64,000 nt of DNA, taken from NCBI RefSeq assembly GCF_019801965.1, contig NZ_JAHVIA010000005.1:372001-436000 (forward strand), written 5' to 3'. A program made the position numbers and the translations under genes. This document shows positions 1 through 64,000 of the stretch, in pieces. Every line of letters begins with the position of its first letter. The stretch's first letter is position 1. Below the pieces are notes generated by a model, which made no database searches, was not told where the DNA came from, and was given only the letters and a program-made list of their open reading frames with translations. The stretch comes from Salipiger bermudensis. GTDB taxonomy: Bacteria; Pseudomonadota; Alphaproteobacteria; Rhodobacterales; Rhodobacteraceae.

Positions 1-1035
1 CTCGAGAACGTCGATCTCGGCCTGCAGGGCCTCCTCGTCCTCCTCGGCGACATCGACCGCGAGCACGCTGTCCTCATAGGCGTCCTCGCTCTCCTCGAGC
101 TCCTTGCGATTCTTCTCGGGGATCTCCGCCTCGCCGGCCTCCGGCTTGTCCTTCGGGGCGCCCTGCCCGCCTTTCTGTTCGCCGCCATTGCCGCCGCCAC
201 CGCCGTTCGACGGGGCACCCGAATAGATCAGCGCGATCGCCGTGGCCGCGCCGCCGAGACCGTCTCCGAGCGGCTTCATGATCGCGCCGGTGAGCGCGAT
301 CGCAAAGGCGCGATCCTCGGTTTTCTCGAGCTTTTTCTCGAGCTTGTCATACTTGGTCTGGAGCTCGCCCAGGAGGGTACTCAGCTCTTCGGACAGCTTG
401 TCGGCCTTGGCTTTTCGCGCGCTCCACTCGAGACGCGCGTGTTCAAGCGCCTCCTGCGCCTTGATCTCGTCGCCCCGGGTCAGGTGGGCGGTCTCGAGCG
501 CGCTGTCGGCGCGCGTTGCGAGATCGTTGAAGGCGTCGGACAGGTCTTTCATCAGGCTCGCGAGGCGACCGGCGATGCTGGCACAGTCCGAGATGCCACC
601 GATGGCGAGATCCTCGTTGCCGCGAAACAAGTCTTCCATCGCCTCGTTGAGCGCCAGCGAGATCTCCTCGCCGCAACTGCGCAGCTCGCCCATCGCGGTC
701 GAGCATTGCTGACACAGAGAGCCGTAATCGGTCTGCATCCGGTTCAGCGAGGCGACAAGCGCGCCCTCCCGTTTCGGCACCGCGTTATAGGCGAGGTCGA
801 CGAGAAGCGTCAGACGCCCGAGGTTCTCGACCATCTTGTCGAGCTGGATCTGACCGAGCAGCTTCTTGCGGCGATCCAGCACCAGCATGTCATCCAGCGG
901 CAGAGATTGATCGAGACGGTAGCTGACGCTTTTCGTCTCGAACGTCGCATTCACGTCGTCGCTGCCATCGGCCGGCAGCCGCAGGCTGACCGCGACGCTC
1001 ACGCGCTTCTCGTATGTTGTCGCACTGTCCGACAT
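1..1035 (-). CDS. Hypothetical coiled-coil protein with hydrophobic segment (C-terminus cut by window edge)
   Basis: An open frame of 345 codons starts at ATG 1035 (GGGGAGAGAG lies just upstream) and runs off the left edge without a stop. I do not recognise the family. About the first 60 residues look globular. Residues about 70-235 are almost wholly helical and heptad-rich, ending in a Lys/Glu coiled coil (LEKKLEKTEDR). A hydrophobic stretch of roughly 30 residues with small amino acids follows (begins AFAIALTGAIMKPLG), then a Gly/Asn-rich linker and a very acidic tail rich in Glu and Asp. Long helices around a small-residue hydrophobic hairpin resemble alpha-helical pore-forming proteins, but also membrane-anchored scaffolds. 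No signal peptide is visible. The gene is separated from the next operon by about 420 bp and has its own promoter candidate. Confidence 0.75.
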   Translation of the reverse strand, partial: MSDSATTYEKRVSVAVSLRLPADGSDDVNATFETKSVSYRLDQSLPLDDMLVLDRRKKLLGQIQLDKMVENLGRLTLLVDLAYNAVPKREGALVASLNRMQTDYGSLCQQCSTAMGELRSCGEEISLALNEAMEDLFRGNEDLAIGGISDCASIAGRLASLMKDLSDAFNDLATRADSALETAHLTRGDEIKAQEALEHARLEWSARKAKADKLSEELSTLLGELQTKYDKLEKKLEKTEDRAFAIALTGAIMKPLGDGLGGAATAIALIYSGAPSNGGGGGNGGEQKGGQGAPKDKPEAGEAEIPEKNRKELEESEDAYEDSVLAVDVAEEDEEALQAEIDVLE

Positions 1036-1455
1036 GATCTCTCTCCCCTGAAAACGCATATCCCCGCCAAGATCGCATCGTGAAGAATGATCGAACCGTC
1101 CTGGCAAATTTATCATTTAGATACACGCAGAGTAGGAGGGGATCTCTTTAAAATCAACCTTTGGGATAATGACCATCAAGCACACCACCAAAGAGTGGGG
1201 CGGCGCTGCCCTTGGCCCGGCAAGGAAAACGCAAGCCCTGACCTTGGGGCCGTGGGCGATTTACGGTTCAGGAAACCTGTTCTACCGCACCTGTTGAGGG
1301 TGTCACGGCAACGTGCCGGTCCGGATCGTCTCCGGTCCCGCAAGCGCAAGGCTGCGGCGGCCTGCGAGGCCATGCTGGAGGCTGGATCGCGGCGGCCGCC
1401 GGACGGGCAGCGCGGGCCGCGACAGCCGATGCATCTTGGTCCCTCGCGGCCCCCG
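1036..1455. other. Intergenic region, AT-richer than its surroundings
   Basis: No gene is supported here. The stretch around 1085-1190 is clearly AT-richer than the flanks and carries the minus-strand promoter candidate for the coiled-coil gene. The remaining part, about 1200-1455, lies downstream of the amphi-Trp stop codon. It shows no clear U-tailed hairpin, and its open frames are shadows of GC-rich sequence. Confidence 0.5.
1129..1157 (-). promoter_or_regulatory. Candidate promoter of the coiled-coil gene
   Basis: On the minus strand TTGATT (1157-1152) and TACTCT (1134-1129) are separated by exactly 17 bp in an AT-rich patch about 95 bp upstream of the ATG at 1035. This fits a housekeeping sigma factor promoter and suggests the gene is transcribed separately from the operon to its right. 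Confidence 0.4.
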
Positions 1456-1728
1456 TCAGCTCTCGATGCGCGGCGTTCCCCTGGGGTGGGACGGCTCTGC
1501 CGGATCTGCCCAGGTGACACGCAGGCTGAACACGCAGCGTCCGTCTTCGCGCTCGGCCTTGATGCGCAGGTTCATCAGCTCACCGGTCTCGAGCACCAGC
1601 TCATCGTCATCGTCGCTCAGGGTCAGCTCGCCCTTCGAGAAGCCCTTCGACAAGGACGACAGCAGCGTCTTGACGGTCTTGGCGTCCTGCAGGGACTCGT
1701 GCCTGAAGCGGGTGGTCGAATTGCCCAT
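1456..1728 (-). CDS. amphi-Trp domain protein (last gene of GAK-like operon)
   Basis: Small protein of 90 residues. It fits the amphi-Trp family: an N-terminal stretch MGNSTTRFRHESLQDA, then a helix with the motif SKGFSKGELTLSDDDDE, then amphipathic beta strands with alternating polarity that end at the near-invariant Trp (W73 in SLRVTW). The start is ATG 1728 because GGAGG lies upstream at a normal distance; longer versions read into the metallophosphatase. It follows that gene by 17 bp. The family is small, of unknown function, and as I recall is named from its co-occurrence with the GAK kinase/ATP-grasp genes, which are present here. It could be a binding module or the target of the upstream enzymes (inference). 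Confidence 0.8.
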   Translation of the reverse strand: MGNSTTRFRHESLQDAKTVKTLLSSLSKGFSKGELTLSDDDDELVLETGELMNLRIKAEREDGRCVFSLRVTWADPAEPSHPRGTPRIES

Positions 1729-1745
1729 GCGGGAGGCCTCCGGAG

Positions 1746-3050
1746 CTAGACGAGACGGCCCGGCGCGAAGTGCTTTGCCGTCGGGTGGTCCCGGCTCAGA
1801 CCGATCACATCTCCGGAGGGGAAAATCAAGGTCGCGCCCGCACCGATGCCCTCGAGCCCCTCGAGCCGGCGCGAGGCGCGGTCGAGGGTGATGTCGCCCT
1901 CGAGATGCAGCAGACCGCGCTTGGCGCGCAGGTGCTGGCCGCTGTGATTGTTGACATGGCCCTGCACGATCATGTGGATGCCGTCGCGGTGCAGCAAGTC
2001 GACCCCGGCCCGCGTCAGCGCACAATCCGAGGCGCGGTACTTGGTCCGGACGAGATTGGCGAGCGGACCGAAATAGAACCCGAGCGAGGCGGTCTCGGCC
2101 TCGGTCCGGTATCGCGCGTTGACCTCGCGAGGCCCGCCCTGCACCAGCAGGCGGCACATCTCGTCGCAGAGCCCGGCATGGACGAAGAGCAGCGAGCCGC
2201 AGCGGGCGACCACCTCCATTTCGTCGTAGAACCAGGCATAGGCGCCGCCCGGCACGAAGAAGATGTCATGGCATTTCAGCACCGCCGCCAGCAGCGCCCG
2301 GTGCGACATCTCCACCTTGGCGCGCTCGCGATCGAACTTCTGCAGCTTCTCGTCGAGCTTGGTTATTTCCTTCCTGATCGTCCGCGCCGAGAGCTGGCCG
2401 CGCGCCGCCTTTGCAAAGCGCTTCGGCCAGCCTTTGGAGGGCAGCAGGCGGGCAGCGCAGGCGGCCTCCTCGGGCAGCGCGGCGAGGTCGTCATCTGTCA
2501 CGAAACGGTCGAAGACCTCGCGCAGCGCGGGCAGGATCTTGCGCCCCATGCGCACGAAGAGATGCTCGCGCAGGGCACTGCGCGGGCCGCGCACCGCATC
2601 GACCGCCATGCGCATGCGCAGATCGTGGTTTCCTGCCAGAAGGTCGAGCTGCGCCCCGGAGGCGCGCAGCGCCGCCAGCGCATCGAGCAGATCGAGATTG
2701 CTCGGCCCCTTGTCGAGGCTGTCGCCGCCGACGATAATCCGCGCGGCCTGGCCGAAGGCGGTGAGGCTGAGGCTATGGCCATCGCGGCGGATCACCCCGG
2801 CGGCCACCAGCGAGCGCAGGAAGCCCTCGGCATCGGCATGGGCGTCGGAGACGAAGATCACCGGCTGCTCGGGCCAGTGCCAGCCGCCGTGATCGCGGGC
2901 CCGCGCGAGGCACTCGGAGATCGGGCGCGGCGCCTTGCCGCCGAGCCAGGGCGACAGCGCGCGCGGCAGGTCGGCGAGATGGCCGTGGGGATCGTGGACC
3001 GGCGGCAGGAGCGCTGCGGCGGCCTCGGTCGACTGGCTGAGATGATCCAA
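1746..3050 (-). CDS. Metallophosphatase (calcineurin-like phosphoesterase)
   Basis: 434 residues. The two-metal phosphoesterase motifs appear in order: DAH at about residues 69-71 (FVSDAHAD), GDSLDKG at 109-115, GNHDLR at 140-145, then FVHAGL and QGHVNNH towards the C-terminus. An insertion rich in Lys/Arg/Glu helix (about 205-250) separates the metal-binding halves. This resembles Ser/Thr phosphatase or diadenosine tetraphosphatase-like enzymes, but the substrate cannot be read from sequence. It is cytoplasmic, with no signal peptide. It sits 30 bp after the histidine phosphatase and 17 bp before the amphi-Trp gene. The operon thus holds two predicted phosphatases alongside two predicted kinases or phosphoryl-using enzymes, which suggests reversible phosphorylation of some molecule (inference). 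Confidence 0.85.
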   Translation of the reverse strand: MDHLSQSTEAAAALLPPVHDPHGHLADLPRALSPWLGGKAPRPISECLARARDHGGWHWPEQPVIFVSDAHADAEGFLRSLVAAGVIRRDGHSLSLTAFGQAARIIVGGDSLDKGPSNLDLLDALAALRASGAQLDLLAGNHDLRMRMAVDAVRGPRSALREHLFVRMGRKILPALREVFDRFVTDDDLAALPEEAACAARLLPSKGWPKRFAKAARGQLSARTIRKEITKLDEKLQKFDRERAKVEMSHRALLAAVLKCHDIFFVPGGAYAWFYDEMEVVARCGSLLFVHAGLCDEMCRLLVQGGPREVNARYRTEAETASLGFYFGPLANLVRTKYRASDCALTRAGVDLLHRDGIHMIVQGHVNNHSGQHLRAKRGLLHLEGDITLDRASRRLEGLEGIGAGATLIFPSGDVIGLSRDHPTAKHFAPGRLV

Positions 3051-3080
3051 CGGGCGGCCCTTTCCTCGCGGTCCGGGGCG

Positions 3081-3785
3081 CTAGTCGATCGGGTCCTCTT
3101 TCGGGGGTCTGATCTTCCACGCTCCGGCGAAACGGGACCATCTATCATCGCCCCTGTAACAGAGAAGTAACGCGCGGGCGTGGAACATCGAGAGCCTGGG
3201 CAAATCTTCCCGTGCGAGGATGCCGAGATGATGGCAGCCATGCCGGAACGAGGCGCCGTGACCGACATGCAGCGTCAGCCGCCCTGCCCCCTCCTCGGCG
3301 CTCTGCCGCAGGTGCGCGGCGACCCGCGCCCCGGCCATCATCAGGCTCTCGGCGCCCTCGAGCGGCAGGCAGTAGTCGCTGTCGGATTTCCAGCCCTCGG
3401 GCGGCGCATCGAAGCGCGGATCGTCGCGCAGGATCTCCTCGATCTCGGCCACCGTGAGGTTGGCGGCAGAGCCGAGCCCGCGCTCGGCCAGCGCGCCGGT
3501 CTCGCGGATCTCGGTGATCTCGTGACCAAGGGCGCGGAGCCGCTCGACAATGACGGAGGCGGTCTGCCAGGCGCGCAGCTGGTGCGAGCAGTGGATCACC
3601 GGCGCAAGCACCAGCCCGTGCTCGGCGATCATCGCCGAAATCTCCTCGCCACAGGCGGCGGCCTGCGCGATGCCGTCCTCGGTCAGCGCATAGGGCTGGC
3701 GTGCCGAGGGCGCGCCCTTGCGCTGGTGGTAGGCGCCGTGGCGGATGATCGCGTGAAAGCTTCGGGACGTTGCGGGATCAGCCAT
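3081..3785 (-). CDS. Histidine phosphatase superfamily protein
   Basis: 234 residues from ATG 3785. The phosphoglycerate-mutase/SixA-like signature RHG (IIRHGAYH, near residue 15) provides the catalytic His. A second GHG (HVGHGASFRHG) late in the protein provides the other active-site His. LRAWQTASVI matches the region after the second core Arg, and GALAERGLGS holds a conserved acidic residue. Family members remove phosphate from phospho-proteins or small metabolites; the substrate is unknown. The start overlaps the end of the HprK-related kinase gene by 8 bp, so the two are probably translationally coupled. A longer start at 3818 is possible but lies inside the kinase frame. Kinase and His phosphatase being adjacent suggests they act on the same phosphorylated species (inference). 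Confidence 0.85.
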   Translation of the reverse strand: MADPATSRSFHAIIRHGAYHQRKGAPSARQPYALTEDGIAQAAACGEEISAMIAEHGLVLAPVIHCSHQLRAWQTASVIVERLRALGHEITEIRETGALAERGLGSAANLTVAEIEEILRDDPRFDAPPEGWKSDSDYCLPLEGAESLMMAGARVAAHLRQSAEEGAGRLTLHVGHGASFRHGCHHLGILAREDLPRLSMFHARALLLCYRGDDRWSRFAGAWKIRPPKEDPID

Positions 3786-4854
3786 CGAAGAGCCTGCCCC
3801 CCTCTTCTGCCAGCGCATCGAAATCGACCCGCCCCGAGACCTCGAAGACCCGCACGCCTTCGAGGGCTGCGAGATACGGCGCCGGCTCGGGCGAGGCGCC
3901 GTTGGGCTCGAAATGACCGTCGGGATGCTGGTAGAACGGCCCCGGGCTCTTCATGATCGCGCCGAGCAGGTCTGGCCGGCTGGGCAGATCGACCTGCGCC
4001 ACCCGCGTCGGCTCAGCCGCGTCGCGGGCCCAGTTCAGCACCCAGAAATCCGTGAGCGGCGCCTCGAAACAGACGCGGCCCGCGCCGTAGACCTCGCGCA
4101 CGATCAGGTCGTGCTTGTCTTCCAGATCCCAGAGCGCGGCGGCGGACATCGCCTCCAGCTCGGCGCGGCGCGCGGGCGAGAGCATCCCGTGCAGGCGCGG
4201 GTTGCCGAGGATGGTGCCGGGGTTGATGCGCGGCTGCTTGGGGATGCCCAAGCACTGCGCCGGGCGTCCGGCTTTCACCAGCACCCGGTCATTGGAAACG
4301 AAGGCGGTGCCGTCGAGATCCATCAACCGCAGGATCGAGGTCGACTTGCCGCCGCCCGACAGGCCCGAGATCGCCAGCGTCCTGCCGTCGCCGGTCACCG
4401 CCGCGGCGTGACAGAGCTGCCAGCCGTCGCGCTGACAGATGTTCAAAACCTGCGTGTTGATGAAGTTGATGACCGTGCTGACATTCTGCTCCAGCGACCC
4501 GAAGGCCACCGCGACGCTTGGTGCCTGCAGGAAGGTCACGCCGCTGCGGATCTTGCGGATCAGACGGCCGTCCGCGAGATCCTGCACCGCGTCCTTGCGG
4601 CCCGACTTGCCGGTCTCGCGCGCCCAATCCGACCACGCGGGCTCGGCGGCAAGCGCCTGCCCCGGCAGAAGATGCACCCGCGTCTCTCCGGGCGTGTCGC
4701 TCAGCGCGTCGTCGAAATAGGCGATCAGCTCGGCCCGCAGCGGCCCCGGACAAAGCACCGTGAGCCCCACCGGCCCCACCTTCAGGTGGAACGGCTCCGC
4801 CGCCTCCGCCGGCGCGAGATCGAGCTGCGCGAGAAAATCTGCGACCCCGCTCAT
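3778..4854 (-). CDS. HprK-related kinase B
   Basis: 358 residues. The C-terminal half has the HPr-kinase-like P-loop GLSGGGKS (164-171), followed by FVSNDRVLV, and preceded by CHAAAV (about 148-153), the position of the HprK active-site His region. The N-terminal half (1-130) is not the canonical HprK N-domain. This arrangement matches the family named HprK-related kinase B in NCBI annotations, of unknown substrate. No ptsH or other PTS gene is seen in the window, so phosphorylation of HPr is not supported. It overlaps the ATP-grasp gene by 4 bp (ATGA) and the histidine phosphatase by 8 bp. Confidence 0.85.
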   Translation of the reverse strand: MSGVADFLAQLDLAPAEAAEPFHLKVGPVGLTVLCPGPLRAELIAYFDDALSDTPGETRVHLLPGQALAAEPAWSDWARETGKSGRKDAVQDLADGRLIRKIRSGVTFLQAPSVAVAFGSLEQNVSTVINFINTQVLNICQRDGWQLCHAAAVTGDGRTLAISGLSGGGKSTSILRLMDLDGTAFVSNDRVLVKAGRPAQCLGIPKQPRINPGTILGNPRLHGMLSPARRAELEAMSAAALWDLEDKHDLIVREVYGAGRVCFEAPLTDFWVLNWARDAAEPTRVAQVDLPSRPDLLGAIMKSPGPFYQHPDGHFEPNGASPEPAPYLAALEGVRVFEVSGRVDFDALAEEGGRLFDG

Positions 4855-5732
4855 GCGCGCAGCTCCCCGAGCACGTGATCCGCCACCAGAGCGGCAGCGT
4901 CGATGCCGCAGCCCTCGAGCGCGCCGCGATAGCCGCCGAAGGCCGAGACCTCGAAGACGATGGGGCCCTCCGGGGTCAGCGCGATGTCGACGGTGGTGAA
5001 GGTCAGCCCGAACGGCGCCTGCGCGCGGCGGCCAAGCTCGATGAGATCGGCGTCGGGCTCGTAGGGCGCGTATTTGCCGCCCGAATGGATCGTGGTGTTC
5101 CAGCTGTCGGTCTGGCTCACCCGTGCATAGGTGCAGACATATTCGCCGCCGAGGAAGACCATACCGAGATCGTGGCCCGAGAGATCGGCCTTCTTCTGGA
5201 TATACATCACCGGGTTCGCGGCCTTGAAGGCGGCGATCTGCGCCTCGGCATCGGGCGCGCCAGCCTCGAGCAGCATCATGCCGCGCGCCTTGGTGGAGAA
5301 CAGCGGCTTGAACACCGCCGCGCCGTAGCGCTCGAGCGCGGCGCGCGCCGTGTCTTCGTCCTCGGTGATCGTGGTGGGCGGCATCGGCGCGCCGGCGGCG
5401 CTCAGCGTCACGGTACAGGCGAGCCGGTCCATCAGCCGCAGGATCGCGGTGGCGGGGCTGAAGACCCTGACGCCCTTCGCCTCGGCCACCCGCAGCATCT
5501 CGAGCCGGTCGAGCGCATCCGGGCTGTAGCTCTCGGCCACCTTCTTGACCACGAGCCCGTCGAGCGCGCAGAGATCAATGCCGTCGCACAGCAGCGTGCC
5601 GGCCTCGAGATCCAGCGTCACCCGCGCCATGTCGATCACCTGCCGATAGCCGGTGCGCGCCTCGAGCGCGTCGGCCAGAGCCTCGGTCGACCATTTTCCG
5701 GGGGTGCCGATCACCCCGATCTTGTCAGTCAC
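4851..5732 (-). CDS. ATP-grasp enzyme of the GAK type
   Basis: 293 residues with a RimK/ATP-grasp layout: an N-terminal pre-grasp domain (IGVIGTPGKWST), an ATP-binding Lys in VFKPLFSTKARGM (about residue 142), the hinge region MYIQKK, and a metal-binding strand IVFEVSAFGGYRG near the C-terminus. In many ATP-grasp ligases that last motif carries an Asn after the Glu. Here it reads EVSAFGG, a difference that may be family-specific. ATP-grasp enzymes join a carboxylate to an amine or thiol through an acyl-phosphate. The context with HprK-related kinase B matches the family I recall as GAK system ATP-grasp enzyme. Substrate is unknown. Confidence 0.83.
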   Translation of the reverse strand: MTDKIGVIGTPGKWSTEALADALEARTGYRQVIDMARVTLDLEAGTLLCDGIDLCALDGLVVKKVAESYSPDALDRLEMLRVAEAKGVRVFSPATAILRLMDRLACTVTLSAAGAPMPPTTITEDEDTARAALERYGAAVFKPLFSTKARGMMLLEAGAPDAEAQIAAFKAANPVMYIQKKADLSGHDLGMVFLGGEYVCTYARVSQTDSWNTTIHSGGKYAPYEPDADLIELGRRAQAPFGLTFTTVDIALTPEGPIVFEVSAFGGYRGALEGCGIDAAALVADHVLGELRA

Positions 5733-7359
5733 TGAACAGCATCCTTATGGGCAGCCTGAGCCGCGCCTCCTTGCCCTCGGGCACGGCCAGCGCGGCCTCC
5801 AGAATATAGCGGGCGCGCAGCATCATGCGGCGCGCGTGGTTCTTGTCGACGATGAAGCGCGTCGAGCTGGCGAAGCTCCGCGCCAGACCGAGCGCGAGCC
5901 GGTATTCGAAGCCCGGGTCCTTCTGGCGGCGGGCGAACTTGGCAGCCATGTCATGCATCGCGACGGCGACCGCGGCGATGCGCGCGCGGGTGCCGGCATC
6001 GAGCACCTGGAGCCGGTAGTTCGAGACCATGAAGACCGAGACGTCCTGCACGTAATCCATGTAGCGCGAGCGGTGCAGGTCGATGAAGCGGACCTTCTTC
6101 TCGCCGGCCTCGTAGATCACGTTGTCGAGGTTGAAATCGCCGTGGATATAGACCGAGAACGGCGCGCTCAGCGCCTCTTCGCGCTTCGCCGCGGCGGCGA
6201 CCAGCGCGTCGAAGCTCTCGATCTTCGTGCCATTGAGGCGCTGCGTGCCGGTCTGGAATTTCGGATGCAGGCGGTAGACATCGCCCATCCGCCTGCCGAG
6301 CTGCTCCATGGCGCGCATCTCTGCGGGCTCGGGCGTGAGCGTCTGGCGCCAGATGTCGCGCACGGTGCGGTGCAGCGCCGCCTGCGCCTCCGCCAGCTCA
6401 TCCGCGCTGCCGCCCAGCACGATGTCCTCGAAGGTCTTGCCGGCGAGGTGCTCGATCAGCAGCGCCGCGCTGTCGCCGCGCTTCTCGTAGGAGAGGATCT
6501 CGGGCGCGAGGCCGGGATAGACCGAGTTCCAGCTCTTTACGCCGACCCGCTCTTCCTTGACCTTGCGCCGGTCGCCATCCTTGAACACCGCATCCACCGC
6601 GCGGCCGTTGCCGTCGCGCATGGTGACGCTCGAGATGGCGCTGCCCGAGCGGGTCTCGGCGAGCGGCTGCAGCTTGATGGCGTCATCGTCCTTGGCGATA
6701 CCGGCCAGCACGCTGCGCAGGGTGAAGTAGCGCTCGAACTGAACGGTCTGTCCGATATTGATCGACAGGATCGCCTCGCTGATGGTCTCGAGCGCCTCGC
6801 CCATGCGGGTGATCTCGTTGAGGGTCAGCAGCCCGTGGGCGAGATCGTCGGCCTTTTTCGCGCCCTGCATGTCGCGCGTGTAGGTGCGGAAGAGCTGATC
6901 TTGGAAGGTGCCGAGCTCGGCCCGCATGGCGCCGATCTGCACCGCGAGGCGGCTGTCGCCGGACTGGCGCGCCTCCTGCGCCCGGGCCACCGCCTTGCGG
7001 ACCCGCCCCAGCGGCTTGAGATATGCGTCGGGGCGCAGGAGCGTCGGGCGCTCGATATGGTCCGCGTGCTGGACGGCGCGCCGGGCGAGCCGCGAGATCA
7101 GGTCGAGATTGCGGGCGATGGTGTCGACGCCCTGCAGGCGCAGGTCGCGCGCGGCGCTCGGCTTGCCGCGCATCATGCCCGCGAGGCAGGCCTTGCGTAC
7201 CCGCGAGGCGAGGTTCTGCGAATAGCCCGCCCGCGCGATCAGCGCCTCGGCGGTGTCGCGGCGCGGCGCCTCGAAATAGGCCAGCAGCCGCGCCAACTGG
7301 CCGTCGAGCTCGGCGAACAGGAAGGAGAGGTTCTCCTCGACGGCGTCAGGGCGTTTCAC
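5725..7359 (-). CDS. PhoU-like domain fused to APH-family kinase
   Basis: 544 residues, two modules. Residues about 30-210 form an all-helical bundle whose motifs (IARNLDLISRLARRAVQHAD, then NEITRMGEALETISEAILS) look like a PhoU domain. Residues about 235-510 form an aminoglycoside-phosphotransferase/choline-kinase fold: candidate ATP Lys in AVFKDGD (260), Brenner motif HGDFNLDNV (406-414) and a DFG-equivalent FIDLHRSRYMD (425-435). PhoU proteins bind metals and link phosphate transport to signalling. APH-fold enzymes phosphorylate small molecules or, less often, proteins. The fusion suggests a kinase gated by phosphate status (inference). It overlaps the NUDIX gene by 14 bp and the ATP-grasp gene by 8 bp, so it is firmly part of this operon. 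Confidence 0.82.
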   Translation of the reverse strand: MKRPDAVEENLSFLFAELDGQLARLLAYFEAPRRDTAEALIARAGYSQNLASRVRKACLAGMMRGKPSAARDLRLQGVDTIARNLDLISRLARRAVQHADHIERPTLLRPDAYLKPLGRVRKAVARAQEARQSGDSRLAVQIGAMRAELGTFQDQLFRTYTRDMQGAKKADDLAHGLLTLNEITRMGEALETISEAILSINIGQTVQFERYFTLRSVLAGIAKDDDAIKLQPLAETRSGSAISSVTMRDGNGRAVDAVFKDGDRRKVKEERVGVKSWNSVYPGLAPEILSYEKRGDSAALLIEHLAGKTFEDIVLGGSADELAEAQAALHRTVRDIWRQTLTPEPAEMRAMEQLGRRMGDVYRLHPKFQTGTQRLNGTKIESFDALVAAAAKREEALSAPFSVYIHGDFNLDNVIYEAGEKKVRFIDLHRSRYMDYVQDVSVFMVSNYRLQVLDAGTRARIAAVAVAMHDMAAKFARRQKDPGFEYRLALGLARSFASSTRFIVDKNHARRMMLRARYILEAALAVPEGKEARLRLPIRMLFSD

Positions 7360-7801
7360 AGCGCAATGCTCCCAGATAGACGGGGGCGGCGGGATCCGTC
7401 AGCGCCAGATCGTAGCGCGGCAGGAAGAGCGCGCCCTGCTCCAACGGGTCGACCCATTCGGTGGCCACCTGCCGCTTGTCGGGGCGGCTGCCGAGCCGGG
7501 GCGCATAGCTCTCCGGAACCGTGCCCGCGAAGAGGACCTCCGAGAGCTGCCGCGCGTGACCGTCGCGGAGCCGGAACACGTCGGCCACGTGCAGCACGCC
7601 GCCAAGTTCGGGCGAGACACCGATCTCCTCGACACATTCGCGCCGCGCGCAGTCGGCGATGGTCTCGCCGGGCTCCTGACGCCCACCGGGCAGCGTCAGG
7701 TAGCGCGGGCCGCCCTCGCGGCGCTTCACCTGCACCAGCACGCGCGGGCCCTTGCGGATCACGACGCGGACCGTCGGACGTATCGGTGTGTCTTCGAACA
7801 T
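7346..7801 (-). CDS. NUDIX hydrolase (first gene of GAK-like operon)
   Basis: 151 residues with a full Nudix box from G40 to V62 (GRQEPGE, then RECVEEIGV): G-x5-E-x7-RE-C-x-EE-x-G-V. The only departure is Cys at the first hydrophobic position. Family members hydrolyse nucleoside diphosphates linked to another group, or other pyrophosphates. Nothing in the sequence fixes the substrate. It heads the seven-gene operon that runs left to about 1456, and the gap between it and the TRAP gene (7802-8006) holds the TRAP terminator, so the operon promoter should lie in 7802-7933. Confidence 0.88.
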   Translation of the reverse strand: MFEDTPIRPTVRVVIRKGPRVLVQVKRREGGPRYLTLPGGRQEPGETIADCARRECVEEIGVSPELGGVLHVADVFRLRDGHARQLSEVLFAGTVPESYAPRLGSRPDKRQVATEWVDPLEQGALFLPRYDLALTDPAAPVYLGALRCETP

Positions 7802-7933
7802 GCCGCCTTATGCTTCGGGAACCTTGACAGTTTAAAGTCGGAACAACGCCCCTGCCGAGGGAAATCTTCGGCTCGCCGGGTGCACGTAAGCCGGGTGCCG
7901 GCGGAAAGGCGGCAGCCATCGGCGACGGCCGGC

Positions 7934-7968
7934 AATGAAAAAGCACGCCCCCCGTTCGGAGGACGTGC
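7934..7968 (-). terminator. Rho-independent terminator of the TAXI-TRAP operon
   Basis: Read on the minus strand, a GC-rich hairpin (arms GCACG/CGTGC at 7943-7968, continued by CC/GG pairs with two mismatches) is followed by TTTTT at 7942-7938. It lies about 40 bp after the stop codon of the fused TRAP permease and separates it from the GAK-like operon. Confidence 0.75.
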
Positions 7969-8006
7969 CTGTGTGTCGCGGTCCTGAGGTTGGAAAGAAT
8001 TCGGCC

Positions 8007-10241
8007 TCAGGCCGCCTCTTTCGCCGCGGTGCCCGGCCGGAGCAGGATGGCCAGCACGATCAGCGCGCCGATCGCGATCGCCACGAGGTGGGTCGAGATC
8101 AGCAGCAGCCCGGCCAGCGTGAGCGCCACCTTCTCCCAGAGCGCGAGATCGCGCCGGAACCAGCCGATATAGGCGGCCGAGAGCGCCAGCACGCCCATCA
8201 GCCCCGACAGCAGAGCGGTGATAAACTCGAGCCACGTGAAGTTCACGAAGAGCAGGCTCGGCGCGTAGATGAACATGAACGGCACCAGTGCCTTGCCCAT
8301 CGACAGCCGGAATGCGGTGGTGCCGGTGGTCATCGGCTCGGCCCGCGCAAGCCCCGCCGCCGCGTAGGCGGCCAGCGCCACCGGCGGCGTCACGTCGGCG
8401 AGCACCCCGAAGTAGAACACGAAGAAATGCGTCGCGATCAGCGGCACGTCGAACTCCATCAGCGCCGGCGCCGCGATCGAGGCGAGGATGATGTAGGTCG
8501 GCGTGGTCGGGATGCCGGCGCCCATGATGATGCAGGCGATGGCCACGAAGATCAGCCCGAAGAACAGCGCCAGACCGTTCTCGGAGGCGAGCCCGGTGAA
8601 ATCGAGCCCGACGACAAACCCCGCGAGGTCATGCGCCAGCTGCACCACCGCGGCCGAGAACTTGAAGCCGAGGCCGGTGAGCGTGGTCATGCCGAGCAGG
8701 AAGCCGACGCAGGCGCAGGCCGCGCCGATGGCCAGCGCGAACTTGGCGCCGTCCTCGAAGCCGCGCACCAGCCGCGGCGGGGTCAGCACCGTCGAGGTGT
8801 CCATCGTCGTGTTGCCGAGCGTCCGCATCAGCAGCGGCACGTAGCTGCAGGCGATGGTCAGCAGGATGCCCCAGAACGCCGCGAGGAAGGGGGTGTACTG
8901 CATCAGCAGCATCGCCACCATGACGCCCAGCGGCACGAAGAGATGCCACGACCGCGCCAGCACCGCGCCGAACTGCGGAATCTTGTCCTTCGACAGACCC
9001 TCGAGCCCCAGCTTCTTGGCCTCGAGATGCACCATCAGCAGGATCGCGATGTAGTGGAAGGCCGCCGGCACGATGGCGATCAGGATCAGCTCGTTGTAGG
9101 GTACGCCCAGCATCTCGGTCATCACGAAGGCCGAGGCCCCCATGATCGGCGGGGTGATCTGGCCGCCGCAGGAGGCCGAGGCCTCGACGGCACCCGAGAA
9201 GCGCCCGGAGAAGCCGGATTTCTTCATCAACGGAATGGTGAAGGCGCCGGTGGTGACGGTGTTGGCGATGGGCGAGCCCGAGATCATCCCGAAGAAGCCC
9301 GACGACACCACCGAGACCTTGGCCGAGCCGCCCGAGGCGCGGCCAGCGATGATCGTCGCGAGGTCGATGAAGAGCTGCCCGAGGCCGCTCATCTGCGCGA
9401 GGATGCCGAACAGCACGAAGTGAAACACGTAGGTCGCGACGACTCCGACCGCGACGCCGTAGATGCCCTCGGTGCCGACGAAGAGGTGGTTGATGATGCG
9501 GGTGATCGAGTAGCCGCGATGCGCCATGATGCCCGGCAGGTAGGGGCCGGCCAGCGCGTAGATCAGGCAGCCCACGCCGATCCATGCCAGCGTCGGGCCC
9601 ATGCTGCGGCGGGTCGCCTCGAGGGTCATCACGATGGCGATGAGGCCCATCATGTAGACCGGCTCCGGCGGATTGCCGACATTGTCGATGAAGATGTGCT
9701 GGAAGAAGATCGACAGATAGGCCGAGAAGCCGGCACCGGCGGCGGCGAAGACCCAGTCGCGCAGCGCGACCTTCTCGGGATCGGAGCCGCGCCGGTTGAA
9801 CGGCAGGGTCAGCGCGATCAGCCCCACCATCACCGCGATGAACACGGTCTTCAGCGTGCTCGACGGCAACGCCGTGGCGAGTCCGTAGAGCAGGTAGAGG
9901 TAGAAGCCCGCAAACAGCAGCGACTCGATCCAGAGCCCTGTGGTCGGCTGCGCCCGCTTGCGCGGGAATACCAGGAAGATCAGCCCCATCACGAAGCTGA
10001 GGTGGATGGTCCGGTGCATCACCTCGTTGAGCAGGCCGAAGCCCGCGGTGTAGACGTGGAACAGCGACAGCACCACCGAGGCCACCGTCACGAGGATCGC
10101 GGTCGGGCCGACGAGGTTGCGGAAATTGCTCTCGGAATCGTACTCGCGGACCAGCGCCTCCACCTCATCGGGGGTGAACTCGTGGTCTCCGTCGGCGGCG
10201 GTATGGCCGCGATTGTCCTTCGGGGGCAGCCCTTGGGTCAC
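8007..10241 (-). CDS. TRAP transporter fused permease (TAXI type)
   Basis: 744 residues and very hydrophobic, with about 17-18 predicted membrane segments. The small DctQ-like part (residues about 30-160) is fused to the large DctM-like part (from about 180), the usual form in TAXI-type TRAP systems. Motifs of the large subunit are visible: SGSPIANTVTTGAFTIPLMKK and CGGQITPPIMGASAF in one half, and AGIPTTPTYIILA in the other. It imports a solute with Na+ or H+ together with the TAXI binding protein encoded two genes upstream. It overlaps the DUF1850 gene by 4 bp. Substrate is unknown; TAXI systems often take up glutamate-like or other dicarboxylate solutes. Divergence from hutGF hints at a histidine-pathway compound (inference). 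Confidence 0.92.
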   Translation of the reverse strand: MTQGLPPKDNRGHTAADGDHEFTPDEVEALVREYDSESNFRNLVGPTAILVTVASVVLSLFHVYTAGFGLLNEVMHRTIHLSFVMGLIFLVFPRKRAQPTTGLWIESLLFAGFYLYLLYGLATALPSSTLKTVFIAVMVGLIALTLPFNRRGSDPEKVALRDWVFAAAGAGFSAYLSIFFQHIFIDNVGNPPEPVYMMGLIAIVMTLEATRRSMGPTLAWIGVGCLIYALAGPYLPGIMAHRGYSITRIINHLFVGTEGIYGVAVGVVATYVFHFVLFGILAQMSGLGQLFIDLATIIAGRASGGSAKVSVVSSGFFGMISGSPIANTVTTGAFTIPLMKKSGFSGRFSGAVEASASCGGQITPPIMGASAFVMTEMLGVPYNELILIAIVPAAFHYIAILLMVHLEAKKLGLEGLSKDKIPQFGAVLARSWHLFVPLGVMVAMLLMQYTPFLAAFWGILLTIACSYVPLLMRTLGNTTMDTSTVLTPPRLVRGFEDGAKFALAIGAACACVGFLLGMTTLTGLGFKFSAAVVQLAHDLAGFVVGLDFTGLASENGLALFFGLIFVAIACIIMGAGIPTTPTYIILASIAAPALMEFDVPLIATHFFVFYFGVLADVTPPVALAAYAAAGLARAEPMTTGTTAFRLSMGKALVPFMFIYAPSLLFVNFTWLEFITALLSGLMGVLALSAAYIGWFRRDLALWEKVALTLAGLLLISTHLVAIAIGALIVLAILLRPGTAAKEAA

Positions 10242-10741
10242 TGTGATGTCTCCTCGTCGCAGGGGGCAAGGGTCAGCGCCGGGACGCCCAGATCCGCGAG
10301 TGACAGATCGGTTCCGGCGATGTGCAGGGTGTTCTGGAACTGCGCCTGGATGCGCAGCGGGATCGGACCGGTGAGGCGGTGCATGTCGAGGATGAACCGG
10401 CCGTCCTCGTGCCGCCAGCCGGTGGCGTCCATGTCATTGGCGATCGACGGCAATCCGGCACCGTGCGCCATGAAGATCTCGCCGGTCTGCAGGATCTCGC
10501 CATTCTCGAGGCGGTAGAGGTCGCGCACCGGGGTCTTCGACACGGAATGGATGAAGCTGAGCTCGAAGCTGCCGTCGGGTCCCAGCGGCAGCCGGGCGAG
10601 CTCGGCCCCCGTGCCGCGGGTTTCGCTGAGGCAGAGAGCCGGCGCGCGCGCCTCCCCTGCCCCGGCGCTTATCGGCACAAGCAGAAGGGCGGCAAGCGCC
10701 GCCCTTCCGATGCCGCGCAGATCGGATCTGCGCCGCGCCAT
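10238..10741 (-). CDS. DUF1850 protein
   Basis: 167 residues with an N-terminal hydrophobic signal (ALAALLLVPISAGAGEA) and the DUF1850 core LSFIHSVSKTPVRDLY followed by GAGLPS. DUF1850 genes are commonly found between TAXI binding-protein and fused TRAP permease genes, exactly as here, and are probably accessory periplasmic or membrane proteins of the importer. The start ATG 10741 shares one base with the stop of the TAXI gene (TAATG), and the 3' end overlaps the permease by 4 bp. Confidence 0.88.
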   Translation of the reverse strand: MARRRSDLRGIGRAALAALLLVPISAGAGEARAPALCLSETRGTGAELARLPLGPDGSFELSFIHSVSKTPVRDLYRLENGEILQTGEIFMAHGAGLPSIANDMDATGWRHEDGRFILDMHRLTGPIPLRIQAQFQNTLHIAGTDLSLADLGVPALTLAPCDEETSQ

Positions 10742-11715
10742 TACTTCGAGATGCCCTTCTCGGCGTAGTACTTCTCGGCACCGGGATGGACCGGGATCGA
10801 GACCGACTCGAGCGCCTTCTCGACCGAGATCTGCTTGCCCATCGGGTGCACGTTGCCCAGCGTCTCGGTGTTCTCGTAGAGCGCCTTGGTCACGGCGTAG
10901 ACGATCTCGTCGGAGACCTCTTCGTGGGTCGCCCAGATCGCGCGCACGGCGAGGGTCTCCACATCTGCATCGACGCCCTTGTAGCTGCCCGCCGGGATCA
11001 CCGAGTTGGCATAGTAGGGCTGGGTTTCCTGCAGCTTGGCGATCGCCGGGCCGGTCAGCGGCACGATGGCGATGTCGTGGCCATTGGCGAGATCGGTGAC
11101 CGAGGAGGTCGGCAGACCGGCGGTGATCAGCGAGGCGTCGAGATTGCCGTCCTTGATCTTGTCGACCGACTGCGAGAACGACGAGTAGTCCTCGGAGACG
11201 TCTTCGCGGGTCATGCCATGCGCCTCGAGCAGGTCGCCGAGAAGTTGCCACTGGCCCGAGCCCGGCGAGCCCGAGGAGATCGATTTGCCCTTCAAATCCT
11301 CGAAGCTGGCGATGCCGCTGTCGGCACGCACCACGAGCTGCACGGTCTCGGGATAGAGCGCACCGATGGCGCGCAGGTTGGCGAGGGCGCCGTCCTCGAA
11401 CTGGTTCTTGCCGTTATAGGCGGCGTCGAGAATGTCGGCGGCGGCGAAGGCGGATTCGATCTCGCCACGGCCCAGCAGCTGGGCGTTGGCGACCGAGGCG
11501 TTGCCGGTCTCGGCGGTGGCCGAGAGCTTGGTGTCGGGCAGCTCGGCGGTGTTGGAGATCAGCTGCGCCAGCATGCCGCCCAGCGGGTAATAGGTGCCGC
11601 CGGTGCCGCCGGTGGCGATCCCGAAGAAGGTGCGGCCGGCCGCGAAGGCCGGGGTCGACAGCACGGCCAGCGTGGCCGCGGTGGAGCCGAGAAAATGGCG
11701 CCGGGAAAGAGACAT
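10741..11715 (-). CDS. TAXI-family TRAP solute-binding protein
   Basis: 324 residues from ATG 11715, preceded by GGAGGATTTTC. It begins with a Tat-like signal (SLSRRHFLGSTAATL, then a hydrophobic stretch ending in AFAAG). The mature part opens with the TAXI hallmark FFGIATGGTGGTYYPLGG. Later motifs (SVANAQLLGRGEIESAFAAAD, GKSISSGSPGSGQW) also fit. It is periplasmic and delivers solute to the fused permease. A longer reading frame up to 11820 has no ribosome binding site and would hide the signal peptide. First gene of the operon; divergent from hutG. Confidence 0.92.
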   Translation of the reverse strand: MSLSRRHFLGSTAATLAVLSTPAFAAGRTFFGIATGGTGGTYYPLGGMLAQLISNTAELPDTKLSATAETGNASVANAQLLGRGEIESAFAAADILDAAYNGKNQFEDGALANLRAIGALYPETVQLVVRADSGIASFEDLKGKSISSGSPGSGQWQLLGDLLEAHGMTREDVSEDYSSFSQSVDKIKDGNLDASLITAGLPTSSVTDLANGHDIAIVPLTGPAIAKLQETQPYYANSVIPAGSYKGVDADVETLAVRAIWATHEEVSDEIVYAVTKALYENTETLGNVHPMGKQISVEKALESVSIPVHPGAEKYYAEKGISK

Positions 11716-11791
11716 GAAAATCCTCCGATATCTGTTGGTGGTGCCCGCTCGATGCGCGCCCGAGGGGTGGCCTCGCGGGTTCGGTGGATTG

Positions 11792-11824
11792 TTTCTTGAC
11801 CCGGAGTTTTTGTATGTCAATAAC
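11792..11824. promoter_or_regulatory. Overlapping divergent promoter candidates, TAXI operon and hut genes
   Basis: In the AT-rich gap, TTGACC (11796-11801) and AATAAC (11819-11824) are 17 bp apart on the plus strand. On the minus strand TTGACA (11820-11815) is 17 bp from AAGAAA (11797-11792). The -10 elements are poor. Overlap of the two would allow joint control, possibly by the IclR protein at 14115. Confidence 0.3.
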
Positions 11825-11850
11825 CGTTTTCAAATATGAAAGGATCGGAG

Positions 11851-12681
11851 ATGCAAGATTCCCCCGCCGACCCGGACCAGCGCTCACTGTTTGATCAGAT
11901 CCGAGGCACCGGCCCGCTTCTGCTCAACGTGCCCCATGCCGGGACAGCCCTGCCCGCGCCGCTGCGCGCCGCGCTGGCGCCCGACGCGCTCGAGCTGTGC
12001 GACACCGACTGGCACATGGATCGCATCGCCCGCGACCTGCTGCCCGCCGACGCCAGCCTGATGGCGGCGCGGCTGTCGCGCTACGCCGTCGACCTCAACC
12101 GCTCCTCCGACGACACGCCGCTTTACAGCAGCGCCACCACCGGGCTGATCTCGACCATCGATTTCGACGGCACGCCGCTCTACCGCCCCGGCGCCGAGCC
12201 CGACGCCGCCGAGCGCGCAGAGCGCGTCGCCGCCTACTGGGCGCCCTACCACGCGGCGCTGGCCGCCGAGGTCGAGCGCATCCGCGCCGCGCATGGCTAC
12301 TGCCTGCTGCTCGACGTCCACTCGATCCGCAGCCGCATCCCGCGCCTGTTCGACGGCCGCCTGCCCGATCTCAACCTGGGCACCAATTCCGGCGAAGCCT
12401 GCGCTCCGCAGCTGGCCTCAGCCGCTTTCGAGGCGCTGCGCGCCAGCCCGCTCAGCGCGGTCTGCGACGGCCGCTTCAAGGGCGGCTACATCACCCGCCA
12501 TTACGGCCAGCCCGCGCGCAACGTGCACGCGCTGCAGATCGAGATCGCGCAGGAGTGCTACATGCTCGAAGAGAGCCCCTGGACCTACCTCCCCGAGCGC
12601 GCCGACCGGCTCAAGCAGGCACTGTCCGGGCTGATCGGCGCGATGACCGATTTCCGCCCCGAGCTGGAGCCGCAGCCATGA
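11851..12681 (+). CDS. hutG: N-formylglutamate deformylase (amidohydrolase)
   Basis: 276 residues. Motifs of the FGase family: LLNVPHAGTALP (metal-binding His), CDTDWHMDR, YAVDLNRSSDD, LLLDVHSIRSRIP, and a late GGYITRHYG. It hydrolyses N-formylglutamate to glutamate and formate, the last step of the five-step histidine route that uses HutF. I chose ATG 11851 over ATG 11836 because AGGATCGGAG precedes it, while nothing resembling a ribosome binding site precedes 11836. The stop overlaps the hutF start (ATGA). Confidence 0.93.
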   Translation: MQDSPADPDQRSLFDQIRGTGPLLLNVPHAGTALPAPLRAALAPDALELCDTDWHMDRIARDLLPADASLMAARLSRYAVDLNRSSDDTPLYSSATTGLISTIDFDGTPLYRPGAEPDAAERAERVAAYWAPYHAALAAEVERIRAAHGYCLLLDVHSIRSRIPRLFDGRLPDLNLGTNSGEACAPQLASAAFEALRASPLSAVCDGRFKGGYITRHYGQPARNVHALQIEIAQECYMLEESPWTYLPERADRLKQALSGLIGAMTDFRPELEPQP

Positions 12682-14105
12682 GCTTCGACACCCTGACCGG
12701 CGCGCATTTCCGCCTCGCCCTCACCCCGGAGGGCTGGCGCCGCAACCTCTCGGTCACCTTCGGCCCCGACGGGCTGATCACCGGGCTGCGCGAGGATGAC
12801 AATCCCGACCGGCTGCCGGTCTACGAGAACCCGGTCGTGCCGGGCATCACCGACCTGCACAGCCATGCCTTCCAATACGCCATGGCGGGCCTCTCGGAGG
12901 TGCGCCGCAACCCGGTCGACAGCTTCTGGTCCTGGCGCGACATCATGTATTTCTTCGCCCTGACGCTGTCGCCCGAGGACATGCAGGCGATCGCCGCGCG
13001 ACTCTACCTCGCGCTGCTGAAGGGTGGCTATACCGGCATCGTCGAGTTCCATTACGTCCACAACGATCTCGACGGCACGCCCTATGCCCGCCGCGAGGAG
13101 CTGTCGCTGGCGATCTTCGAGGCGGCGCGTGCCACCGGGCTCGACCTGACCCACCTGCCGGTGTTCTACGCCCATTCCAATTTCGGCGGGCTGGCCCCGA
13201 CTGAGGGCCAGCGGCGCTTCATCCAGGATCTCGACGGCTATGCCGCGATGCTCGAGGCGCTGCGCGCGCCCGCGCGGGAGGCCGGCCACACGCTTGGCAT
13301 CGCGCCGCATTCGCTGCGCGCGGCAACGCCGGAGGAGATCACCAGGCTGATGGAGCTGCGGGCCGACCTGCTGCCCGACTGTCCGGTGCATATCCACGTC
13401 GCCGAGCAGGTGAAGGAGGTCGAGGACGCGCTGGCCTGGAACGGCCGCCGCCCGGTCGAGCAGCTCTTCGACATCGCGCCGGTCGACCGGCGCTGGTGCC
13501 TGATCCACGCCACCCATCTCTCCGATGACGAGGTCGCCCGCATCGCGCGCTCCGGCGCCACCGTCGGGCTTTGCCCGATGACCGAGGCCAATCTCGGCGA
13601 CGGCATCTTCCGCGCCACCGATTACCTCGCGCAGGGCGGAAGCTTCGGCATCGGCTCGGACTCCAACATCACCACCTTCGCGGCGCAGGAATTGCAACAG
13701 CTCGAATACAGCCAGCGCCTGCGCGACCGGCAGCGCAACGTGCTGGCCTCGGACGCCTTCCCCAACGTGGCGGCAAACCTCTGGACCCGCGCGATGCAGG
13801 GCGGCGCGCGGGCGGCGGGGCGGCCCGAGCAGGGCCTCGCGCCCGGCGGCATGGCGAGCTTCGTCGAACTGGTCAGCCCCGAGCCCGAGGCGTTGGCGGC
13901 GGTGGCGCCCGAGGCGGCGCTCGACTTCCACGTCTTCGCCGGGCGCGGCTTCCATGTCGGCGATGTCGTCGTGCGTGGCCGCCGCACAGTACAGGCCGGC
14001 CATCACCCGCTGGAAGACCGCATCCATGCCGACTATGCTGCCGCGATGGCGCGGATCTCGGAGCGTCTCGCGGCGCGGGACGCGGACGGGCGCATGGGAG
14101 GCTGA
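12678..14105 (+). CDS. hutF: Formimidoylglutamate deiminase
   Basis: 475 residues, amidohydrolase superfamily. The metal-binding DLHSHAFQ lies near residue 58; HIHVAEQVKEVED, LIHATHLSDDE and FGIGSDSNI follow in the order expected for HutF. It converts N-formimidoylglutamate to N-formylglutamate and ammonia, which HutG then cleaves. hutH, hutU and hutI are not in the window, so the pathway is either split over the genome or this pair serves another N-formylglutamate source. Translationally coupled to hutG by a 4-bp overlap. Confidence 0.93.
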   Translation: MSFDTLTGAHFRLALTPEGWRRNLSVTFGPDGLITGLREDDNPDRLPVYENPVVPGITDLHSHAFQYAMAGLSEVRRNPVDSFWSWRDIMYFFALTLSPEDMQAIAARLYLALLKGGYTGIVEFHYVHNDLDGTPYARREELSLAIFEAARATGLDLTHLPVFYAHSNFGGLAPTEGQRRFIQDLDGYAAMLEALRAPAREAGHTLGIAPHSLRAATPEEITRLMELRADLLPDCPVHIHVAEQVKEVEDALAWNGRRPVEQLFDIAPVDRRWCLIHATHLSDDEVARIARSGATVGLCPMTEANLGDGIFRATDYLAQGGSFGIGSDSNITTFAAQELQQLEYSQRLRDRQRNVLASDAFPNVAANLWTRAMQGGARAAGRPEQGLAPGGMASFVELVSPEPEALAAVAPEAALDFHVFAGRGFHVGDVVVRGRRTVQAGHHPLEDRIHADYAAAMARISERLAARDADGRMGG

Positions 14106-14114
14106 ACGGCGGAC

Positions 14115-14864
14115 ATGGCGAAAGAACCGGACTACCGCTCGAATTCCCTGCTGCGCGGGCTCAGCATCCTCGAGTGCTTCGACAATCGCCATCCCGAGAT
14201 GACCCTCACCGAGATCGCCGAGGCGATCTCGGTCACCAGCTCCGCCGCCTATCGCTTCGTCGTGACGCTCGAGCGCGAGGGCTACCTCACCCGCCACGAA
14301 AACCGCTACCGGCTGGCCCCCCGGGTGATGGACCTGGGCTACCGCTACCTGTCGACGCTCGATGTCTACGACCTCGCCCGGCTGCCCGCCGACGCGCTGC
14401 GCAACGAGACCGGCTTCACCGTGCATGTGGCAGTGCTCGACGGAACCGAGATCGTCTATGTCTACCGCGCGCTGTCGGAACGCTCGATGGTCTCGAACGT
14501 GCCGGTGGGCTCGCGCCTGCCCGCCTTCTCGACCACGATGGGGCGGGTCCTGCTCAGCGACCTAGCCGAGGATGATCTCGAACGCCGCTTCAAAGGCTAC
14601 GGCTTCGAGCGCATGAGTGCCGCGGCGCCGCAATCGCTGGCCGAGCTGAAACCGTTGCTCGCCGCAGACCGGGAGCGCGGCTACGTCGCGCAGAGCTCGC
14701 ATCTCGCGACCGGGACCTTCTCGATCGCCGCGCCGCTGGTGTCGCGCCACGGGCGATACGTGGCAGCGATGAACCTCTCGGGCCACGAGATGCAGATGCA
14801 TCCCGATGCCGCCCTGATCGGCAAGGTCCGCGACACCGCGCAGGCCATCTCCAAGATGCTCTGA
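14115..14864 (+). CDS. IclR-family transcriptional regulator
   Basis: 249 residues. N-terminal winged helix (LTEIAEAISVTSSAAYRFVVTL) and C-terminal IclR effector domain (PVGSRLPAFSTTMGRVLLS, IAAPLVSRHGRYVAAMNLSG). It follows hutF by 9 bp and is probably cotranscribed. IclR proteins near hut genes may replace HutC; it could act on the AT-rich gap between hutG and the TAXI operon (inference). Confidence 0.9.
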   Translation: MAKEPDYRSNSLLRGLSILECFDNRHPEMTLTEIAEAISVTSSAAYRFVVTLEREGYLTRHENRYRLAPRVMDLGYRYLSTLDVYDLARLPADALRNETGFTVHVAVLDGTEIVYVYRALSERSMVSNVPVGSRLPAFSTTMGRVLLSDLAEDDLERRFKGYGFERMSAAAPQSLAELKPLLAADRERGYVAQSSHLATGTFSIAAPLVSRHGRYVAAMNLSGHEMQMHPDAALIGKVRDTAQAISKML

Positions 14865-15059
14865 GCGGCCGCCGCTCCTTTCGCGGAGCAAGCCGCGGCC
14901 CCCGCGCCCGCCGCCTTTCACACGATCTGCCCACGGCCCGGTCTCGCCGCGCCCGAGCAGTCCGCTGGTGGCCCCGCCCTGCCCCTCTACACGCTACGCC
15001 CTCCGCCCCGTCCCGCCCCGTCCGGCGGGCGTTCCAAGCCGGCGCGTCTCGTTTGTCTG

Positions 15060-15076
15060 CACATGATCCACATGTG
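15060..15076. promoter_or_regulatory. Palindrome CACATG-N5-CATGTG upstream of ugpB
   Basis: Perfect 6-bp arms with a 5-bp spacer, 121 bp before the ugpB start and 41 bp left of the Pho-box-like repeats. Possible operator; no specific regulator can be named. Confidence 0.3.
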
Positions 15077-15117
15077 AGATCCCGGCACCCGGCCGCGCCG
15101 CCGCAAGCGACGTGAAA

Positions 15118-15157
15118 CTTTCACATTTCCTAAGTCCCACTGTCACATAACCCGCAT
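15118..15157 (+). promoter_or_regulatory. Pho-box-like repeats upstream of ugpB
   Basis: CTTTCAC (15118-15124) and CTGTCAC (15140-15146) are spaced by 22 bp, exactly two PhoB repeat periods of 11 bp. Weaker repeats sit between and after them (CCTAAGT at 15129, CCCGCAT at 15151). The site lies about 40-80 bp before the ugpB start. The ugp importer is a classic PhoB target, so control by phosphate starvation is likely; the match is imperfect. Confidence 0.5.
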
Positions 15158-15197
15158 AGCGGTCGCGCAACGAAAACCTCCGAGAAGGACACGGGAC

Positions 15198-16493
15198 ATG
15201 TTCAAGACGGCCTCGACCGCGATCACACTGGCGCTCACCGCCTCTACCGCCTACGCCGCAACCGACATCAGCTGGTGGCACGGCATGGGTGGCCGCAACG
15301 GCGAAGTGATCAACGAGATCGCCCAGCAGTTCAACGCAGCCCAGGACCAGTGCAACCTGACCCCGGTCTCGCGCGGCACCTACGAAGAGGCGCTGTCCTC
15401 GGGCATCGCGGCCTTCCGCTCGGGCGAACAGCCCAACATCCTGCAGGTGTTCGATGCGGGCGCCGCCACCATCATCGCCGCCAAGGGCGCGACCGTCCCG
15501 GCCGAAGACCTGATCACCAGCGCCGGTGAATCCTTCGACCGCGACGCCTTCATCGCCGGCGTGCGCAACTTCTACGCAGATGCCGACGGCAAGTTCATCG
15601 GCATGCCGTTCAACTCGTCGGCGCCGATCCTGTATTACAACATCGAGGCCTTCGAGAAGGCCGGTGTCGAGCCGCCGAAGACCTGGGAAGAGTTCGAGGA
15701 GATCGCCCCCGCCCTGCGCGATGCCGGCTACATCCCGATGACCGCGTCGCAGCTCACCTGGATGATGGTCGAGAACTTCAAGTCGCGGAACAACCAGCAG
15801 TTCGCCACCAACAACAACGGTTACGACGGTTTCGACGGCACCGAGATCCTGGTCAGCGACGACAACCAGAAAATGATGTTCGAGAAGCTCAAGGCCTGGG
15901 CCGACGAGGATCTCTACGGCTTCTACGGCGCCGGCTGGGCCGACAACCTCAAGCCCTTCGAAGAAGGCCAGGCGGCGATGTGGATCGGCTCCTCGGGCAG
16001 CTTCGGCGGCCTGCAGCAATCGGCCGAGTTCGACTTCGACGCCGTCTACATGCCCTACTGGGATGCCATCGAGGGCGCCGGCACCCAGAGCTTCATCGGC
16101 GGCGCGGCGCTCTTCGCCATGGCCGGCAAGCCCGAGGAAGAGAACGCCTGCACCGCGCAGTTCTTCACCTTCCTGACCTCGCCCGAGACCCAGTTCTTCT
16201 ACCACCGCAGCACCGGCTACGTGCCAATCACCGAGGCGGCCTACGAGCTGGCCAAGTCGGAAGGCTACTACGACGACCAGCCGGTGGCCGAGGTCGGCAT
16301 CCAGCAGCTGATGCTCGAGGGCGGCGAATGGTCCAAGGGCTACCGCATGGGCTTCTACCCGCAGATCCGCTCGGTGATGGAGCGCGAGTTCAACCGCATC
16401 TTCTCCGACGAGGTGTCGGTGGATGAGGCCTTCTCGATCATCGAGGAAGAGGGCAACGCCCTGCTCGCCCGCTTCGCCAAGACCGCGAACTGA
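15198..16493 (+). CDS. ugpB: Glycerol-3-phosphate ABC importer, binding protein
   Basis: 431 residues. Sec signal peptide (MFKTASTAITLALTASTAYA, cleavage before ATDISWW). The mature protein starts DISWWHGMGG, typical of UgpB, and contains SGIAAFRSGEQPNILQVFDAGAATI and GMPFNSSAPILYYN. It is periplasmic and captures sn-glycerol-3-phosphate or glycerophosphodiesters. AGAAGGA sits at a normal distance before the ATG. First gene of ugpBAEC plus a phosphodiesterase; followed by a strong hairpin. Confidence 0.93.
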   Translation: MFKTASTAITLALTASTAYAATDISWWHGMGGRNGEVINEIAQQFNAAQDQCNLTPVSRGTYEEALSSGIAAFRSGEQPNILQVFDAGAATIIAAKGATVPAEDLITSAGESFDRDAFIAGVRNFYADADGKFIGMPFNSSAPILYYNIEAFEKAGVEPPKTWEEFEEIAPALRDAGYIPMTASQLTWMMVENFKSRNNQQFATNNNGYDGFDGTEILVSDDNQKMMFEKLKAWADEDLYGFYGAGWADNLKPFEEGQAAMWIGSSGSFGGLQQSAEFDFDAVYMPYWDAIEGAGTQSFIGGAALFAMAGKPEEENACTAQFFTFLTSPETQFFYHRSTGYVPITEAAYELAKSEGYYDDQPVAEVGIQQLMLEGGEWSKGYRMGFYPQIRSVMEREFNRIFSDEVSVDEAFSIIEEEGNALLARFAKTAN

Positions 16494-16513
16494 GCCGGCA
16501 TCACGCCAAGATG

Positions 16514-16540
16514 GGGGTCGGGCCATGCGCCCGGCCCCCG
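16514..16540 (+). promoter_or_regulatory. Intercistronic hairpin between ugpB and ugpA
   Basis: 11-bp stem (GGGGGTCGGGC with GCCCGGCCCCC, one G-U pair), 5-nt loop, no U-tract. It begins 20 bp after the ugpB stop. Such a stem can protect the binding-protein mRNA from 3' decay, giving more binding protein than permease. Similar stems follow four other binding-protein genes in this window. Confidence 0.6.
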
Positions 16541-16610
16541 TTCCATTGCCGCGCCCGGCGCCCGCTCCATCGCCACGCCGGGGCGCCCCGCCCCCGACCA
16601 GGACACGCCC

Positions 16611-17582
16611 GTGACCGATACCCCCTTTACCATCGCCGAGGCCGAGACCACGCTCTTCGCCCGGCTCCGCCGCTGGTGGTCCGGTGAGACCGCCAACCCC
16701 GTCAAGCGCGTCCAGTTCGACCGCCCGCTGACGCCGTGGATGTTCCTGCTGCCGCAGCTCGCGGTGGTGGCGATCTTCTTCTACTGGCCCTCGGTGCAGG
16801 CGGTGACCTCGTCCTTCTACCTCGAGGACCCGTTCGGCTTCGGCGCAACCTTCGTGGCCCTCGACAATTACACCGACGCGCTGACCAGCCGCGGCTATCT
16901 CTCGACCGCCGCCTTCACGGCCTTCTTCTGCGTCGTGGTCACGGCGCTGTCGCTCGGGCTCGGGCTGCTGCTCGCGGTCAAGGCCGACAAGGTGATCCGC
17001 GGCGCCGAGACCTACAAGACCCTGCTGATCTCGGTCTACGCCATCGCGCCGCCGGTGGCGGGCCTCATCGGCATGATGTTCTTCGACATGCACATGGGCC
17101 CGTTCACCCAGATGGCGGCATGGTTCGGCTATGATCTGAAGGTCGGCATCGACTACTGGGACACCGCCTCGGCGCTGATCGTGATCTCGGTCTGGAAGCA
17201 GATCCCCTACAACTTCATCTTCTTCCTCTCGGGGCTGCAATCGGTGCCGGTCTCGGTGCGCGAGGCGGCGCTGATCGACGCCAAGTCCGGCTGGCGCCGG
17301 TTTTGCGATATCACCTTGCCGCTGCTCGCCCCCACTGCCTTCTTCCTGCTGGTCATCAACATCACCTACACGATGTTCGACACCTTCCCGATCATCGATG
17401 TGATCGTGAAGGACAAGCCCGCCAACAACCCGATGACGCTGGTCTACAAGGTCTATCTCGACGGGTTCAAAGGCAACGACATCGGCGGCTCCTCGGCCCA
17501 GTCGGTGATCCTCATGGTGGTGGTGGCGCTGCTCACGGTGCTGCAGTTCCGCTTCCTCGAACGCCGCGTGCATTACGGGTAG
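16611..17582 (+). CDS. ugpA: Glycerol-3-phosphate ABC importer, permease
   Basis: 323 residues from a GTG start preceded by AGGA. It has a cytoplasmic N-terminal tail of about 40 residues, longer than in the E. coli protein, then six membrane segments and the EAA loop VREAALIDAKSGWRRFCDITLPLLAP. Inner-membrane partner of UgpE. The TRAP-like hydrophobic profile elsewhere in the window is different; here the EAA motif fixes the ABC assignment. Confidence 0.92.
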   Translation: MTDTPFTIAEAETTLFARLRRWWSGETANPVKRVQFDRPLTPWMFLLPQLAVVAIFFYWPSVQAVTSSFYLEDPFGFGATFVALDNYTDALTSRGYLSTAAFTAFFCVVVTALSLGLGLLLAVKADKVIRGAETYKTLLISVYAIAPPVAGLIGMMFFDMHMGPFTQMAAWFGYDLKVGIDYWDTASALIVISVWKQIPYNFIFFLSGLQSVPVSVREAALIDAKSGWRRFCDITLPLLAPTAFFLLVINITYTMFDTFPIIDVIVKDKPANNPMTLVYKVYLDGFKGNDIGGSSAQSVILMVVVALLTVLQFRFLERRVHYG

Positions 17583-17586
17583 AGCC

Positions 17587-18429
17587 ATGCAGAAGATCAA
17601 ACCCCTCGACCACCTGATCCTGATCCTTGGCGCGCTGTTTCTCTGCACGCCGGTGGTGATGGCGCTGATGTCCTCGACCCACGCGGCGATCGACATCCAC
17701 TCCAACGGCCTTTTCCTCACCCCCGGCAGCCACGGCGCCGAGACCTACACCAAGGTCCTGACCAGCCGCGGCGGCTTCACCGGCGACGTGACCGGGCTGT
17801 TGATGCTGACCAACTCGATGATCATGGGGCTGGGCTTTGCCATCGGGAAGATCGCGCTCTCGATGATGGCGGCCTATGCGCTGGTCTATTTCCGCTTCCG
17901 CTTCGCCACGCTGATCTTCTGGGCCATCTTCGCGACGCTGCTCTTGCCGCTCGAGGTCCGCATCATGCCATCCTACCAGGTGATGTCGGAGCTGCATCTG
18001 CTCAACACCTATACCGGCCTGATCGTGCCGCTGCTGGCCTCGGCCACCGGCACCTTCTTCTTCCGGCAGTTCTTCCGCTCGGTGCCCGACGAGTTGCTCG
18101 AGGCGGCGCGCATCGACGGCGCCGGGCCGGTGAAGTTCTTCATCGACGTGCTGGTGCCGCTGTCGAAGACGATGATGGCGGCGATCTTCATCATCATGTT
18201 CATCTATGGCTGGAACCAGTATCTCTGGCCGCTGCTGATGACGACCGACGAGAGCTTCTTCACGCTCATGCGCGGCATCAAGTCGATCCTGCAGGTCTGG
18301 GTCGGCAGCCAGATCCCCGATTACAACGAAGCCTTTGCCCTTGCGGTGCTGGCGATGGTCCCCCCGGTTGCGGTGGTGGTGATCTTCCAGCGCATGTTCA
18401 TCAAGGGCCTGACGGAAAGCGACAAGTAA
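17587..18429 (+). CDS. ugpE: Glycerol-3-phosphate ABC importer, permease
   Basis: 280 residues, six membrane segments, EAA loop [26 protein letters not shown]. It pairs with UgpA in the inner membrane. The gene starts 4 bp after ugpA, and its stop overlaps the ugpC start by one base (TAATG). Confidence 0.93.
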
Positions 18430-19502
18430 TGGCACATCTCTCCCTGACCAATGTCGGCAAGACCTATGGCGGCAGCGCCCAGGCCGCGGTGGCCGACGTC
18501 AATATCGAGATCAAGGACGGCGAGTTCATCGTGCTGGTCGGCCCCTCGGGCTGCGGCAAGTCCACGCTGCTGCGCATGGTGGCCGGGCTCGAGACCATCT
18601 CCCAGGGCGAGATCCGCATCGGCGAGCGGCTGGTCAACCAGCTCGACCCGGCCGAGCGCGACATCGCCATGGTGTTCCAGAACTACGCGCTCTACCCCCA
18701 CATGAGCGTGCGCGACAACATGGCCTACGGGCTGAAGAACCGCGGCGAGAGCAAGGCGGTGATCGAAGAGCGCGTCGCCGAGGCCGCGCGCATGCTCGAG
18801 CTGCGCCCCTATCTCGATCGCAAGCCGCGCGCGCTCTCGGGTGGCCAGCGCCAGCGCGTCGCCATGGGCCGCGCCATCGTGCGCCAGCCCTCGGCCTTCC
18901 TGTTCGACGAACCGCTGTCGAACCTCGACGCCAAGCTGCGCGTGTCGATGCGGATGGAGATCCGCAAGCTGCAGCGGCGGCTCGGCACCACCTCGCTCTA
19001 CGTCACCCACGACCAGCTCGAGGCGATGACGCTGGCCGACCGGCTGGTGGTGCTCAACGGCGGTCGGGTCGAGCAGATCGGCGCGCCGCTCGAGGTCTAC
19101 CGCGCCCCCGCCTCGACCTTCGTGGCCTCCTTCATCGGCGCGCCCGCAATGTGCCTGCTCGATGCCCAGGTTGAGAACGGGACGGTCATGCTCGAGGGCC
19201 ACGCGCTGGCGCCGGTGGCGCAGGCGGCCGGGCCGGTAACGCTGGGCCTGCGCGCAGAGGATCTGCGCATCACGCCGGGCGGCGTGCCGATGCGGGTCGA
19301 TCATATCGAGGAGCTGGGCGCCCAGCGTATCGTGCACGGCTACGTCGGCGATCAGGCGCTGGCGATGATCGACACCAGCGAAGCCCCCCTGCCCGAGACC
19401 GTGCATCTGGGCGTCGCGCCTGCGCGCGTGCATCTCTTCGACGCCCAGAGCGGCCGCCGTATCGAGGCCGCAGCGCAGCCCGTCGCGGTGCCGGCAGAAT
19501 GA
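18429..19502 (+). CDS. ugpC: Glycerol-3-phosphate ABC importer, ATPase
   Basis: 357 residues. Walker [10 protein letters not shown] (about 38-46), Q-loop [12 protein letters not shown], signature [14 protein letters not shown], Walker [12 protein letters not shown], and switch His in YVTHDQ. A C-terminal TOBE-type domain (about 240-350) is typical of MalK/UgpC subunits and often mediates regulation. It energises UgpAE. Coupled by overlap to ugpE and to the phosphodiesterase gene. Confidence 0.94.
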
Positions 19503-20479
19503 TCCGCGCGACTGTCGCGGAGCTGCCGGTCCCCACCGAAGCCGATCTGGCGCTGCGCTCCCTGCCCCGGACCATCGCCGCACATGACGCGCATATGGCG
19601 ATGGTCGCCGGCATGAACGCGATCGAAACCGGCGGCGCGGCAGCGCCCGCGCCGCTGGCGCTGCCGCTGACCGTGGGCGCGTGGAACCTCGAGCGCTGCC
19701 TCTTCCCCGAGGCCTCGGCGCAGAAGCTGGCCGATTGCCAGCTCGTGCTGCTTTCGGAGATGGATCACGGCATGGCCCGCACCGGCCAGCGCAACACCAC
19801 GCGCGACATCGCAGGCGCGCTGGACATGTCCTATGCCTACGCGGTCGAGTTCCTCGAGCTGGGGCTCGGCTCGCCCATCGAGCACGGGTTCTGCGAGGAC
19901 GATCACAACGCGCGCGGCTATCACGGCAACGCGCTGGCGGCGCAGACCGCGCTGCGCGATCCCTTCGCGTTGCGGCTCTGGGGCGAGCGGCAATGGTTCT
20001 CCGATGACGAGCAGCCCCGCCTCGGCGAGCGCATCGCCGTGGGCGCCACGGTCGAGACCGATGGCGGCCCGCTGGTGGCCGTCTCCACACATCTCGAGAG
20101 CGCCTGCGGTGCCGCGCATCGCGAGCGGCAGGTGCGTGGGCTGATCGAGGCGCTGGATGCGGTCTTCCCCGGTCTGCCGGTGCTGATCGGCGGCGATCTC
20201 AACACCGGCAACCATGCCGAGGGCGACTGGCGCACCGAGGGGCTCTTCGCGGCGGCCCGCGCGGCGGGCTTCAGCGTGCATGGCGGACCCGAGAACCAGC
20301 CCACGACCCGGCCCAGCCTGATCACCCGCTGGCCCGAACGGCAGATGAAGCTCGACTGGTTCCTCGCCCGGGGCCTGACGCTCGGCCCGACCGAGATCCG
20401 CTCCTCGCTCGACGCGACAGGCAAGCCGCTGTCGGATCACGACGCCATCGTCACCCGCATCGAGTCCATCGGCGCCTGA
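19499..20479 (+). CDS. Endonuclease/exonuclease/phosphatase (EEP) family phosphodiesterase
   Basis: 326 residues. Motifs of the DNase-I-like EEP fold: [12 protein letters not shown] (Asn of the first metal site), LLSEMDHG (catalytic Glu), STHLES, GGDLNTG (Asp/Asn) and LSDHDAI (terminal Asp-His). No signal peptide, so probably cytoplasmic. It overlaps ugpC by 4 bp. In many bacteria a UgpQ-type glycerophosphodiester phosphodiesterase occupies this position. Here the EEP protein may do that job, releasing glycerol-3-phosphate from imported diesters (inference). Confidence 0.83.
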
Positions 20480-20486
20480 GCAGGTT

Positions 20487-20509
20487 GGGGCGGGCTGCTC
20501 ACCCGCCCC
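20487..20509. terminator. Hairpin between convergent ugp operon and DUF2252 gene
   Basis: GGGGCGGG / CCCGCCCC, 8-bp perfect stem with a 7-nt loop, placed in the 44-bp gap between the two convergent stop codons. There is no U-tract on either strand, so it may block read-through or protect 3' ends. Confidence 0.5.
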
Positions 20510-20523
20510 GAGGCGCCACCGGC

Positions 20524-21981
20524 TCAGCGGTAGCGTTTCTGCGACATCTTGAAGGCGCCGAGCTTGAGGTCGCGCTTGTAATAGGCGTGATCGCTCTTGA
20601 GCCGCTTCACCGCCGCCCGCGCGAAGCACAGGATATCATCGATGAACAGCTCGTCGGGCTCCATCGCCTCGAGGATGCGCGGCTCGATGCGGTAATCGAG
20701 CTCGCCGGCATCGTCGGAGCGCGCATGGGCCTGCGCCAACGCCAGTCCGCAGGCGTGAGCGTAGTGCTTCCAGCTCTTGTCCGAGAGATCATCGAGATCG
20801 ATGTCGTCGCGGAACGGCGCGCGCTCGCGCGACATGAAGCTCATGCCGTCGATCTCGACGCTGCCGTAGAACACATCGCCATTGGCGAGGTGGACCGCCT
20901 GCCCGTGGGCGATGCGCTCGCCCTCGCGCCCGGCGAAGAAATCGTTCTCCGGCACCAGCCCCTCGAGCGCCGAGCGCCGTGCCCGCTTGAACTCGACGAT
21001 CAGGTCATCGCTGGCATCCTTGCTGGGCCCCTCGATGAGGCAGTAATAGCGCGGCAGTCCGAGCGAGGCGGTGCCCTGCCCGTGCCGGATGCAGACATCC
21101 TTGACCCGGAGCTCCCCGGCGCGGCCATCGGGCGAGATGCCGTTCTGCTTGGCGACCTCGTCGACATAACCCTGGAATTCCGGGATCCGGGTCGAGATCG
21201 GGGTCAGCTCCTCGTTGGCGCGGAAGCCGCGGCCGTTCTCGTTCAGGTAACGGTCCCAAAGCCACTCCTTGCGGCCCTTGGCGGCCTTGCGGAACATCCG
21301 CTTCACCACCTTGGGGCTGTTGTCGGCGCGCATCTGCTGGCTCGCCTCCTTGTCGTGGCGGGCATAGAAGCCGATGCCTTCGCGATAGCCCTCGAGGAAC
21401 TTGCGGGTGATCTTCTTGCGCAGCTTCTTCTTGTGGCCGCCAACCTCCTCGGAGGCGATGAGAAAGCCGGTCGCGCCGCGCTTGAGATCCCAGGTGAAAG
21501 GCGCGTAGAGCACATCGTCGAAATCGTTGACGCCGAAGATCGGCACGTTGTCGGCATTCGGCATGATGCCGAAATTCTCCGGGTGCACGTCGCCGAGCGC
21601 CAGTACCGTCGGCATGCGCTCGTCCTCGCCCAGCATGTCGCGGTGGAACAGCAGCGAGGTGCCGCGGAAGAACGAGAACAGCGAGTCCGCCAGCTCCTCG
21701 AACTTGTCGCTGGCGCCCTCCGCCTTCTCGTCGATGCGCACCGCGTGATCCTCGACGATGGTGTCACGCACATGCAGGCGGCGCTCGAAGCCGGTCAGCG
21801 CCGAGGGGCGCATCACGCAGGGGTACTTGACGAAGGCCCGGCAGAGTTCGCGATAGGGTTCGAGCCGGCTTTCGAGGTTCCTGACCGGCGCGATCGCCTC
21901 CTGCTGCTTGGCGGAGGCCGCGCGGCCCTTGCCGGATGTGGAGGTGCGCTTCGGCTTGGCGGCATTCGTCGTCTTGCTCAT
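20524..21981 (-). CDS. DUF2252 protein (kinase-like fold)
   Basis: 485 residues from ATG 21981 (AGGGAG upstream). The N-terminal 35 residues are Lys/Ala/Ser-rich and disordered. The core holds DUF2252 motifs: FFRGTSLLFHRDM, LALGDVHPENFGIM (resembling the APH Brenner motif H-x-x-N), FGVNDFDDVLYAPFTWDLKR, and LVEFKRARRSAL later. The family is uncharacterised but has the look of an atypical kinase, with HPEN and NDFDD taking the catalytic-loop and metal positions. It has its own transcript, convergent with ugp. Phosphate-linked neighbours make a phosphotransfer role attractive, but this is inference. Confidence 0.85.
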   Translation of the reverse strand: MSKTTNAAKPKRTSTSGKGRAASAKQQEAIAPVRNLESRLEPYRELCRAFVKYPCVMRPSALTGFERRLHVRDTIVEDHAVRIDEKAEGASDKFEELADSLFSFFRGTSLLFHRDMLGEDERMPTVLALGDVHPENFGIMPNADNVPIFGVNDFDDVLYAPFTWDLKRGATGFLIASEEVGGHKKKLRKKITRKFLEGYREGIGFYARHDKEASQQMRADNSPKVVKRMFRKAAKGRKEWLWDRYLNENGRGFRANEELTPISTRIPEFQGYVDEVAKQNGISPDGRAGELRVKDVCIRHGQGTASLGLPRYYCLIEGPSKDASDDLIVEFKRARRSALEGLVPENDFFAGREGERIAHGQAVHLANGDVFYGSVEIDGMSFMSRERAPFRDDIDLDDLSDKSWKHYAHACGLALAQAHARSDDAGELDYRIEPRILEAMEPDELFIDDILCFARAAVKRLKSDHAYYKRDLKLGAFKMSQKRYR

Positions 21982-22319
21982 GGTCGGGCTCCCTTGGCTA
22001 TGCGGCCCAACGGCAAAATCCGCCCCGTTGTTCCCGGAACGCCGAGCCGGCGCGGCACCAAAGCGAGGCGCGTCGGCCCCTCCCCTGCTCCGTCCGGGCC
22101 GTTGCGGCGTTGTGCCGGTGCTGACGTTTTCGTCATTCCCACGTCTACAATCCGTGGCTACACTCTGACGGGGACAGGGAAAATCAATACATTCATTGCC
22201 TTGGATGCCGCGTCGGCCTAGGCAAAATACCGGTTGACCCCCACGCACCGAACCGGGCTATAATATGCCCACATACTATTCGCCTTCAACGGGCGACACC
22301 CATCCAGATGGAGGAATGG
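21982..22319. other. Intergenic region between divergent DUF2252 gene and TRAP operon
   Basis: No gene. The left part should hold the DUF2252 promoter on the minus strand, for which no convincing boxes were seen. The right 120 bp are AT-richer and contain the TRAP promoter with a perfect TATAAT. Confidence 0.5.
22234..22264 (+). promoter_or_regulatory. Promoter of dctPQM (22320 operon)
   Basis: TTGACC (22234-22239) and a perfect TATAAT (22259-22264), spaced 19 bp, about 55 bp before the dctP start. The long spacer suggests need for an activator or moderate strength. Confidence 0.55.
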
Positions 22320-23354
22320 ATGACCAAATTCTCGAAACTGATCAGTGCCGCCGCACTTGCGGCCGCCATGGGCACCGCTGCCACCGCGCAGGAGGTGACG
22401 CTGATCATGCACCATTTCCTGCCGCCGGTCTCGAGCGCCCACAGGGACATGCTCGAGCCCTGGGCCGAGAAGATCGAGACCGCGAGCGAGGGCCGCATCG
22501 CCATCGAGATCGCGCCGTCGATGGCGATGGGCGGCAAGCCCAACGAGCTCTACGGCCAGGTCCGCGACGGCGCCGCCGATATCGTCTGGACCCTGCTCGG
22601 CTATACCCCGGGCGTGTTCCCGCGCAGCGAGGTGTTCGAGCTGCCGCTGGTCCATGCCGGCTCCGCCATCGACACCACCATCGCGCTCAATGCCTCGATG
22701 GACATGCTGGCCGAGGATTTCGAGGACGTGAAGGTCCTGTTCATGCACAGCCATGACGGCAACCTGATCCACTCCGCCGGCGATCCCGTGCGCAGCTTCG
22801 ACGATGCCGCCGGCCTCAAGCTGCGCACGCCGAGCCGCACCGGCGCCTGGCTGATCGCGGGCATCGGCGCCGAGCCCGTCGGCATGCCCGTCCCGACCCT
22901 GCCCGAAGCGATGGCCAAGGGCGTGGTCGACGGCGCTCTGACCCCGTTCGAGATCGTGCCGGCGCTGAGCCTGCAGGAGCTCGACAAGTCCACGACCGAG
23001 CTGCCCGATGGCGACCGCTTCGGCACCTCCGTGTTCATGCTGGCGATGAACAAGGATATCTACGAGGATCTGCCCGAGGATCTGCAGGCGATCATCGACG
23101 CCAATTCCGGCATGAACGTCGCCGCCGAGATCGGCGCGCTCTGGGAAGGCTTCGAAGAGCCGGGCATCGCCGCGCTCGAGGCCGCCGGGATCGAACGCAT
23201 CGTGCTCTCCGAGGAGGAAGGCGCCAGGTTCGACGCGGTCAGCGAGCAGGTCGTGCAGCAATGGGTCGACGAGGTGACCGCGAAGGGCATCGACGGGGCC
23301 GCGCTGGTCGAGGGTGCCCGCGCCGCCGTGGCCGAGGCCGCGGCCTCGCGCTGA
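22320..23354 (+). CDS. TRAP transporter solute-binding protein (DctP family)
   Basis: 344 residues from ATG 22320, chosen because GGAGG lies 5 bp upstream. The ATG at 22308 would place that site inside the gene. Sec signal ends near TAATAQEV. Family motifs are HHFLPPVSSAHRDMLEPWAEKIE, GRIAIEIAPSMAMGGKPNELY, GLKLRTPSRTGAW and VDGALTPFEIVPAL. The Arg in KLRTPSR should bind a solute carboxylate. No catabolic gene is adjacent, so the substrate is open. Confidence 0.92.
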   Translation: MTKFSKLISAAALAAAMGTAATAQEVTLIMHHFLPPVSSAHRDMLEPWAEKIETASEGRIAIEIAPSMAMGGKPNELYGQVRDGAADIVWTLLGYTPGVFPRSEVFELPLVHAGSAIDTTIALNASMDMLAEDFEDVKVLFMHSHDGNLIHSAGDPVRSFDDAAGLKLRTPSRTGAWLIAGIGAEPVGMPVPTLPEAMAKGVVDGALTPFEIVPALSLQELDKSTTELPDGDRFGTSVFMLAMNKDIYEDLPEDLQAIIDANSGMNVAAEIGALWEGFEEPGIAALEAAGIERIVLSEEEGARFDAVSEQVVQQWVDEVTAKGIDGAALVEGARAAVAEAAASR

Positions 23355-23377
23355 GCCGGTCACCGGCTGAAAACAAC

Positions 23378-23404
23378 GCGGGAGGGGCGCCATGCCCCTT
23401 CCGC
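23378..23404 (+). promoter_or_regulatory. Intercistronic hairpin between dctP and dctQ
   Basis: 11-bp stem (GCGGGAGGGGC with GCCCCTTCCGC, one G-U pair) and a 5-nt loop, no U-tract, 23 bp after the dctP stop. Likely an mRNA-stabilising stem that raises binding-protein yield relative to the membrane subunits. Confidence 0.6.
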
Positions 23405-23429
23405 CTCACAGATTACCGAGGGGGCCCTC

Positions 23430-23927
23430 ATGAATGCCATTCTCTGGCGTGCGGCCGATATCTTCGCGCTGCTCGGAGGCGTCATCCTCCTGCTCATCGT
23501 CCTTGTGACCACCACCAACACCAGCGCCTTCATCCTCGACCGCATCGCGCGGCTGATGGGCTCGGGCGTGTCCGGCCTGCCGGGCTACGAGGATTTCGTG
23601 CAGCTCTCGATCAGCTGCGTGGCGCTGATGTTCTTCCCGTTCTGCCAGGCCAATCGCGGCCATGTCTCCGTCGAGCTGTTCATGGAGCGGCTGCCGGCGG
23701 TGGTGCAGCGCGTCATCGACCGCGCCTGGCTGCTGCTCACCGCCGCAATGGCGCTGTTTCTCGCCTACTGGATGGTCTTCGGCCTGCTCGAGGCGCGCGA
23801 CGACAGCGCCGTGACCTCGGTGCTCAACTGGCCGGTCTGGCCGTTCTACATTCCCGGCATCGCGTCGATGGTCCTCTGGGCCCTTGTCGCGCTGGCCCAG
23901 ATCCGCGGCGAGGTGCGCCATGCTTGA
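23430..23927 (+). CDS. TRAP transporter small permease (DctQ)
   Basis: 165 residues with four membrane segments and the DctQ hallmark GYEDFVQLSISCVALMFFP followed by NRGHVSVELF. It pairs with the large permease whose gene overlaps it by 8 bp. Confidence 0.92.
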   Translation: MNAILWRAADIFALLGGVILLLIVLVTTTNTSAFILDRIARLMGSGVSGLPGYEDFVQLSISCVALMFFPFCQANRGHVSVELFMERLPAVVQRVIDRAWLLLTAAMALFLAYWMVFGLLEARDDSAVTSVLNWPVWPFYIPGIASMVLWALVALAQIRGEVRHA

Positions 23928-25311
23928 TCCCATCACCATCGGCATCCTCGGCCTCGGCGTCCTGTTCATCCTGCTGATCCTGCGCATGCCGGTGGGCATC
24001 GCGATGATTGTCGTGGGCATCGGCGGCACCTGGGTGCTGAGCCTCTTCGTCCCCTTCGTGCGCTTCGTGCCCTATATCCGGCAGTTCAAGTCTCTGCTCT
24101 GGGAGAACGTCGCGAATTACGATCTCTCGGTGGTGCCGCTCTTCGTGCTGATGGGCTACATCGCCGCCGAGGCGCGGCTCTCGTCGGACCTGTTCAAGGG
24201 GCTCGAGGCGCTCCTGTCGCGACTGCGCGGCGGAGTGGCGATGGCCGCGGTCGCGGCCTGCGGCGGCTTCGGCGCGGTCTGCGGCTCATCGCTGGCCACC
24301 GCGGCGACGATGGGCAAGGTCGCGCTGCCCGAGCTGCGCAAGCTCGGCTACGATCCCCGTCTCGCCTCCGGCGCGCTCGCCGCAGGCGGCACGCTGGGCA
24401 TCCTGATCCCGCCCTCGGTGGCGCTGGTGATTTACGCCATCATCGTCGAGGGCTCGATCCTCAAGATGTTCCAGGCGGCGGTGATCCCCGGCCTTCTGGC
24501 AGTCGTGGGCTTCATCCTGGTAATCGCGGTCTCGGTGAAGCTGAACCCGTCGCTCGCCCCGGAGCCCAAGCCGATGGAGCGCGAGGAACGCCGCGTCGCG
24601 CTGCGCCGGCTGATCCCGGTGCTGGCGATATTCGGCTCGATCATCCTCGGCCTCGGCTTCGGCCTCTTCACCCCCACCCCCGCCGCCTCGATCGGCGTCT
24701 TCGCGATAACCGTCTACGGCCTCATCCTGCGCTGGATCACCGGCGAGGGGCTCGGCCTCGCGGGGCTGGTGCGGGCGGTGCGCTCGACGGCGATCACCGC
24801 CGGCATGATCTACCTGATCCTGTTCGGCGCCGAGGTGCTGAAGGGCTTCTTCACCCGCACCGGCCTGCCGCAGGCGCTGAGCGAATGGGCAGCCACCAGC
24901 GGGCTCGACCCGATGCTGGTTCTGGTGATCATGCTGGTCATCTTCGTCATCCTCGGCTGCTTCATGGAGAGCCTGGCGATGATCCTCGTGGTGGTGCCGT
25001 TCTTCTGGCCGACGCTGATCGCGCTCAACGGCGGCGATTTCGCCACCGCCGACACCGCCGCCTTCGGCATGGATAATGACAGCCTGAAGATCTGGTTCGG
25101 CATATTGGCCCTGATCGTGGTCGAGCTCGGGCTGATCACCCCGCCGGTGGGGCTCAACGTGTTCATCATCGCCTCGCTGGCGCAGAACACCAAGATGGCC
25201 ACGGTGTTCCGCGGCGTGATGCCCTTCCTCGGTGCCGAGGTGATCCGGGTGGCGATCCTGCTGATGATCCCCGGGCTGACGCTGCTGGTGCCGCGCTTGC
25301 TCGGCGGCTGA
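23920..25311 (+). CDS. TRAP transporter large permease (DctM)
   Basis: 463 residues, about 12 membrane segments. Conserved DctM motifs: LRMPVGIAM, VPLFVLMGYIAAEARLSSDLF, GFGAVCGSSLATAATMGKVALPELRK, LAAGGTLGILIPPSVALVIY and ELGLITPPVGLNVFI. These mark the ion and substrate path. ATG 23920 overlaps dctQ by 8 bp. Followed after 23 bp by a strong terminator, which closes the operon. Confidence 0.94.
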   Translation: MLDPITIGILGLGVLFILLILRMPVGIAMIVVGIGGTWVLSLFVPFVRFVPYIRQFKSLLWENVANYDLSVVPLFVLMGYIAAEARLSSDLFKGLEALLSRLRGGVAMAAVAACGGFGAVCGSSLATAATMGKVALPELRKLGYDPRLASGALAAGGTLGILIPPSVALVIYAIIVEGSILKMFQAAVIPGLLAVVGFILVIAVSVKLNPSLAPEPKPMEREERRVALRRLIPVLAIFGSIILGLGFGLFTPTPAASIGVFAITVYGLILRWITGEGLGLAGLVRAVRSTAITAGMIYLILFGAEVLKGFFTRTGLPQALSEWAATSGLDPMLVLVIMLVIFVILGCFMESLAMILVVVPFFWPTLIALNGGDFATADTAAFGMDNDSLKIWFGILALIVVELGLITPPVGLNVFIIASLAQNTKMATVFRGVMPFLGAEVIRVAILLMIPGLTLLVPRLLGG

Positions 25312-25334
25312 GGCGCCTGCATCGGAACGAGACA

Positions 25335-25358
25335 GGGGCGCCCGGCGGCGCCCCTTTT
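25335..25358 (+). terminator. Rho-independent terminator of dctPQM
   Basis: GGGGCGCC / GGCGCCCC, perfect 8-bp stem with a 4-nt loop, followed directly by TTTT. Confidence 0.85.
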
Positions 25359-25398
25359 GCTGTTCGCTGTGGCCGTTCTCTCTGACCGCTTCTGGCGC

Positions 25399-25701
25399 TC
25401 AGAGTTCGCGCAGGTAGGCCCAGGAGGCGAAGCCGCGCAGGCCTCGGGCCTTGTCGAGCGAGATCTCGCACCAGCGCGTGCTGCCGGTCTGGGTGCATTC
25501 ATACACGCGCACCACGGTGCCGTTGGGCAGGCCGAGGATCACGTCGAAGCCGGTGCCCGGACCGCCGCGCATCTTCAGCATGTCGCCATCGGGCACACCG
25601 TAGACCTCGAACCGGTCGCGCAGGCCAGCGCCCGCCGGTTGGGTGATGAGAAGGGCGGCGGTCACGCCCGCCGCAAGCGTCCTGAACCATGATCCGCGCA
25701 T
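25399..25701 (-). CDS. Secreted SH3-domain protein
   Basis: 100 residues. Signal peptide (LAAGVTAALLITQPAGA), then a small bacterial SH3-like domain with DMLKMRGGPGTGFDVILGLPNGTVV and a Cys pair (ECTQTG, WCEISL). ATG 25701 follows AGGAGA. Such domains bind cell-wall or envelope ligands. Single-gene unit, convergent with the TRAP operon. Confidence 0.78.
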   Translation of the reverse strand: MRGSWFRTLAAGVTAALLITQPAGAGLRDRFEVYGVPDGDMLKMRGGPGTGFDVILGLPNGTVVRVYECTQTGSTRWCEISLDKARGLRGFASWAYLREL

Positions 25702-26248
25702 GGCTGTCTCCTGTCTGTCTGCTCTTGTTGCCTTTTGGCGCAGTCTACCCTGTCAGGGGCGGAAACGGAACGGATTGATGTGATGGCACGCGCGGACGAG
25801 CGCAGCTTTGCCCCGCAAGACGCCGCCGCGCAGCGGCGGTGTGCTGGCAGTGACCTAAGCGTCGGCTCCCGTGCTTCATCCCCGCGAGATCCGAAGAACC
25901 CCGAAGCTGAGCGCGAGCGTCACCAGATCTCCAGCCTGGCGGGCGGAACGGTGATGCGCGGCGGCCTCCGGCCCTGATTCCGCGCGGGGAACCGCTCGGG
26001 CATTCTCTGGCTCGGGAGCGACCATTCAATTTGAACGTGGCGAGAGCGCACATCCACATGTCGTGCCGTGGTATCGCCTTAGGCCCCCACTCAGCTCCAG
26101 GAGGCTGCCGCGCACGACCGATCCGCCGGGCGATGACCCAAGCGCCGGATCCCTTGCTGTATCCCGGCCAAGGCCGACGCTGAGCCCACGGCCCAGCGCT
26201 ATCCTCGGCGCGGCGGTCGCATCGCCCGGATGTCAGCCGCCCGAAGCC
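25702..26248. other. Long intergenic region without recognisable gene
   Basis: About 550 bp between the SH3 gene start and the end of the nitrilase-family gene. Short frames exist but none has plausible composition or a ribosome binding site. No tRNA fold was found by eye. An imperfect inverted pair GATCCGCCGGGC...GCGCCGGATC near 26119-26150 is the only structure noticed. It may hold decayed sequence or the untranslated end of the minus-strand operon. Confidence 0.4.
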
Positions 26249-27157
26249 CTATTTCGGCGCGGTGATCAGCGCGTAATCCTGCGGCTCGCGGTGGAGGGCG
26301 AAGTTGAACACGTTGGCGCGGATCTCGGTGCAGCGGTCGAGGTCGATCTCGGCGGTGATGACCTCGTCGCCGCTGGTCACGCAGCGCGCCATGATCTCGC
26401 CAGTAGGCGCCACGATGACGCTGCCGCCGATCAGCTCGCTGCCCTCCTCCATGCCGGCCTTGGCGACCGCCACCGCCCAGAGCCCGTTCTGGTAGCAGCC
26501 CGCCTGCACCGACAGCTCGTTGTGGAAATACTGCAGGTGATCGTGCTCGGGCGCGGGCGGGTAATGCAGCGGCGTGTTGTAGCCCAGCACCACCAGCTCC
26601 GCCCCGCCAAGGCCCAGCATCCGCCAGGTCTCGGGCCAGCGCCGGTCGTTGCAGATGCACATGCCGAGCTTGCCGTCAAACGCTTCATAGACCGGGAAGC
26701 CCATGTCCCCCTTCTCGAAATAGCGCTTCTCGAGATGCTGGAACGGCCGCCACTCCTCGTTCTCGAAATGGCCCGGCAGGTGGATCTTGCGATACTTGCC
26801 GACGATCTCGCCCTGCCCCGAGACGAGGATCGCGGTGTTGAAATGGCGCCCCTCTGGCGTCAGCTCGGCATAGCCGAGGTGAAAGCCGATACCCAGCTCG
26901 CGGGCCAGATCGAAGAGCGGTTTGACCTCGCCGCTCGGCATCTCGGTCTCGAACCACTGGTCGATCTCGGCCGAGTCCTGCATGTACCATCGCGGGAAGA
27001 AGGTGGTGAGCGCCAGCTCAGGAAACACCACCAGCGTGGCCCCGCGCGCGTGGGCGCTGCGCATCATCGCGCACATCCGCGCGACCGCCGAGGCGCGCGG
27101 CTCGTCCTTCGCGATCGGTCCCATCTGCGCTGCCGCGACGACAAATTTCCGGCTCAT
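26249..27157 (-). CDS. Carbon-nitrogen hydrolase (N-carbamoyl-D-amino-acid amidohydrolase-like)
   Basis: 302 residues. The nitrilase-fold triad is visible: Glu in LVVFPELALTTFF, Lys in YRKIHLPG, Cys in MCICNDRRWPE. The sequence around the Cys and PFQHLEKRYFEKGD matches N-carbamoyl-D-amino acid hydrolases, which release CO2 and NH3 from N-carbamoyl amino acids. Start ATG 27157 has GGAG upstream and overlaps the amidase gene by 4 bp. As last gene of the dctQMP-dpaL operon it probably removes a carbamoyl group from the imported compound (inference). Confidence 0.87.
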   Translation of the reverse strand: MSRKFVVAAAQMGPIAKDEPRASAVARMCAMMRSAHARGATLVVFPELALTTFFPRWYMQDSAEIDQWFETEMPSGEVKPLFDLARELGIGFHLGYAELTPEGRHFNTAILVSGQGEIVGKYRKIHLPGHFENEEWRPFQHLEKRYFEKGDMGFPVYEAFDGKLGMCICNDRRWPETWRMLGLGGAELVVLGYNTPLHYPPAPEHDHLQYFHNELSVQAGCYQNGLWAVAVAKAGMEEGSELIGGSVIVAPTGEIMARCVTSGDEVITAEIDLDRCTEIRANVFNFALHREPQDYALITAPK

Positions 27158-28383
27158 GCTCTTGCTCCTGCCAGCGTGCAAACGAGATCGAGCAGGAGCT
27201 GGGCCCCCGCCGCGAGATCGTCGGGATCGCTGTGTTCCTTGATATTGTGGCTCAGCCCGTTCTCGGAGGGCACGAAGATCATCGCCGTGGGGCAGAGCGG
27301 CGCGAACATCTGCGCATCGTGCCCGGCGCCCGAGGGCATGCGTTTCACGCTCATCTGCCGCGCCTGTGCGGCCGCCTCGACCTTGTCGACGAGCCCCTCG
27401 TCGAAGACCACCGGCGCGAAGCGCGCCATCTCGCGGATCGCCAGCTCGCAGCCTGCCTCGGTCGCGGCCTCTTGCGCAAAGCCTGTCAGCCGCGCGGTGG
27501 CAGCCTCGAGCAGATCGCCATCGGTGTTGCGCAGGTCGACCGTCAGCCGCGCGGTCTCGGGGACCACGTTGACGAGCCCCGGCGACAGCTCGAACACGCC
27601 CACCGTGGCCACCTGCGGCGGCCCGTTCTCGGCGGCGATGGCATCGCCCTCGCGCGCGATGCGCATGGCGACCTGCCCAGCATCGCGGCGCAGCGCCATC
27701 GGCGTGGTGCCGGCGTGGTTGGTCTGGCCGCTGACGGTGAACTCGGTCCAGTGGATGCCCTGCACCCCGGTGACCGCACCGATGCGCAGCCCCTCCTGCT
27801 CGAGCACCGGCCCCTGCTCGATATGCAGCTCGAGATAGGCCGCCGGGATCACCGGCGCGTCGCTGCCGCGATAGCCGATGCGGTCAAGCTCTTCACTGAC
27901 AACGCCCGCGCCGTCGGTCGCGGTGACGGCGAGCATCCCGTCCAGATCGAGCGCACCGCAATAGGCGCCGGAACCCATCATGTCGGGGGCGAAACGCGCG
28001 CCCTCCTCGTTGGTAAAGGCGGCCACGGCGATCGGCGCCTCGGTCTTGATGCCATGATCGTTCAGCGTCTCGACCAGCTCGAGCCCGGCCAGCACGCCGA
28101 GCGCGCCGTCATAGAGCCCGCCGGTGGCGACCGAGTCGATATGCGAGCCGACCATCACCGGGGCACCCGCGCTCTCCCCCGCGCGGATGCCCCAGATATT
28201 GCCGATGGCGTCGATCCGGACGGCCATCCCCAGCCGCTCCATCTCTGCCACCAGCCAATCGCGCCCGCCCTTGTCGGCATCGGTGAGCGCAAGCCGGCAG
28301 ACCCCGCCGCCCTCGAGCGCACCGATCTGTCCGAGCGTGGTCAGCCTCTTGAGAAGCCGCGCGCCGTCGATATCGGGTGTCAT
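27154..28383 (-). CDS. Zn-dependent hydantoinase/carbamoylase-family amidase
   Basis: 409 residues, M20-related. Metal ligands are visible in order: GSHIDSVATGG, DGALGVLAGLE, FTNEEGARFAPDMMGS, LELHIEQGP, and SGAGHDAQMFA with a late GLSHNIKEHS. The family includes L-N-carbamoylases, beta-ureidopropionase and allantoate or ureidoglycolate amidohydrolases; the exact substrate is unclear. It overlaps both neighbours by 4 bp, so the three catabolic genes are translated together. Confidence 0.9.
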   Translation of the reverse strand: MTPDIDGARLLKRLTTLGQIGALEGGGVCRLALTDADKGGRDWLVAEMERLGMAVRIDAIGNIWGIRAGESAGAPVMVGSHIDSVATGGLYDGALGVLAGLELVETLNDHGIKTEAPIAVAAFTNEEGARFAPDMMGSGAYCGALDLDGMLAVTATDGAGVVSEELDRIGYRGSDAPVIPAAYLELHIEQGPVLEQEGLRIGAVTGVQGIHWTEFTVSGQTNHAGTTPMALRRDAGQVAMRIAREGDAIAAENGPPQVATVGVFELSPGLVNVVPETARLTVDLRNTDGDLLEAATARLTGFAQEAATEAGCELAIREMARFAPVVFDEGLVDKVEAAAQARQMSVKRMPSGAGHDAQMFAPLCPTAMIFVPSENGLSHNIKEHSDPDDLAAGAQLLLDLVCTLAGARA

Positions 28384-29621
28384 GCGGCCTCCCCACGGAC
28401 CTCGGCTGCTGTCATGCCAACGAGCTCTTCGTAGAGCGCCGCGTCGGTGTCGCCCTCGGTGCCGAAGACCAGCACCCGCGAGGACCAGTCGAGCCCCAGC
28501 GCCGTGCGCGCCTCCTCGTCGCTCATGGCGGCGGCGAGCCCGGCAATGCCCGCGACGGCGGATTCCCCGGCGACAATTGCCGGATCACCGCCCTCGGGCT
28601 TGGCCAGCCGCTTCATCTCGGCCACCGCCGAGGCATCGGTCAGTGCCATCACCGCGTCGCCGTGATCGCGCAGGATCTCCCAGGCCAGCGCCGAGACCTC
28701 GCCGCAGGCAAGCCCCGCCATCAGCGTATCGAGATCCCCCTCGACCGCCGTGGGCGTGCCCGCGCGCATGGTCTCGAGCCAGCAGGCCGACTGGTCGGGA
28801 TCGCAAAGCACGATGGTGGGCCGCGCCGCGCCCCAGCGCCGCACCGCCTGCGCCGCGACCGCCGCCGCCATGCCGCCGACGCCGGTCTGCAGGAAGACAT
28901 GGGTGGGCGGCTCGGAGAGCGCGTCATAGGCCTCGGCGGCCATCACCTCGTAGCCCTGCATGACGTCCTTGGGGATCTCCATGTAGCCCTCGTAGGAGGT
29001 GTCGGAGACAACGAACCAGCCCTCACGGGTGGCGGTCTCCTGCGCCTCGCGCACGCTGTCGTCGTAATTGCCCGCACAGCGGCGCACCTCGGCGCCATAA
29101 GCCTCGATGGCGGCCTTGCGGCCTTCGGAGACGGTGGCGTGGATGAAGATCACGCAGTTGCAGCCGAAATTCTGCGCCCCCCACGCGACCGAGCGGCCAT
29201 GGTTGCCGTCGGTGGCGCAGCAGACGGTGATCTTCGCGGCCTCTTCCGGATGGGCAACCCGCGTCACCTCGGCCATCGAGACCTCGCGCCCGAGCGCCTC
29301 GCCGATCTTGCGCGCCAGCAGCCGGGCGACCGCATAGGCCCCCCCCAGCGCCTTGAAGCTGCCGAGGCCGAAGCGCGAGCCCTCGTCCTTGTAGCGCAGC
29401 TCCGCCACGCCGAGCTTCGCCGCCAGCGCGGGCAGCGCGTGCAGCGGGGTCTCGGCGTGGCCGGGCCATCCCGATATGGTCTCACGCGCCAGCGCGAGCC
29501 CCGCGTCGGAGAGGATCGCATCCTGCTCCGCCGTCCAGGGTTTGTCATGCTCCGCGAGTGGGTTAAGGCACAAAGTGAAAGCCGCGTCGGTGCCCGCGTT
29601 GCGCGTGAGATCGGTGGTCAT
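28380..29621 (-). CDS. dpaL: Diaminopropionate ammonia-lyase
   Basis: 413 residues, PLP fold II. The PLP lysine lies in GLGSFKALGGAYA. CCATDGNHGRSVAWGA and QTGVGGMAAAV match the phosphate-binding loops of DpaL (YgeX). It cleaves 2,3-diaminopropionate to pyruvate and two ammonia. In E. coli ygeX also lies next to carbamoyl/peptidase genes (ygeW, ygeY), so the company of a carbamoylase-type amidase is not chance. The substrate imported by the adjoining TRAP system may be a ureido- or carbamoyl-diaminopropionate (inference). Confidence 0.9.
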   Translation of the reverse strand: MTTDLTRNAGTDAAFTLCLNPLAEHDKPWTAEQDAILSDAGLALARETISGWPGHAETPLHALPALAAKLGVAELRYKDEGSRFGLGSFKALGGAYAVARLLARKIGEALGREVSMAEVTRVAHPEEAAKITVCCATDGNHGRSVAWGAQNFGCNCVIFIHATVSEGRKAAIEAYGAEVRRCAGNYDDSVREAQETATREGWFVVSDTSYEGYMEIPKDVMQGYEVMAAEAYDALSEPPTHVFLQTGVGGMAAAVAAQAVRRWGAARPTIVLCDPDQSACWLETMRAGTPTAVEGDLDTLMAGLACGEVSALAWEILRDHGDAVMALTDASAVAEMKRLAKPEGGDPAIVAGESAVAGIAGLAAAMSDEEARTALGLDWSSRVLVFGTEGDTDAALYEELVGMTAAEVRGEAA

Positions 29622-29665
29622 CGGAAGTCCTTCAGGTCTTGTATGGCATCCAAGGATGCACGGGT

Positions 29666-29701
29666 CTGCCGGGACGCGAAAGGGACAGCGCGCCCCGGCA
29701 G
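29666..29701 (-). promoter_or_regulatory. Intercistronic hairpin between dctP and dpaL
   Basis: Arms pair over 8 bp (29666-29673 with 29694-29701), then one mismatch and four more pairs, with a 10-nt loop and no U-tract. It sits 10 bp downstream of the dctP stop on the minus strand. Either attenuates entry into the catabolic genes or protects the binding-protein message. Confidence 0.55.
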
Positions 29702-29711
29702 GGTTGGTCGA

Positions 29712-30740
29712 TCAGAAGTCGGTCTTCTCCTCCTCGATCGACGACAGCATGGCCTCGAGCATCGCGGTGCCCTCGGCGCCGTAGTTCTCCTCGATCAGCG
29801 CGCGCACGGCGGGCTGGGCCGCCTCGGCGAACTTGGCCTGCTCCTCGGGGGTGACGACGTTCACCTCCATCTTGGCGGCCAGCGCCGGCAGGCCCTTCTC
29901 GGAGGCCTCGATCACCCGGCTCATCGCGCGGCCGGCGTCGGTGGCGACATCGGCGGCCCATTTCACCAGGTACTGATCCTCTTCCGACAACGAGGCGAGG
30001 AACTCGGCGTTCATCGTCCAGATGTAGGGGGTGATCAGGTGGTTGGTGATCGAGAGATATTTCTGCACCTCGTCGAACTTGGCGAAGGCGATGATCGGCA
30101 CCGGGTTCATCTGGCCGTCGGCGACGCCGGTCTGCAGCGCGGTATAGACCTCGGCCCAGGGCAGCGGGGTCGGCTGGCCGCCGAGCGACGAGATCATCGC
30201 CTCGTGGGTCGGCAGGGTCATGGTGCGGATCTTGAGCCCGTCCATATCCTCGACCGAGGCGATCGGCCGGACACTGTCGGTGAAGGCGAAGAAGCCGCCA
30301 CTGTCGAGCAGGCCCAGCACCTCGAGCCCGGTCTTGGCCTCGAGATCGGCGACGAAGGCCTCGCCGAAGCTGCTGTCGGTGTCGATCACCTTGGAGGCGA
30401 CGCCGATGTTCGGGAAGGCGAAGGGAATGTCGAACACGCCGACCAGCGGGTAATGCTGCGCCATGCCGCCCGACGACGAGATTGTCGATTCAACCAGTCC
30501 CGAGCGCACCTGCTCGATCACTTCGTTGTCCTTGCCGAGTTGGCCGTTGGGGAAGAGCTGCACCTCGATGCGGCCGTTGGAGTTCGACTCGACGAGGCTC
30601 TTGAACACCGCGCCCATGGCGCCGGAATGCGAGGCAAACGGATCTTCCGGGTTCAGGTGCGCGAGGCGGATGGTGATGTCCTGCGCCATGGCGCCGGTCG
30701 CCATGAGGGCCGCGATGGCGGTGGTTGCGAGAAATTTCAT
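29712..30740 (-). CDS. TRAP transporter solute-binding protein (DctP family)
   Basis: 342 residues. Sec signal (MKFLATTAIAALMATGAMAQ). DctP motifs: IRLAHLNPEDPFASHSGAM, GRIEVQLFPNGQLGKDNEVIEQV, GLKIRTMTLPTHE (the Arg binds the ligand carboxylate), and ALQTGVADGQMNPV. Periplasmic receptor of the importer encoded by the two upstream genes. Operon order dctQ-dctM-dctP-dpaL-amidase-hydrolase links it to diaminopropionate metabolism. Confidence 0.92.
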   Translation of the reverse strand: MKFLATTAIAALMATGAMAQDITIRLAHLNPEDPFASHSGAMGAVFKSLVESNSNGRIEVQLFPNGQLGKDNEVIEQVRSGLVESTISSSGGMAQHYPLVGVFDIPFAFPNIGVASKVIDTDSSFGEAFVADLEAKTGLEVLGLLDSGGFFAFTDSVRPIASVEDMDGLKIRTMTLPTHEAMISSLGGQPTPLPWAEVYTALQTGVADGQMNPVPIIAFAKFDEVQKYLSITNHLITPYIWTMNAEFLASLSEEDQYLVKWAADVATDAGRAMSRVIEASEKGLPALAAKMEVNVVTPEEQAKFAEAAQPAVRALIEENYGAEGTAMLEAMLSSIEEEKTDF

Positions 30741-30773
30741 GTCTTGGCTCCCTTGGTTGGAAATCGCACGGGT

Positions 30774-32057
30774 TCAGAGCCCGAGCAGTCTTGGTATGAA
30801 AAGCGTGAGGTCGGACCAGTAGGCGACGATCAGCAGGATGGTCACTTCGGCGAGGATGAAGGGCCAGAGCTCCTTGGTGATCGCCTCGACCTTCTCCCCG
30901 GTGACCGAGGCCAGCACGAAGAGACAGGCACCCACAGGTGGCGTCATCAGCGAGATGTTGAGCGCGAGGATGATCATGATGCCCGCGTGCACCGGCTCCA
31001 TGCCGATCTGGACGGTCAGCGGCGCCAGCACCGGGGCGAGGATGATCAGCGTGGCGTTGATGTCCATCACCAGGCCGATGACCAGCAGCAGCAGCAGGAT
31101 CAGGCCGATGATCACCATCGGGTTGTCGGAGATGCTCAGCATACCCTCGGCGATGGCCTGCGGGATGCGGTTGAAGGTCATCCACCAGCCGAGGATCGAA
31201 GCCGAGGCGATGATCAGGAAGATCACCCCGGTGATCCGCGTGGTGCGCACCGCGACCTCGTAGAGATCGCGCCAGCTCAGCGCCCGGTAGACCAGCCCGC
31301 CGACCACCAGCGCGTAGGCCACGGCGATGGCCGCCGCCTCGGTCGGGGTGGCGAAGCCGCCGAGGATGGCGCCGAGGATGAAGACCGGCAGCAGCGCCGC
31401 GAGGAAGCCCTCTTTGAGCGCCGCGCCCACGAGCCGCAGGCTCGGGCGGCCCTCGCCTTTCGGCAGGCCCTTGCGACGGGCGGTGAGCGCGATCACGGTC
31501 ATGCAGATGGCACAGATCAGCAGCCCCGGCAGGATGCCGGCGGCAAACAGCCCGGCGATCGAGACGCCCATGATCGAGCCGTAGATGATCGCCAGCGTCG
31601 AGGGCGGGATGGTCGGGCCGATGATCGAGCCGGCGGCGGTCACCGCGCAGGCATAGGGGCGCGAGTAGCCACCCTTGACCATCGCCGGCACCAGCGTGTT
31701 GCCGAAGGCGGCGCTGTCGGCGGTGGCCGAGCCGGTCAGGCCCGCGAACATCACGCTCGCCACCATGTTGGAATGGGCCATGCCGCCGCGCATCCAGCCG
31801 ACCAGCGCATCGGCCAGCCGCACCAGCCCCATGGTGATGCCCGAGCGGTTCATGATCTCGCCCGCGAGGATGAAGAACGGCATGGCGAGGAAGGGAAACA
31901 GGTCGAGCCCGGCAAACATCCGGTCCGGCACCATCTGCATGAAGCGCGGCCCCATGTCGATGATGCCCACCACCCCGGCGACGCCGATGGCAAAGCCCAC
32001 CGGCAGGCCGAAGGCGAGAAGCCCGAAGAACGCCACCGCGACCATCAGCGCACCCAT
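30774..32057 (-). CDS. TRAP transporter large permease (DctM)
   Basis: 427 residues from ATG 32057, preceded by GAGGAGATC; longer frames lack this. About 12 membrane segments with DctM motifs FLAMPFFILAGEIMNRSGIT, GLTGSATADSAAFGNTLVPAM, GSIIGPTIPPSTLAIIYG and LMTPPVGACLFV. It starts one base after the dctQ stop (TGAGATG). Confidence 0.93.
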   Translation of the reverse strand: MGALMVAVAFFGLLAFGLPVGFAIGVAGVVGIIDMGPRFMQMVPDRMFAGLDLFPFLAMPFFILAGEIMNRSGITMGLVRLADALVGWMRGGMAHSNMVASVMFAGLTGSATADSAAFGNTLVPAMVKGGYSRPYACAVTAAGSIIGPTIPPSTLAIIYGSIMGVSIAGLFAAGILPGLLICAICMTVIALTARRKGLPKGEGRPSLRLVGAALKEGFLAALLPVFILGAILGGFATPTEAAAIAVAYALVVGGLVYRALSWRDLYEVAVRTTRITGVIFLIIASASILGWWMTFNRIPQAIAEGMLSISDNPMVIIGLILLLLLVIGLVMDINATLIILAPVLAPLTVQIGMEPVHAGIMIILALNISLMTPPVGACLFVLASVTGEKVEAITKELWPFILAEVTILLIVAYWSDLTLFIPRLLGL

Positions 32058-32058
32058 C

Positions 32059-32595
32059 TCAGATCTCCTCGTCCATCGGGGGAAGGCTGGCGCCGGTGCT
32101 CTCCGGCGCGCGCTCGGCGAAGGCATCGTGGATGCCGATCAGCAGCAATTGCAGGCAGGCCATGAAGGCCGCCAGCGGCACTCCCATGAAGGGCCAGCCC
32201 TTGGGGATCTGGTAAATCATCGTGAGCCGCGAGAAGCCCTTCACCGCGAAGCCGATGCCGTAGAAGAACAGCGCCGCGAAGAAGGCGAAGGCGATCAGGT
32301 CGAAGGCGATGGCGAGCCAGCGCCGCACCGGCCCCGGCAGGCGCGAGAAGATGAACTCGACGCCGATATGCTCGCGGTGGGCAATGCCCGACGATACCGC
32401 AAGCAGCGCCATCCAGATCATCAGGTAGCGCGCCAACTCCTCGGTGAAGGTCAGCGGCAACGGAATCACGTAGCGCACCAGCACGCCGAGCCAGACATCG
32501 AGCACCAGCAGCACCAGCAGCGCCACGCAGACGCGTTCCACGAGCCAGTTCACCCGCAGGCTCAGATCCTTCGCCCTGGCTGAAATTTGCGACAC
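32059..32595 (-). CDS. TRAP transporter small permease (DctQ)
   Basis: 178 residues from GTG 32595 (GGGGG at a 4-5 bp distance). An ATG at 32652 would add 19 residues and would lie within a few bases of the palindromic operator, so I prefer the GTG; this remains uncertain. Four membrane segments; motifs LTFTEELARYLMIWMALLAVSSGIAHREHIGVEFIF. First gene of the operon controlled by the divergent RpiR protein. Confidence 0.85.
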   Translation of the reverse strand: MSQISARAKDLSLRVNWLVERVCVALLVLLVLDVWLGVLVRYVIPLPLTFTEELARYLMIWMALLAVSSGIAHREHIGVEFIFSRLPGPVRRWLAIAFDLIAFAFFAALFFYGIGFAVKGFSRLTMIYQIPKGWPFMGVPLAAFMACLQLLLIGIHDAFAERAPESTGASLPPMDEEI

Positions 32596-32657
32596 GCTGC
32601 CCCCGACTCGTTTGCGTTGCGACCTCTTTATCGAAAAACATCTTTCACTCATCTGGC

Positions 32658-32683
32658 AATAGTGAAAAACTATTTTCACTATT
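32658..32683. promoter_or_regulatory. Perfect palindromic operator between dctQMP-dpaL operon and rpiR-type gene
   Basis: AATAGTGAAAA and TTTTCACTATT form perfect 11-bp arms around a 4-bp spacer, 12 bp before the regulator start and about 60 bp before the dctQ GTG. RpiR/MurR proteins bind A/T-rich dyads of the GAAA...TTTC type. This should be the regulator's own operator, controlling both directions. Confidence 0.75.
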
Positions 32684-32695
32684 TGACCGCATGAG

Positions 32696-33553
32696 ATGCC
32701 CATGAAGACAGCAGACGCCCCCTCGATCCCGATCTCCCGGCGCATACACGAGGCCTATGGCAGCCTGCCCGAGGGCGAACGGCGCATCGCCGATTCCCTG
32801 CTCGGCAATCCCGGCGACCTGGCGGTGCTGACGGCGACCGAGCTGGCGGCGGCGGCGGGCGTCTCGAACGCCACCGTAAGCCGGTTCTTCCGGCGGCTGG
32901 GCTACGAGAGCTTCGAGCAGGCCAAACGCCAGGCCCGGCGCCTGCGCGAGACCGGCTCGCCGCTCTATACCGGCAGCGTGACGCCGGCGAGCAAGCGCAT
33001 CTCGGACCTGCTCCAGAGCGAGGTGGCGGTGCTGGAGAGCACCCTCACCCGGCTCAACCCGGTGACCCTGCGCGAGATCGTCGAGGCGATGGCGACCGCG
33101 CCGCGCATCCGCACGCTGGGCTATCGCAACAGCCACTTCCTCGCCGAATACGTCACCGCGCAGCTCGGCCAGATCCGCCGCGCGGTCTCACCGCTGATGC
33201 TGCCGGGACAGACCCAGGCCGAGGGCATCGCGCTTCTCGACAGGGGAGACCTGGCGGTGGTCATCGGCCTGCGCCGCAGGCCCGCGGGCTTTACCTCGGT
33301 GGTCGAAGAGATCGCCCGGCGCGGCGCCCGCATCCTGCTGATCACCGACAAGACCATTCGAGAGGCCCCGGCCTACGCCACCTGGACTATCGATTGCCGG
33401 GTCGAGACAGCGCAATACTCCGATGCCTATTCCGGCGCGCTGGCGGTGCTGCGGCTGCTGGCGGTCGAAACCCGGCGCACCCTCGGCGAGGCCGGTCAGG
33501 CCTATCTCGAGGAGGTCGAGGCGCTGCGCGAACGGCTGCAGGAACTGGAGTAG
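32696..33553 (+). CDS. RpiR/MurR-family transcriptional regulator
   Basis: 285 residues. N-terminal HTH_6 domain (LPEGERRIADSLL, TATELAAAAGVSNATVSRFFRRLGY) and C-terminal SIS domain (about 125-260; LDRGDLAVVIGLRRRPAGFTSVVEEIARRG, ILLITDKTI). SIS domains usually sense sugar phosphates, but many members control amino-acid or nucleoside uptake. Start ATG 32696 or 32702; neither has a strong ribosome binding site. Divergent from the diaminopropionate TRAP operon, which it probably represses through the palindrome beside its start. Confidence 0.9.
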   Translation: MPMKTADAPSIPISRRIHEAYGSLPEGERRIADSLLGNPGDLAVLTATELAAAAGVSNATVSRFFRRLGYESFEQAKRQARRLRETGSPLYTGSVTPASKRISDLLQSEVAVLESTLTRLNPVTLREIVEAMATAPRIRTLGYRNSHFLAEYVTAQLGQIRRAVSPLMLPGQTQAEGIALLDRGDLAVVIGLRRRPAGFTSVVEEIARRGARILLITDKTIREAPAYATWTIDCRVETAQYSDAYSGALAVLRLLAVETRRTLGEAGQAYLEEVEALRERLQELE

Positions 33554-33632
33554 CGCGCGCCCACTGGCCTCGCGTCGGCGGCTCCTGTAGAGGCGAAAGG
33601 CGACACGCCTCAACCGCGACGGGATCTCTGCC

Positions 33633-34544
33633 GTGCTCCTCCTCACCATCTGGCCGCTCTTCGCGCTGATCTGCCTCGGCTTCCTGCTGGCGCGGGCGGG
33701 CTTTCCCGATAGGGCGTTCTGGCCGGCCGCGGAGCGGATGAACTATTTCGTCCTGTTTCCGGCGCTGCTGGTGGCAAATCTCGTCGATGCCCCGGTGCGC
33801 GACCCGGCGATCCTGCGCCTTGGCGGCGCGATGGTGGCCACGACCTGCATCGCCGCGCTGGGGATGACCCTCCTGCGCAGCACAGTTATGAAAGCACCCG
33901 CCGCGCGCTTCGGCCCGGCGCTGCAGGGCGTGGTGCGCTTCAACACCTATCTCGGCCTCGCCATCACCGCGAGCCTTGCGGGCAGCGAGGGGCTCGAGCG
34001 CGCGGCGGTTCTGCTCGCCGTGGGGGTGCCGCTGGTCAACGTGCTGTCGATCATCGCGCTGTCGGAGGCGAGCGTGCTGCGCCACCCGCTGCCGCTTCTC
34101 AAGACGATGGCGCGCAACCCGCTGATCCTCGGCTGCATCATCGGCATCGCGCTGGCGCTGGCGGGCACCGGCCTGCCTTTCGGGTCGAAGCGGGTGCTGG
34201 AGTTTCTCGCGCAGGCCAGCCTGCCGCTGGGCCTGCTTTGCGTCGGCGCGGCGCTGCAGCCGGGCGCGATCCGGCGCGACGTGACGGCGCTCGCCGGCAC
34301 CTCGGCGCTGCGGCTGCTGGCGATGCCAGCGCTCGGCGCGGCGATTGCGTTTGCGTTTGGCCTCGACGGGATCGAGGCGCTGGTGCTTGTGGTGTTCATG
34401 GCGATCCCCACCGCGCCGACGGCCTATGTGCTGACCCGGCAACTTGGCGGTGACGGCACGCTGATGGCGGGGCTCGTGACGCTGCAGACGCTGGCGGCGG
34501 TGCTCACCATCCCCTTGATGCTCTGGCTGCTCGGGATCGCCTGA
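33633..34544 (+). CDS. AEC-family (auxin efflux carrier) transporter
   Basis: 303 residues from a GTG start, about 10 membrane segments in two halves. The opening LLTIWPLFALICLGFLLARAG and the NYFVLFPALLVANL motif, plus the second-half GLLCVGAALQPGAIRRD and FMAIPTAPTAYVL, fit bacterial AEC permeases, which export or exchange malate-like acids and amino acids. It follows the RpiR gene by 79 bp in the same direction and may be coregulated. Confidence 0.87.
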   Translation: MLLLTIWPLFALICLGFLLARAGFPDRAFWPAAERMNYFVLFPALLVANLVDAPVRDPAILRLGGAMVATTCIAALGMTLLRSTVMKAPAARFGPALQGVVRFNTYLGLAITASLAGSEGLERAAVLLAVGVPLVNVLSIIALSEASVLRHPLPLLKTMARNPLILGCIIGIALALAGTGLPFGSKRVLEFLAQASLPLGLLCVGAALQPGAIRRDVTALAGTSALRLLAMPALGAAIAFAFGLDGIEALVLVVFMAIPTAPTAYVLTRQLGGDGTLMAGLVTLQTLAAVLTIPLMLWLLGIA

Positions 34545-34595
34545 GTCTGTGCCCCGTCCGCGCTCCTACGCTGGGTGCGGGGCTGGCGCTGGGTT

Positions 34596-34619
34596 CGGGT
34601 GCGGGTGCGGGTGCGGGTG
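34596..34619. repeat. Tandem hexamer CGGGTG x4
   Basis: Four perfect copies of CGGGTG, 13 bp before the ROK stop codon (minus strand), in the gap between two convergent genes. Replication slippage could vary the copy number without touching either coding region. Confidence 0.85.
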
Positions 34620-34632
34620 AGGCTCTGCGCCG

Positions 34633-35802
34633 CTACTGGAAGAAATACTGCGCGTAGATCGGCGCGCATCCGGCGCCCAGCGCTCTCGCGTTGGCGCCGA
34701 CCAGCGCCGCCTCGGGCCGCGGCGGCACCATGCCCCGCGTGTCGAGCCGTTCGAGCTCCTCGCGGGTGCGCTCCACCAGCCGGTGACGCACCTCCGCCGG
34801 GAAGGCGCCGTCGATCAGGATGGCCTCGAAATCCATCACCGAGCCGATCGAGCGCGTGGCATGGGCCAGCGCCGCGCCGGTGGCGTCGATCCACGCGCCC
34901 AGCATCGGCTCGTAATCGCGCCAGTCCTGCGGCATCACCCACATCGCCGCCGCATCTCCGCCCGCCTCCACGATGGCCGCCTCGAGCAGGTAGAGCGAGG
35001 CCGCGTCGATCAGCTGCACCTCGCCGCCCGCCCCCGGCACCCGCAGCGAACCGAAGGCACCGGCATTGTGATGCGCGCCCACCGCCACGCCGGAGTTCAG
35101 CACCACCCCGCCGCCGATGAAGGAGCCGATGAATACATGGGCGTAGTCGGTGAACTCGCGCCCGCGCCCGAAAATATGCTCTGCCCGGCAGGCGGCGGTG
35201 CCGTCATTCTCGACGAAGAGCGGCAACGGGCTGATCCGCGCCACTTCCTCAACGAAATCGATGTCGCGCCAGACGGTGAAATCCTGCGGTGCACCGAGCA
35301 CCTCGGTCCAGCTCCAGATCTCGGAGGGCGCGGCGATGCCGATGCCGCAGAGCCGCTCGCGCTGGTAGGGCGTGAGCCCAGCGCCAAGGCGCTGCATCTC
35401 GCGGTCGAGATAGCCGAAGATCAGGTCGGGCATCGGGTAGCGATAGGTGATCTGCGAGGCGTCGAGCACCTCGCCCATGATGTTCATCACCACCAGATCC
35501 GCCGAGCGCCGCCCGATCTTCAGCCCGAAGCTCAGCGCCGCGTCGGGATCGAGCGCCATCGGCACCGAGGGCTTGCCCACCCTGCCCCGCTGCGGCTCGC
35601 CGCGCAGCAGGAAGCCGTCGGATTCGAGCTTGCGCAGAATGTTGGAGACGGTCTGCGCCGAGAGGCCGGTATGCTTTGCGAGGTCGCTGCCGGGCAGCGC
35701 GCCGTTGCGCTGGATCATCGACAGGATGAGCCTCTCGTTATGCGCGCGCACGCCGGACAGGTTGGCGCCAGCGCTCAGCTTGCGGATCTCGCTTCCGTCC
35801 AT
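34633..35802 (-). CDS. ROK-family transcriptional repressor (FrcR-like)
   Basis: 389 residues from ATG 35802 (GGAGG at 7 bp; an in-frame ATG at 35820 has none). N-terminal MarR-like winged helix (GALPGSDLAKHTGLSAQTVSNILRKLESDGF) and a C-terminal ROK domain (GIGIAAPSEIW, FVENDGTAACRAEHIFG, FIGSFIGGGVVLN). The usual Zn-binding Cys cluster of ROK kinases is not evident, which fits a repressor. Divergent from frcBCA, where FrcR-type repressors occur. Confidence 0.88.
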   Translation of the reverse strand: MDGSEIRKLSAGANLSGVRAHNERLILSMIQRNGALPGSDLAKHTGLSAQTVSNILRKLESDGFLLRGEPQRGRVGKPSVPMALDPDAALSFGLKIGRRSADLVVMNIMGEVLDASQITYRYPMPDLIFGYLDREMQRLGAGLTPYQRERLCGIGIAAPSEIWSWTEVLGAPQDFTVWRDIDFVEEVARISPLPLFVENDGTAACRAEHIFGRGREFTDYAHVFIGSFIGGGVVLNSGVAVGAHHNAGAFGSLRVPGAGGEVQLIDAASLYLLEAAIVEAGGDAAAMWVMPQDWRDYEPMLGAWIDATGAALAHATRSIGSVMDFEAILIDGAFPAEVRHRLVERTREELERLDTRGMVPPRPEAALVGANARALGAGCAPIYAQYFFQ

Positions 35803-35844
35803 CTCCGGTCCTCCAGCCATGCCGAAATCTAGGCCCGGCAGGTT

Positions 35845-35896
35845 AATAAATCAATTAGAATTATTTATTGACCAACTCCCGGAATCGCTGTTATCC
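35845..35896 (+). promoter_or_regulatory. frcB promoter with overlapping operator
   Basis: TTGACC (35868-35873) and TTATCC (35891-35896), spacer 17 bp, lie about 80 bp before frcB. An inverted repeat AATAAAT-N11-ATTTATT (35845-35869) runs into the -35 element. The site also lies 43 bp upstream of the ROK gene start, so a bound ROK dimer could repress both units. Confidence 0.6.
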
Positions 35897-35976
35897 CTAA
35901 CGCCAATCCGTTGGAGGACGGAGAGTTCGGCGGCAGACCGGGAGACCGGGCCGCCACGGGAGGAGGACCCACCTAG

Positions 35977-36999
35977 ATGAAAACCACCATGAAACTTCTG
36001 TCGATCAGCGCGATTGCGCTTGCTGCATCCACCTTTGGCGCCGCGGCGCAGGACGTTGGCGCCTGCCTGATCACCAAGACCGACACCAACCCGTTCTTCG
36101 TGAAGATGCGCGAAGGCGCCGAGGCCAAGGCGGCCGAGCTCGGCATCTCGCTCAACAGCTATGCCGGCAAGGTCGATGGCGACAACGAGACCCAGGTCGC
36201 TGCGGTCGAGACCTGCATCGCCAATGGCGCCAGCGGCATCCTGATCACGCCCTCGAGCACCTCGGCCATCGTGCCGGTGATCGAGCAGGCCCGTGACGCC
36301 GGCATCCTGGTGATCGCGCTCGACACCCCCCTCGATCCGATCGAGGCGGCCGACATGACCTTTGCCACCGACAACTACAAGGCCGGCGTGATGATCGGCC
36401 AGTGGGCCGCGGCCAAGCTCGGCGACGGGGCGGCGGATGCACGCGTCGGCTTCCTCGATCTCGACGTGTCGCAGCCCACCGTGGGCGTGCTGCGCGACCA
36501 GGGCTTCATGGAAGGCTTCGGCATCGACATCAAGGATCCCAACCAGTGGGGCGACGAGGACGATCCGCGCATCGCGGGTCATGACGTGACCCAGGGCAAC
36601 GAGGAAGGCGGCCGCAAGGCGATGGAGAACCTGCTCGCCTCGGATCCGATGATCAACGTGGTCTACACCATCAACGAGCCCGCCGCCGCCGGTGCCTACG
36701 AGGCGCTCAAGGCCATCGGGCGCGAGAATGACGTGCTCATCGTCTCGGTCGATGGCGGCTGCCCCGGCGTGCAGAACATCGCCGACGGCGTGATCGGCGC
36801 GACCTCGCAGCAATACCCGCTGCTGATGGCCTCCAAGGGCATCGAGGCGATCGCCGCCTATGCCAAGGACGGCACCAAGCCCGAAGCCACCGAGGGCAAG
36901 GACTTCTTCGACACCGGCGTGGCGCTGGTGACCGACCAGCCCGTCGAGGGCGTCGAGTCGATCTCGGTCGAAGAGGGCCTCAAGCTCTGCTGGGGCTGA
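35977..36999 (+). CDS. frcB: Sugar ABC importer binding protein (fructose type)
   Basis: 340 residues. Sec signal ends near FGAAAQDVG. RbsB-like periplasmic fold: [77 protein letters not shown]. The sequence and the order B-C-A fit the rhizobial frc system for fructose, mannose and ribose. The kinase gene frcK, normally last, is missing here. Start could also be the second ATG (35989). Confidence 0.85.
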
Positions 37000-37011
37000 C
37001 CCGCACCGAAC

Positions 37012-37043
37012 GGCCGGCCCTCTCCCCCGACTGAGGGCCGGCC
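37012..37043 (+). promoter_or_regulatory. Intercistronic hairpin between frcB and frcC
   Basis: GGCCGGCCCTC and GAGGGCCGGCC form a perfect 11-bp stem with a 10-nt loop, 13 bp after the frcB stop, without U-tract. Same kind of element as after the other binding-protein genes. Confidence 0.65.
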
Positions 37044-37104
37044 CCCTTCCCCTTCACTTGCCAAACGCGGGCGCGACATGTGCCCGCCACCGGAGGATGG
37101 CACG

Positions 37105-38175
37105 ATGGCGAACACCGACAGTTACGAAGACGTGGTGAAGACCAGAGGCGAAGAGAAGTTCGCCGAGTTCGAGCCCAGCCACAAAGGTCTCATGGGCCGC
37201 TTCCACGACGCCCTGCACAGCACGCCGGCGCTGGTACCGCTGATCGTGCTGCTCTCGGCGCTGGTGGTCTTCGGCATCGTGCTGGGCTCGAAATTCTTTT
37301 CGCCCTTCGCGCTAACGCTGATCCTGCAACAGGTGCAGATCGTCGGCGTGCTGGCTGCGGCGCAGGCGCTGATCATCCTGACCGCCGGCATCGATCTCTC
37401 GGTCGGCGCGGTGGCGGTGCTGTGCTCGGTGATCATGGGCCAGGTGACCTTCCGCTACGGCGTCCCCGCGCCGCTCGCCATCCCCATCGGCCTCGCCTGC
37501 GGCACCGCCATCGGCGCGATGAACGGCTGGCTGGTGAGCAAGGTCAAGCTGCCACCCTTCATCGTGACCCTCGGCATGTGGCAGATCGTGCTGGCGGTGA
37601 ACTACCTCTATTCCCGCAACGAGACGCTGCGCTCGCAGGAGATCGAAGAGCTCGCCCCTGCCCTGCAATTCCTAGGCAACAAGTTCACCATCGGCGGCGC
37701 GGTGATCACGCTGGGCGTCGTGGTGATGCTCGGCACCGTGCTGATCCTCGCCTATGCGCTGCGCTCCACCGCCTGGGGCCGCCACGTCTATGCGGTGGGC
37801 GACGACCCCGAGGCGGCGCAGCTCGCCGGCGTCGACCGCCACAAGACGCTGATGTCGGTCTATATGCTGGTGGGCTTCATCTGCGGCCTCGCCGGCTGGG
37901 TGATGATCGGACGCTTCGGCTCGGTCTCGCCCTCCGCCACCACCGGCGTCATCGGCAACATCCAGGCGATCACCGCCGTGGTGATCGGGGGCATCTCGCT
38001 CTTCGGCGGGCGCGGCTCGATCCTCGGTGCCTTCTTCGGCGCGCTGATCGTCGGCGTGTTCGAGCTGGGCCTGCGCATGGCCGGGGCCGACCCGCAATGG
38101 ACCTACCTTCTCATCGGTGTGCTGATCATCGCCGCCGTGACCGTCGACCAGTGGATCAGAAAGGTGACCGCATGA
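37105..38175 (+). CDS. frcC: Sugar ABC importer permease (fructose type)
   Basis: 356 residues from ATG 37105 with GGAGG 8 bp upstream; an in-frame ATG at 37078 has no such site. The N-terminal cytoplasmic tail is about 45 residues. About nine membrane segments follow with RbsC-type motifs ILTAGIDLSVGAVAVL, LPPFIVTLGM, GDDPEAAQLAGVDRHK and GGISLFGGRGSI. Inner-membrane channel of the importer. Confidence 0.87.
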   Translation: MANTDSYEDVVKTRGEEKFAEFEPSHKGLMGRFHDALHSTPALVPLIVLLSALVVFGIVLGSKFFSPFALTLILQQVQIVGVLAAAQALIILTAGIDLSVGAVAVLCSVIMGQVTFRYGVPAPLAIPIGLACGTAIGAMNGWLVSKVKLPPFIVTLGMWQIVLAVNYLYSRNETLRSQEIEELAPALQFLGNKFTIGGAVITLGVVVMLGTVLILAYALRSTAWGRHVYAVGDDPEAAQLAGVDRHKTLMSVYMLVGFICGLAGWVMIGRFGSVSPSATTGVIGNIQAITAVVIGGISLFGGRGSILGAFFGALIVGVFELGLRMAGADPQWTYLLIGVLIIAAVTVDQWIRKVTA

Positions 38176-38951
38176 CCCAGCCTGTTCTCCAAGCCCGCGG
38201 ACTCGTGAAGCGCTATGGCCGCGTGACCGCCCTCGACCACTGCGACTTCGACCTGATGCCGGGAGAGATCCTCGCCGTGATCGGCGACAACGGCGCCGGC
38301 AAGTCGACCCTGATCAAGGCGCTGTCGGGGGCCATCACCCCCGACGCCGGCGAGATCGAGCTCGACGGCAAGCCGGTCCAGTTCCAGAGCCCCAACGACG
38401 CCCGCGGCTACGGCATCGAGACGGTCTATCAGACGCTCGCCATGTCGCCCGCCCTGTCGATCGCCGACAACATGTTCATGGGTCGCGAGATCCGCATGGA
38501 GGGGATCATGGGCAAGCTCTTCCGCAAGCTCGACAAGAAGGCGATGGAAGACTTCTCGCGCCAGAAGCTGGCCGAGCTGGGCCTGATGACGATCCAGAAC
38601 ATCCACCAGCCGGTCGAGACGCTCTCGGGCGGTCAGCGTCAGGGCGTCGCCGTGGCCCGCGCCGCCGCCTTCGGCTCCAAGGTTGTGATCCTCGACGAGC
38701 CAACCGCGGCGCTCGGCGTGAAGGAGAGCCGCCGGGTGCTCGACCTGATCCAGGAGGTGCGCTCGCGCGGGATCCCGATCATCCTGATCTCGCACAACAT
38801 GCCGCATGTCTTCGAGGTCGCCGACCGGGTCCACATCCACCGGCTCGGCAAGCGGCTCTGCGTCATCGACCCGAAGAACCACACCATGTCCGACGCGGTG
38901 GCCTACATGACGGGCGCTGCCGTGCCCGAAGACGCGCTGGAGCCGGCCTGA
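38172..38951 (+). CDS. frcA: Sugar ABC importer ATPase (fructose type)
   Basis: 259 residues, a single ATPase domain. Walker A GDNGAGKST, Q-loop ETVYQTLA, signature LSGGQRQGVAVARA, Walker B VVILDEPTAAL, switch His in LISHNMPH. The single rather than duplicated ATPase separates FrcA from RbsA. It overlaps frcC by 4 bp. Confidence 0.88.
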   Translation: MTQPVLQARGLVKRYGRVTALDHCDFDLMPGEILAVIGDNGAGKSTLIKALSGAITPDAGEIELDGKPVQFQSPNDARGYGIETVYQTLAMSPALSIADNMFMGREIRMEGIMGKLFRKLDKKAMEDFSRQKLAELGLMTIQNIHQPVETLSGGQRQGVAVARAAAFGSKVVILDEPTAALGVKESRRVLDLIQEVRSRGIPIILISHNMPHVFEVADRVHIHRLGKRLCVIDPKNHTMSDAVAYMTGAAVPEDALEPA

Positions 38952-38983
38952 GGCCTCCCCGGATGTCGGCTCCGGCACGGGGC

Positions 38984-39022
38984 GGCCCCGGTGCTTCCCA
39001 GCACCGGGGCCGTTTTGCTTTT
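38984..39022 (+). terminator. Rho-independent terminator of frcBCA
   Basis: GGCCCCGGTGCT and AGCACCGGGGCC form a perfect 12-bp stem with a 4-nt loop, followed by GTTTTGCTTTT. One of the clearest terminators in the window. Confidence 0.92.
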
Positions 39023-39038
39023 CCTCAGAGAATGTGGC

Positions 39039-40277
39039 TCAGGCCCACTCGCCGCCGCGGAACACCGGCACGCGGGTGCCGTCGGGCTTGATGCCGTCGA
39101 TATCGGTGTCGGCGCCGCCGATCATCCAGTCGACATGGATCAGGCTGGCATTGCCGCCCTTTTCGGCCACCTCTTCCGCCGACAGGCTGGCGCCGTCGAG
39201 GAAGCACTTGGAGTAGCACTGCCCCAGCGCGATGTGGCAGGCGGCGTTCTCGTCGAAGAGCGTATTGTAGAACAGCAGCCCCGATTGCGAGATCGGCGAG
39301 CTGTGCGGCACCAGCGCCACCTCGCCCAGCCGCGCCGCGCCCTCGTCGGTGGCGATGAGCTCGCGCAGGATGTCGCCGCCCTTCTCGGCCTTGGCCTCGG
39401 TGATGCGGCCGTCCTTGAAGGTCACCTCGATGCCGTCGATCAGGCTGCCCTGGTGCGACAGCGGCTTGGTCGAGCGCACGGTGCCGTCGACACGGTGGGA
39501 ATGCGGCGTGGTGAACACCTCTTCAGTCGGGATGTTGGGGTTGCAGACCACGCCGTTCTGCGCCTCCGAAGCGCCGCCATGCCACTCGTGATCATCCGCA
39601 AGGCCCACCGTCAGGTCGGTGCCCGGGCTCTTGAAATGCAGCGCCGAGAAGCGCTGCGCGTTGAGCCATTCGGTGCGGGTGCGCAGCGTGGCATTGTGCT
39701 CGGCCCAGGCGGCCACCGGATCGTCGCGGTCGACGCGCGAGGCGGCGAAGATCGCCTCGGCCAGCTTGGCCTGCGCCTCCGAAGGCGCGAGATCGGGGAA
39801 CATGCGCTGCGCCCAGGCCTGCCCCGGCCAGGCGCAGATCGACCAGTTGATCTCGAAATTGGCGATCTTCTCGAGCGCCGGCTTGTAGGCGGCGGAAATG
39901 GCCTTGCCCGCGCGCGAGACCTTGGCGGCGTCCTGCTCGGCCAGCAGCATCGGGTCTTCGCCGACGATGGCCATGCGCGCGGCGCCGCCCGCGAAGGCCT
40001 CGGCCATGCCGGAATAGAGCCAGCCGGCGGCGGTGTCGAAGCTCTCGTCAGCGGCCTTGCCATAGCGCGCCAGCGCGACGCCGGGATCGGCGAAGATCGG
40101 CGTCACAAGGCTGGCGCCGGCCTCGTAGGCCGCGGCGGCCACGGCGCGCACGAGCGGCGCCGCCTCGATCGGCGCGGTCAGGACGAGCTCTTGGCCCGGC
40201 TGCAGGTTGAGGCCGGTGCGCACCGCCACATCCGCAAGACGCTGCACTAGGGTCGGGTCGATGGGGCTGTCGGTCAT
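39039..40277 (-). CDS. Aminopeptidase (M29 family)
   Basis: 412 residues from ATG 40277 (GAGGACGCC upstream). M29 features: an N-terminal domain with GQELVLTAPIEAAPLVRAV, and the metal-binding C-terminal half with NIPTEEVFTTPHSHRVDGTV, LFYNTLFDENAACHIALGQ and IHVDWMIGG. The Glu, His and Asp residues there would hold two metal ions. Broad-specificity cytoplasmic aminopeptidase for peptide turnover. Single gene convergent with frcBCA. Confidence 0.92.
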   Translation of the reverse strand: MTDSPIDPTLVQRLADVAVRTGLNLQPGQELVLTAPIEAAPLVRAVAAAAYEAGASLVTPIFADPGVALARYGKAADESFDTAAGWLYSGMAEAFAGGAARMAIVGEDPMLLAEQDAAKVSRAGKAISAAYKPALEKIANFEINWSICAWPGQAWAQRMFPDLAPSEAQAKLAEAIFAASRVDRDDPVAAWAEHNATLRTRTEWLNAQRFSALHFKSPGTDLTVGLADDHEWHGGASEAQNGVVCNPNIPTEEVFTTPHSHRVDGTVRSTKPLSHQGSLIDGIEVTFKDGRITEAKAEKGGDILRELIATDEGAARLGEVALVPHSSPISQSGLLFYNTLFDENAACHIALGQCYSKCFLDGASLSAEEVAEKGGNASLIHVDWMIGGADTDIDGIKPDGTRVPVFRGGEWA

Positions 40278-40378
40278 GAGGCGTCCTCGCTCTGTCAGTG
40301 GATTGCCGACAGAGGTAACACCTGCATCACCGCGGGCAAGCGGGAAGCGCCTGACGTGGCGCCGCGCCCTACACCCCG

Positions 40379-41242
40379 TCAGCCCTGGCTGCGCTGCGAC
40401 AGCCACACCTGCCAGGCCTGACGGCTGCCGCCGAAGGCGTTGAGATCGACCGGGCCGCTCACCCCGGGCACCAGCCCGGTGCCGGAATACTGCCAGAAGC
40501 TCCAGCGCTCGTCGGGGTAGCGCTCGTTGGGATGCGCCTTCACCGAGCGCAGCCAGAACTCCACCCCGCTGAGCGATCCGAGCTCGTTTCGCTCGTAGAA
40601 ATCCGGCGTGGTGTAGATCAGCGGCGCGGTGCCGTAATGGCGCTCGACGATGCGCGAGAAGGTGCGGATCGAGGCCCGCACCTCCGCCGGTGGCGGGCGC
40701 AGCTTGCAGGTCGGCGAAAGGTGGTTCCACTCCATGTCGAGGATCGGCGGCAGATCGCCCCGCACCTTCGGCACGTTCTCGATGAACCACGCCGCCTGCT
40801 CATGCGCGGGACGGCAGAAATAGTAGAAATGATAGGCCCCGACCGGGACGCCCGCCCGGCGCGCGCCGGTGGCGTTGTCGGCGAAGGCCGGGTCGATCAT
40901 GTCGCCGCCCTCGGTGGCCTTGAGCCAGGCGAAGCTGATACCGGACTTGCGCGCCTCGCGCCAGTCGATCAACCCCTGGTAGCGCGCCGCGTCGAGCCCG
41001 TGGACCGGGTAGCTCGCCGGGCTGCGCGCGCCCCAGGCGTGCGGCTTGGTATCGCCAAAGCGCACCGGGATGCCCTCGGCCCGGTTTGCCCGGATCGACA
41101 GCTGGCTGACGCCGGAGGTGGCGAAATCCTGCGTTCGCACCTGCGATTTCGGGGGGGCGCTGCCGCAGGCGGCCAGAGCCCCTGCTGCTGCGAGGAAGAG
41201 GGCCGCGGCGGTGACGCGACCCGCGAAGGGTTTGTCTTTCAT
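40379..41242 (-). CDS. GH25 lysozyme-like lipoprotein
   Basis: 287 residues. Lipobox LAAC at about residues 23-26 after a hydrophobic signal, so probably anchored to a membrane on the periplasmic side. The glycoside hydrolase 25 domain (about 78-285) shows VHGLDAARYQGLIDWREARKSG, FAWLKATEGG, GAYHFYYFCRPA, PILDMEWN (catalytic Asp-x-Glu) and SFWQYSGTG. It should cleave peptidoglycan between N-acetylmuramate and N-acetylglucosamine. Confidence 0.9.
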   Translation of the reverse strand: MKDKPFAGRVTAAALFLAAAGALAACGSAPPKSQVRTQDFATSGVSQLSIRANRAEGIPVRFGDTKPHAWGARSPASYPVHGLDAARYQGLIDWREARKSGISFAWLKATEGGDMIDPAFADNATGARRAGVPVGAYHFYYFCRPAHEQAAWFIENVPKVRGDLPPILDMEWNHLSPTCKLRPPPAEVRASIRTFSRIVERHYGTAPLIYTTPDFYERNELGSLSGVEFWLRSVKAHPNERYPDERWSFWQYSGTGLVPGVSGPVDLNAFGGSRQAWQVWLSQRSQG

Positions 41243-41347
41243 GATGCCTGTATCCTGCCTGCACTGTCCTGCTCGTTATGCGGGAATCATAGCGCGGAAC
41301 CGGCTTTCACGCATCAGTTACCACGCCCCCTGCCGATCACGATTTCA

Positions 41348-41363
41348 CCCGAAGCGCTTCGGG
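41348..41363. promoter_or_regulatory. 16-bp perfect palindrome between GH25 gene and fabI
   Basis: CCCGAAGC directly abuts its complement GCTTCGGG. It is placed 105 bp upstream of the GH25 start and about 150 bp before fabI. Possible operator or cruciform; no regulator can be named. Confidence 0.3.
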
Positions 41364-41511
41364 CGCGCGCCCCGCTTCACGCCGCGCTGAAATTGTCGCC
41401 GCCGCGCCGCGATTTGCCGCAGCGCAGCGGAATCCGCCGCCCTGTCATCGCTTTGATACCGACACGGGGCACGGCTTGCGGCAGAGTGGCAAATGAAGAT
41501 GGAGGCGTAAG

Positions 41512-42279
41512 ATGTTATTTTCCCTGCAAGGTCAGAAGGCGCTCATCGTCGGCATCGCCAACGAGCATTCCATCGCCTGGGGCTGCGCCAAGGCGCTGCG
41601 AGACCAGGGCGCCGATCTGGCGATCACCTATCTCAACGCCAAGGCCGAGCCCCATGTGCGCCCGCTCGCCGAAGAGCTCGGCGCCGAGATCATCCTGCCG
41701 CTCGATGTCAGCCAGCCGGGCCAGCTCGAGGCGGTGTTTGACGAGATCACCGCCCGCTGGGGCCGGCTCGACACGTTGCTGCACTCCATCGCCTTCGCCC
41801 CGCGCGACGATCTGCACGGCCGGGTCGTCGATTGTTCGGCGGAGGGCTTCACCATGGCGATGGACATCTCGGTCCATTCCTTCCTGCGCATGATCCGGCT
41901 GGCCGAGCCCTTGATGCACGAGGGCGGCACCTGCCTCACCGTGTCGTTCTTCGGCTCGGTGCGGGTGGTGAAGGATTACAACATGATGGGGCCGGTGAAG
42001 GCGGCGCTGGAAAGCGCCGTGCGCTACTCGGCGGCCGAGCTCGGCGAGAAGGGCATCTCGGTGCACGCGCTGTCGCCGGGGCCGCTCAAGACCCGGGCCG
42101 CCAGCGGCATCAGCCATTTCGACGAGATGCTCAACGCTGCCGCCGCGCGCGCGCCCATGCACGTTCTGGCGAGCATCGAGGACGTGGGCGCCATGGCCGC
42201 CTTCCTCGCCTCGCCGCAGGCCCGCAACCTCACCGGCGGCGTGCACGAAATCGATGGCGGCTACTCGATCATCGCCTGA
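41512..42279 (+). CDS. fabI: Enoyl-ACP reductase-like SDR (FabI)
   Basis: 255 residues. FabI-type short-chain dehydrogenase: LIVGIANEHSIAWGCAKAL is the modified glycine loop of enoyl-ACP reductases, LLHSIAFAPRDDL matches the SIAFA block, and the Tyr-x6-Lys pair is in KDYNMMGPVKAAL. It reduces enoyl-ACP with NADH or NADPH in fatty-acid elongation. GGAGG 7 bp before the ATG. Pairing with ackA is common in alphaproteobacteria and often linked to polyhydroxyalkanoate or acetyl-phosphate metabolism, so this may not be the housekeeping copy (inference). Confidence 0.88.
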   Translation: MLFSLQGQKALIVGIANEHSIAWGCAKALRDQGADLAITYLNAKAEPHVRPLAEELGAEIILPLDVSQPGQLEAVFDEITARWGRLDTLLHSIAFAPRDDLHGRVVDCSAEGFTMAMDISVHSFLRMIRLAEPLMHEGGTCLTVSFFGSVRVVKDYNMMGPVKAALESAVRYSAAELGEKGISVHALSPGPLKTRAASGISHFDEMLNAAAARAPMHVLASIEDVGAMAAFLASPQARNLTGGVHEIDGGYSIIA

Positions 42280-42459
42280 CCTGACACCACCCTCTCCCCT
42301 TGAGCAACGGCGTGCAAGGCATGGCAGCGTCTCACAAAACGGGGTGGTCCTCACACCCTTGGCGGGTAAGATGCCGGCAACGCCGGGCGCCCGCGGCGCG
42401 AGTTCTGCGCCATGCCGGACCCTGACGCTCCCGGACCAGACAGAAAGGCGCCCGCTCCC

Positions 42460-43650
42460 ATGTCCAAGACCCCCGTCGCCCTGACGTTGAACGCGGGCTC
42501 GTCCTCGCTGAAATTCGCTCTCTACGACATCTCCGGTGCCCCGGTGGAGCTGGCCTCGGGGCTGGTCGACGCGATCGGCGCCACGCCGCGGCTGAAAGCC
42601 GATTTCGGCAGCGCCGCCCCCGCCCTCAAGCGCGACCTGACCTCCGTCGAGGCGCGCGATCATGTCAGCGCGCTCAACACCGCCCTCGGCGAGCTGCGGC
42701 AGAAGTTTCCCGATGCCAAGGCCTCGGTGGTCGGCCACCGCGTGGTGCATGGCGGGCCGGTCTATTCCGAACCGGTGGCAATTACGCCGGACGTGCTCGA
42801 GGAGCTGCGCCGCTTCTCACCCTTCGCGCCGATCCACCAGCCGCACAACCTCGCCGGGGTCGAGGCCGCGATGGCCGCTTTCCCGGATGCGCTGCAGGTC
42901 GCCTGCTTCGACACCGCCTTCCACCGCACCCATCCCAAGGTGAACGACATCTTCGCCCTGCCGCGCGAGTATTACGACAAGGGCGTGCGGCGCTACGGCT
43001 TCCACGGGCTGAGCTACGATTACATCTCCGGCGAGCTGAAGCGGCTGGCGCCGCTGGTGCATGACGGCCGGGTGATCGTCGCGCATCTGGGCAATGGCGC
43101 GTCGATGTGCGGCATGATCGGCGGGCGCTCGATTGCCTCGACGATGGGCTTTACCGCGCTCGACGGGCTGCCGATGGGCACCCGCACCGGCCAGATCGAT
43201 CCGGGCGTGATCTTCTACATGGTGCAGCAGGAGGGCAAGAGCATCGACGAGGTGCGGCAGCTCTTCTATTCAAAGTCGGGGCTGCTCGGCCTCTCGGGCC
43301 TGTCGAACGACATGCGCACGCTCGAGGCGGCCGACACGGTCGAAGCCAAGGAGGCGATCGACTATTTCGTCTTCCGCATCCGCCGCGAGCTCGGCGGCCT
43401 CGCGGCCGCGCTCGGCGGGCTCGACGCGCTGGTGTTCTGCGGCGGCATTGGGGAGAACTCGCGGCTGATCCGCGAGCGGGTCTGCGAAGGCATGGGCTGG
43501 ATCGGGCTCGAGCTCGACCGCGAGCGCAACGCCCGCAACGATACCCGCATCTCCACCGAGATGAGCCGGGCACGGATCCTCGTGGTGCCGACCAACGAGG
43601 AGCTGGTCATCGCCCGGGCCGGCAAGCGGCTGCTCGAAGGCGCCGCCTGA
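42460..43650 (+). CDS. ackA: Acetate/propionate kinase
   Basis: 396 residues from ATG 42460 (AAAGG upstream). ASKHA-fold motifs: LTLNAGSSSLKFALY at the N-terminus, VGHRVVHGG, RRYGFHGLSYDYI, VAHLGNGASMCGM, DGLPMGTRTGQIDPG, and VFCGGIGENS. It interconverts acetate plus ATP and acetyl phosphate. Acetyl phosphate can donate phosphate to response regulators. The 180-bp gap after fabI has no terminator. Confidence 0.92.
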   Translation: MSKTPVALTLNAGSSSLKFALYDISGAPVELASGLVDAIGATPRLKADFGSAAPALKRDLTSVEARDHVSALNTALGELRQKFPDAKASVVGHRVVHGGPVYSEPVAITPDVLEELRRFSPFAPIHQPHNLAGVEAAMAAFPDALQVACFDTAFHRTHPKVNDIFALPREYYDKGVRRYGFHGLSYDYISGELKRLAPLVHDGRVIVAHLGNGASMCGMIGGRSIASTMGFTALDGLPMGTRTGQIDPGVIFYMVQQEGKSIDEVRQLFYSKSGLLGLSGLSNDMRTLEAADTVEAKEAIDYFVFRIRRELGGLAAALGGLDALVFCGGIGENSRLIRERVCEGMGWIGLELDRERNARNDTRISTEMSRARILVVPTNEELVIARAGKRLLEGAA

Positions 43651-43665
43651 GCCCGCCCCCCGAGT

Positions 43666-43686
43666 TGAGCGCGTCCGCCGCGCTCA
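43666..43686. terminator. Hairpin between convergent ackA and DUF1127 gene
   Basis: TGAGCGCG / CGCGCTCA with a 5-nt loop. The right arm includes the DUF1127 stop codon. No U-tract; weak support as a bidirectional terminator. Confidence 0.4.
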
Positions 43687-43896
43687 GACCGCGCGGGCGG
43701 CGGAGCGGGCGATCTCGGTGATCTGCGAACGGTCCAGATTGATGTCGGCCAGCTCGCGGTCGCTGTAGGTCGAAAGCTCCCGGTAGATGCGGGCGTATTC
43801 GTTGCGGCGGGCGTTCCAGTGCTTGACCGCGGCGATGGTGCTGTGGAGCTGGGCGGCGAGCCCGTGATGCACGGGATGTTCGGTCACATGAGCCAT
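43684..43896 (-). CDS. DUF1127 small protein
   Basis: 70 residues from ATG 43896 with GAGAGG 8 bp upstream. The DUF1127 core appears as NEYARIYRELSTYSDRELADINLDRSQI. Arg-rich small proteins of this family in alphaproteobacteria bind RNA or help adapt phosphate and carbon metabolism (family knowledge). An upstream in-frame ATG at 43962 is less likely for lack of a ribosome binding site. Confidence 0.85.
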   Translation of the reverse strand: MAHVTEHPVHHGLAAQLHSTIAAVKHWNARRNEYARIYRELSTYSDRELADINLDRSQITEIARSAARAV

Positions 43897-44097
43897 GTGT
43901 CTGTCCTCTCGGTTTCGATTTTCGGGATGCGGCCTAGCTCGCCCGGATACCGGGATCGCCATGCCTTGATGCCCCTCATATCGGGTCGTGCCGGGAACAG
44001 AACAACGTACAGATACCGAAACCCGCCATGCAGAGAGCTCATGCCGGCATGATAGAAAGGCGCCGGAAGAGAATTTTGGGAATCGTTAACTTTTTTG

Positions 44098-44122
44098 GGA
44101 ACCTATCGCCATTTCTTGCGTT
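44098..44122 (+). promoter_or_regulatory. Sigma-EcfG-like promoter before heme oxygenase
   Basis: GGAAC (44098-44102) and CGTT (44119-44122) with a 16-bp spacer match the general-stress EcfG consensus of alphaproteobacteria (GGAAC-N16/17-CGTT). It lies 42 bp before the heme oxygenase TTG start, in an AT-rich gap. Not all Rhodobacteraceae have EcfG, so another ECF factor may read it. Confidence 0.55.
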
Positions 44123-44164
44123 TAAAGCACTTGGGACGACAGGTATCTTGAAGGCAGCCAGCAC

Positions 44165-44740
44165 TTGACCACGACAGCTCCGAGCGCAGCGCGTCTTGCC
44201 GACTGCGCGCCGAATTTCCGCCATGCCATCCGGCGGGACACCAAAACCGAGCACGAAGCGCTCGAAGCGCAATTCGCGCCGTTCATGGCCGCTCCCGAAC
44301 GTCACCTGTCCTGGTTCCTCGCCACCCAATACGCCGCGCTCGGCGCGCTGCTGGCCAGCCGCCCCGCGGAGGCCGAAGGACTGCTCTCGGGCCTGCTTCT
44401 GACCGAGCTCGTCGGCCGGCTGCGCTTCGATCTCGAGAACCGCGGCGTGATCGCGCCGGCTCTCGACCGCGCCGCCGAGAGCCTCGACACGGTGGCCATC
44501 GATTACCTCGTTCTGGGCTCGCGGCTTGGCACCGAGACCATGCGCCGCCAGCTCTTCGCCGATCACCAGCGCGAGGCGATCCCGCAATATTTCCTGATCG
44601 GCACGATGCCGGAGCTCTGGCAGCGCCATTGCGCCGAGCTCAACACGATCGAGGCGGGCTCGCCACGTGCCGCGAAGATCATTCAAGATACCAAGGCAGG
44701 CTTCGCGATCTTTGCCCGCGCGGCCCTCACCCAGGCATGA
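44165..44740 (+). CDS. bphO: Biliverdin-producing heme oxygenase (BphO-like)
   Basis: 191 residues from a TTG start (AAGG 10 bp upstream); no in-frame ATG or GTG fits. All-helical heme oxygenase fold with the proximal-His segment RRDTKTEHEALEAQF and a distal helix with VLGSRLGTETMRRQL. It opens heme to biliverdin, the chromophore of the phytochrome encoded 19 bp downstream. The start codon suggests low-level translation. Confidence 0.88.
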   Translation: MTTTAPSAARLADCAPNFRHAIRRDTKTEHEALEAQFAPFMAAPERHLSWFLATQYAALGALLASRPAEAEGLLSGLLLTELVGRLRFDLENRGVIAPALDRAAESLDTVAIDYLVLGSRLGTETMRRQLFADHQREAIPQYFLIGTMPELWQRHCAELNTIEAGSPRAAKIIQDTKAGFAIFARAALTQA

Positions 44741-44759
44741 AGATGAAAGATCCCATCAT

Positions 44760-47336
44760 ATGACGACAACGCCCCCGTTCCCTGCCCCGCAGCGGACCGT
44801 GGATCTCACCGACTGCGACCGCGAGCCCATCCACCAGCTTGGACGGGTCCAGTCCTATGGTGCATTGCTGGCGCTGTCGACGGATTGGATCGTCCAGCAC
44901 GCCTCCGAGAATCTCGAAGCGATCCTTGGCATTCCCACCGAGGCGGCGCTCGGCCGCCCGCTGCACGAGCTGATCGTCTCGGACGGGTTCGACCGCATCC
45001 GCCAGAACCTGCGCGTGGTCGAGCTGCAAGACGGGGTCCTGCGGCTGTTCAACGTCACCATGCAGGCCAGCGGCAAGGCGTTCGACGTTTCGGTGCACGG
45101 CTCCGGCCAGCACCTGATCATCGAGTTCGAACCAAAAATCGCCACCCGCGGCCGCGATGTCCTGGCCGAGGTCTACCCGCAGATCTCGTCTCTCAGCCGC
45201 AATCGCGACCTGCGCTCGCTGACCCGCGCCGCGGCGCGCGGGCTGCAGGGGCTCTGCGGCTTCGACAGCGTCATGGTCTACCAGTTCCAGCCCGACCAGT
45301 CGGGCAAGGTGGTGGCCGAGGTTCGCAAGGACGGGCAATCGAAATATGACGGGCTGATGTTCCCGGCCTCCGACATCCCGGTGCAGGCCCGCGCGCTCTA
45401 CAAGCGCTCGCTGCTGCGGCTGATCTCCGACGTCAACGATCCCGGCAGCCCGATCCTGCCCGGCACCACGCTCGACGGCCAGCCGCTCGACCTGTCGCTG
45501 GCGGTGACTCGCTCGGTCTCGCCGATCCACATCGAGTATCTCAAGAACATGGGGGTCGAGGCCTCGATGTCGGTCTCGATCATGAAGGATGGCGAGCTCT
45601 GGGGGCTGTTCGCCTGCCACCATCACAGCCCGCGCTACATCGAGTACGAGCGCCGCACCGCGCTCGAGATGTTTGCGCATATGTTCTCCTACGAGCTGTC
45701 GCGCTTCGAGGACCAGCAGCGTAAGGCCGTCGAGGAAGAGACCAGCCGCCTGCAGACCCTGCTGATGGGCCACATGGCCGATGGCCGCCGGGTGGCCGAC
45801 AGTCTGCTGTCGATCTCCGAGGACATCACCTCGGTGATACCGCATGACGGCGTCGTGCTGTTCGAGAACGATGAATTCCATGCCACCGGCACCGTGCCGA
45901 GCGAGGAAGAATTCCGCGGCATCGCCCGCTTCCTCGACCGCTCGATCGGGTCGGGCGTGTTCCACACCGACCATCTCGGCCGCTATCTCGAGGCCGCCCG
46001 CGAGCATCCCCATCGCGCCGCCGGCCTGATGGCGATCCCGATCTCCAAGCGCCCGCGCGACTACCTCGTGCTGTTCCGCAAGCAGATCCAGGAGACCGTC
46101 GCCTGGGCGGGCGACCCTACCAAGCCGGTGAGCATCGGCCCCAATGGCCACCGCCTCACCCCGCGCCAGAGTTTCGCGGTCTGGCAGGAGACGGTCGAGG
46201 GCCGCAGCCTGCCGTGGTCGCTCGAACAGGAACACGCCGCCAACAAGCTGCGCACCATCCTGCTCGAGGTCTATCTCAAGGTGCTCGACGCCTCCGATGC
46301 CGAGCGCAAGCGCGCGCAGGAGCAGCAGCAGTTGCTGATCTCGGAACTGAACCACCGGGTGCGCAACATTCTCAACCTGATGCGCGGGCTGTTGTCGCAG
46401 TCGCGCGCCTCGTCGGACACGCTCGAGGGCTTCACCGCCAATCTCGACGGCCGCATCCAGTCCCTGGCGCGGGCGCACGATCAGCTGACCTCCGAGCAAT
46501 GGGAGCCGACCTCGCTCAAGAGCCTGATCCAGTGCGAATTCGCGGCCTATGCCTCGGACAAGTCCGCGCGCGTGGTGATCACCGGCCCCGACGCGATGAT
46601 CGCCCCCAATGCCTACACCACGATGGCGCTGGTGCTGCACGAGATGGCCACCAACTCGATCAAGTACGGTGCGCTTTGCGACCAGAGCGGCACCGTCGAG
46701 GTGCAGCTCACCGAGGACAGCAGCGGCGGGCTGCTGATCGACTGGGCCGAACGCGGCGGCCCGCCGGTGACCCCGCCCAAGCGGCGCGGCTTTGGCACCA
46801 CGATCATCGAGGGCTCGATCCCGCACGAACTCAAGGGTGATGCCGAGGTGTCCTACAAGGTTACCGGGCTCGAGGCGCATTTCCGGCTGCCGCCGACGGT
46901 CATCTCACGCATCGTACCCGAAGAAAACGGTGCCGCCGCAGCGGCTCCTGCCCCCGCCAAGGCAACGGGCGCGCTCAGCCTCTCCGGTCAGGGCATGGTG
47001 CTCGAGGACTCGCTTATCATCGCCATGGATGCCGCCGCCTCGCTCGAGGATCTCGGCGCCTCCAAGGTCGAGATCCTGTCTTCCGTGCCGGAGGCCCTCC
47101 GCTGGCTCGACCAGAACCGCGTCGATTTCGCCATCCTCGATGTCAATCTCGGCGAGGAGCAATCGCTGCCGGTGGCCCGCCGCCTCCACGAAACCGGGGT
47201 GCCTTTCGTGCTGGCGACAGGCTATGGCTCGGCCGAGGAATTGATCGCCACCTACCCGCCCTGCACCATCGTGCAGAAGCCGTTTACCTCGACATCGCTG
47301 GAGGATGCCCTGCGGCAGGCCATGAAAATCGACTAA
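44760..47336 (+). CDS. bphP: Bacteriophytochrome HWE-type histidine kinase with C-terminal receiver
   Basis: 858 residues. PAS domain with the biliverdin-binding Cys at C19 (DLTDCDREPIHQLGRVQSYG), GAF domain with PASDIP (202-207) and SPIHIEYLKNMG, PHY domain with the tongue motif PRQSF (about 468-472), a linker coiled coil, then an HWE/HisKA_2 kinase with phospho-acceptor H532 in ELNHRVRNILNLM and an ATP-binding HEMATNSIKYGAL. The last 130 residues form a receiver domain with the phosphate-accepting Asp in FAILDVNLG. A red/far-red photoreceptor that can pass phosphate internally; hybrid HWE kinases often feed general-stress signalling. The receiver has LEDSLI where an acidic pair is expected. 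Confidence 0.93.
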   Translation: MTTTPPFPAPQRTVDLTDCDREPIHQLGRVQSYGALLALSTDWIVQHASENLEAILGIPTEAALGRPLHELIVSDGFDRIRQNLRVVELQDGVLRLFNVTMQASGKAFDVSVHGSGQHLIIEFEPKIATRGRDVLAEVYPQISSLSRNRDLRSLTRAAARGLQGLCGFDSVMVYQFQPDQSGKVVAEVRKDGQSKYDGLMFPASDIPVQARALYKRSLLRLISDVNDPGSPILPGTTLDGQPLDLSLAVTRSVSPIHIEYLKNMGVEASMSVSIMKDGELWGLFACHHHSPRYIEYERRTALEMFAHMFSYELSRFEDQQRKAVEEETSRLQTLLMGHMADGRRVADSLLSISEDITSVIPHDGVVLFENDEFHATGTVPSEEEFRGIARFLDRSIGSGVFHTDHLGRYLEAAREHPHRAAGLMAIPISKRPRDYLVLFRKQIQETVAWAGDPTKPVSIGPNGHRLTPRQSFAVWQETVEGRSLPWSLEQEHAANKLRTILLEVYLKVLDASDAERKRAQEQQQLLISELNHRVRNILNLMRGLLSQSRASSDTLEGFTANLDGRIQSLARAHDQLTSEQWEPTSLKSLIQCEFAAYASDKSARVVITGPDAMIAPNAYTTMALVLHEMATNSIKYGALCDQSGTVEVQLTEDSSGGLLIDWAERGGPPVTPPKRRGFGTTIIEGSIPHELKGDAEVSYKVTGLEAHFRLPPTVISRIVPEENGAAAAAPAPAKATGALSLSGQGMVLEDSLIIAMDAAASLEDLGASKVEILSSVPEALRWLDQNRVDFAILDVNLGEEQSLPVARRLHETGVPFVLATGYGSAEELIATYPPCTIVQKPFTSTSLEDALRQAMKID

Positions 47337-47434
47337 ATCGCCCAAAAGGTCCAACAAGACCAAATTGTTATTCGGCATAACTGTAAAAGCTCGCTATACT
47401 CTCGCCCGTTAAAGTTGTGTCGAGGAGCGTCCGG

Positions 47435-48061
47435 ATGATTCTCAACGGAGAACAGGTGAGCCTTCGGGCCCTCGCACTCATGCAGGGGCATCTGGCGGAG
47501 CGCGCGGCTGTTTGCGCCAAGGTCATCGACCGCGAGGGCAAGGTCGTCGGCATCAACCGGCGCGGGCTCGAGATGCTCGGCGTCGAGAGCGACGATGTCT
47601 GCGGCAAGGTCTGGACCGGCTTCTGGAAAGGCGGCGAGGCGATCAAGGCGGAGGAGGCGGTTTCCGACGCCTTCGCGGGCCGCTCGAGCGCCTTCACCGG
47701 CGAATATTTCGGCACCGGGCAGCGCACGATCTGGGAGATCGAGGTGTTTCCGCTCGAGCGTGACGAAGATGGCGTGCGCACCATCCTCGCGCTCTCGATC
47801 GACGTCACCGGTCGTTATGCGCCAGAGGCCACGATCGACGAAGCCGGCCTTCTCGGCTCGCTGAACGAGACCCTGCACGCCATGGCCAACATCGCCACCG
47901 TCAGCCAGTCGAGCTCGCGCATGTTGCCCCGCGCCAAGGATGATCGGATCATCACGGAGATCGCCTCCGAGCTGGCGCAGGCCGCCCGGCGGGCGCAGGA
48001 TGCGATCTCGGAGCTGCGCAATGCCCTGACCGGCGGCAAGGGCGCCAAGTCGGGGCGCTGA
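47435..48061 (+). CDS. PAS-domain protein, putative phytochrome partner
   Basis: 208 residues from ATG 47435, chosen for GAGGAG 7 bp upstream (GTG 47417 has none). Residues about 15-125 form a PAS domain (AAVCAKVIDREGKVVGINRRGLEMLG, WEIEVFPLERDEDG, LSIDVTGRY). Residues about 140-208 are helical, with no kinase or output domain. It has a TATACT box before it (47395-47400) but also follows bphP by under 100 bp. It may sense a second input or act as adaptor for the hybrid kinase (inference). Confidence 0.75.
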   Translation: MILNGEQVSLRALALMQGHLAERAAVCAKVIDREGKVVGINRRGLEMLGVESDDVCGKVWTGFWKGGEAIKAEEAVSDAFAGRSSAFTGEYFGTGQRTIWEIEVFPLERDEDGVRTILALSIDVTGRYAPEATIDEAGLLGSLNETLHAMANIATVSQSSSRMLPRAKDDRIITEIASELAQAARRAQDAISELRNALTGGKGAKSGR

Positions 48062-48082
48062 GCGCGCCGTCGGAGCGATTTC

Positions 48083-48886
48083 CTACTTCGGATACATGAA
48101 GGTCATCGTGAGCCGCGCGCCCCAGCCATCCGGACCGTTCTCGGGCGAGTCGGCCCAGTAGCGCACCCCTGCACCGATGCTCACCGGCGTGCCGCCGATG
48201 GTGGTGACCTTTGCCAGGTTCAGGTTGATCGGCACTGACGCCTGCTCGGTGGTCCAATCGTAGGTCAGCTCGGTGTTGAGCGTGAGCGACCAGCCGCCCT
48301 TGAAGCCGTAGGTCGCGAAGGGCTGGACGAAGCTGGCATCGATCTCCGTGGCGTCGTCACCGCCGCCCACGTCCCAGATGTGGTTGACCAGCCCGCCAAA
48401 GGTCCAGGGGCCGGTTTGCTTCAGGGCAACCGCGGTCAGGCCGGCGCCGAACTGGTCGGCGCTGTATTCGTCTGAGCCGGTGGGCAGCAGGAACACCGGG
48501 CCCACACCCCAGATCAGCCCGCCGGCCGTCGGCGCCTTGGGCGAGAAGAACAGGCTTTGTACGATGTCGCCATAGCCCTTCTGGCTGCTGCCGGGGATCA
48601 CGTCGGTCTGGCTGATCACCGGCACGATGGTACGCGAGACCAGGTTCCAGTCGTCGTTGAGCGAGATCGGGATCACCGGCTGGATGTTCAGCGTGTAGCG
48701 ATAGCCACCTCCATCCGCGCCGTAACCCTCGTCATAGTTGAGCTGGAACGGCAGGCTGTAGAGATTGGCGACCGGGTTGGCGAGCTGACGGGCGAGCTCG
48801 TCGGCATCCTGAGCGACCGCGGCGGCGGGTGTCAGCATGGCGGCAGCACCGGCGACGGAAACGAGTCTGGAGGTCGTCTGCGGCAT
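48083..48886 (-). CDS. Outer-membrane beta-barrel (phenol MetA-like transporter family)
   Basis: 267 residues from ATG 48886 (AAGGTGAG upstream); longer frames run into unrelated sequence. Signal peptide SVAGAAAMLTPAAAVAQDA. The rest alternates polar and hydrophobic residues with aromatic girdles (YRYTLNIQPVIPISL, SLTLNTELTYDW), contains KGYGDIVQSLFFSPKAP and GVGPVFLLPTGSD, and ends in an aromatic-rich strand TMTFMYPK. These fit the PF13557-like transporter barrels. Substrate unknown. Confidence 0.8.
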   Translation of the reverse strand: MPQTTSRLVSVAGAAAMLTPAAAVAQDADELARQLANPVANLYSLPFQLNYDEGYGADGGGYRYTLNIQPVIPISLNDDWNLVSRTIVPVISQTDVIPGSSQKGYGDIVQSLFFSPKAPTAGGLIWGVGPVFLLPTGSDEYSADQFGAGLTAVALKQTGPWTFGGLVNHIWDVGGGDDATEIDASFVQPFATYGFKGGWSLTLNTELTYDWTTEQASVPINLNLAKVTTIGGTPVSIGAGVRYWADSPENGPDGWGARLTMTFMYPK

Positions 48887-49222
48887 GGTCTCACCTTCGA
48901 TTTTTGCAGGTCGGACCCAATCGCTCCTGCGTGGGCTCCGCTGGGCAAGCATACACCCACACGCATGACGCGAGAATATGACTCTCGAGCGCATGTCTCC
49001 ACCGATGCAGGAATATCCCCGTATTCTCGCAATATTCGGCCAGGACACACCGGGCCCGCACAGCGCGGGCCCGGCATCGCCGCGGATCGATGCGCGCCTC
49101 ACCCGCCGCGCTATACAACACGCATCGGGAGAGTAGCAGCACTGCCCCGTCGCAGCCGAAGGGCGGATGACAGCTCGCGACGCGGCGGCTATTCAGGGAG
49201 GCAACTGCGGCAAGAGGGCCTC
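48887..49222. other. Intergenic region between OM barrel and CofD-like gene
   Basis: No gene. It contains a 9-bp inverted pair GCGAGAATA (48970-48978) / TATTCTCGC (49022-49030) and a strong hairpin CCGGGCCCGC / GCGGGCCCGG with a 5-nt loop (49050-49074), about 150 bp before the CofD-like start. No U-tract follows the hairpin. The two genes are divergent, so the hairpin may be in the 5' leader of the CofD-like mRNA. Confidence 0.5.
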
Positions 49223-50404
49223 ATGAACCGGATACGGATCTCGCGCGACATCACCCTGCCCGACGATCTGCGGGTCGCGCGGGCGCGCAGCGCACCGCAT
49301 CTCGGGCCACGCCTGCTGTTTTTCAGCGGAGGCAGCGCGCTCAACGGCATCTCGCGCCAGCTCAAGCGCTATACGTTCAACTCGGTCCACCTGATCACCC
49401 CCTTCGACAGCGGCGGCAGCAGCCAGGTGCTGCGCGAGGCCTTCGGGATGCCGGCAGTGGGCGACCTGCGCAGCCGGCTGATGGCGCTGGCCGACGAGAC
49501 AGTGCTGGGCCAGCCCGACGTCTACGCGCTGTTCAACCACCGCCTCTCGCGCGATGCATCGCAGGCGTCGCTGCGCGCCGAGGTGGCCGAGATGGTCGCG
49601 GGCAAGCATCCGCTGATCGACGCCATCCCGCAGCCGATGCGCAAGCTCATCCGGACCACCCTGCGCGCCTTTGCCGGCGCGGTGCCCGAGGGGTTCGACT
49701 ATCGCCACGCCAGCATCGGCAACCTGATCCTCGCCGGGGGCTACCTGCGCAACGAGCGCGCGCTGGAGCCGGTGCTGTTCCTGATGTCGAAGATGGTCGA
49801 CGTGCGCGGCACCGTGCGCGCGGTGGTCGATGCCAACCTGCAGCTCGGCGCGGAGCTGGCCGACGGGCGCCGGATCACCGGCCAGCGCGCGATCAGCGGC
49901 AAGGAGGTCGCGCCGCTCGACAGTCCGATCCGGCGCGTCTTCCTCAGCGACGGGACGCGCGCACTGGCGCCGTCCGAGGTGGCGCTGCCGAAGCGCAACC
50001 GCAAGCTCATCGGTCAGGCCGAGCTGATCTGCTACCCGCCGGGCAGCCTCTATTCCAGCGTCATCGCCAACCTGCTGCCCGCCGGCACCGGCACCGCGAT
50101 CGCGGCGCGCCACGTGCCGAAGGTCTACCTGCCGAGCCTCGGTCGCGATCCGGAGGCGCTCGGCCATGCGCTCGTCGATCAGGTGGCGGCGTTGCTGGCG
50201 CCGCTGCAGGCCGATGCAGGCGGCGGGCTGGAGCCTGCGCGTCTTCTGACGCATGTCATCTGCGACGCGACCGTGCCCGAGGCCGACTGCACGGCGGTGA
50301 CCGAACGCTTCGGCATCCCCATCATCCGCCTGCCCCTGCGCCGCCCGGACGAGGCGAAATACGACGCGCAGCGCGTGGCCGAGCTGCTGGTTTCGCTCGA
50401 CTGA
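49223..50404 (+). CDS. CofD-like protein of the GAK type
   Basis: 393 residues from ATG 49223 (GAGGG upstream). CofD/YvcK-like Rossmann features: LLFFSGGSALNGISRQLKRY at the N-terminus, HLITPFDSGGSSQVLREAFGMPAVGDLRSRL, SIGNLILAGGYLRN, and LICYPPGSLYSSVIANLLP. CofD transfers a lactyl phosphate to deazaflavin; YvcK-type relatives bind UDP-sugars. The insertions and the phrase FFSGGSALN match what I recall as GAK system CofD-like protein, whose usual partners (HprK-related kinase B and ATP-grasp) lie about 42 kb to the left. It stands alone here, closed by a palindromic terminator-like repeat. Confidence 0.78.
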   Translation: MNRIRISRDITLPDDLRVARARSAPHLGPRLLFFSGGSALNGISRQLKRYTFNSVHLITPFDSGGSSQVLREAFGMPAVGDLRSRLMALADETVLGQPDVYALFNHRLSRDASQASLRAEVAEMVAGKHPLIDAIPQPMRKLIRTTLRAFAGAVPEGFDYRHASIGNLILAGGYLRNERALEPVLFLMSKMVDVRGTVRAVVDANLQLGAELADGRRITGQRAISGKEVAPLDSPIRRVFLSDGTRALAPSEVALPKRNRKLIGQAELICYPPGSLYSSVIANLLPAGTGTAIAARHVPKVYLPSLGRDPEALGHALVDQVAALLAPLQADAGGGLEPARLLTHVICDATVPEADCTAVTERFGIPIIRLPLRRPDEAKYDAQRVAELLVSLD

Positions 50405-50423
50405 CCCACAGCCCGCAACGGGA

Positions 50424-50448
50424 CAAGAAAATTCTGCGAATTTTCTTG
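50424..50448. repeat. Palindromic repeat, copy 1 (CAAGAAAATTC-TGC-GAATTTTCTTG)
   Basis: Perfect 11-bp arms with a 3-nt centre, 20 bp after the CofD-like stop. The same palindrome occurs again at 52186. Its A-rich left arm and T-rich right arm can act as terminator in either direction. I recall near-identical palindromes in roseobacter intergenic DNA but cannot check this here. Confidence 0.8.
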
Positions 50449-50611
50449 GGCCTCGCACCTGCCCGGTTTTTCATCCGTGCCCGAGGAGGCAAGACGTTTT
50501 CCGGGCCAATTCCTTCCCTATGGTCACCGGGTTCGCTAGCCCTTGGTCAAATTCCGCATAAATGTAGCCCGCTCCCAAGGCCCGCATGACCGATCCCAAG
50601 GACGCCTCCCT

Positions 50612-52174
50612 ATGACAGCCATCGACCTCGCCGCGCTCGAGACCGCGCTCGACGCCCTTCCCAAGGCCTTCCCCGGCCCCGGCGGCCTTGTCGGCGTGAT
50701 GAAGGACGGCAAGACCGTCGCCGCCCGCGCCTGGGGCTATGCGGATCTCGATGCGGGCACGCCGCTCACCACCGCGACCCGGATGCCGATCTGCTCGATC
50801 TCCAAGCAGTTCACCTGCGGGGTGCTGCTGGCGGCGCTGGGAGAGCCCGAGCGCTACGATGCCCGCGTCGCCGAGTTCCTGCCGAAGTATCAGGGCCGCC
50901 TGCCCACCCTGCGCCAGCTCTGCGACAACCAGTCGGGCCTGCGCGACTACTGGGCGCTGACCGTGCTGCAGGGCGGGCTGGCCGAGCAGACCTTCGCCCG
51001 CGAGGACGCGCTGCCGCTGCTCGCCCGCATGAAGACCGGCCATTTCGCGCCCGGCAGCGAGTATTCCTACTGCAACTGCAACTACCGGATCGTCTCGGAG
51101 ATCATCGAGAGCGAGACCGGGAAGGCCCTGCCGGATCTCTACCGCGCTCATATCTGGGAGCCCGCCGGCATGACCACAGCAGTGCTGACCTCGGACACGC
51201 GACAGCCCGAGGATGGCGTGATCGGCTACGAGGGCAGCGACGCCACCGGCTTCTTCCCCGCCGACAACGGCATCTTCTGGATCGGCGATGCCGGGATCTC
51301 GGCCTCGCTCGACGATATGCTGGCCTATGAGGCCTGGATCGACGCCACGCGCGACGACCCGCAAAGCCTCTACCGCCGGCTCGCCGAGCCCCCGCGTTTC
51401 ATCGATGGCGCGCCGGCAGAGTATGGCTACGGGCTGGCCCACGAGGAGATCGGCGGGGTGGCCTTCACCGGCCATGCGGGCGCCCTGCGCGGCTTCCGCG
51501 CGCACCGGCTCAACGCGCGTTCCGAGCGGCTCTCGGTAGTGGTGCTGTTCAACCACGAGGCCGACGCCCATGGCGCGGCTGTGCAGGTCGCGCGGGCGGC
51601 GATGCGCGCACCAGCACCGGAACCCGCCTTCATCACCGAGGAGTGGGACGGCCTCTGGCTCGACGAGGCGCGCGGGCTGACCGCGACGCTCACCACCGGG
51701 CGGCGCGAGGTTCAGCTGGGCTACGCGGTCGGGCCGCAGCCGCTGGTGGCGGGGCGCGACGGCACGCTGACGGCGCCGGGGGTGACGGTTGCCCGCGACG
51801 GTGACGGGCTCACCATGGCGCGCCCGGGCGAGAACACCACGCGCAAGCTTGGCCCGCTGACGCCGCTCGAGACCGCCGATGGCCTTGAGATCGCCGGGCG
51901 CTACCGTTCGGACGAACTGGAAGCGGGGATGGAGATCGAGGCCCGCGATGGCGGCATCTATGCGCGGTTCACCGGGCTGCTCGGCACCGGCCGCTTCGAG
52001 CGCATGGCGCCCCTGGCACAGGATGTCTGGCGGCTGGCGACGCGGCGGGCGATGGATGCCCCCGCCCCCGGCGACTGGACGCTGATCGTGACCCGCGCCG
52101 CCGACGGCACGGTCAACGGCGCGCGGCTCGGCTGCTGGCTGGCGCGCCAGATCCCCTACGAGAAGACCGCCTGA
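50612..52174 (+). CDS. dap: D-aminopeptidase (S12 family)
   Basis: 520 residues, the same length as the Ochrobactrum anthropi enzyme. The catalytic residues fall at the numbers I recall for it: S62 and K65 (SISK) and Y153 in YCN. This supports ATG 50612 over the longer frame from 50543. HAGA at about 287-290 gives the third S12 motif. Residues about 340-520 form the two C-terminal eight-stranded barrel domains. It releases N-terminal D-amino acids from peptides. No signal peptide. Single gene between two palindromic repeats. Confidence 0.93.
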   Translation: MTAIDLAALETALDALPKAFPGPGGLVGVMKDGKTVAARAWGYADLDAGTPLTTATRMPICSISKQFTCGVLLAALGEPERYDARVAEFLPKYQGRLPTLRQLCDNQSGLRDYWALTVLQGGLAEQTFAREDALPLLARMKTGHFAPGSEYSYCNCNYRIVSEIIESETGKALPDLYRAHIWEPAGMTTAVLTSDTRQPEDGVIGYEGSDATGFFPADNGIFWIGDAGISASLDDMLAYEAWIDATRDDPQSLYRRLAEPPRFIDGAPAEYGYGLAHEEIGGVAFTGHAGALRGFRAHRLNARSERLSVVVLFNHEADAHGAAVQVARAAMRAPAPEPAFITEEWDGLWLDEARGLTATLTTGRREVQLGYAVGPQPLVAGRDGTLTAPGVTVARDGDGLTMARPGENTTRKLGPLTPLETADGLEIAGRYRSDELEAGMEIEARDGGIYARFTGLLGTGRFERMAPLAQDVWRLATRRAMDAPAPGDWTLIVTRAADGTVNGARLGCWLARQIPYEKTA

Positions 52175-52185
52175 GCGGCCAGCCC

Positions 52186-52208
52186 AAGAAAATTCTGCGA
52201 ATTTTCTT
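52186..52208. repeat. Palindromic repeat, copy 2 (AAGAAAATTC-TGC-GAATTTTCTT)
   Basis: Same element as at 50424; the outermost pair is lost, leaving 10-bp arms. Located 11 bp after the dap stop, next to a second palindrome. Confidence 0.8.
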
Positions 52209-52210
52209 AA

Positions 52211-52242
52211 CGCCAAGATTTTTCGTACGAAAAATCTTGGCG
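52211..52242. repeat. 32-bp perfect palindrome at convergent gene ends
   Basis: Arms of 16 bp (left arm CGCCAAGATTTTTCGT) meet at a central GTAC without spacer. It lies 8 bp before the betA stop codon (convergent) and 2 bp after the previous palindrome. Likely bidirectional terminator and possibly a family of dispersed intergenic repeats. Confidence 0.85.
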
Positions 52243-52250
52243 CCCTGCCC

Positions 52251-53908
52251 TCAGCGCTGAGAAGTTTCCCAGTTCGGGTTGATCCACGGCGCGTCGTTCC
52301 TCGGCGGCAGCGGTGCGCGGCCGAGGATGTGATCGCTGGCCTTCTCGCCCACCATGATCGACGGCGCGTTGAGATTGCCGTTGGTGATGCGCGGGAAGAT
52401 CGAGCTGTCGGCCAGCCGCAGCCCGTCGACGCCGATCACCCGGGTTTCGGGATCGACCACCGCCATCGGATCGTCGGCCCGCCCGATGCGGGCGGTGCCG
52501 CAGGGATGATAGGCGCTCTCGACATGCTGGCGAATGAAATCGTCGAGTTCGTCGTCGCTCTGGACATCCGCGCCGGGCTGGATCTCGTGCTTGTAGTAAG
52601 GCTTGAAGGCGTCCTGGGCAAAGATCTCGCGCGTCAGGCGGATGCATTTGCGGAAATCCGACCAGTCCTTCTCGTGCGCCATGTAGTTGAACAGGATGCG
52701 CGGCGGGTCCTTGGGATCCGCCGAGCGCAGCGTGACCTCGCCGCGCGAGGGGCTCCGCATCGGGCCGACATGGGCCTGGAAGCCGTGGCCCTCGGCGGCC
52801 ACCTGGCCATCATAGCGCACCGCGATAGGCAGGAAGTGATACTGGATGTCGGGGTAGTCGACACCGGCCTCCGAGCGGATGAAGCCCGCGCTCTCGAACT
52901 GGTTCGTCGCCCCCGGCCCGGTCTTGGTGAAGAGCCAGCGCGCTCCGACATAGGCCTTTCCAAGCAGGTTCCAGTACTTGTAGAGGCTTACCGGCTGGCT
53001 CGCCGCCGCCTGGATGTAGAGCTCGAGATGGTCCTGAAGGTTCTGGCCCACACCGGCGCGGTCGGCGACCACGTCGATGCCATGCTCGGCCAGATGCGCC
53101 GCCGGGCCGATGCCCGAGAGCATCAACAACTTCGGCGAGTTCAGCGACGAGGCGGCGAGAATGACCTCGGCCTCGGCGCGGATCACCTCGATCTTGCCGC
53201 CGCGCTCGACCTCGACGCCGACGGCGCGGCCCTCCTCGATCACCACGCGGCGGGCAAAGGCGCGCACCAGATCGCAATTCTCGCGTTTCAGCGCCGGGCG
53301 CAGGTAGGCCTTGGCGGCTGAGAAGCGCTCGCCCTGCCAGACCGTCATGTCATAGGGGCCGAAGCCCTCCTGCTGCTGGCCGTTGTAATCGGCGGTGACC
53401 GGGTAGCCCGCCTGCTGCCCGGCCTCGACGAAGGCCTGCGTCAGCGGGTTGTCGCGCCGGCCGCGGCTGACATGCAGCGGGCCGTCGCTGCCGCGCCAGG
53501 CGGGATCGCCGCCATGGCCGCCATCGTGCCAGTTTTCCTGCCGCTGGTAATAGGGCAGCACATCGGCATAGCCCCAGCCATCGGCGCCCTGATCGCGCCA
53601 GTGATCGAAGTCGCGGGCGTGGCCGCGCACGTAGATCATGCCGTTGATCGAGGACGAGCCGCCGATCACCTTGCCCCGCGGGGTGGCGAGGCGGCGGCCG
53701 CCGAGATGCGGCTCGGGCTCGGACTGGAAGCCCCAGTCGTAGCGCTTCATGTTCATCGGGTAGCTGAGCGCGCCGGGCATCTGGATCAGCGGGCCGGCAT
53801 CGCTGCCGCCATGCTCGATGACCAGCACCCGCTTGCCGGCCTCGGCGAGCCGGTAGGCCATGGCGCAGCCGGCGCTGCCGGCGCCGACGATGACATACTC
53901 TGCCTGCA

Positions 53909-53909
<1 letters not shown>
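52251..53909 (-). CDS. betA: Choline dehydrogenase (GMC oxidoreductase)
   Basis: 552 residues. FAD-binding [18 protein letters not shown] at the N-terminus, GMC signature [22 protein letters not shown], second signature [20 protein letters not shown], and the active-site His region [13 protein letters not shown]. It oxidises choline to betaine aldehyde at the membrane. The start shares a base with the betB stop (TGATG). Confidence 0.95.
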
Positions 53910-55366
<1,457 letters not shown>

Positions 55367-55387
55367 CGGTCTTCCCTTGTCGTCAGG

Positions 55388-56899
55388 TCATTCGCCGCGC
55401 GGGTAGCGGGCGTTTTCCTCGACCACGTTCAAATCCATGTGGTTGCGCATGAAGCGGTCGCTGGCCTTCTGCAGCGGCTGGTAATCCCACGGGTAGTAGG
55501 CGCCGTTGCGCAGGCTCTCGTAGACCACCCAGCGCTTGGCCTGGCTCTTGCGGACCTCGGCGTCGAAACGCTCGAGATCCCAGCGTTCGTCGGCCATCGC
55601 CTGGAACCGGGCCAGCGTCTCGGCATGGGCCGGGTCGTCGGCGAGGTTGGTCAGCTCGTGCGGGTCGCTCGCGAGGTTGAAGAGCTGCTCGGGGTCGAGA
55701 TTGCAGCGGGTGTATTTCCAGTCGCCGTCGCGCAGCGCGACAAGCGGCGCATAGGAGGCCTCGGCGGCGTACTCGATCGCCACCGGCCCGCGCGGCGCGC
55801 CCTTGGCGACTGGCACCAGCGTCTCGCCGGCGGTCCAGGGCATGACCTCGTCCATGCTGACGCCCGCGAGATCGCAGACCGTCGGGCAGACGTCGATATT
55901 GCTGACCGGCGTCTCGCTCAGGCCCGGCTCGAGCCCCGGCGCGGCGATCATCATCGGCACCCGCGAGGAACCCTCGAAGAAGCTCATCTTGAACCACAGC
56001 CCGCGCTCGCCGAGCATGTCGCCGTGATCGGAGACGAAGAGGATGATGGTGTCCTCGGCCTGCCGCGTGCCCTCCAGCGCCTCGAGGATCTCGCCGATCT
56101 TGTCGTCGAGATAGGAGATGTTGGCGAAATAGGCGCGGCGCGAGCGCCGGATATCGTCTTCGGTGATGTCGAAGCTGCGCCAGTCATTGGCATCGAAGAT
56201 GCGCTTCGAGTGCTTGTCCTGGTTGTCGTAGCCGAGATCGCCCACCTCGGGCAGCAGGTGCTCGCACTCCTCGTAGAGATCCCAGTACTTGCGGCGCGCC
56301 ACGTAGGGGTCGTGCGGGTGGGTGAAGCTCACCGTCAGGCACCACGGGCGATCATCCTTGCGCCGACCGAGGTCATAGACCTTGCGGGTGGCGTGGTAGG
56401 CGACCTCGTCGTCATATTCCATCTGGTTGGAGATCTCGGCCACGCCCGAGCCGGTGACCGAGCCCATGTTGTGATACCACCAGTCGATGCGCTCGCCGGG
56501 CTTGCGGTAGTCGGGCGTCCAGCCGAAATCGGCGGGGTAGATATCGGTGGTCAGGCGCTCTTCGAAGCCGTGCATCTGGTCGGGGCCGACGAAATGCATC
56601 TTGCCCGACAGGCAGGTGTGGTACCCTGCCCGGCGCAGGTGGTGCGCGTAGGTCGGCAGATCGGAGGGAAACTCGGCCGCGTTGTCGTAGACGCCGGTGA
56701 CCGAGGGCAGCTCGCCCGACATAAAGCTCGCCCGCCCCGGCGCACAGAGCGGCGAGGCGGTGTAGCAGTTGCGGAAGCGCACCGAGCGCGCCGCCAGCTT
56801 CTTGAGGTTCGGCGCGTGCAGCCAGTCGGCGGGGCCATCCGGGAAGAAGGTGCCGTTGAGCTGGTCCACCATCAGGATGAGGATATTCGGTCGGGTCAT
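55388..56899 (-). CDS. betC: Choline-sulfatase
   Basis: 503 residues. Sulfatase motif C52-A-P-G-R (PLCAPGRASFMSG), where the Cys becomes formylglycine, and a metal-binding Asp in LILMVDQ near residue 12. GKMHFVGPDQMHGFE and FVSDHGDMLGERGLW complete the signature of BetC. It releases choline from choline-O-sulfate, common in marine and plant settings. No signal peptide. It overlaps betI by 4 bp. Confidence 0.95.
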   Translation of the reverse strand: MTRPNILILMVDQLNGTFFPDGPADWLHAPNLKKLAARSVRFRNCYTASPLCAPGRASFMSGELPSVTGVYDNAAEFPSDLPTYAHHLRRAGYHTCLSGKMHFVGPDQMHGFEERLTTDIYPADFGWTPDYRKPGERIDWWYHNMGSVTGSGVAEISNQMEYDDEVAYHATRKVYDLGRRKDDRPWCLTVSFTHPHDPYVARRKYWDLYEECEHLLPEVGDLGYDNQDKHSKRIFDANDWRSFDITEDDIRRSRRAYFANISYLDDKIGEILEALEGTRQAEDTIILFVSDHGDMLGERGLWFKMSFFEGSSRVPMMIAAPGLEPGLSETPVSNIDVCPTVCDLAGVSMDEVMPWTAGETLVPVAKGAPRGPVAIEYAAEASYAPLVALRDGDWKYTRCNLDPEQLFNLASDPHELTNLADDPAHAETLARFQAMADERWDLERFDAEVRKSQAKRWVVYESLRNGAYYPWDYQPLQKASDRFMRNHMDLNVVEENARYPRGE

Positions 56900-57471
56900 G
56901 CGAGTGCCTTCAATTCGTTGTCGAGTGCGGCCAGCACGTGGGCGGAGGCGTTCTGTTCCGGCTCATCGGAGGGGAAATGCGCGTAGCGCAGGTAGATGCC
57001 GTCGATCAGCGCCGCGATGCGCCGGGCGATCCCGGGCGCGGCGGCGTCGCCCGCGAGCGGCCGCAGGTCGCGTGTCAGGTTCGAGTGCAACCGGCGGTGA
57101 TAGACCACGAGCAGCCGCTGCGCTTCGGAGGAGCGATGGGCAAGAACGTAGAAATTCAGCCACGCGGCGATCACGTCATGGCTGAAGTTGGCATCGCTGA
57201 AGCTGGCACGAATCACCGCCTCGAGCCGGTCCCGCGGCGAGTCGGCGCCCTTCAGCGCGGCGCGAACATCCTGCCCGTAGGAGGTCAGGATGTGGCGCAT
57301 CGACGCCAGGAACAGCCGATCCTTGTCACCGAAATAGTGAAACGCCAGCGCCGGGGAGACCCCTGCCCGCTTGGCGATCTGGCCGACGGTGACCGACAAG
57401 GTCCCGGTCGCCCCGATCTCGTGAATCGTTGCCTCGATAAGTTGCGTTCTACGTTGTGCCTGCGCGGACAT
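56896..57471 (-). CDS. betI: TetR-family repressor BetI
   Basis: 191 residues from ATG 57471 (AAAGG upstream). TetR helix-turn-helix in VTVGQIAKRAGVSPALAFHYFGDKDRLF. The ligand domain matches BetI, which releases DNA on binding choline. First gene of betICBA and divergent from choXWV, so it likely controls both through the dyad at 57524. Confidence 0.93.
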   Translation of the reverse strand: MSAQAQRRTQLIEATIHEIGATGTLSVTVGQIAKRAGVSPALAFHYFGDKDRLFLASMRHILTSYGQDVRAALKGADSPRDRLEAVIRASFSDANFSHDVIAAWLNFYVLAHRSSEAQRLLVVYHRRLHSNLTRDLRPLAGDAAAPGIARRIAALIDGIYLRYAHFPSDEPEQNASAHVLAALDNELKALA

Positions 57472-57506
57472 CGCCGGCCTTTCCAATAAAAATGGTTGCA
57501 ATACTC

Positions 57507-57535
57507 AGATAATCAGGCACTGTTTGACTGGTCAA
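57507..57535 (-). promoter_or_regulatory. betICBA promoter overlapping a BetI-type operator
   Basis: On the minus strand TTGACC (57535-57530) and TTATCT (57512-57507) with a 17-bp spacer. The -35 lies inside the dyad TTGAC-TG-GTCAA (57524-57535), so repressor binding would block RNA polymerase. The dyad also sits about 36 bp before choX. Confidence 0.65.
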
Positions 57536-57570
57536 TCAATAAAACGCAGCCAACGAACAGGGGAAAATAC

Positions 57571-58491
57571 ATGAAACTCCGCACAGCAATCTCGGCCATC
57601 GCACTCACTGCCGCGGGCGCGGGCGCGGCCTTTGCCGACTGCGACGCCGTCTCGATGTCCGATGTGGGCTGGACCGACATCACCACCACCACCGCCGCCG
57701 CCAAGCACGTGCTCGAAGGCCTCGGCTACGAGGTCGACGTGAAGGTGCTCTCCGTGCCGGTGACCTTTGCCTCGCTGGAAAGCGATGATGTCGACGTGTT
57801 CCTCGGCAACTGGATGCCGGCCCAGAAAGGCGCCATCCAGCCCTATCTCGACAGCGGGGAGATCGAGGCGATCAACGTCAACCTCGAGGGCACCAAGTAC
57901 ACGCTCGCGACCCCGACCTATGCCTACGAGGCCGGCCTGCAGAGCTATGCCGATATCGCCAAGTTCGCCGACGAGCTCGACGAGAAGATCTATGGCATCG
58001 AGCCGGGCAACGAGGGCAACGCCTATCTCGTGGGCCTGACCGAGGAAGACAAGTTCGGCCTTGGCGAGTTCGACATTGTCGAGAGCTCCGAGCAGGGCAT
58101 GCTGGCGCAGGTCGCCCGCTTCTACAAGAAAGAAGAGCCGGTGGTGTTCCTGGGCTGGGAACCGCACCCAATGAACGCCAATTTCGACCTGAAGTACCTG
58201 CCCGGCGGCGAGGATTTCTTCGGTGGCGAAGGCGTGGTGCACACCGTGACCCGCGCGGGCTTCTCGGAAGAGTGCCCGAACCTCGGCAAGCTCTTTGCCA
58301 ACATGGATTTCACCCTCGAGATGGAAAACAAGATCATGGGTGAGATCCTCGACGACGGCGCCGATCCGGCCGACGCAACCGAAGCCTGGCTGAAGGAGAA
58401 CGTCGACGTTCTCGACACCTGGCTCGACGGTGTGACCACCGTTGACGGTGGCGATGCGGTCGCCGCGGTGAAAGGCCATCTGGGGATGTAA
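57571..58491 (+). CDS. choX: Choline ABC importer binding protein
   Basis: 306 residues. Signal peptide ends near AAFADCDA. ChoX/OpuAC fold: VSMSDVGWTDITTTTAAA, VDVFLGNWMPAQKGAI and FLGWEPHPMNANFD, where Trp and other aromatics form the box for the quaternary amine. AGGGG precedes the ATG. Supplies choline to the bet enzymes. Confidence 0.93.
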   Translation: MKLRTAISAIALTAAGAGAAFADCDAVSMSDVGWTDITTTTAAAKHVLEGLGYEVDVKVLSVPVTFASLESDDVDVFLGNWMPAQKGAIQPYLDSGEIEAINVNLEGTKYTLATPTYAYEAGLQSYADIAKFADELDEKIYGIEPGNEGNAYLVGLTEEDKFGLGEFDIVESSEQGMLAQVARFYKKEEPVVFLGWEPHPMNANFDLKYLPGGEDFFGGEGVVHTVTRAGFSEECPNLGKLFANMDFTLEMENKIMGEILDDGADPADATEAWLKENVDVLDTWLDGVTTVDGGDAVAAVKGHLGM

Positions 58492-58498
58492 GGCCTTT

Positions 58499-58530
58499 GC
58501 GTCGTCCGCGCGACCGCGCGTGGGCGACGC
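58499..58530 (+). promoter_or_regulatory. Intercistronic hairpin between choX and choW
   Basis: 14-bp stem including two G-U pairs (58499-58512 with 58517-58530) and a 4-nt loop, 8 bp after the choX stop, no U-tract. Confidence 0.6.
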
Positions 58531-58596
58531 CCCTGCCCCGGCCCCTGACGGGCCTCGCAAGCTTCAAAGAATAAAACCCAAGGGAGACCCGGCGCC

Positions 58597-59433
58597 GTGC
58601 AGTGGCTGACCGATTACAAGATTCCCGTAGGCGACGCGGCAAGTGCCGTCTTCGAATGGGTTCGGGACAACGGAGAAGTTGTCCTTGATGCCCTCTCCTC
58701 CTTCATGGAAGCGATGATCGACGCGATCCTCTGGATCCTGCAGGAGCCGCCCGAGCTCATCGTCATCCTGGCCTTCGTCGCCATCACCTACGCGCTCCAG
58801 CGCAACTGGAAAACCGCCCTGTTCGTGTTCGCGGGCTTCCTCTTCATCCTCAACCAGGATTACTGGGAAGAGACCACCGAAAGCCTGACGCTGGTGCTCT
58901 CGTCCTGCCTCGTCTGCATGGCCATCGGGGTGCCGATCGGCATCTACGCGGCGCACCGGCCCAAGGTCTACACCTACCTGCGCCCGATCCTCGACCTGAT
59001 GCAGACCCTGCCGACCTTCGTGTACCTGATCCCGGCCATCGTGTTCTTCGGCATCGGCATGGTGCCGGGCCTGATCGCCACGGTGATCTTCGTGCTGCCC
59101 GCACCGATCCGCCTGACCTATCTCGGCGTCTCCTCGACGCCGAAGGCGCTGCTCGAGGCGGCCACCGCCTTCGGCGCCACGCCGACGCAGACGCTCTACA
59201 AGGTCGAGCTGCCCTACGCCGTGCCGCAGATCATGGCCGGTCTGAACCAGACCATCATGCTGTCGCTCTCCATGGTCGTCGTCGCGGCGCTGGTCGGTGC
59301 CAACGGCCTCGGCGTGCCAGTCGTTCGCGCGCTCAACCAGGTCAACACCGCGCTCGGCTTCGAGTCCGGCTTCGTCATCGTGGTGGTCGCCATCATGCTC
59401 GACCGCATCCTCAACGTCGGAGGCCGCAAATGA
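58597..59433 (+). CDS. choW: Choline ABC importer permease
   Basis: 278 residues from GTG 58597 (AGGGAG upstream). Several membrane segments with the ProW-type motifs MQTLPTFVYLIPAIVFFGIG and the EAA-like LLEAATAFGATPTQTLYKVELPYAVPQI. Coupled to choV by a 4-bp overlap. Confidence 0.93.
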   Translation: MQWLTDYKIPVGDAASAVFEWVRDNGEVVLDALSSFMEAMIDAILWILQEPPELIVILAFVAITYALQRNWKTALFVFAGFLFILNQDYWEETTESLTLVLSSCLVCMAIGVPIGIYAAHRPKVYTYLRPILDLMQTLPTFVYLIPAIVFFGIGMVPGLIATVIFVLPAPIRLTYLGVSSTPKALLEAATAFGATPTQTLYKVELPYAVPQIMAGLNQTIMLSLSMVVVAALVGANGLGVPVVRALNQVNTALGFESGFVIVVVAIMLDRILNVGGRK

Positions 59434-60452
59434 CCACCGCCGTCAATATCGACAACGTCTCGATCGTCTTCGGCGATCGCCCCAAGCGCGCCCTGCCCCT
59501 GATGGACGAGGGCAAGGACCGCGCCGAGATTCAGCACGAGACCGATCAGGTGCTGGGCGTGCACAACTGCAACCTCGAGGTGCAGCAGGGCGAGATCCAC
59601 GTGCTCATGGGCCTGTCGGGCTCGGGCAAGTCGACCCTGCTGCGTGCGGTCAACGGGCTCAACCCGGTGGTGCGCGGCAAGGTCGAGGTCAATGACGGCG
59701 ACCGCATGGTCGACGTCACCAATTGCGACGCCGCCACCCTGCGCCGGATCCGGATGCACAACGTCGCAATGGTGTTCCAGCAGTTCGGCCTGCTGCCGTG
59801 GCGCTCGGTGCGCGAGAACGTGGGCCTCGGCCTCGAGCTCGCGGGCATGAAGGGCAAGGAGGCGCATGAGCGCGTCGAGGAGCAGCTGGCGCTGGTGGGC
59901 CTTTCCGATTGGGCCGACAACAAGGTCAGCGAGCTTTCGGGCGGCATGCAGCAGCGCGTGGGCTTGGCCAGGGCCTTTGCCACGCAGGCGCCGATCCTGC
60001 TGATGGACGAGCCCTTCTCGGCGCTCGATCCGCTGATCCGCACCAAGCTGCAGGACGAGCTTCTCGAACTGCAGGAGCGGCTCAAGCGCACCATCCTGTT
60101 CGTCAGCCACGATCTCGACGAGGCCTTCAAGCTCGGCAACCACATCTCGATCATGGAGGGCGGCCGGATCGTCCAGAGCGGTGCGCCGCAGGACATCTTC
60201 ACCGATCCGCGCAACGATTACGTGGCCGAGTTCGTGCAGCACATGAACCCGCTGGGCGTTCTGCGCGCGCGGGATCTGATGACCCCGCTGACCACAAGCC
60301 CGAGCCTCAGCATCGAGGCCGACAGCCTCGTGCGCGACGGTTTCGACACGCTTCTGGGCAGCGACGCGCCGGTGGGCGTGGTCGAGAACGGCCAGCTCGT
60401 CGGCCAGCTCGGAAAGGACGATGTCCTGCGTGGCCTCAGCCCGACAGAGTGA
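59430..60452 (+). CDS. choV: Choline ABC importer ATPase
   Basis: 340 residues. Walker A GLSGSGKST, Q-loop FQQFGLLPWRSV, signature LSGGMQQRVGLARA, Walker B ILLMDEPFSALD. A short C-terminal part (about 285-340; VRDGFDTLLG, VGVVENGQLVGQLGKDDVLRGL) looks like a CBS-type module, which in OpuA-like systems senses ionic strength or nucleotides. Closed by a bidirectional terminator. Confidence 0.93.
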   Translation: MTTAVNIDNVSIVFGDRPKRALPLMDEGKDRAEIQHETDQVLGVHNCNLEVQQGEIHVLMGLSGSGKSTLLRAVNGLNPVVRGKVEVNDGDRMVDVTNCDAATLRRIRMHNVAMVFQQFGLLPWRSVRENVGLGLELAGMKGKEAHERVEEQLALVGLSDWADNKVSELSGGMQQRVGLARAFATQAPILLMDEPFSALDPLIRTKLQDELLELQERLKRTILFVSHDLDEAFKLGNHISIMEGGRIVQSGAPQDIFTDPRNDYVAEFVQHMNPLGVLRARDLMTPLTTSPSLSIEADSLVRDGFDTLLGSDAPVGVVENGQLVGQLGKDDVLRGLSPTE

Positions 60453-60483
60453 GCGCAGGGCGCTTCTGCCGGACAATAAGAAA

Positions 60484-60513
60484 GCGCCGCGATGGGATCA
60501 TCGCGGCGCCTTT
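60484..60513. terminator. Bidirectional terminator between choV and CYTH gene
   Basis: GCGCCGCGATG / CATCGCGGCGC, perfect 11-bp stem with a 4-nt loop. TTT follows on the plus strand and a TTTCTTATTG tail on the minus strand. Confidence 0.8.
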
Positions 60514-60536
60514 CGTTTCTGCGGTCAGCGTCGCGC

Positions 60537-61010
60537 TCAGACGACCCCGACCCCGCCGCTTGCCAGCACGTTGTTGGAATAGGCCGGGTTGCCGGTCACG
60601 TCCTCGCCGAACCATGCCGGCGGCACGAAGGCCTCGGCCTCGGCGAGGCTCTGGAACTCGACTTCGACCAGCCGCAGATCGCGGTCGTCGAAGAGATCGA
60701 GCTCGAAGGTGCGCCCGTCCTCGAGCGTCCCGGTCCAGCGGGTCTTGGCGATGCAGCGGTCGCCGGTGGCGGCCCAGAGCCGGTCGAAGGTAGCGGCGTC
60801 GATCTCGCTCTCGCGTTCGGAACGCATCATCTTGCCTTTGCCCTTCACCGTGATGAAGAACTTCTTGCCCTTCTGGCGCAGCCGCACCTGGACCGAGTCC
60901 GACGGCACGGTGATATAGCCCTGCCGGATCTTCTTGCTGTCGACGCCCTCCAGAGACGGCAACTCCGCCACCAGAAACTTGCGTTCGATTTCAACGGGGT
61001 TGTCGGTCAT
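60537..61010 (-). CDS. CYTH-domain protein (triphosphate tunnel family)
   Basis: 157 residues from ATG 61010. Signature EIERKFLV at residues 7-14. Further basic and acidic tunnel residues are seen in VQVRLRQKGKKFFITVKGKG, RSERESEID and LVEVEFQS. These residues line a tunnel that holds triphosphate or polyphosphate plus metal in CYTH/TTM proteins, many of which are inorganic triphosphatases. It is the last gene of a three-gene operon (CHAD, ParA-like, CYTH), overlapping the ATPase gene by 4 bp. Confidence 0.9.
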   Translation of the reverse strand: MTDNPVEIERKFLVAELPSLEGVDSKKIRQGYITVPSDSVQVRLRQKGKKFFITVKGKGKMMRSERESEIDAATFDRLWAATGDRCIAKTRWTGTLEDGRTFELDLFDDRDLRLVEVEFQSLAEAEAFVPPAWFGEDVTGNPAYSNNVLASGGVGVV

Positions 61011-61750
61011 AGACGCTCCAGCAGTTCCTTGCACAGCAGGTCGTAGCCCTTCACTGCGGCATTATTCCGGGCAAAGGTGCCCACCGGCGCGCGATGCACG
61101 CCCATCTTTTCGACCTCGGAGCTGAACGGCACCGCCACGTCGAGCAGCCGCTTGCCGTATTGCTTGCGCATGCCCGCGATGGTCTCGGAATGCAGTTTCT
61201 TGGTGCCCTGCACCATAGAGAAGAACCCGAGGATCTTCTTCTTCGGCAGGCCGTTCTCCTCGAAGAAGGCGAGAAGCTGCTCGAAGGTGCGCTCCGAGAG
61301 CGTGGTCGGGATCACCGGCACGAGGATCGCATCGGCGCTCTTGAACACGTTCTCCGACAGGGTCGAGATGTTCGGCGGGCAATCGAGCAGCACCACGTCG
61401 TAATCGCTGTCGACGCTCTTCAGCGCCTTCTTCAGCCGCGAACGCGAGTTCTTCATGCGCGACAGGAAGACATCGAAATCGCGGAAGGTCATGTTGGCGG
61501 GCAGGATGTCGAGATTGTCGAAATCGCTGCCGCGGATGGCGCTGGTGAAGCGCTTCACGTCGGTGAAGAAGCGCTCGTCGGTCAGCTTCTTCGAGGGTTT
61601 GACGCGGAAGTAGAAGCCGGAGGCCCCTTGCGGATCGAGATCGCAGAGCAGCACGCGCTGGCCGGACTTGGCGAGCCCGTAGGCGATGTTCACCGCGCTG
61701 GCGGTCTTGCCGACGCCGCCCTTGTTGGAATAGCACGCGACGATCTTCAT
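61007..61750 (-). CDS. ParA/MinD-family ATPase in CYTH-CHAD operon
   Basis: 247 residues. Deviant Walker A KGGVGKT at 10-16, LLCDLDPQGASGFYF (Walker A' equivalent), VVLLDCPPNIS (Walker B). C-terminal residues are basic, which may allow DNA binding. No parB-like gene or parS-like site lies nearby, and the operon carries CYTH and CHAD instead, so chromosome partition is unlikely. ParA-like orphans position cargo such as carboxysomes, PHB granules or chemoreceptor clusters; here the natural cargo would be polyphosphate granules (inference). Confidence 0.88.
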   Translation of the reverse strand: MKIVACYSNKGGVGKTASAVNIAYGLAKSGQRVLLCDLDPQGASGFYFRVKPSKKLTDERFFTDVKRFTSAIRGSDFDNLDILPANMTFRDFDVFLSRMKNSRSRLKKALKSVDSDYDVVLLDCPPNISTLSENVFKSADAILVPVIPTTLSERTFEQLLAFFEENGLPKKKILGFFSMVQGTKKLHSETIAGMRKQYGKRLLDVAVPFSSEVEKMGVHRAPVGTFARNNAAVKGYDLLCKELLERL

Positions 61751-63276
61751 TTCTTCGCCTCTCCCTCGGGTTTGAACAGCGCGCGGAACCGGGCCTGCGT
61801 GTCCTCGCTGTCGAACGCCGCGAAGGAGGCGGTGACGCGGGAGCGCTCTTCGAGCTGCTTGTTGTGCAGGACGGTGACGAGCCCGCCGATGCCGGTGGCG
61901 ATCTCGACCGTGTCCGGCTCGGCGCTGCCGGCAAGCGCGTCGGCCTGCTCCTGCAGGGCAGCCTGCTGCACCGAGTAATCGTTGAAGTTGCCCAGGTTGT
62001 CCTGCAGCTTCTTCAGCGCCTTGATCAGTGATTTGACCTCGTTGTCACCAAACAGCGGCGCGAAGAATTCCATCAGGTAGCGCAGCTTCTTGCACTCGAT
62101 GCGAAGCTCGTGGACCTGCTCGTCCGGGGTCGTGTCGTCGATCGCCCGGGCGATCTTGCAGACCTTGCGGTAGCGCTTCCAGATCAGCGCCTTGGCGAAA
62201 TCGAGCGCGTGGCGCCCGGCCTCCGGGCCCTTCGAGAGATGCCGGGTCTTGTCGAACAACTTCTCGAGCTTGGCGACCTCCTTCTCGTAGGCCTTGCCAT
62301 CGAGATAGGCCGTGAGCTTGGCATGCTCGACATCGCGCTGCGCGGCGAACATGTCGAAGAGCTTGCCGATGCCGGGGCGGAAGCGCGCGGGCACCAGCGC
62401 GAGGTAGCGGTCACGCTCGATCAGGTAGACGTCGAGATCGCGCAGCCGGCCGGTGCGCGCCATGATGGCGCCGAAGCGGGCCTTGAGATCGGCGGTCTGC
62501 TTGTCATCGTAGACCCCCTTGAACAGCGAGATCACCGAGCGCACGCGGCGCAGGGCAACGCGGTATTCGTGCAGGAACTCGCTGTCGATATCGGCGATGA
62601 TGCCGTCTTCCTGACGCCGCGCGGCGACGAGCTGGGCGCGGATGATGTCATTGGCGGCCTTGAAGGCCTTCTCGTCTGGCGTCATCACGATGCGGGTCTT
62701 GCCGATCAGTGCGGGATCCTCGCCGCGCAGCAGCGCACTGGCCTCGAGCATTGAACCGAGCTTGCGCCCGTCCGCCTTGGCCCCGAGCTTCGCGGTGACC
62801 TTGGACAGCGACTTGTCATAGCCGCGCAGCGCCGTCAGCGCCGGCAGCGAGACGACCCGCCCCTTGCCCGCATCGAGCACCCAGAGCGTTCCGCGCAGGT
62901 GGGTCTTCTGGTAATCGTCGAGCACCCGCAGGCCCTGCCGCGCGAGCGAGCCCTCGGCCACCGTCATCAGCGTGCGCAGCGGAGAGACGATGCCAGCGAG
63001 CATCTTGGTCACCGGCCCCACGGGCATGTTGGCGATGAAATCAGGCTCGGCGCAATCCTGCCGCAGCGCGGCCCCGCCACCGAGCAGATGCAGCCCGTCG
63101 CCGGTCTGGACCAGAAGCAGCCCCGCCGCCGCGATCTGCGCATCGAACGTGTCGAGCAGCGCAAAGGGGACGGTCGCATCGCCCTCTTCCAGCGAAAAGC
63201 TCAGCTTACCCAGATCCACGCCGCCGAAAGCGGTCCGCAGATCGCCGCCGCTGGCGAATGTCAGCATCTCAGACAT
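61747..63276 (-). CDS. CHAD-domain protein with degenerate CYTH N-terminus
   Basis: 509 residues from ATG 63276. The C-terminal part (about 220-500) is a CHAD domain: two helical halves each with a conserved His and basic helix (FLHEYRVALRRVRSVI near 263, VHELRIECKKLRYLMEFF near 404). CHAD proteins bind polyphosphate and coat its granules (family knowledge). The N-terminal 200 residues contain LLDTFDAQIAAAGLLLVQTGDGLHLL, which resembles the DTFDWRL block of CYTH domains that usually precede CHAD, but the EIERK signature is absent. A functional CYTH is supplied by the separate gene two steps downstream. Confidence 0.87.
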   Translation of the reverse strand: MSEMLTFASGGDLRTAFGGVDLGKLSFSLEEGDATVPFALLDTFDAQIAAAGLLLVQTGDGLHLLGGGAALRQDCAEPDFIANMPVGPVTKMLAGIVSPLRTLMTVAEGSLARQGLRVLDDYQKTHLRGTLWVLDAGKGRVVSLPALTALRGYDKSLSKVTAKLGAKADGRKLGSMLEASALLRGEDPALIGKTRIVMTPDEKAFKAANDIIRAQLVAARRQEDGIIADIDSEFLHEYRVALRRVRSVISLFKGVYDDKQTADLKARFGAIMARTGRLRDLDVYLIERDRYLALVPARFRPGIGKLFDMFAAQRDVEHAKLTAYLDGKAYEKEVAKLEKLFDKTRHLSKGPEAGRHALDFAKALIWKRYRKVCKIARAIDDTTPDEQVHELRIECKKLRYLMEFFAPLFGDNEVKSLIKALKKLQDNLGNFNDYSVQQAALQEQADALAGSAEPDTVEIATGIGGLVTVLHNKQLEERSRVTASFAAFDSEDTQARFRALFKPEGEAKK

Positions 63277-63549
63277 GCGTGTCTCTGAACTCCCGGCTGT
63301 CGGTGCAACACTGGGTCTCCTATCAACAAAAATCAAGGCACCGGAAGCGCTACCAAAGGCCACGGCGGGCCGCGTCAATGTCATGGAACCTAAAGCCTGC
63401 GCAACAGCTTTTGTGTCCCGGAAAGGCAGGTTTGCAACCTGGACAACAGGCCTTGCCCGCAGCGGGCGCCGAGACGCACGCGACGGCCCGGCTGCAGCGC
63501 GCGTGGGCGCCCCGGCCCGGGGGCGAAAGGCCGCAACGCCCCGGCGGGC

Positions 63550-64000
63550 TCAGGCCTCGTCGGGATCGTCTGCCCCTGACATCAGCTTCGACAGGTCCGT
63601 CGCCGCGGCGCGCAGCGGGGCCAGGAAGCCCAGCGCCCTGTCGATGTCGAAGCGCTGAACCGGCGCGTGAAACGACAGCGTCGCCATCAGGCGGCCGTTG
63701 CAATCGGGGATCGGCACCGCGAGCGCGATCATATCCTGCATGAACTCCTCGCGGTCGAGCGCGTAGCCGTTGCGGCGGACTGCATCGAGTTCATGCAGGA
63801 CGGCCGCGGCATCGGTCAGGGTGTTCGGCGTGCGGGCGACGAGATCGGTCGCCTCGAGGTAGCGCTCGAGATGGTTGCTGGCGAGCGAGCTGAGATACAT
63901 CTTGCCGCTGGCGGTGCAGTAGAACGGCACGCTGGTCCCGATCGGCAGCTGGATGCGCAAGGGCCACTCGGTCTCGACCCGCTCGACATAGGTCATGGCG
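63550..64000 (-). CDS. IclR-family regulator, C-terminal part (cut by window edge)
   Basis: Only the effector domain is present, reading in from the right edge on the minus strand: QLPIGTSVPFYCTASGKMYLSSL and a late IALAVPIPDCNGRLMATLSFHAPVQRF are typical IclR ligand-domain blocks. The helix-turn-helix lies outside the window. The internal ATG at 63996 is not the start. Its target genes cannot be seen. Confidence 0.85.
   Translation of the reverse strand, partial: AMTYVERVETEWPLRIQLPIGTSVPFYCTASGKMYLSSLASNHLERYLEATDLVARTPNTLTDAAAVLHELDAVRRNGYALDREEFMQDMIALAVPIPDCNGRLMATLSFHAPVQRFDIDRALGFLAPLRAAATDLSKLMSGADDPDEA

Follow-up and report, generated by a model that had tools for sequence, protein, structure and literature searches.

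Parts and conservation of the GAK operon of Salipiger bermudensis, with PHO boxes upstream of GAK operons

What could two kinases, an ATP-grasp ligase, two phosphatases, a NUDIX hydrolase and a small amphi-Trp protein be doing together in one operon? This is the question raised by seven genes in the window, that is, the whole 64,000-nucleotide stretch of Salipiger bermudensis DNA that was analysed, some of whose products belong to the NCBI families named after a GAK system (TIGR04354-TIGR04357).

The operon and its products in the window

The genes lie on the minus strand at 1456-7801, tightly packed in one same-strand cluster as judged from the open reading frames and their spacing, in agreement with the first-pass annotation, which had described a seven-gene operon there. 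The first gene encodes a NUDIX hydrolase (7346-7801, 151 aa; PF00293, 56.7 bits, above cut-off), and it is followed by genes for a PhoU-like domain fused to an APH-type kinase (5725-7359, 544 aa; PF01895 and PF01636), the RimK-type ATP-grasp enzyme grasp_GAK (4851-5732, 293 aa), HprK-related kinase B, a P-loop kinase of the PEPCK/HprK superfamily (3778-4854, 358 aa), a branch 1 histidine phosphatase (3081-3818, 245 aa; PF00300, His_Phos_1, 61 bits, above cut-off), a calcineurin-like metallophosphatase with a TTG start (1746-3050, 434 aa; PF00149, 17.3 bits, below the cut-off of 21.5) and, last, an amphi-Trp domain protein (1456-1728, 90 aa). The first four genes overlap successively by 14, 8 and 4 bp, and gaps of 30 and 17 bp separate the metallophosphatase gene from those of the histidine phosphatase and the amphi-Trp protein, respectively. 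The longest frame of the histidine phosphatase overlaps the HprK-related kinase B gene by 41 bp; a start at Met12 (position 3785) would reduce this to 8 bp, which fits the overlaps of 4-14 bp described earlier.

The proposed membership in the GAK families was borne out, since the ligase (TIGR04356, 448 bits against a curated NCBIfam cut-off of 300), HprK-related kinase B (TIGR04355, 283 against 200) and the amphi-Trp protein (TIGR04354, 64.5 against 31) all exceed their thresholds. The same window also holds CofD_rel_GAK, a CofD/YvcK(GlmR)-like protein absent from the earlier finding (49223-50404, plus strand, 393 aa; TIGR04357, 508 bits, cut-off 340). All four named parts of the GAK system are thus present above cut-off, in an order and company that match other loci; however, the CofD gene is detached from the operon by 41 kb, and further regular members, as well as the PHO box, fall outside the GAK names.

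The GAK operon is a discrete block, and its flanks differ among relatives. The block held in common with S. bermudensis extends past a PHO-box-like site to about position 7852, and in only one of two relatives does the shared block take in the promoter. A terminator-like hairpin of 13 pairs (7941-7970, minus strand) separates the operon from the TRAP-transporter gene that lies upstream; the stretch 1100-8200 holds eight terminator-like sites, where shuffles have 2.7 on average. A search of Rfam at gathering scores found no RNA element.

The family profile of the ligase matches solved RimK (5zct) at 1.8e-19, which places it in the RimK-type sequence and fold family, and all 11 PDB sequences matched at E <= 0.001 are RimK/LysX-type or another ATP-grasp protein, with no ITPK or PPIP5K among them. 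It has the fold family and length of the RimK/LysX/MptN glutamate ligases but scores under the cut-offs of those models. In RimK, the Asn of the EVN motif is a Mg site and FRSN is the glutamate/substrate motif; in grasp_GAK the former reads EVS (S263) and the latter is WNTT-like (W211, N212), all three residues being kept in 81/81 sequences (the best 80 loci of at least 493, plus the window), so that the RimK glutamate and Mg residues are not retained.

HprK-related kinase B has an HPr-kinase-like fold with a P-loop, as seen in its AlphaFold2 model (pLDDT 94.3), in Foldseek matches and in the SGGGKST motif and D189, kept in the same 81/81 sequences. The P-loop kinase core is common to HPr kinase/phosphorylase and PEP carboxykinase, and Foldseek matched both, PEPCK (1.0e-6) better and over a longer stretch than HprK/P (1.3e-5); a sequence search of the PDB found no HprK/P. 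At what we take to be the HprK double-Asp position there is one Asp instead of two. Since the fold search favours PEP carboxykinase over HPr kinase, protein phosphorylation should not be assumed.

Conservation and further members

We compared 80 named loci, which are the best 80 of at least 493 confirmed relatives (ligase identity 62-91%), so that the counts describe close relatives. In this set six core genes keep order and strand in 72/80 and all seven in 50/80, so the genes are regular neighbours, as had been expected, rather than rare ones. Gene by gene, amphi-Trp is present in 80/80, PhoU-APH in 79/80, each phosphatase in 73/80 and NUDIX in 56/80. Hosts are mostly marine genera, judging by name. 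Apart from the members described here, no gene cluster is shared by more than 16 of the 81 sources, and no fixed member is a transporter. In a phylum sample of 398 genomes, HprK-related kinase was found in 16 and the ligase in 14, both together in 14 (Fisher 5e-24); no genome had the ligase without the kinase, and in the two kinase-only genomes (84-87% complete) the matches lie near contig ends. A single-protein query of viral contigs found no relative of the ligase.

The PhoU-APH kinase, the histidine phosphatase, the metallophosphatase and the NUDIX protein are newly recognised here as regular GAK members despite their generic names; three plasmid records likewise name them, the NUDIX protein where listed, only generically. 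In the PhoU-APH kinase, the PhoU domain (about residues 6-200; 26.7 bits) precedes the APH-type kinase (about residues 260-455; 46.7 bits), both above the Pfam cut-offs, and the family profile matches solved PhoU 4q25 at 3e-10 (residues 19-224) and APH 4feu at 8e-5. The earlier description of the products as kinases, hydrolases and a ligase is correct, and the catalytic residues examined in them are kept: H406, D408, N413 and D427 of the PhoU-APH kinase in 80/80 aligned sequences, the seven Nudix-box residues in 57/57, with an intact box in the window copy, R26, H27, R82, E112 and H187 of the histidine phosphatase in 74/74, and seven motif residues of the metallophosphatase in 74/74. The motifs of this last enzyme are PPP-type as read by eye, and four relatives score 22.7-35.1 bits against PF00149; the best NCBIfam matches are PdeM for the window copy (2.6e-5) and ApaH for a Thalassospira copy (4.7e-4), both under cut-off.

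The two phosphatases are both present in the same 73 of the best 80 loci and both absent from the same seven. A SixA-NUDIX fusion, which is a further, newly recognised GAK member, occurs in 6 of the 7 loci without the pair versus 26 of the 73 with it (p 0.015, a value that, like other p-values over loci, overstates the case because the loci are related by descent). One copy (L101) matches SixA at 5.5e-11, Ap4A hydrolase at 3.8e-7 and diphosphoinositol phosphohydrolases from 2.2e-6. The pair can come apart, since two loci outside the 80 (L138 and L156) have the metallophosphatase but no called histidine phosphatase, the former also lacking the fusion. A known anti-phage defence system was considered and set aside, the PADLOC models giving among the seven proteins only a weak match of the NUDIX protein to PDC-S07 (27 bits).

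PHO boxes upstream of GAK operons

Upstream regions were scanned for 80 (consensus) or 77 (motif) of 81 operons, those dropped having too little upstream sequence; control upstreams were defined by heuristic ORFs, so that false starts may be among them. A first unsupervised run returned TGCCGCCGCTGAAGAACA, which was rejected because it looks like codons from the divergently placed CofD gene, and CofD was therefore masked in the second, which used 66 non-redundant upstreams. The best motif was then CtGTCAtgaAaCTGTCac, a PHO box, with a log-likelihood of 148.9 (150 starts) against 59-64 for three shuffled sets (50 starts each). The PHO consensus with up to three mismatches was found in 13/80 operon upstreams versus 14/568 controls (Fisher 3e-6). 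Half-sites spaced by 4 occur in 11/77 operons, against 0-5 for eight other spacings. It counts against the signal that 3 of 300 permuted half-site patterns reach the real count. Two operons outside the training set, those of L138 and L139, have boxes with 2 and 1 mismatches. Other consensus sequences were scanned against shuffles only, and gave NtrC and IHF near the shuffle level and FNR and LexA somewhat over it.

A motif trained only on alphaproteobacterial operons was found at 10 bits in 7/14 gammaproteobacterial operons versus 13/115 controls (p 0.0013), the contrast being weaker at 8 bits (7/14 vs 24/115) and at 6 bits (8/14 vs 44/115). The converse cross-check failed: training on the 14 gammas gave a motif that missed the PHO box and that at 10 bits was found in 2/52 alphas versus 19/521 controls.

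The window site, CCGACTTTAAACTGTCAA (7824-7841, minus strand), lies 22 bp ahead of the start codon of the NUDIX gene; it has one good half-site and departs from the consensus at 4 of 14 positions. Among 12 operons of the phylum sample, one of which (L142) repeats a named locus (L091), 9 lack a site with 3 or fewer mismatches, and of three plasmid operons one has none within 5 mismatches and one has a site on the opposite strand only. Sixteen unlinked CofD genes gave no site within 3 mismatches. In the S. bermudensis genome the pattern occurs before a PstS-like gene (L179; named by eye), and only one of 8 genomic matches was seen before a phosphate gene. Taken as a set, GAK operons are enriched for an upstream PHO box, which is a new observation, while several lineages are without one and the window has a half-site. 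Phosphate had entered the first-pass annotation only as a growth condition; the link now gains support from the PHO boxes. PHO boxes are described as being in use in marine bacteria (PMC4796936).

What the operon may do

We tentatively favour the view that the GAK operon is a block-like phosphoryl-transfer system, responsive to phosphate starvation, for building and breaking down a putative conjugate that is phosphorylated and perhaps bears phosphoanhydrides. Low phosphate would lead PhoB to switch the operon on through the PHO box, a sequence signal present in part of the lineages and as a half-site here. The PhoU domain, common to this operon and the Pho regulon but fused here to a kinase, may signal phosphate status to the APH-type kinase. 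As family membership and conserved active sites suggest, one common soluble substrate would be phosphorylated by the APH and PEPCK/HprK-type kinases and conjugated by the RimK-type ATP-grasp enzyme, to give a product with phosphoester or perhaps phosphoanhydride groups. Either the two phosphatases together or the SixA-NUDIX fusion could then reset this product, a step suggested by the gene loss patterns in the seven loci and by the distant kinship of the fusion to Ap4A and diphosphoinositol hydrolases. The amphi-Trp protein might be a small partner or target, and the CofD/GlmR-like protein an optional accessory.

It is also possible, if rather less to be expected, that proteins are modified: the RimK-like ligase would extend and the HprK-like kinase phosphorylate the amphi-Trp protein, as a LysW-like carrier or an HPr-like target, and the phosphatases would reverse this. 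RimK and LysX do act on protein or carrier tails, and amphi-Trp is present in all of the best 80 loci. Its GAK-type copies bear an F-x-H-x-S motif (H in 80/81, S in 81/81 of these loci plus the window) that is absent from 8/8 amphi-Trp proteins of genomes without GAK. However, of 13 GAK-linked copies in the phylum sample two (L119 and L123) lack the Ser and one of them also the His, so that an HPr-like phosphosite (His10, Ser12), though nearly invariant among close relatives, survives only as a rival. The C-terminal tail is variable in the half of the alignment rows inspected, the kinase fold search ranks PEPCK ahead of HprK, and the AlphaFold2 model of amphi-Trp (pLDDT 87) had no PDB match by Foldseek at E <= 0.001. 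The motif thus speaks for the earlier suggestion of a carrier or target, while the lost residues and the empty fold search leave it weakened.

Phosphorus salvage, in which the enzymes would dismantle a phosphorylated metabolite at low phosphate and free its phosphate, the kinases priming it, is in our judgement unlikely. The PHO boxes, three or four hydrolases and the mostly marine host genera would suit it; against it, no transporter is a fixed member, phosphate is spent by the two kinases and the ATP-consuming ligase, and the PhoU domain points to regulation.

That the enzymes make an F420-like or peptide-like cofactor, CofD serving as transferase and the grasp enzyme ligating glutamate, appears quite doubtful. 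This reading would draw on the CofD and MptN/CofF family relations and from the NCBI naming, and CofD_rel_GAK does belong to the broad Pfam family CofD (PF01933, 119 bits). In NCBIfam, however, it matches at E <= 0.01 only TIGR04357 and, under cut-off, the YvcK model TIGR01826 (99.9 bits), and not an F420 CofD model; among control genomes in the CofD search, seven bacteria and no archaeon matched. The substrate motifs of the ligase are unlike those of RimK. Nor is CofD required: it stands beside the operon, divergently, in 44 of the best 80 loci and occurs in 8/8 GAK-bearing relatives, the S. bermudensis genome counted, but in only 5 of 14 ligase-bearing genomes of the phylum sample, and nine relatives have it without the ligase, for which reasons it was rejected as a core part. 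A DUF2252-like gene, named by eye, adjoins CofD in several GAK-free relatives.

In Bacillus, GlmR stands in a neighbourhood with NUDIX and Crh, and envelope or carbon control of that kind, in which the CofD/GlmR-like, NUDIX and HprK-like parts would tune UDP-sugar flux, is highly improbable: CofD_rel_GAK is YvcK-related, and Listeria GlmR is described as converting UTP and GlcNAc-1P to UDP-GlcNAc (PMC10128056), but CofD is dispensable and often unlinked.

A bolder version of the phosphoryl-transfer system that we favour, offered as speculation with small chances of being right, would make GAK a bacterial phosphate-status signalling system. Under PhoB control, the PhoU-gated kinase, the PEPCK/HprK-type kinase and the ATP-grasp enzyme would build a new diffusible phosphoanhydride-bearing messenger, the histidine phosphatase, the metallophosphatase and the diphosphoinositol-type NUDIX would destroy it, and amphi-Trp would be its reader, the parts resembling PPIP5K/DIPP with unrelated descent. 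PPIP5K has an ATP-grasp fold. An ATP-grasp enzyme, a histidine phosphatase and a DIPP-like NUDIX, the last in the fusion of the named loci, occur in GAK too, by analogy only, whereas in GAK the ATP-grasp enzyme belongs to the RimK group, the chains are separate and nothing points to inositol. The eukaryotic PPIP5K/DIPP system of inositol pyrophosphates is described as tied to phosphate homeostasis (PMC11836120, PMC11323792).

In the literature collection searched, no paper turned up under the names or accessions of GAK, and searches for a phosphate link, over titles and abstract starts, gave nothing on the GAK system. With more of its parts listed and a PHO box found, this orphan set of genes gains its first testable idea of function, one that would be relevant to many marine bacteria, judging by the genera of the named loci. 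The kinase-fused PhoU domain offers a concrete clue to how phosphate status might be sensed by an enzyme.

A GAK operon that behaves as a block

The seven-gene operon at 1456-7801 (minus strand; defined from ORFs and spacing) is a bona fide GAK locus, and an ordinary one. Its assignment to GAK family models in the first-pass annotation was borne out by the ligase, kinase B and the amphi-Trp protein, which pass the curated NCBIfam cut-offs. The spacing reported there, with overlaps of 4-14 bp or gaps of 17-30 bp, stands except at the histidine phosphatase, whose longest frame gives an overlap of 41 bp (8 bp if the start is Met12). A fourth GAK-named protein, the CofD-like one, is encoded at 49223-50404 on the opposite strand. 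A terminator-like hairpin (7970-7941) lies between the operon and the gene upstream of it, a TRAP transporter as judged by eye. Downstream, the minus-strand gene at 1-1116 gave a very weak ZorA match (13.5 bits).

Comparison of 28 kb of the contig with two chosen operon-bearing and two operon-free relatives indicates that the operon sits as a block. Homology spans 1456-7762 in the first operon-bearing relative and 1463-7852, promoter included, in the second, and the flanks differ in both, except for a stretch at 15109-15998 in the latter. The two operon-free relatives retain the TRAP gene, and their homology stops at 8031-8035, just short of the operon. The ligase was also found on five plasmids, in three of which the operon was read.

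Conservation of the unit and its accessory CofD-like protein

The seven genes form a real unit. Relatives were taken from one scan of genome contigs, and members were called with profiles built from the window's own proteins. Among the best 80 of at least 493 confirmed relatives, amphi-Trp and HprK-B are present in 80/80 (as is the ligase, by selection), PhoU-APH in 79, the histidine phosphatase and the metallophosphatase in 73 each, NUDIX in 56, CofD-like in 44 and a SixA-NUDIX gene in 32. The genes had been described as neighbours, and in these best 80 loci the order of the core six is indeed kept in 72 and that of all seven in 50. Of 398 genomes sampled across the phylum, 14 carry the ligase (E <= 1e-50); the same 14 and two others, 16 in all, carry HprK-B (E <= 1e-20). 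The two genomes with HprK-B only are 84-87% complete, and the gene lies near a contig end in both. Amphi-Trp (E <= 1e-5) occurs in 21 genomes, 13 of them also carrying HprK-B. The distribution of the ligase is patchy, since only 8 of 61 relatives, and 6 of 20 genomes within the genus, exceed the cut-off, own genome included in both counts.

CofD_rel_GAK is an accessory: it was found in all eight operon-bearing relatives (own genome included) vs 9 of the 53 lacking the ligase (p 8e-6), and in 5 of the 14 ligase genomes of the phylum sample (E <= 1e-50). It resembles YvcK/GlmR, which in Listeria makes UDP-GlcNAc (PMC10128056). In five relatives without the GAK ligase (L159, L162, L163, L164 and L165), a DUF2252-like, kinase-like gene (by eye) is convergent to CofD_rel_GAK. 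A beta-lactamase-like serine-hydrolase gene (by eye) adjoins CofD in the window (50543-52174) and likewise in another locus, L168; a bacteriophytochrome-like sensor kinase with a receiver domain (by eye) lies at 44667-47336.

Enzymes, phosphatases and the amphi-Trp protein

The catalytic residues tested in the enzymes are retained in all or nearly all sequences. The 544-aa PhoU-APH protein combines a full PhoU domain (PDB 4q25, 3e-10, residues 19-224) with an APH kinase domain. The predicted fold of kinase B (pLDDT 94) matched PEP carboxykinase (1.0e-6) ahead of HprK/P (1.3e-5). The ligase is RimK-like but differs from RimK in altered Mg and substrate motifs. The amphi-Trp protein was modelled by AlphaFold2 as one helix and four strands, with no match to solved folds at E <= 0.001. 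Its GAK-type copies carry an F-x-H-x-S motif, whose His and Ser are both kept in 11/13 GAK vs 0/8 non-GAK copies of the phylum sample; a reading of the motif as a phosphosite is weakened by the two GAK exceptions.

The SixA-NUDIX product, of ca. 330 aa, joins a SixA-type phosphatase and a NUDIX domain in one chain. In Thalassospira and most gammaproteobacterial loci its gene is flanked by those for kinase B and the histidine phosphatase, whereas some relatives in Rhodobacterales and Roseibium have it in divergent orientation on the other side. Histidine phosphatase and metallophosphatase are jointly absent from seven of the best 80 of at least 493 relatives (L046, L055, L056, L057, L063, L072 and L073); the other operon genes are still called there, and low-scoring phosphatase remnants persist in L056, L057, L063 and L072. 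The fusion is present in 6/7 of these loci vs 26/73 others (p 0.015, the loci being related). Strict pairing of the two phosphatases is contradicted by L138 and L156 of the phylum sample, where a metallophosphatase but no histidine phosphatase is called; L138 lacks the fusion as well. For the NUDIX part of the fusion in L101, the PDB matches are to Ap4A hydrolase and to diphosphoinositol phosphohydrolases from human. The best NCBIfam models for the metallophosphatase, PdeM for the window copy and ApaH for that of Thalassospira, both score below cut-off, and a phosphoanhydride substrate, which we offer as a guess, therefore rests mainly on the NUDIX parts.

Candidate PHO boxes upstream of GAK operons

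The first pointer to PHO boxes came from scanning operon upstreams with the PHO-box consensus. With up to 3 mismatches it matched 13/80 operon upstreams vs 14/568 others, and ca. 2% of dinucleotide shuffles. An EM search without prior in 66 non-redundant upstream regions, with the divergent CofD gene masked, rendered CtGTCAtgaAaCTGTCac as the top motif, its log-likelihood being 148.9 (150 starts) vs 59-64 for shuffled sequence (three sets, 50 starts per set). In sample, at 8 bits or more, the motif marks 47/77 operons, 42 of the 47 in the operon direction. The real half-site spacing occurs in 11/77 vs 0-5 for other spacings, and 3/300 permuted half-sites reach the count of 11. Trained on alphas only, the motif was found in 7/14 gamma operons vs 13/115 controls at 10 bits, 7/14 vs 24/115 at 8 bits and 8/14 vs 44/115 at 6 bits; a motif trained on gammas only failed in the cross-test.

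Among 12 phylum-sample operons (one, L142, duplicating L091), L138 and L139, both outside the training set, have sites at a distance of ca. 76 bp to the first gene, with 2 and 1 mismatches, respectively; the best sites of the remaining ten have 3-6 mismatches. Two of the three plasmid operons have a site with 3 mismatches, one of these on the opposite strand, and the third has none within 5. A Qingshengfaniella plasmid operon shows, by eye, three PHO-like half-sites at 11-bp spacing within a 66-bp intergenic region (L181, 3842-3907). Upstream of the window operon there is a half-site only (7824-7841). In its genome the pattern, with one mismatch allowed, occurs 8 times vs once for the reversed control; one occurrence serves as a positive control, preceding a PstS-like gene that neighbours a PhoR-like one (by eye), and for the other seven no link to phosphate genes was made. 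Thus some members of the GAK family, but not every one, have support for a predicted PHO box.

A literature search with GAK names and model accessions, covering mostly open-access journals, rendered no paper, and searches on individual components or on a connection to phosphate listed no article about the GAK system, judging by titles and the starts of abstracts. As a kind, GAK systems are undescribed in function, and their mechanism is something we infer. What is new here is a more complete list of GAK members, the fusion of SixA with NUDIX, the operon's behaviour as a block and the association with predicted PHO boxes.
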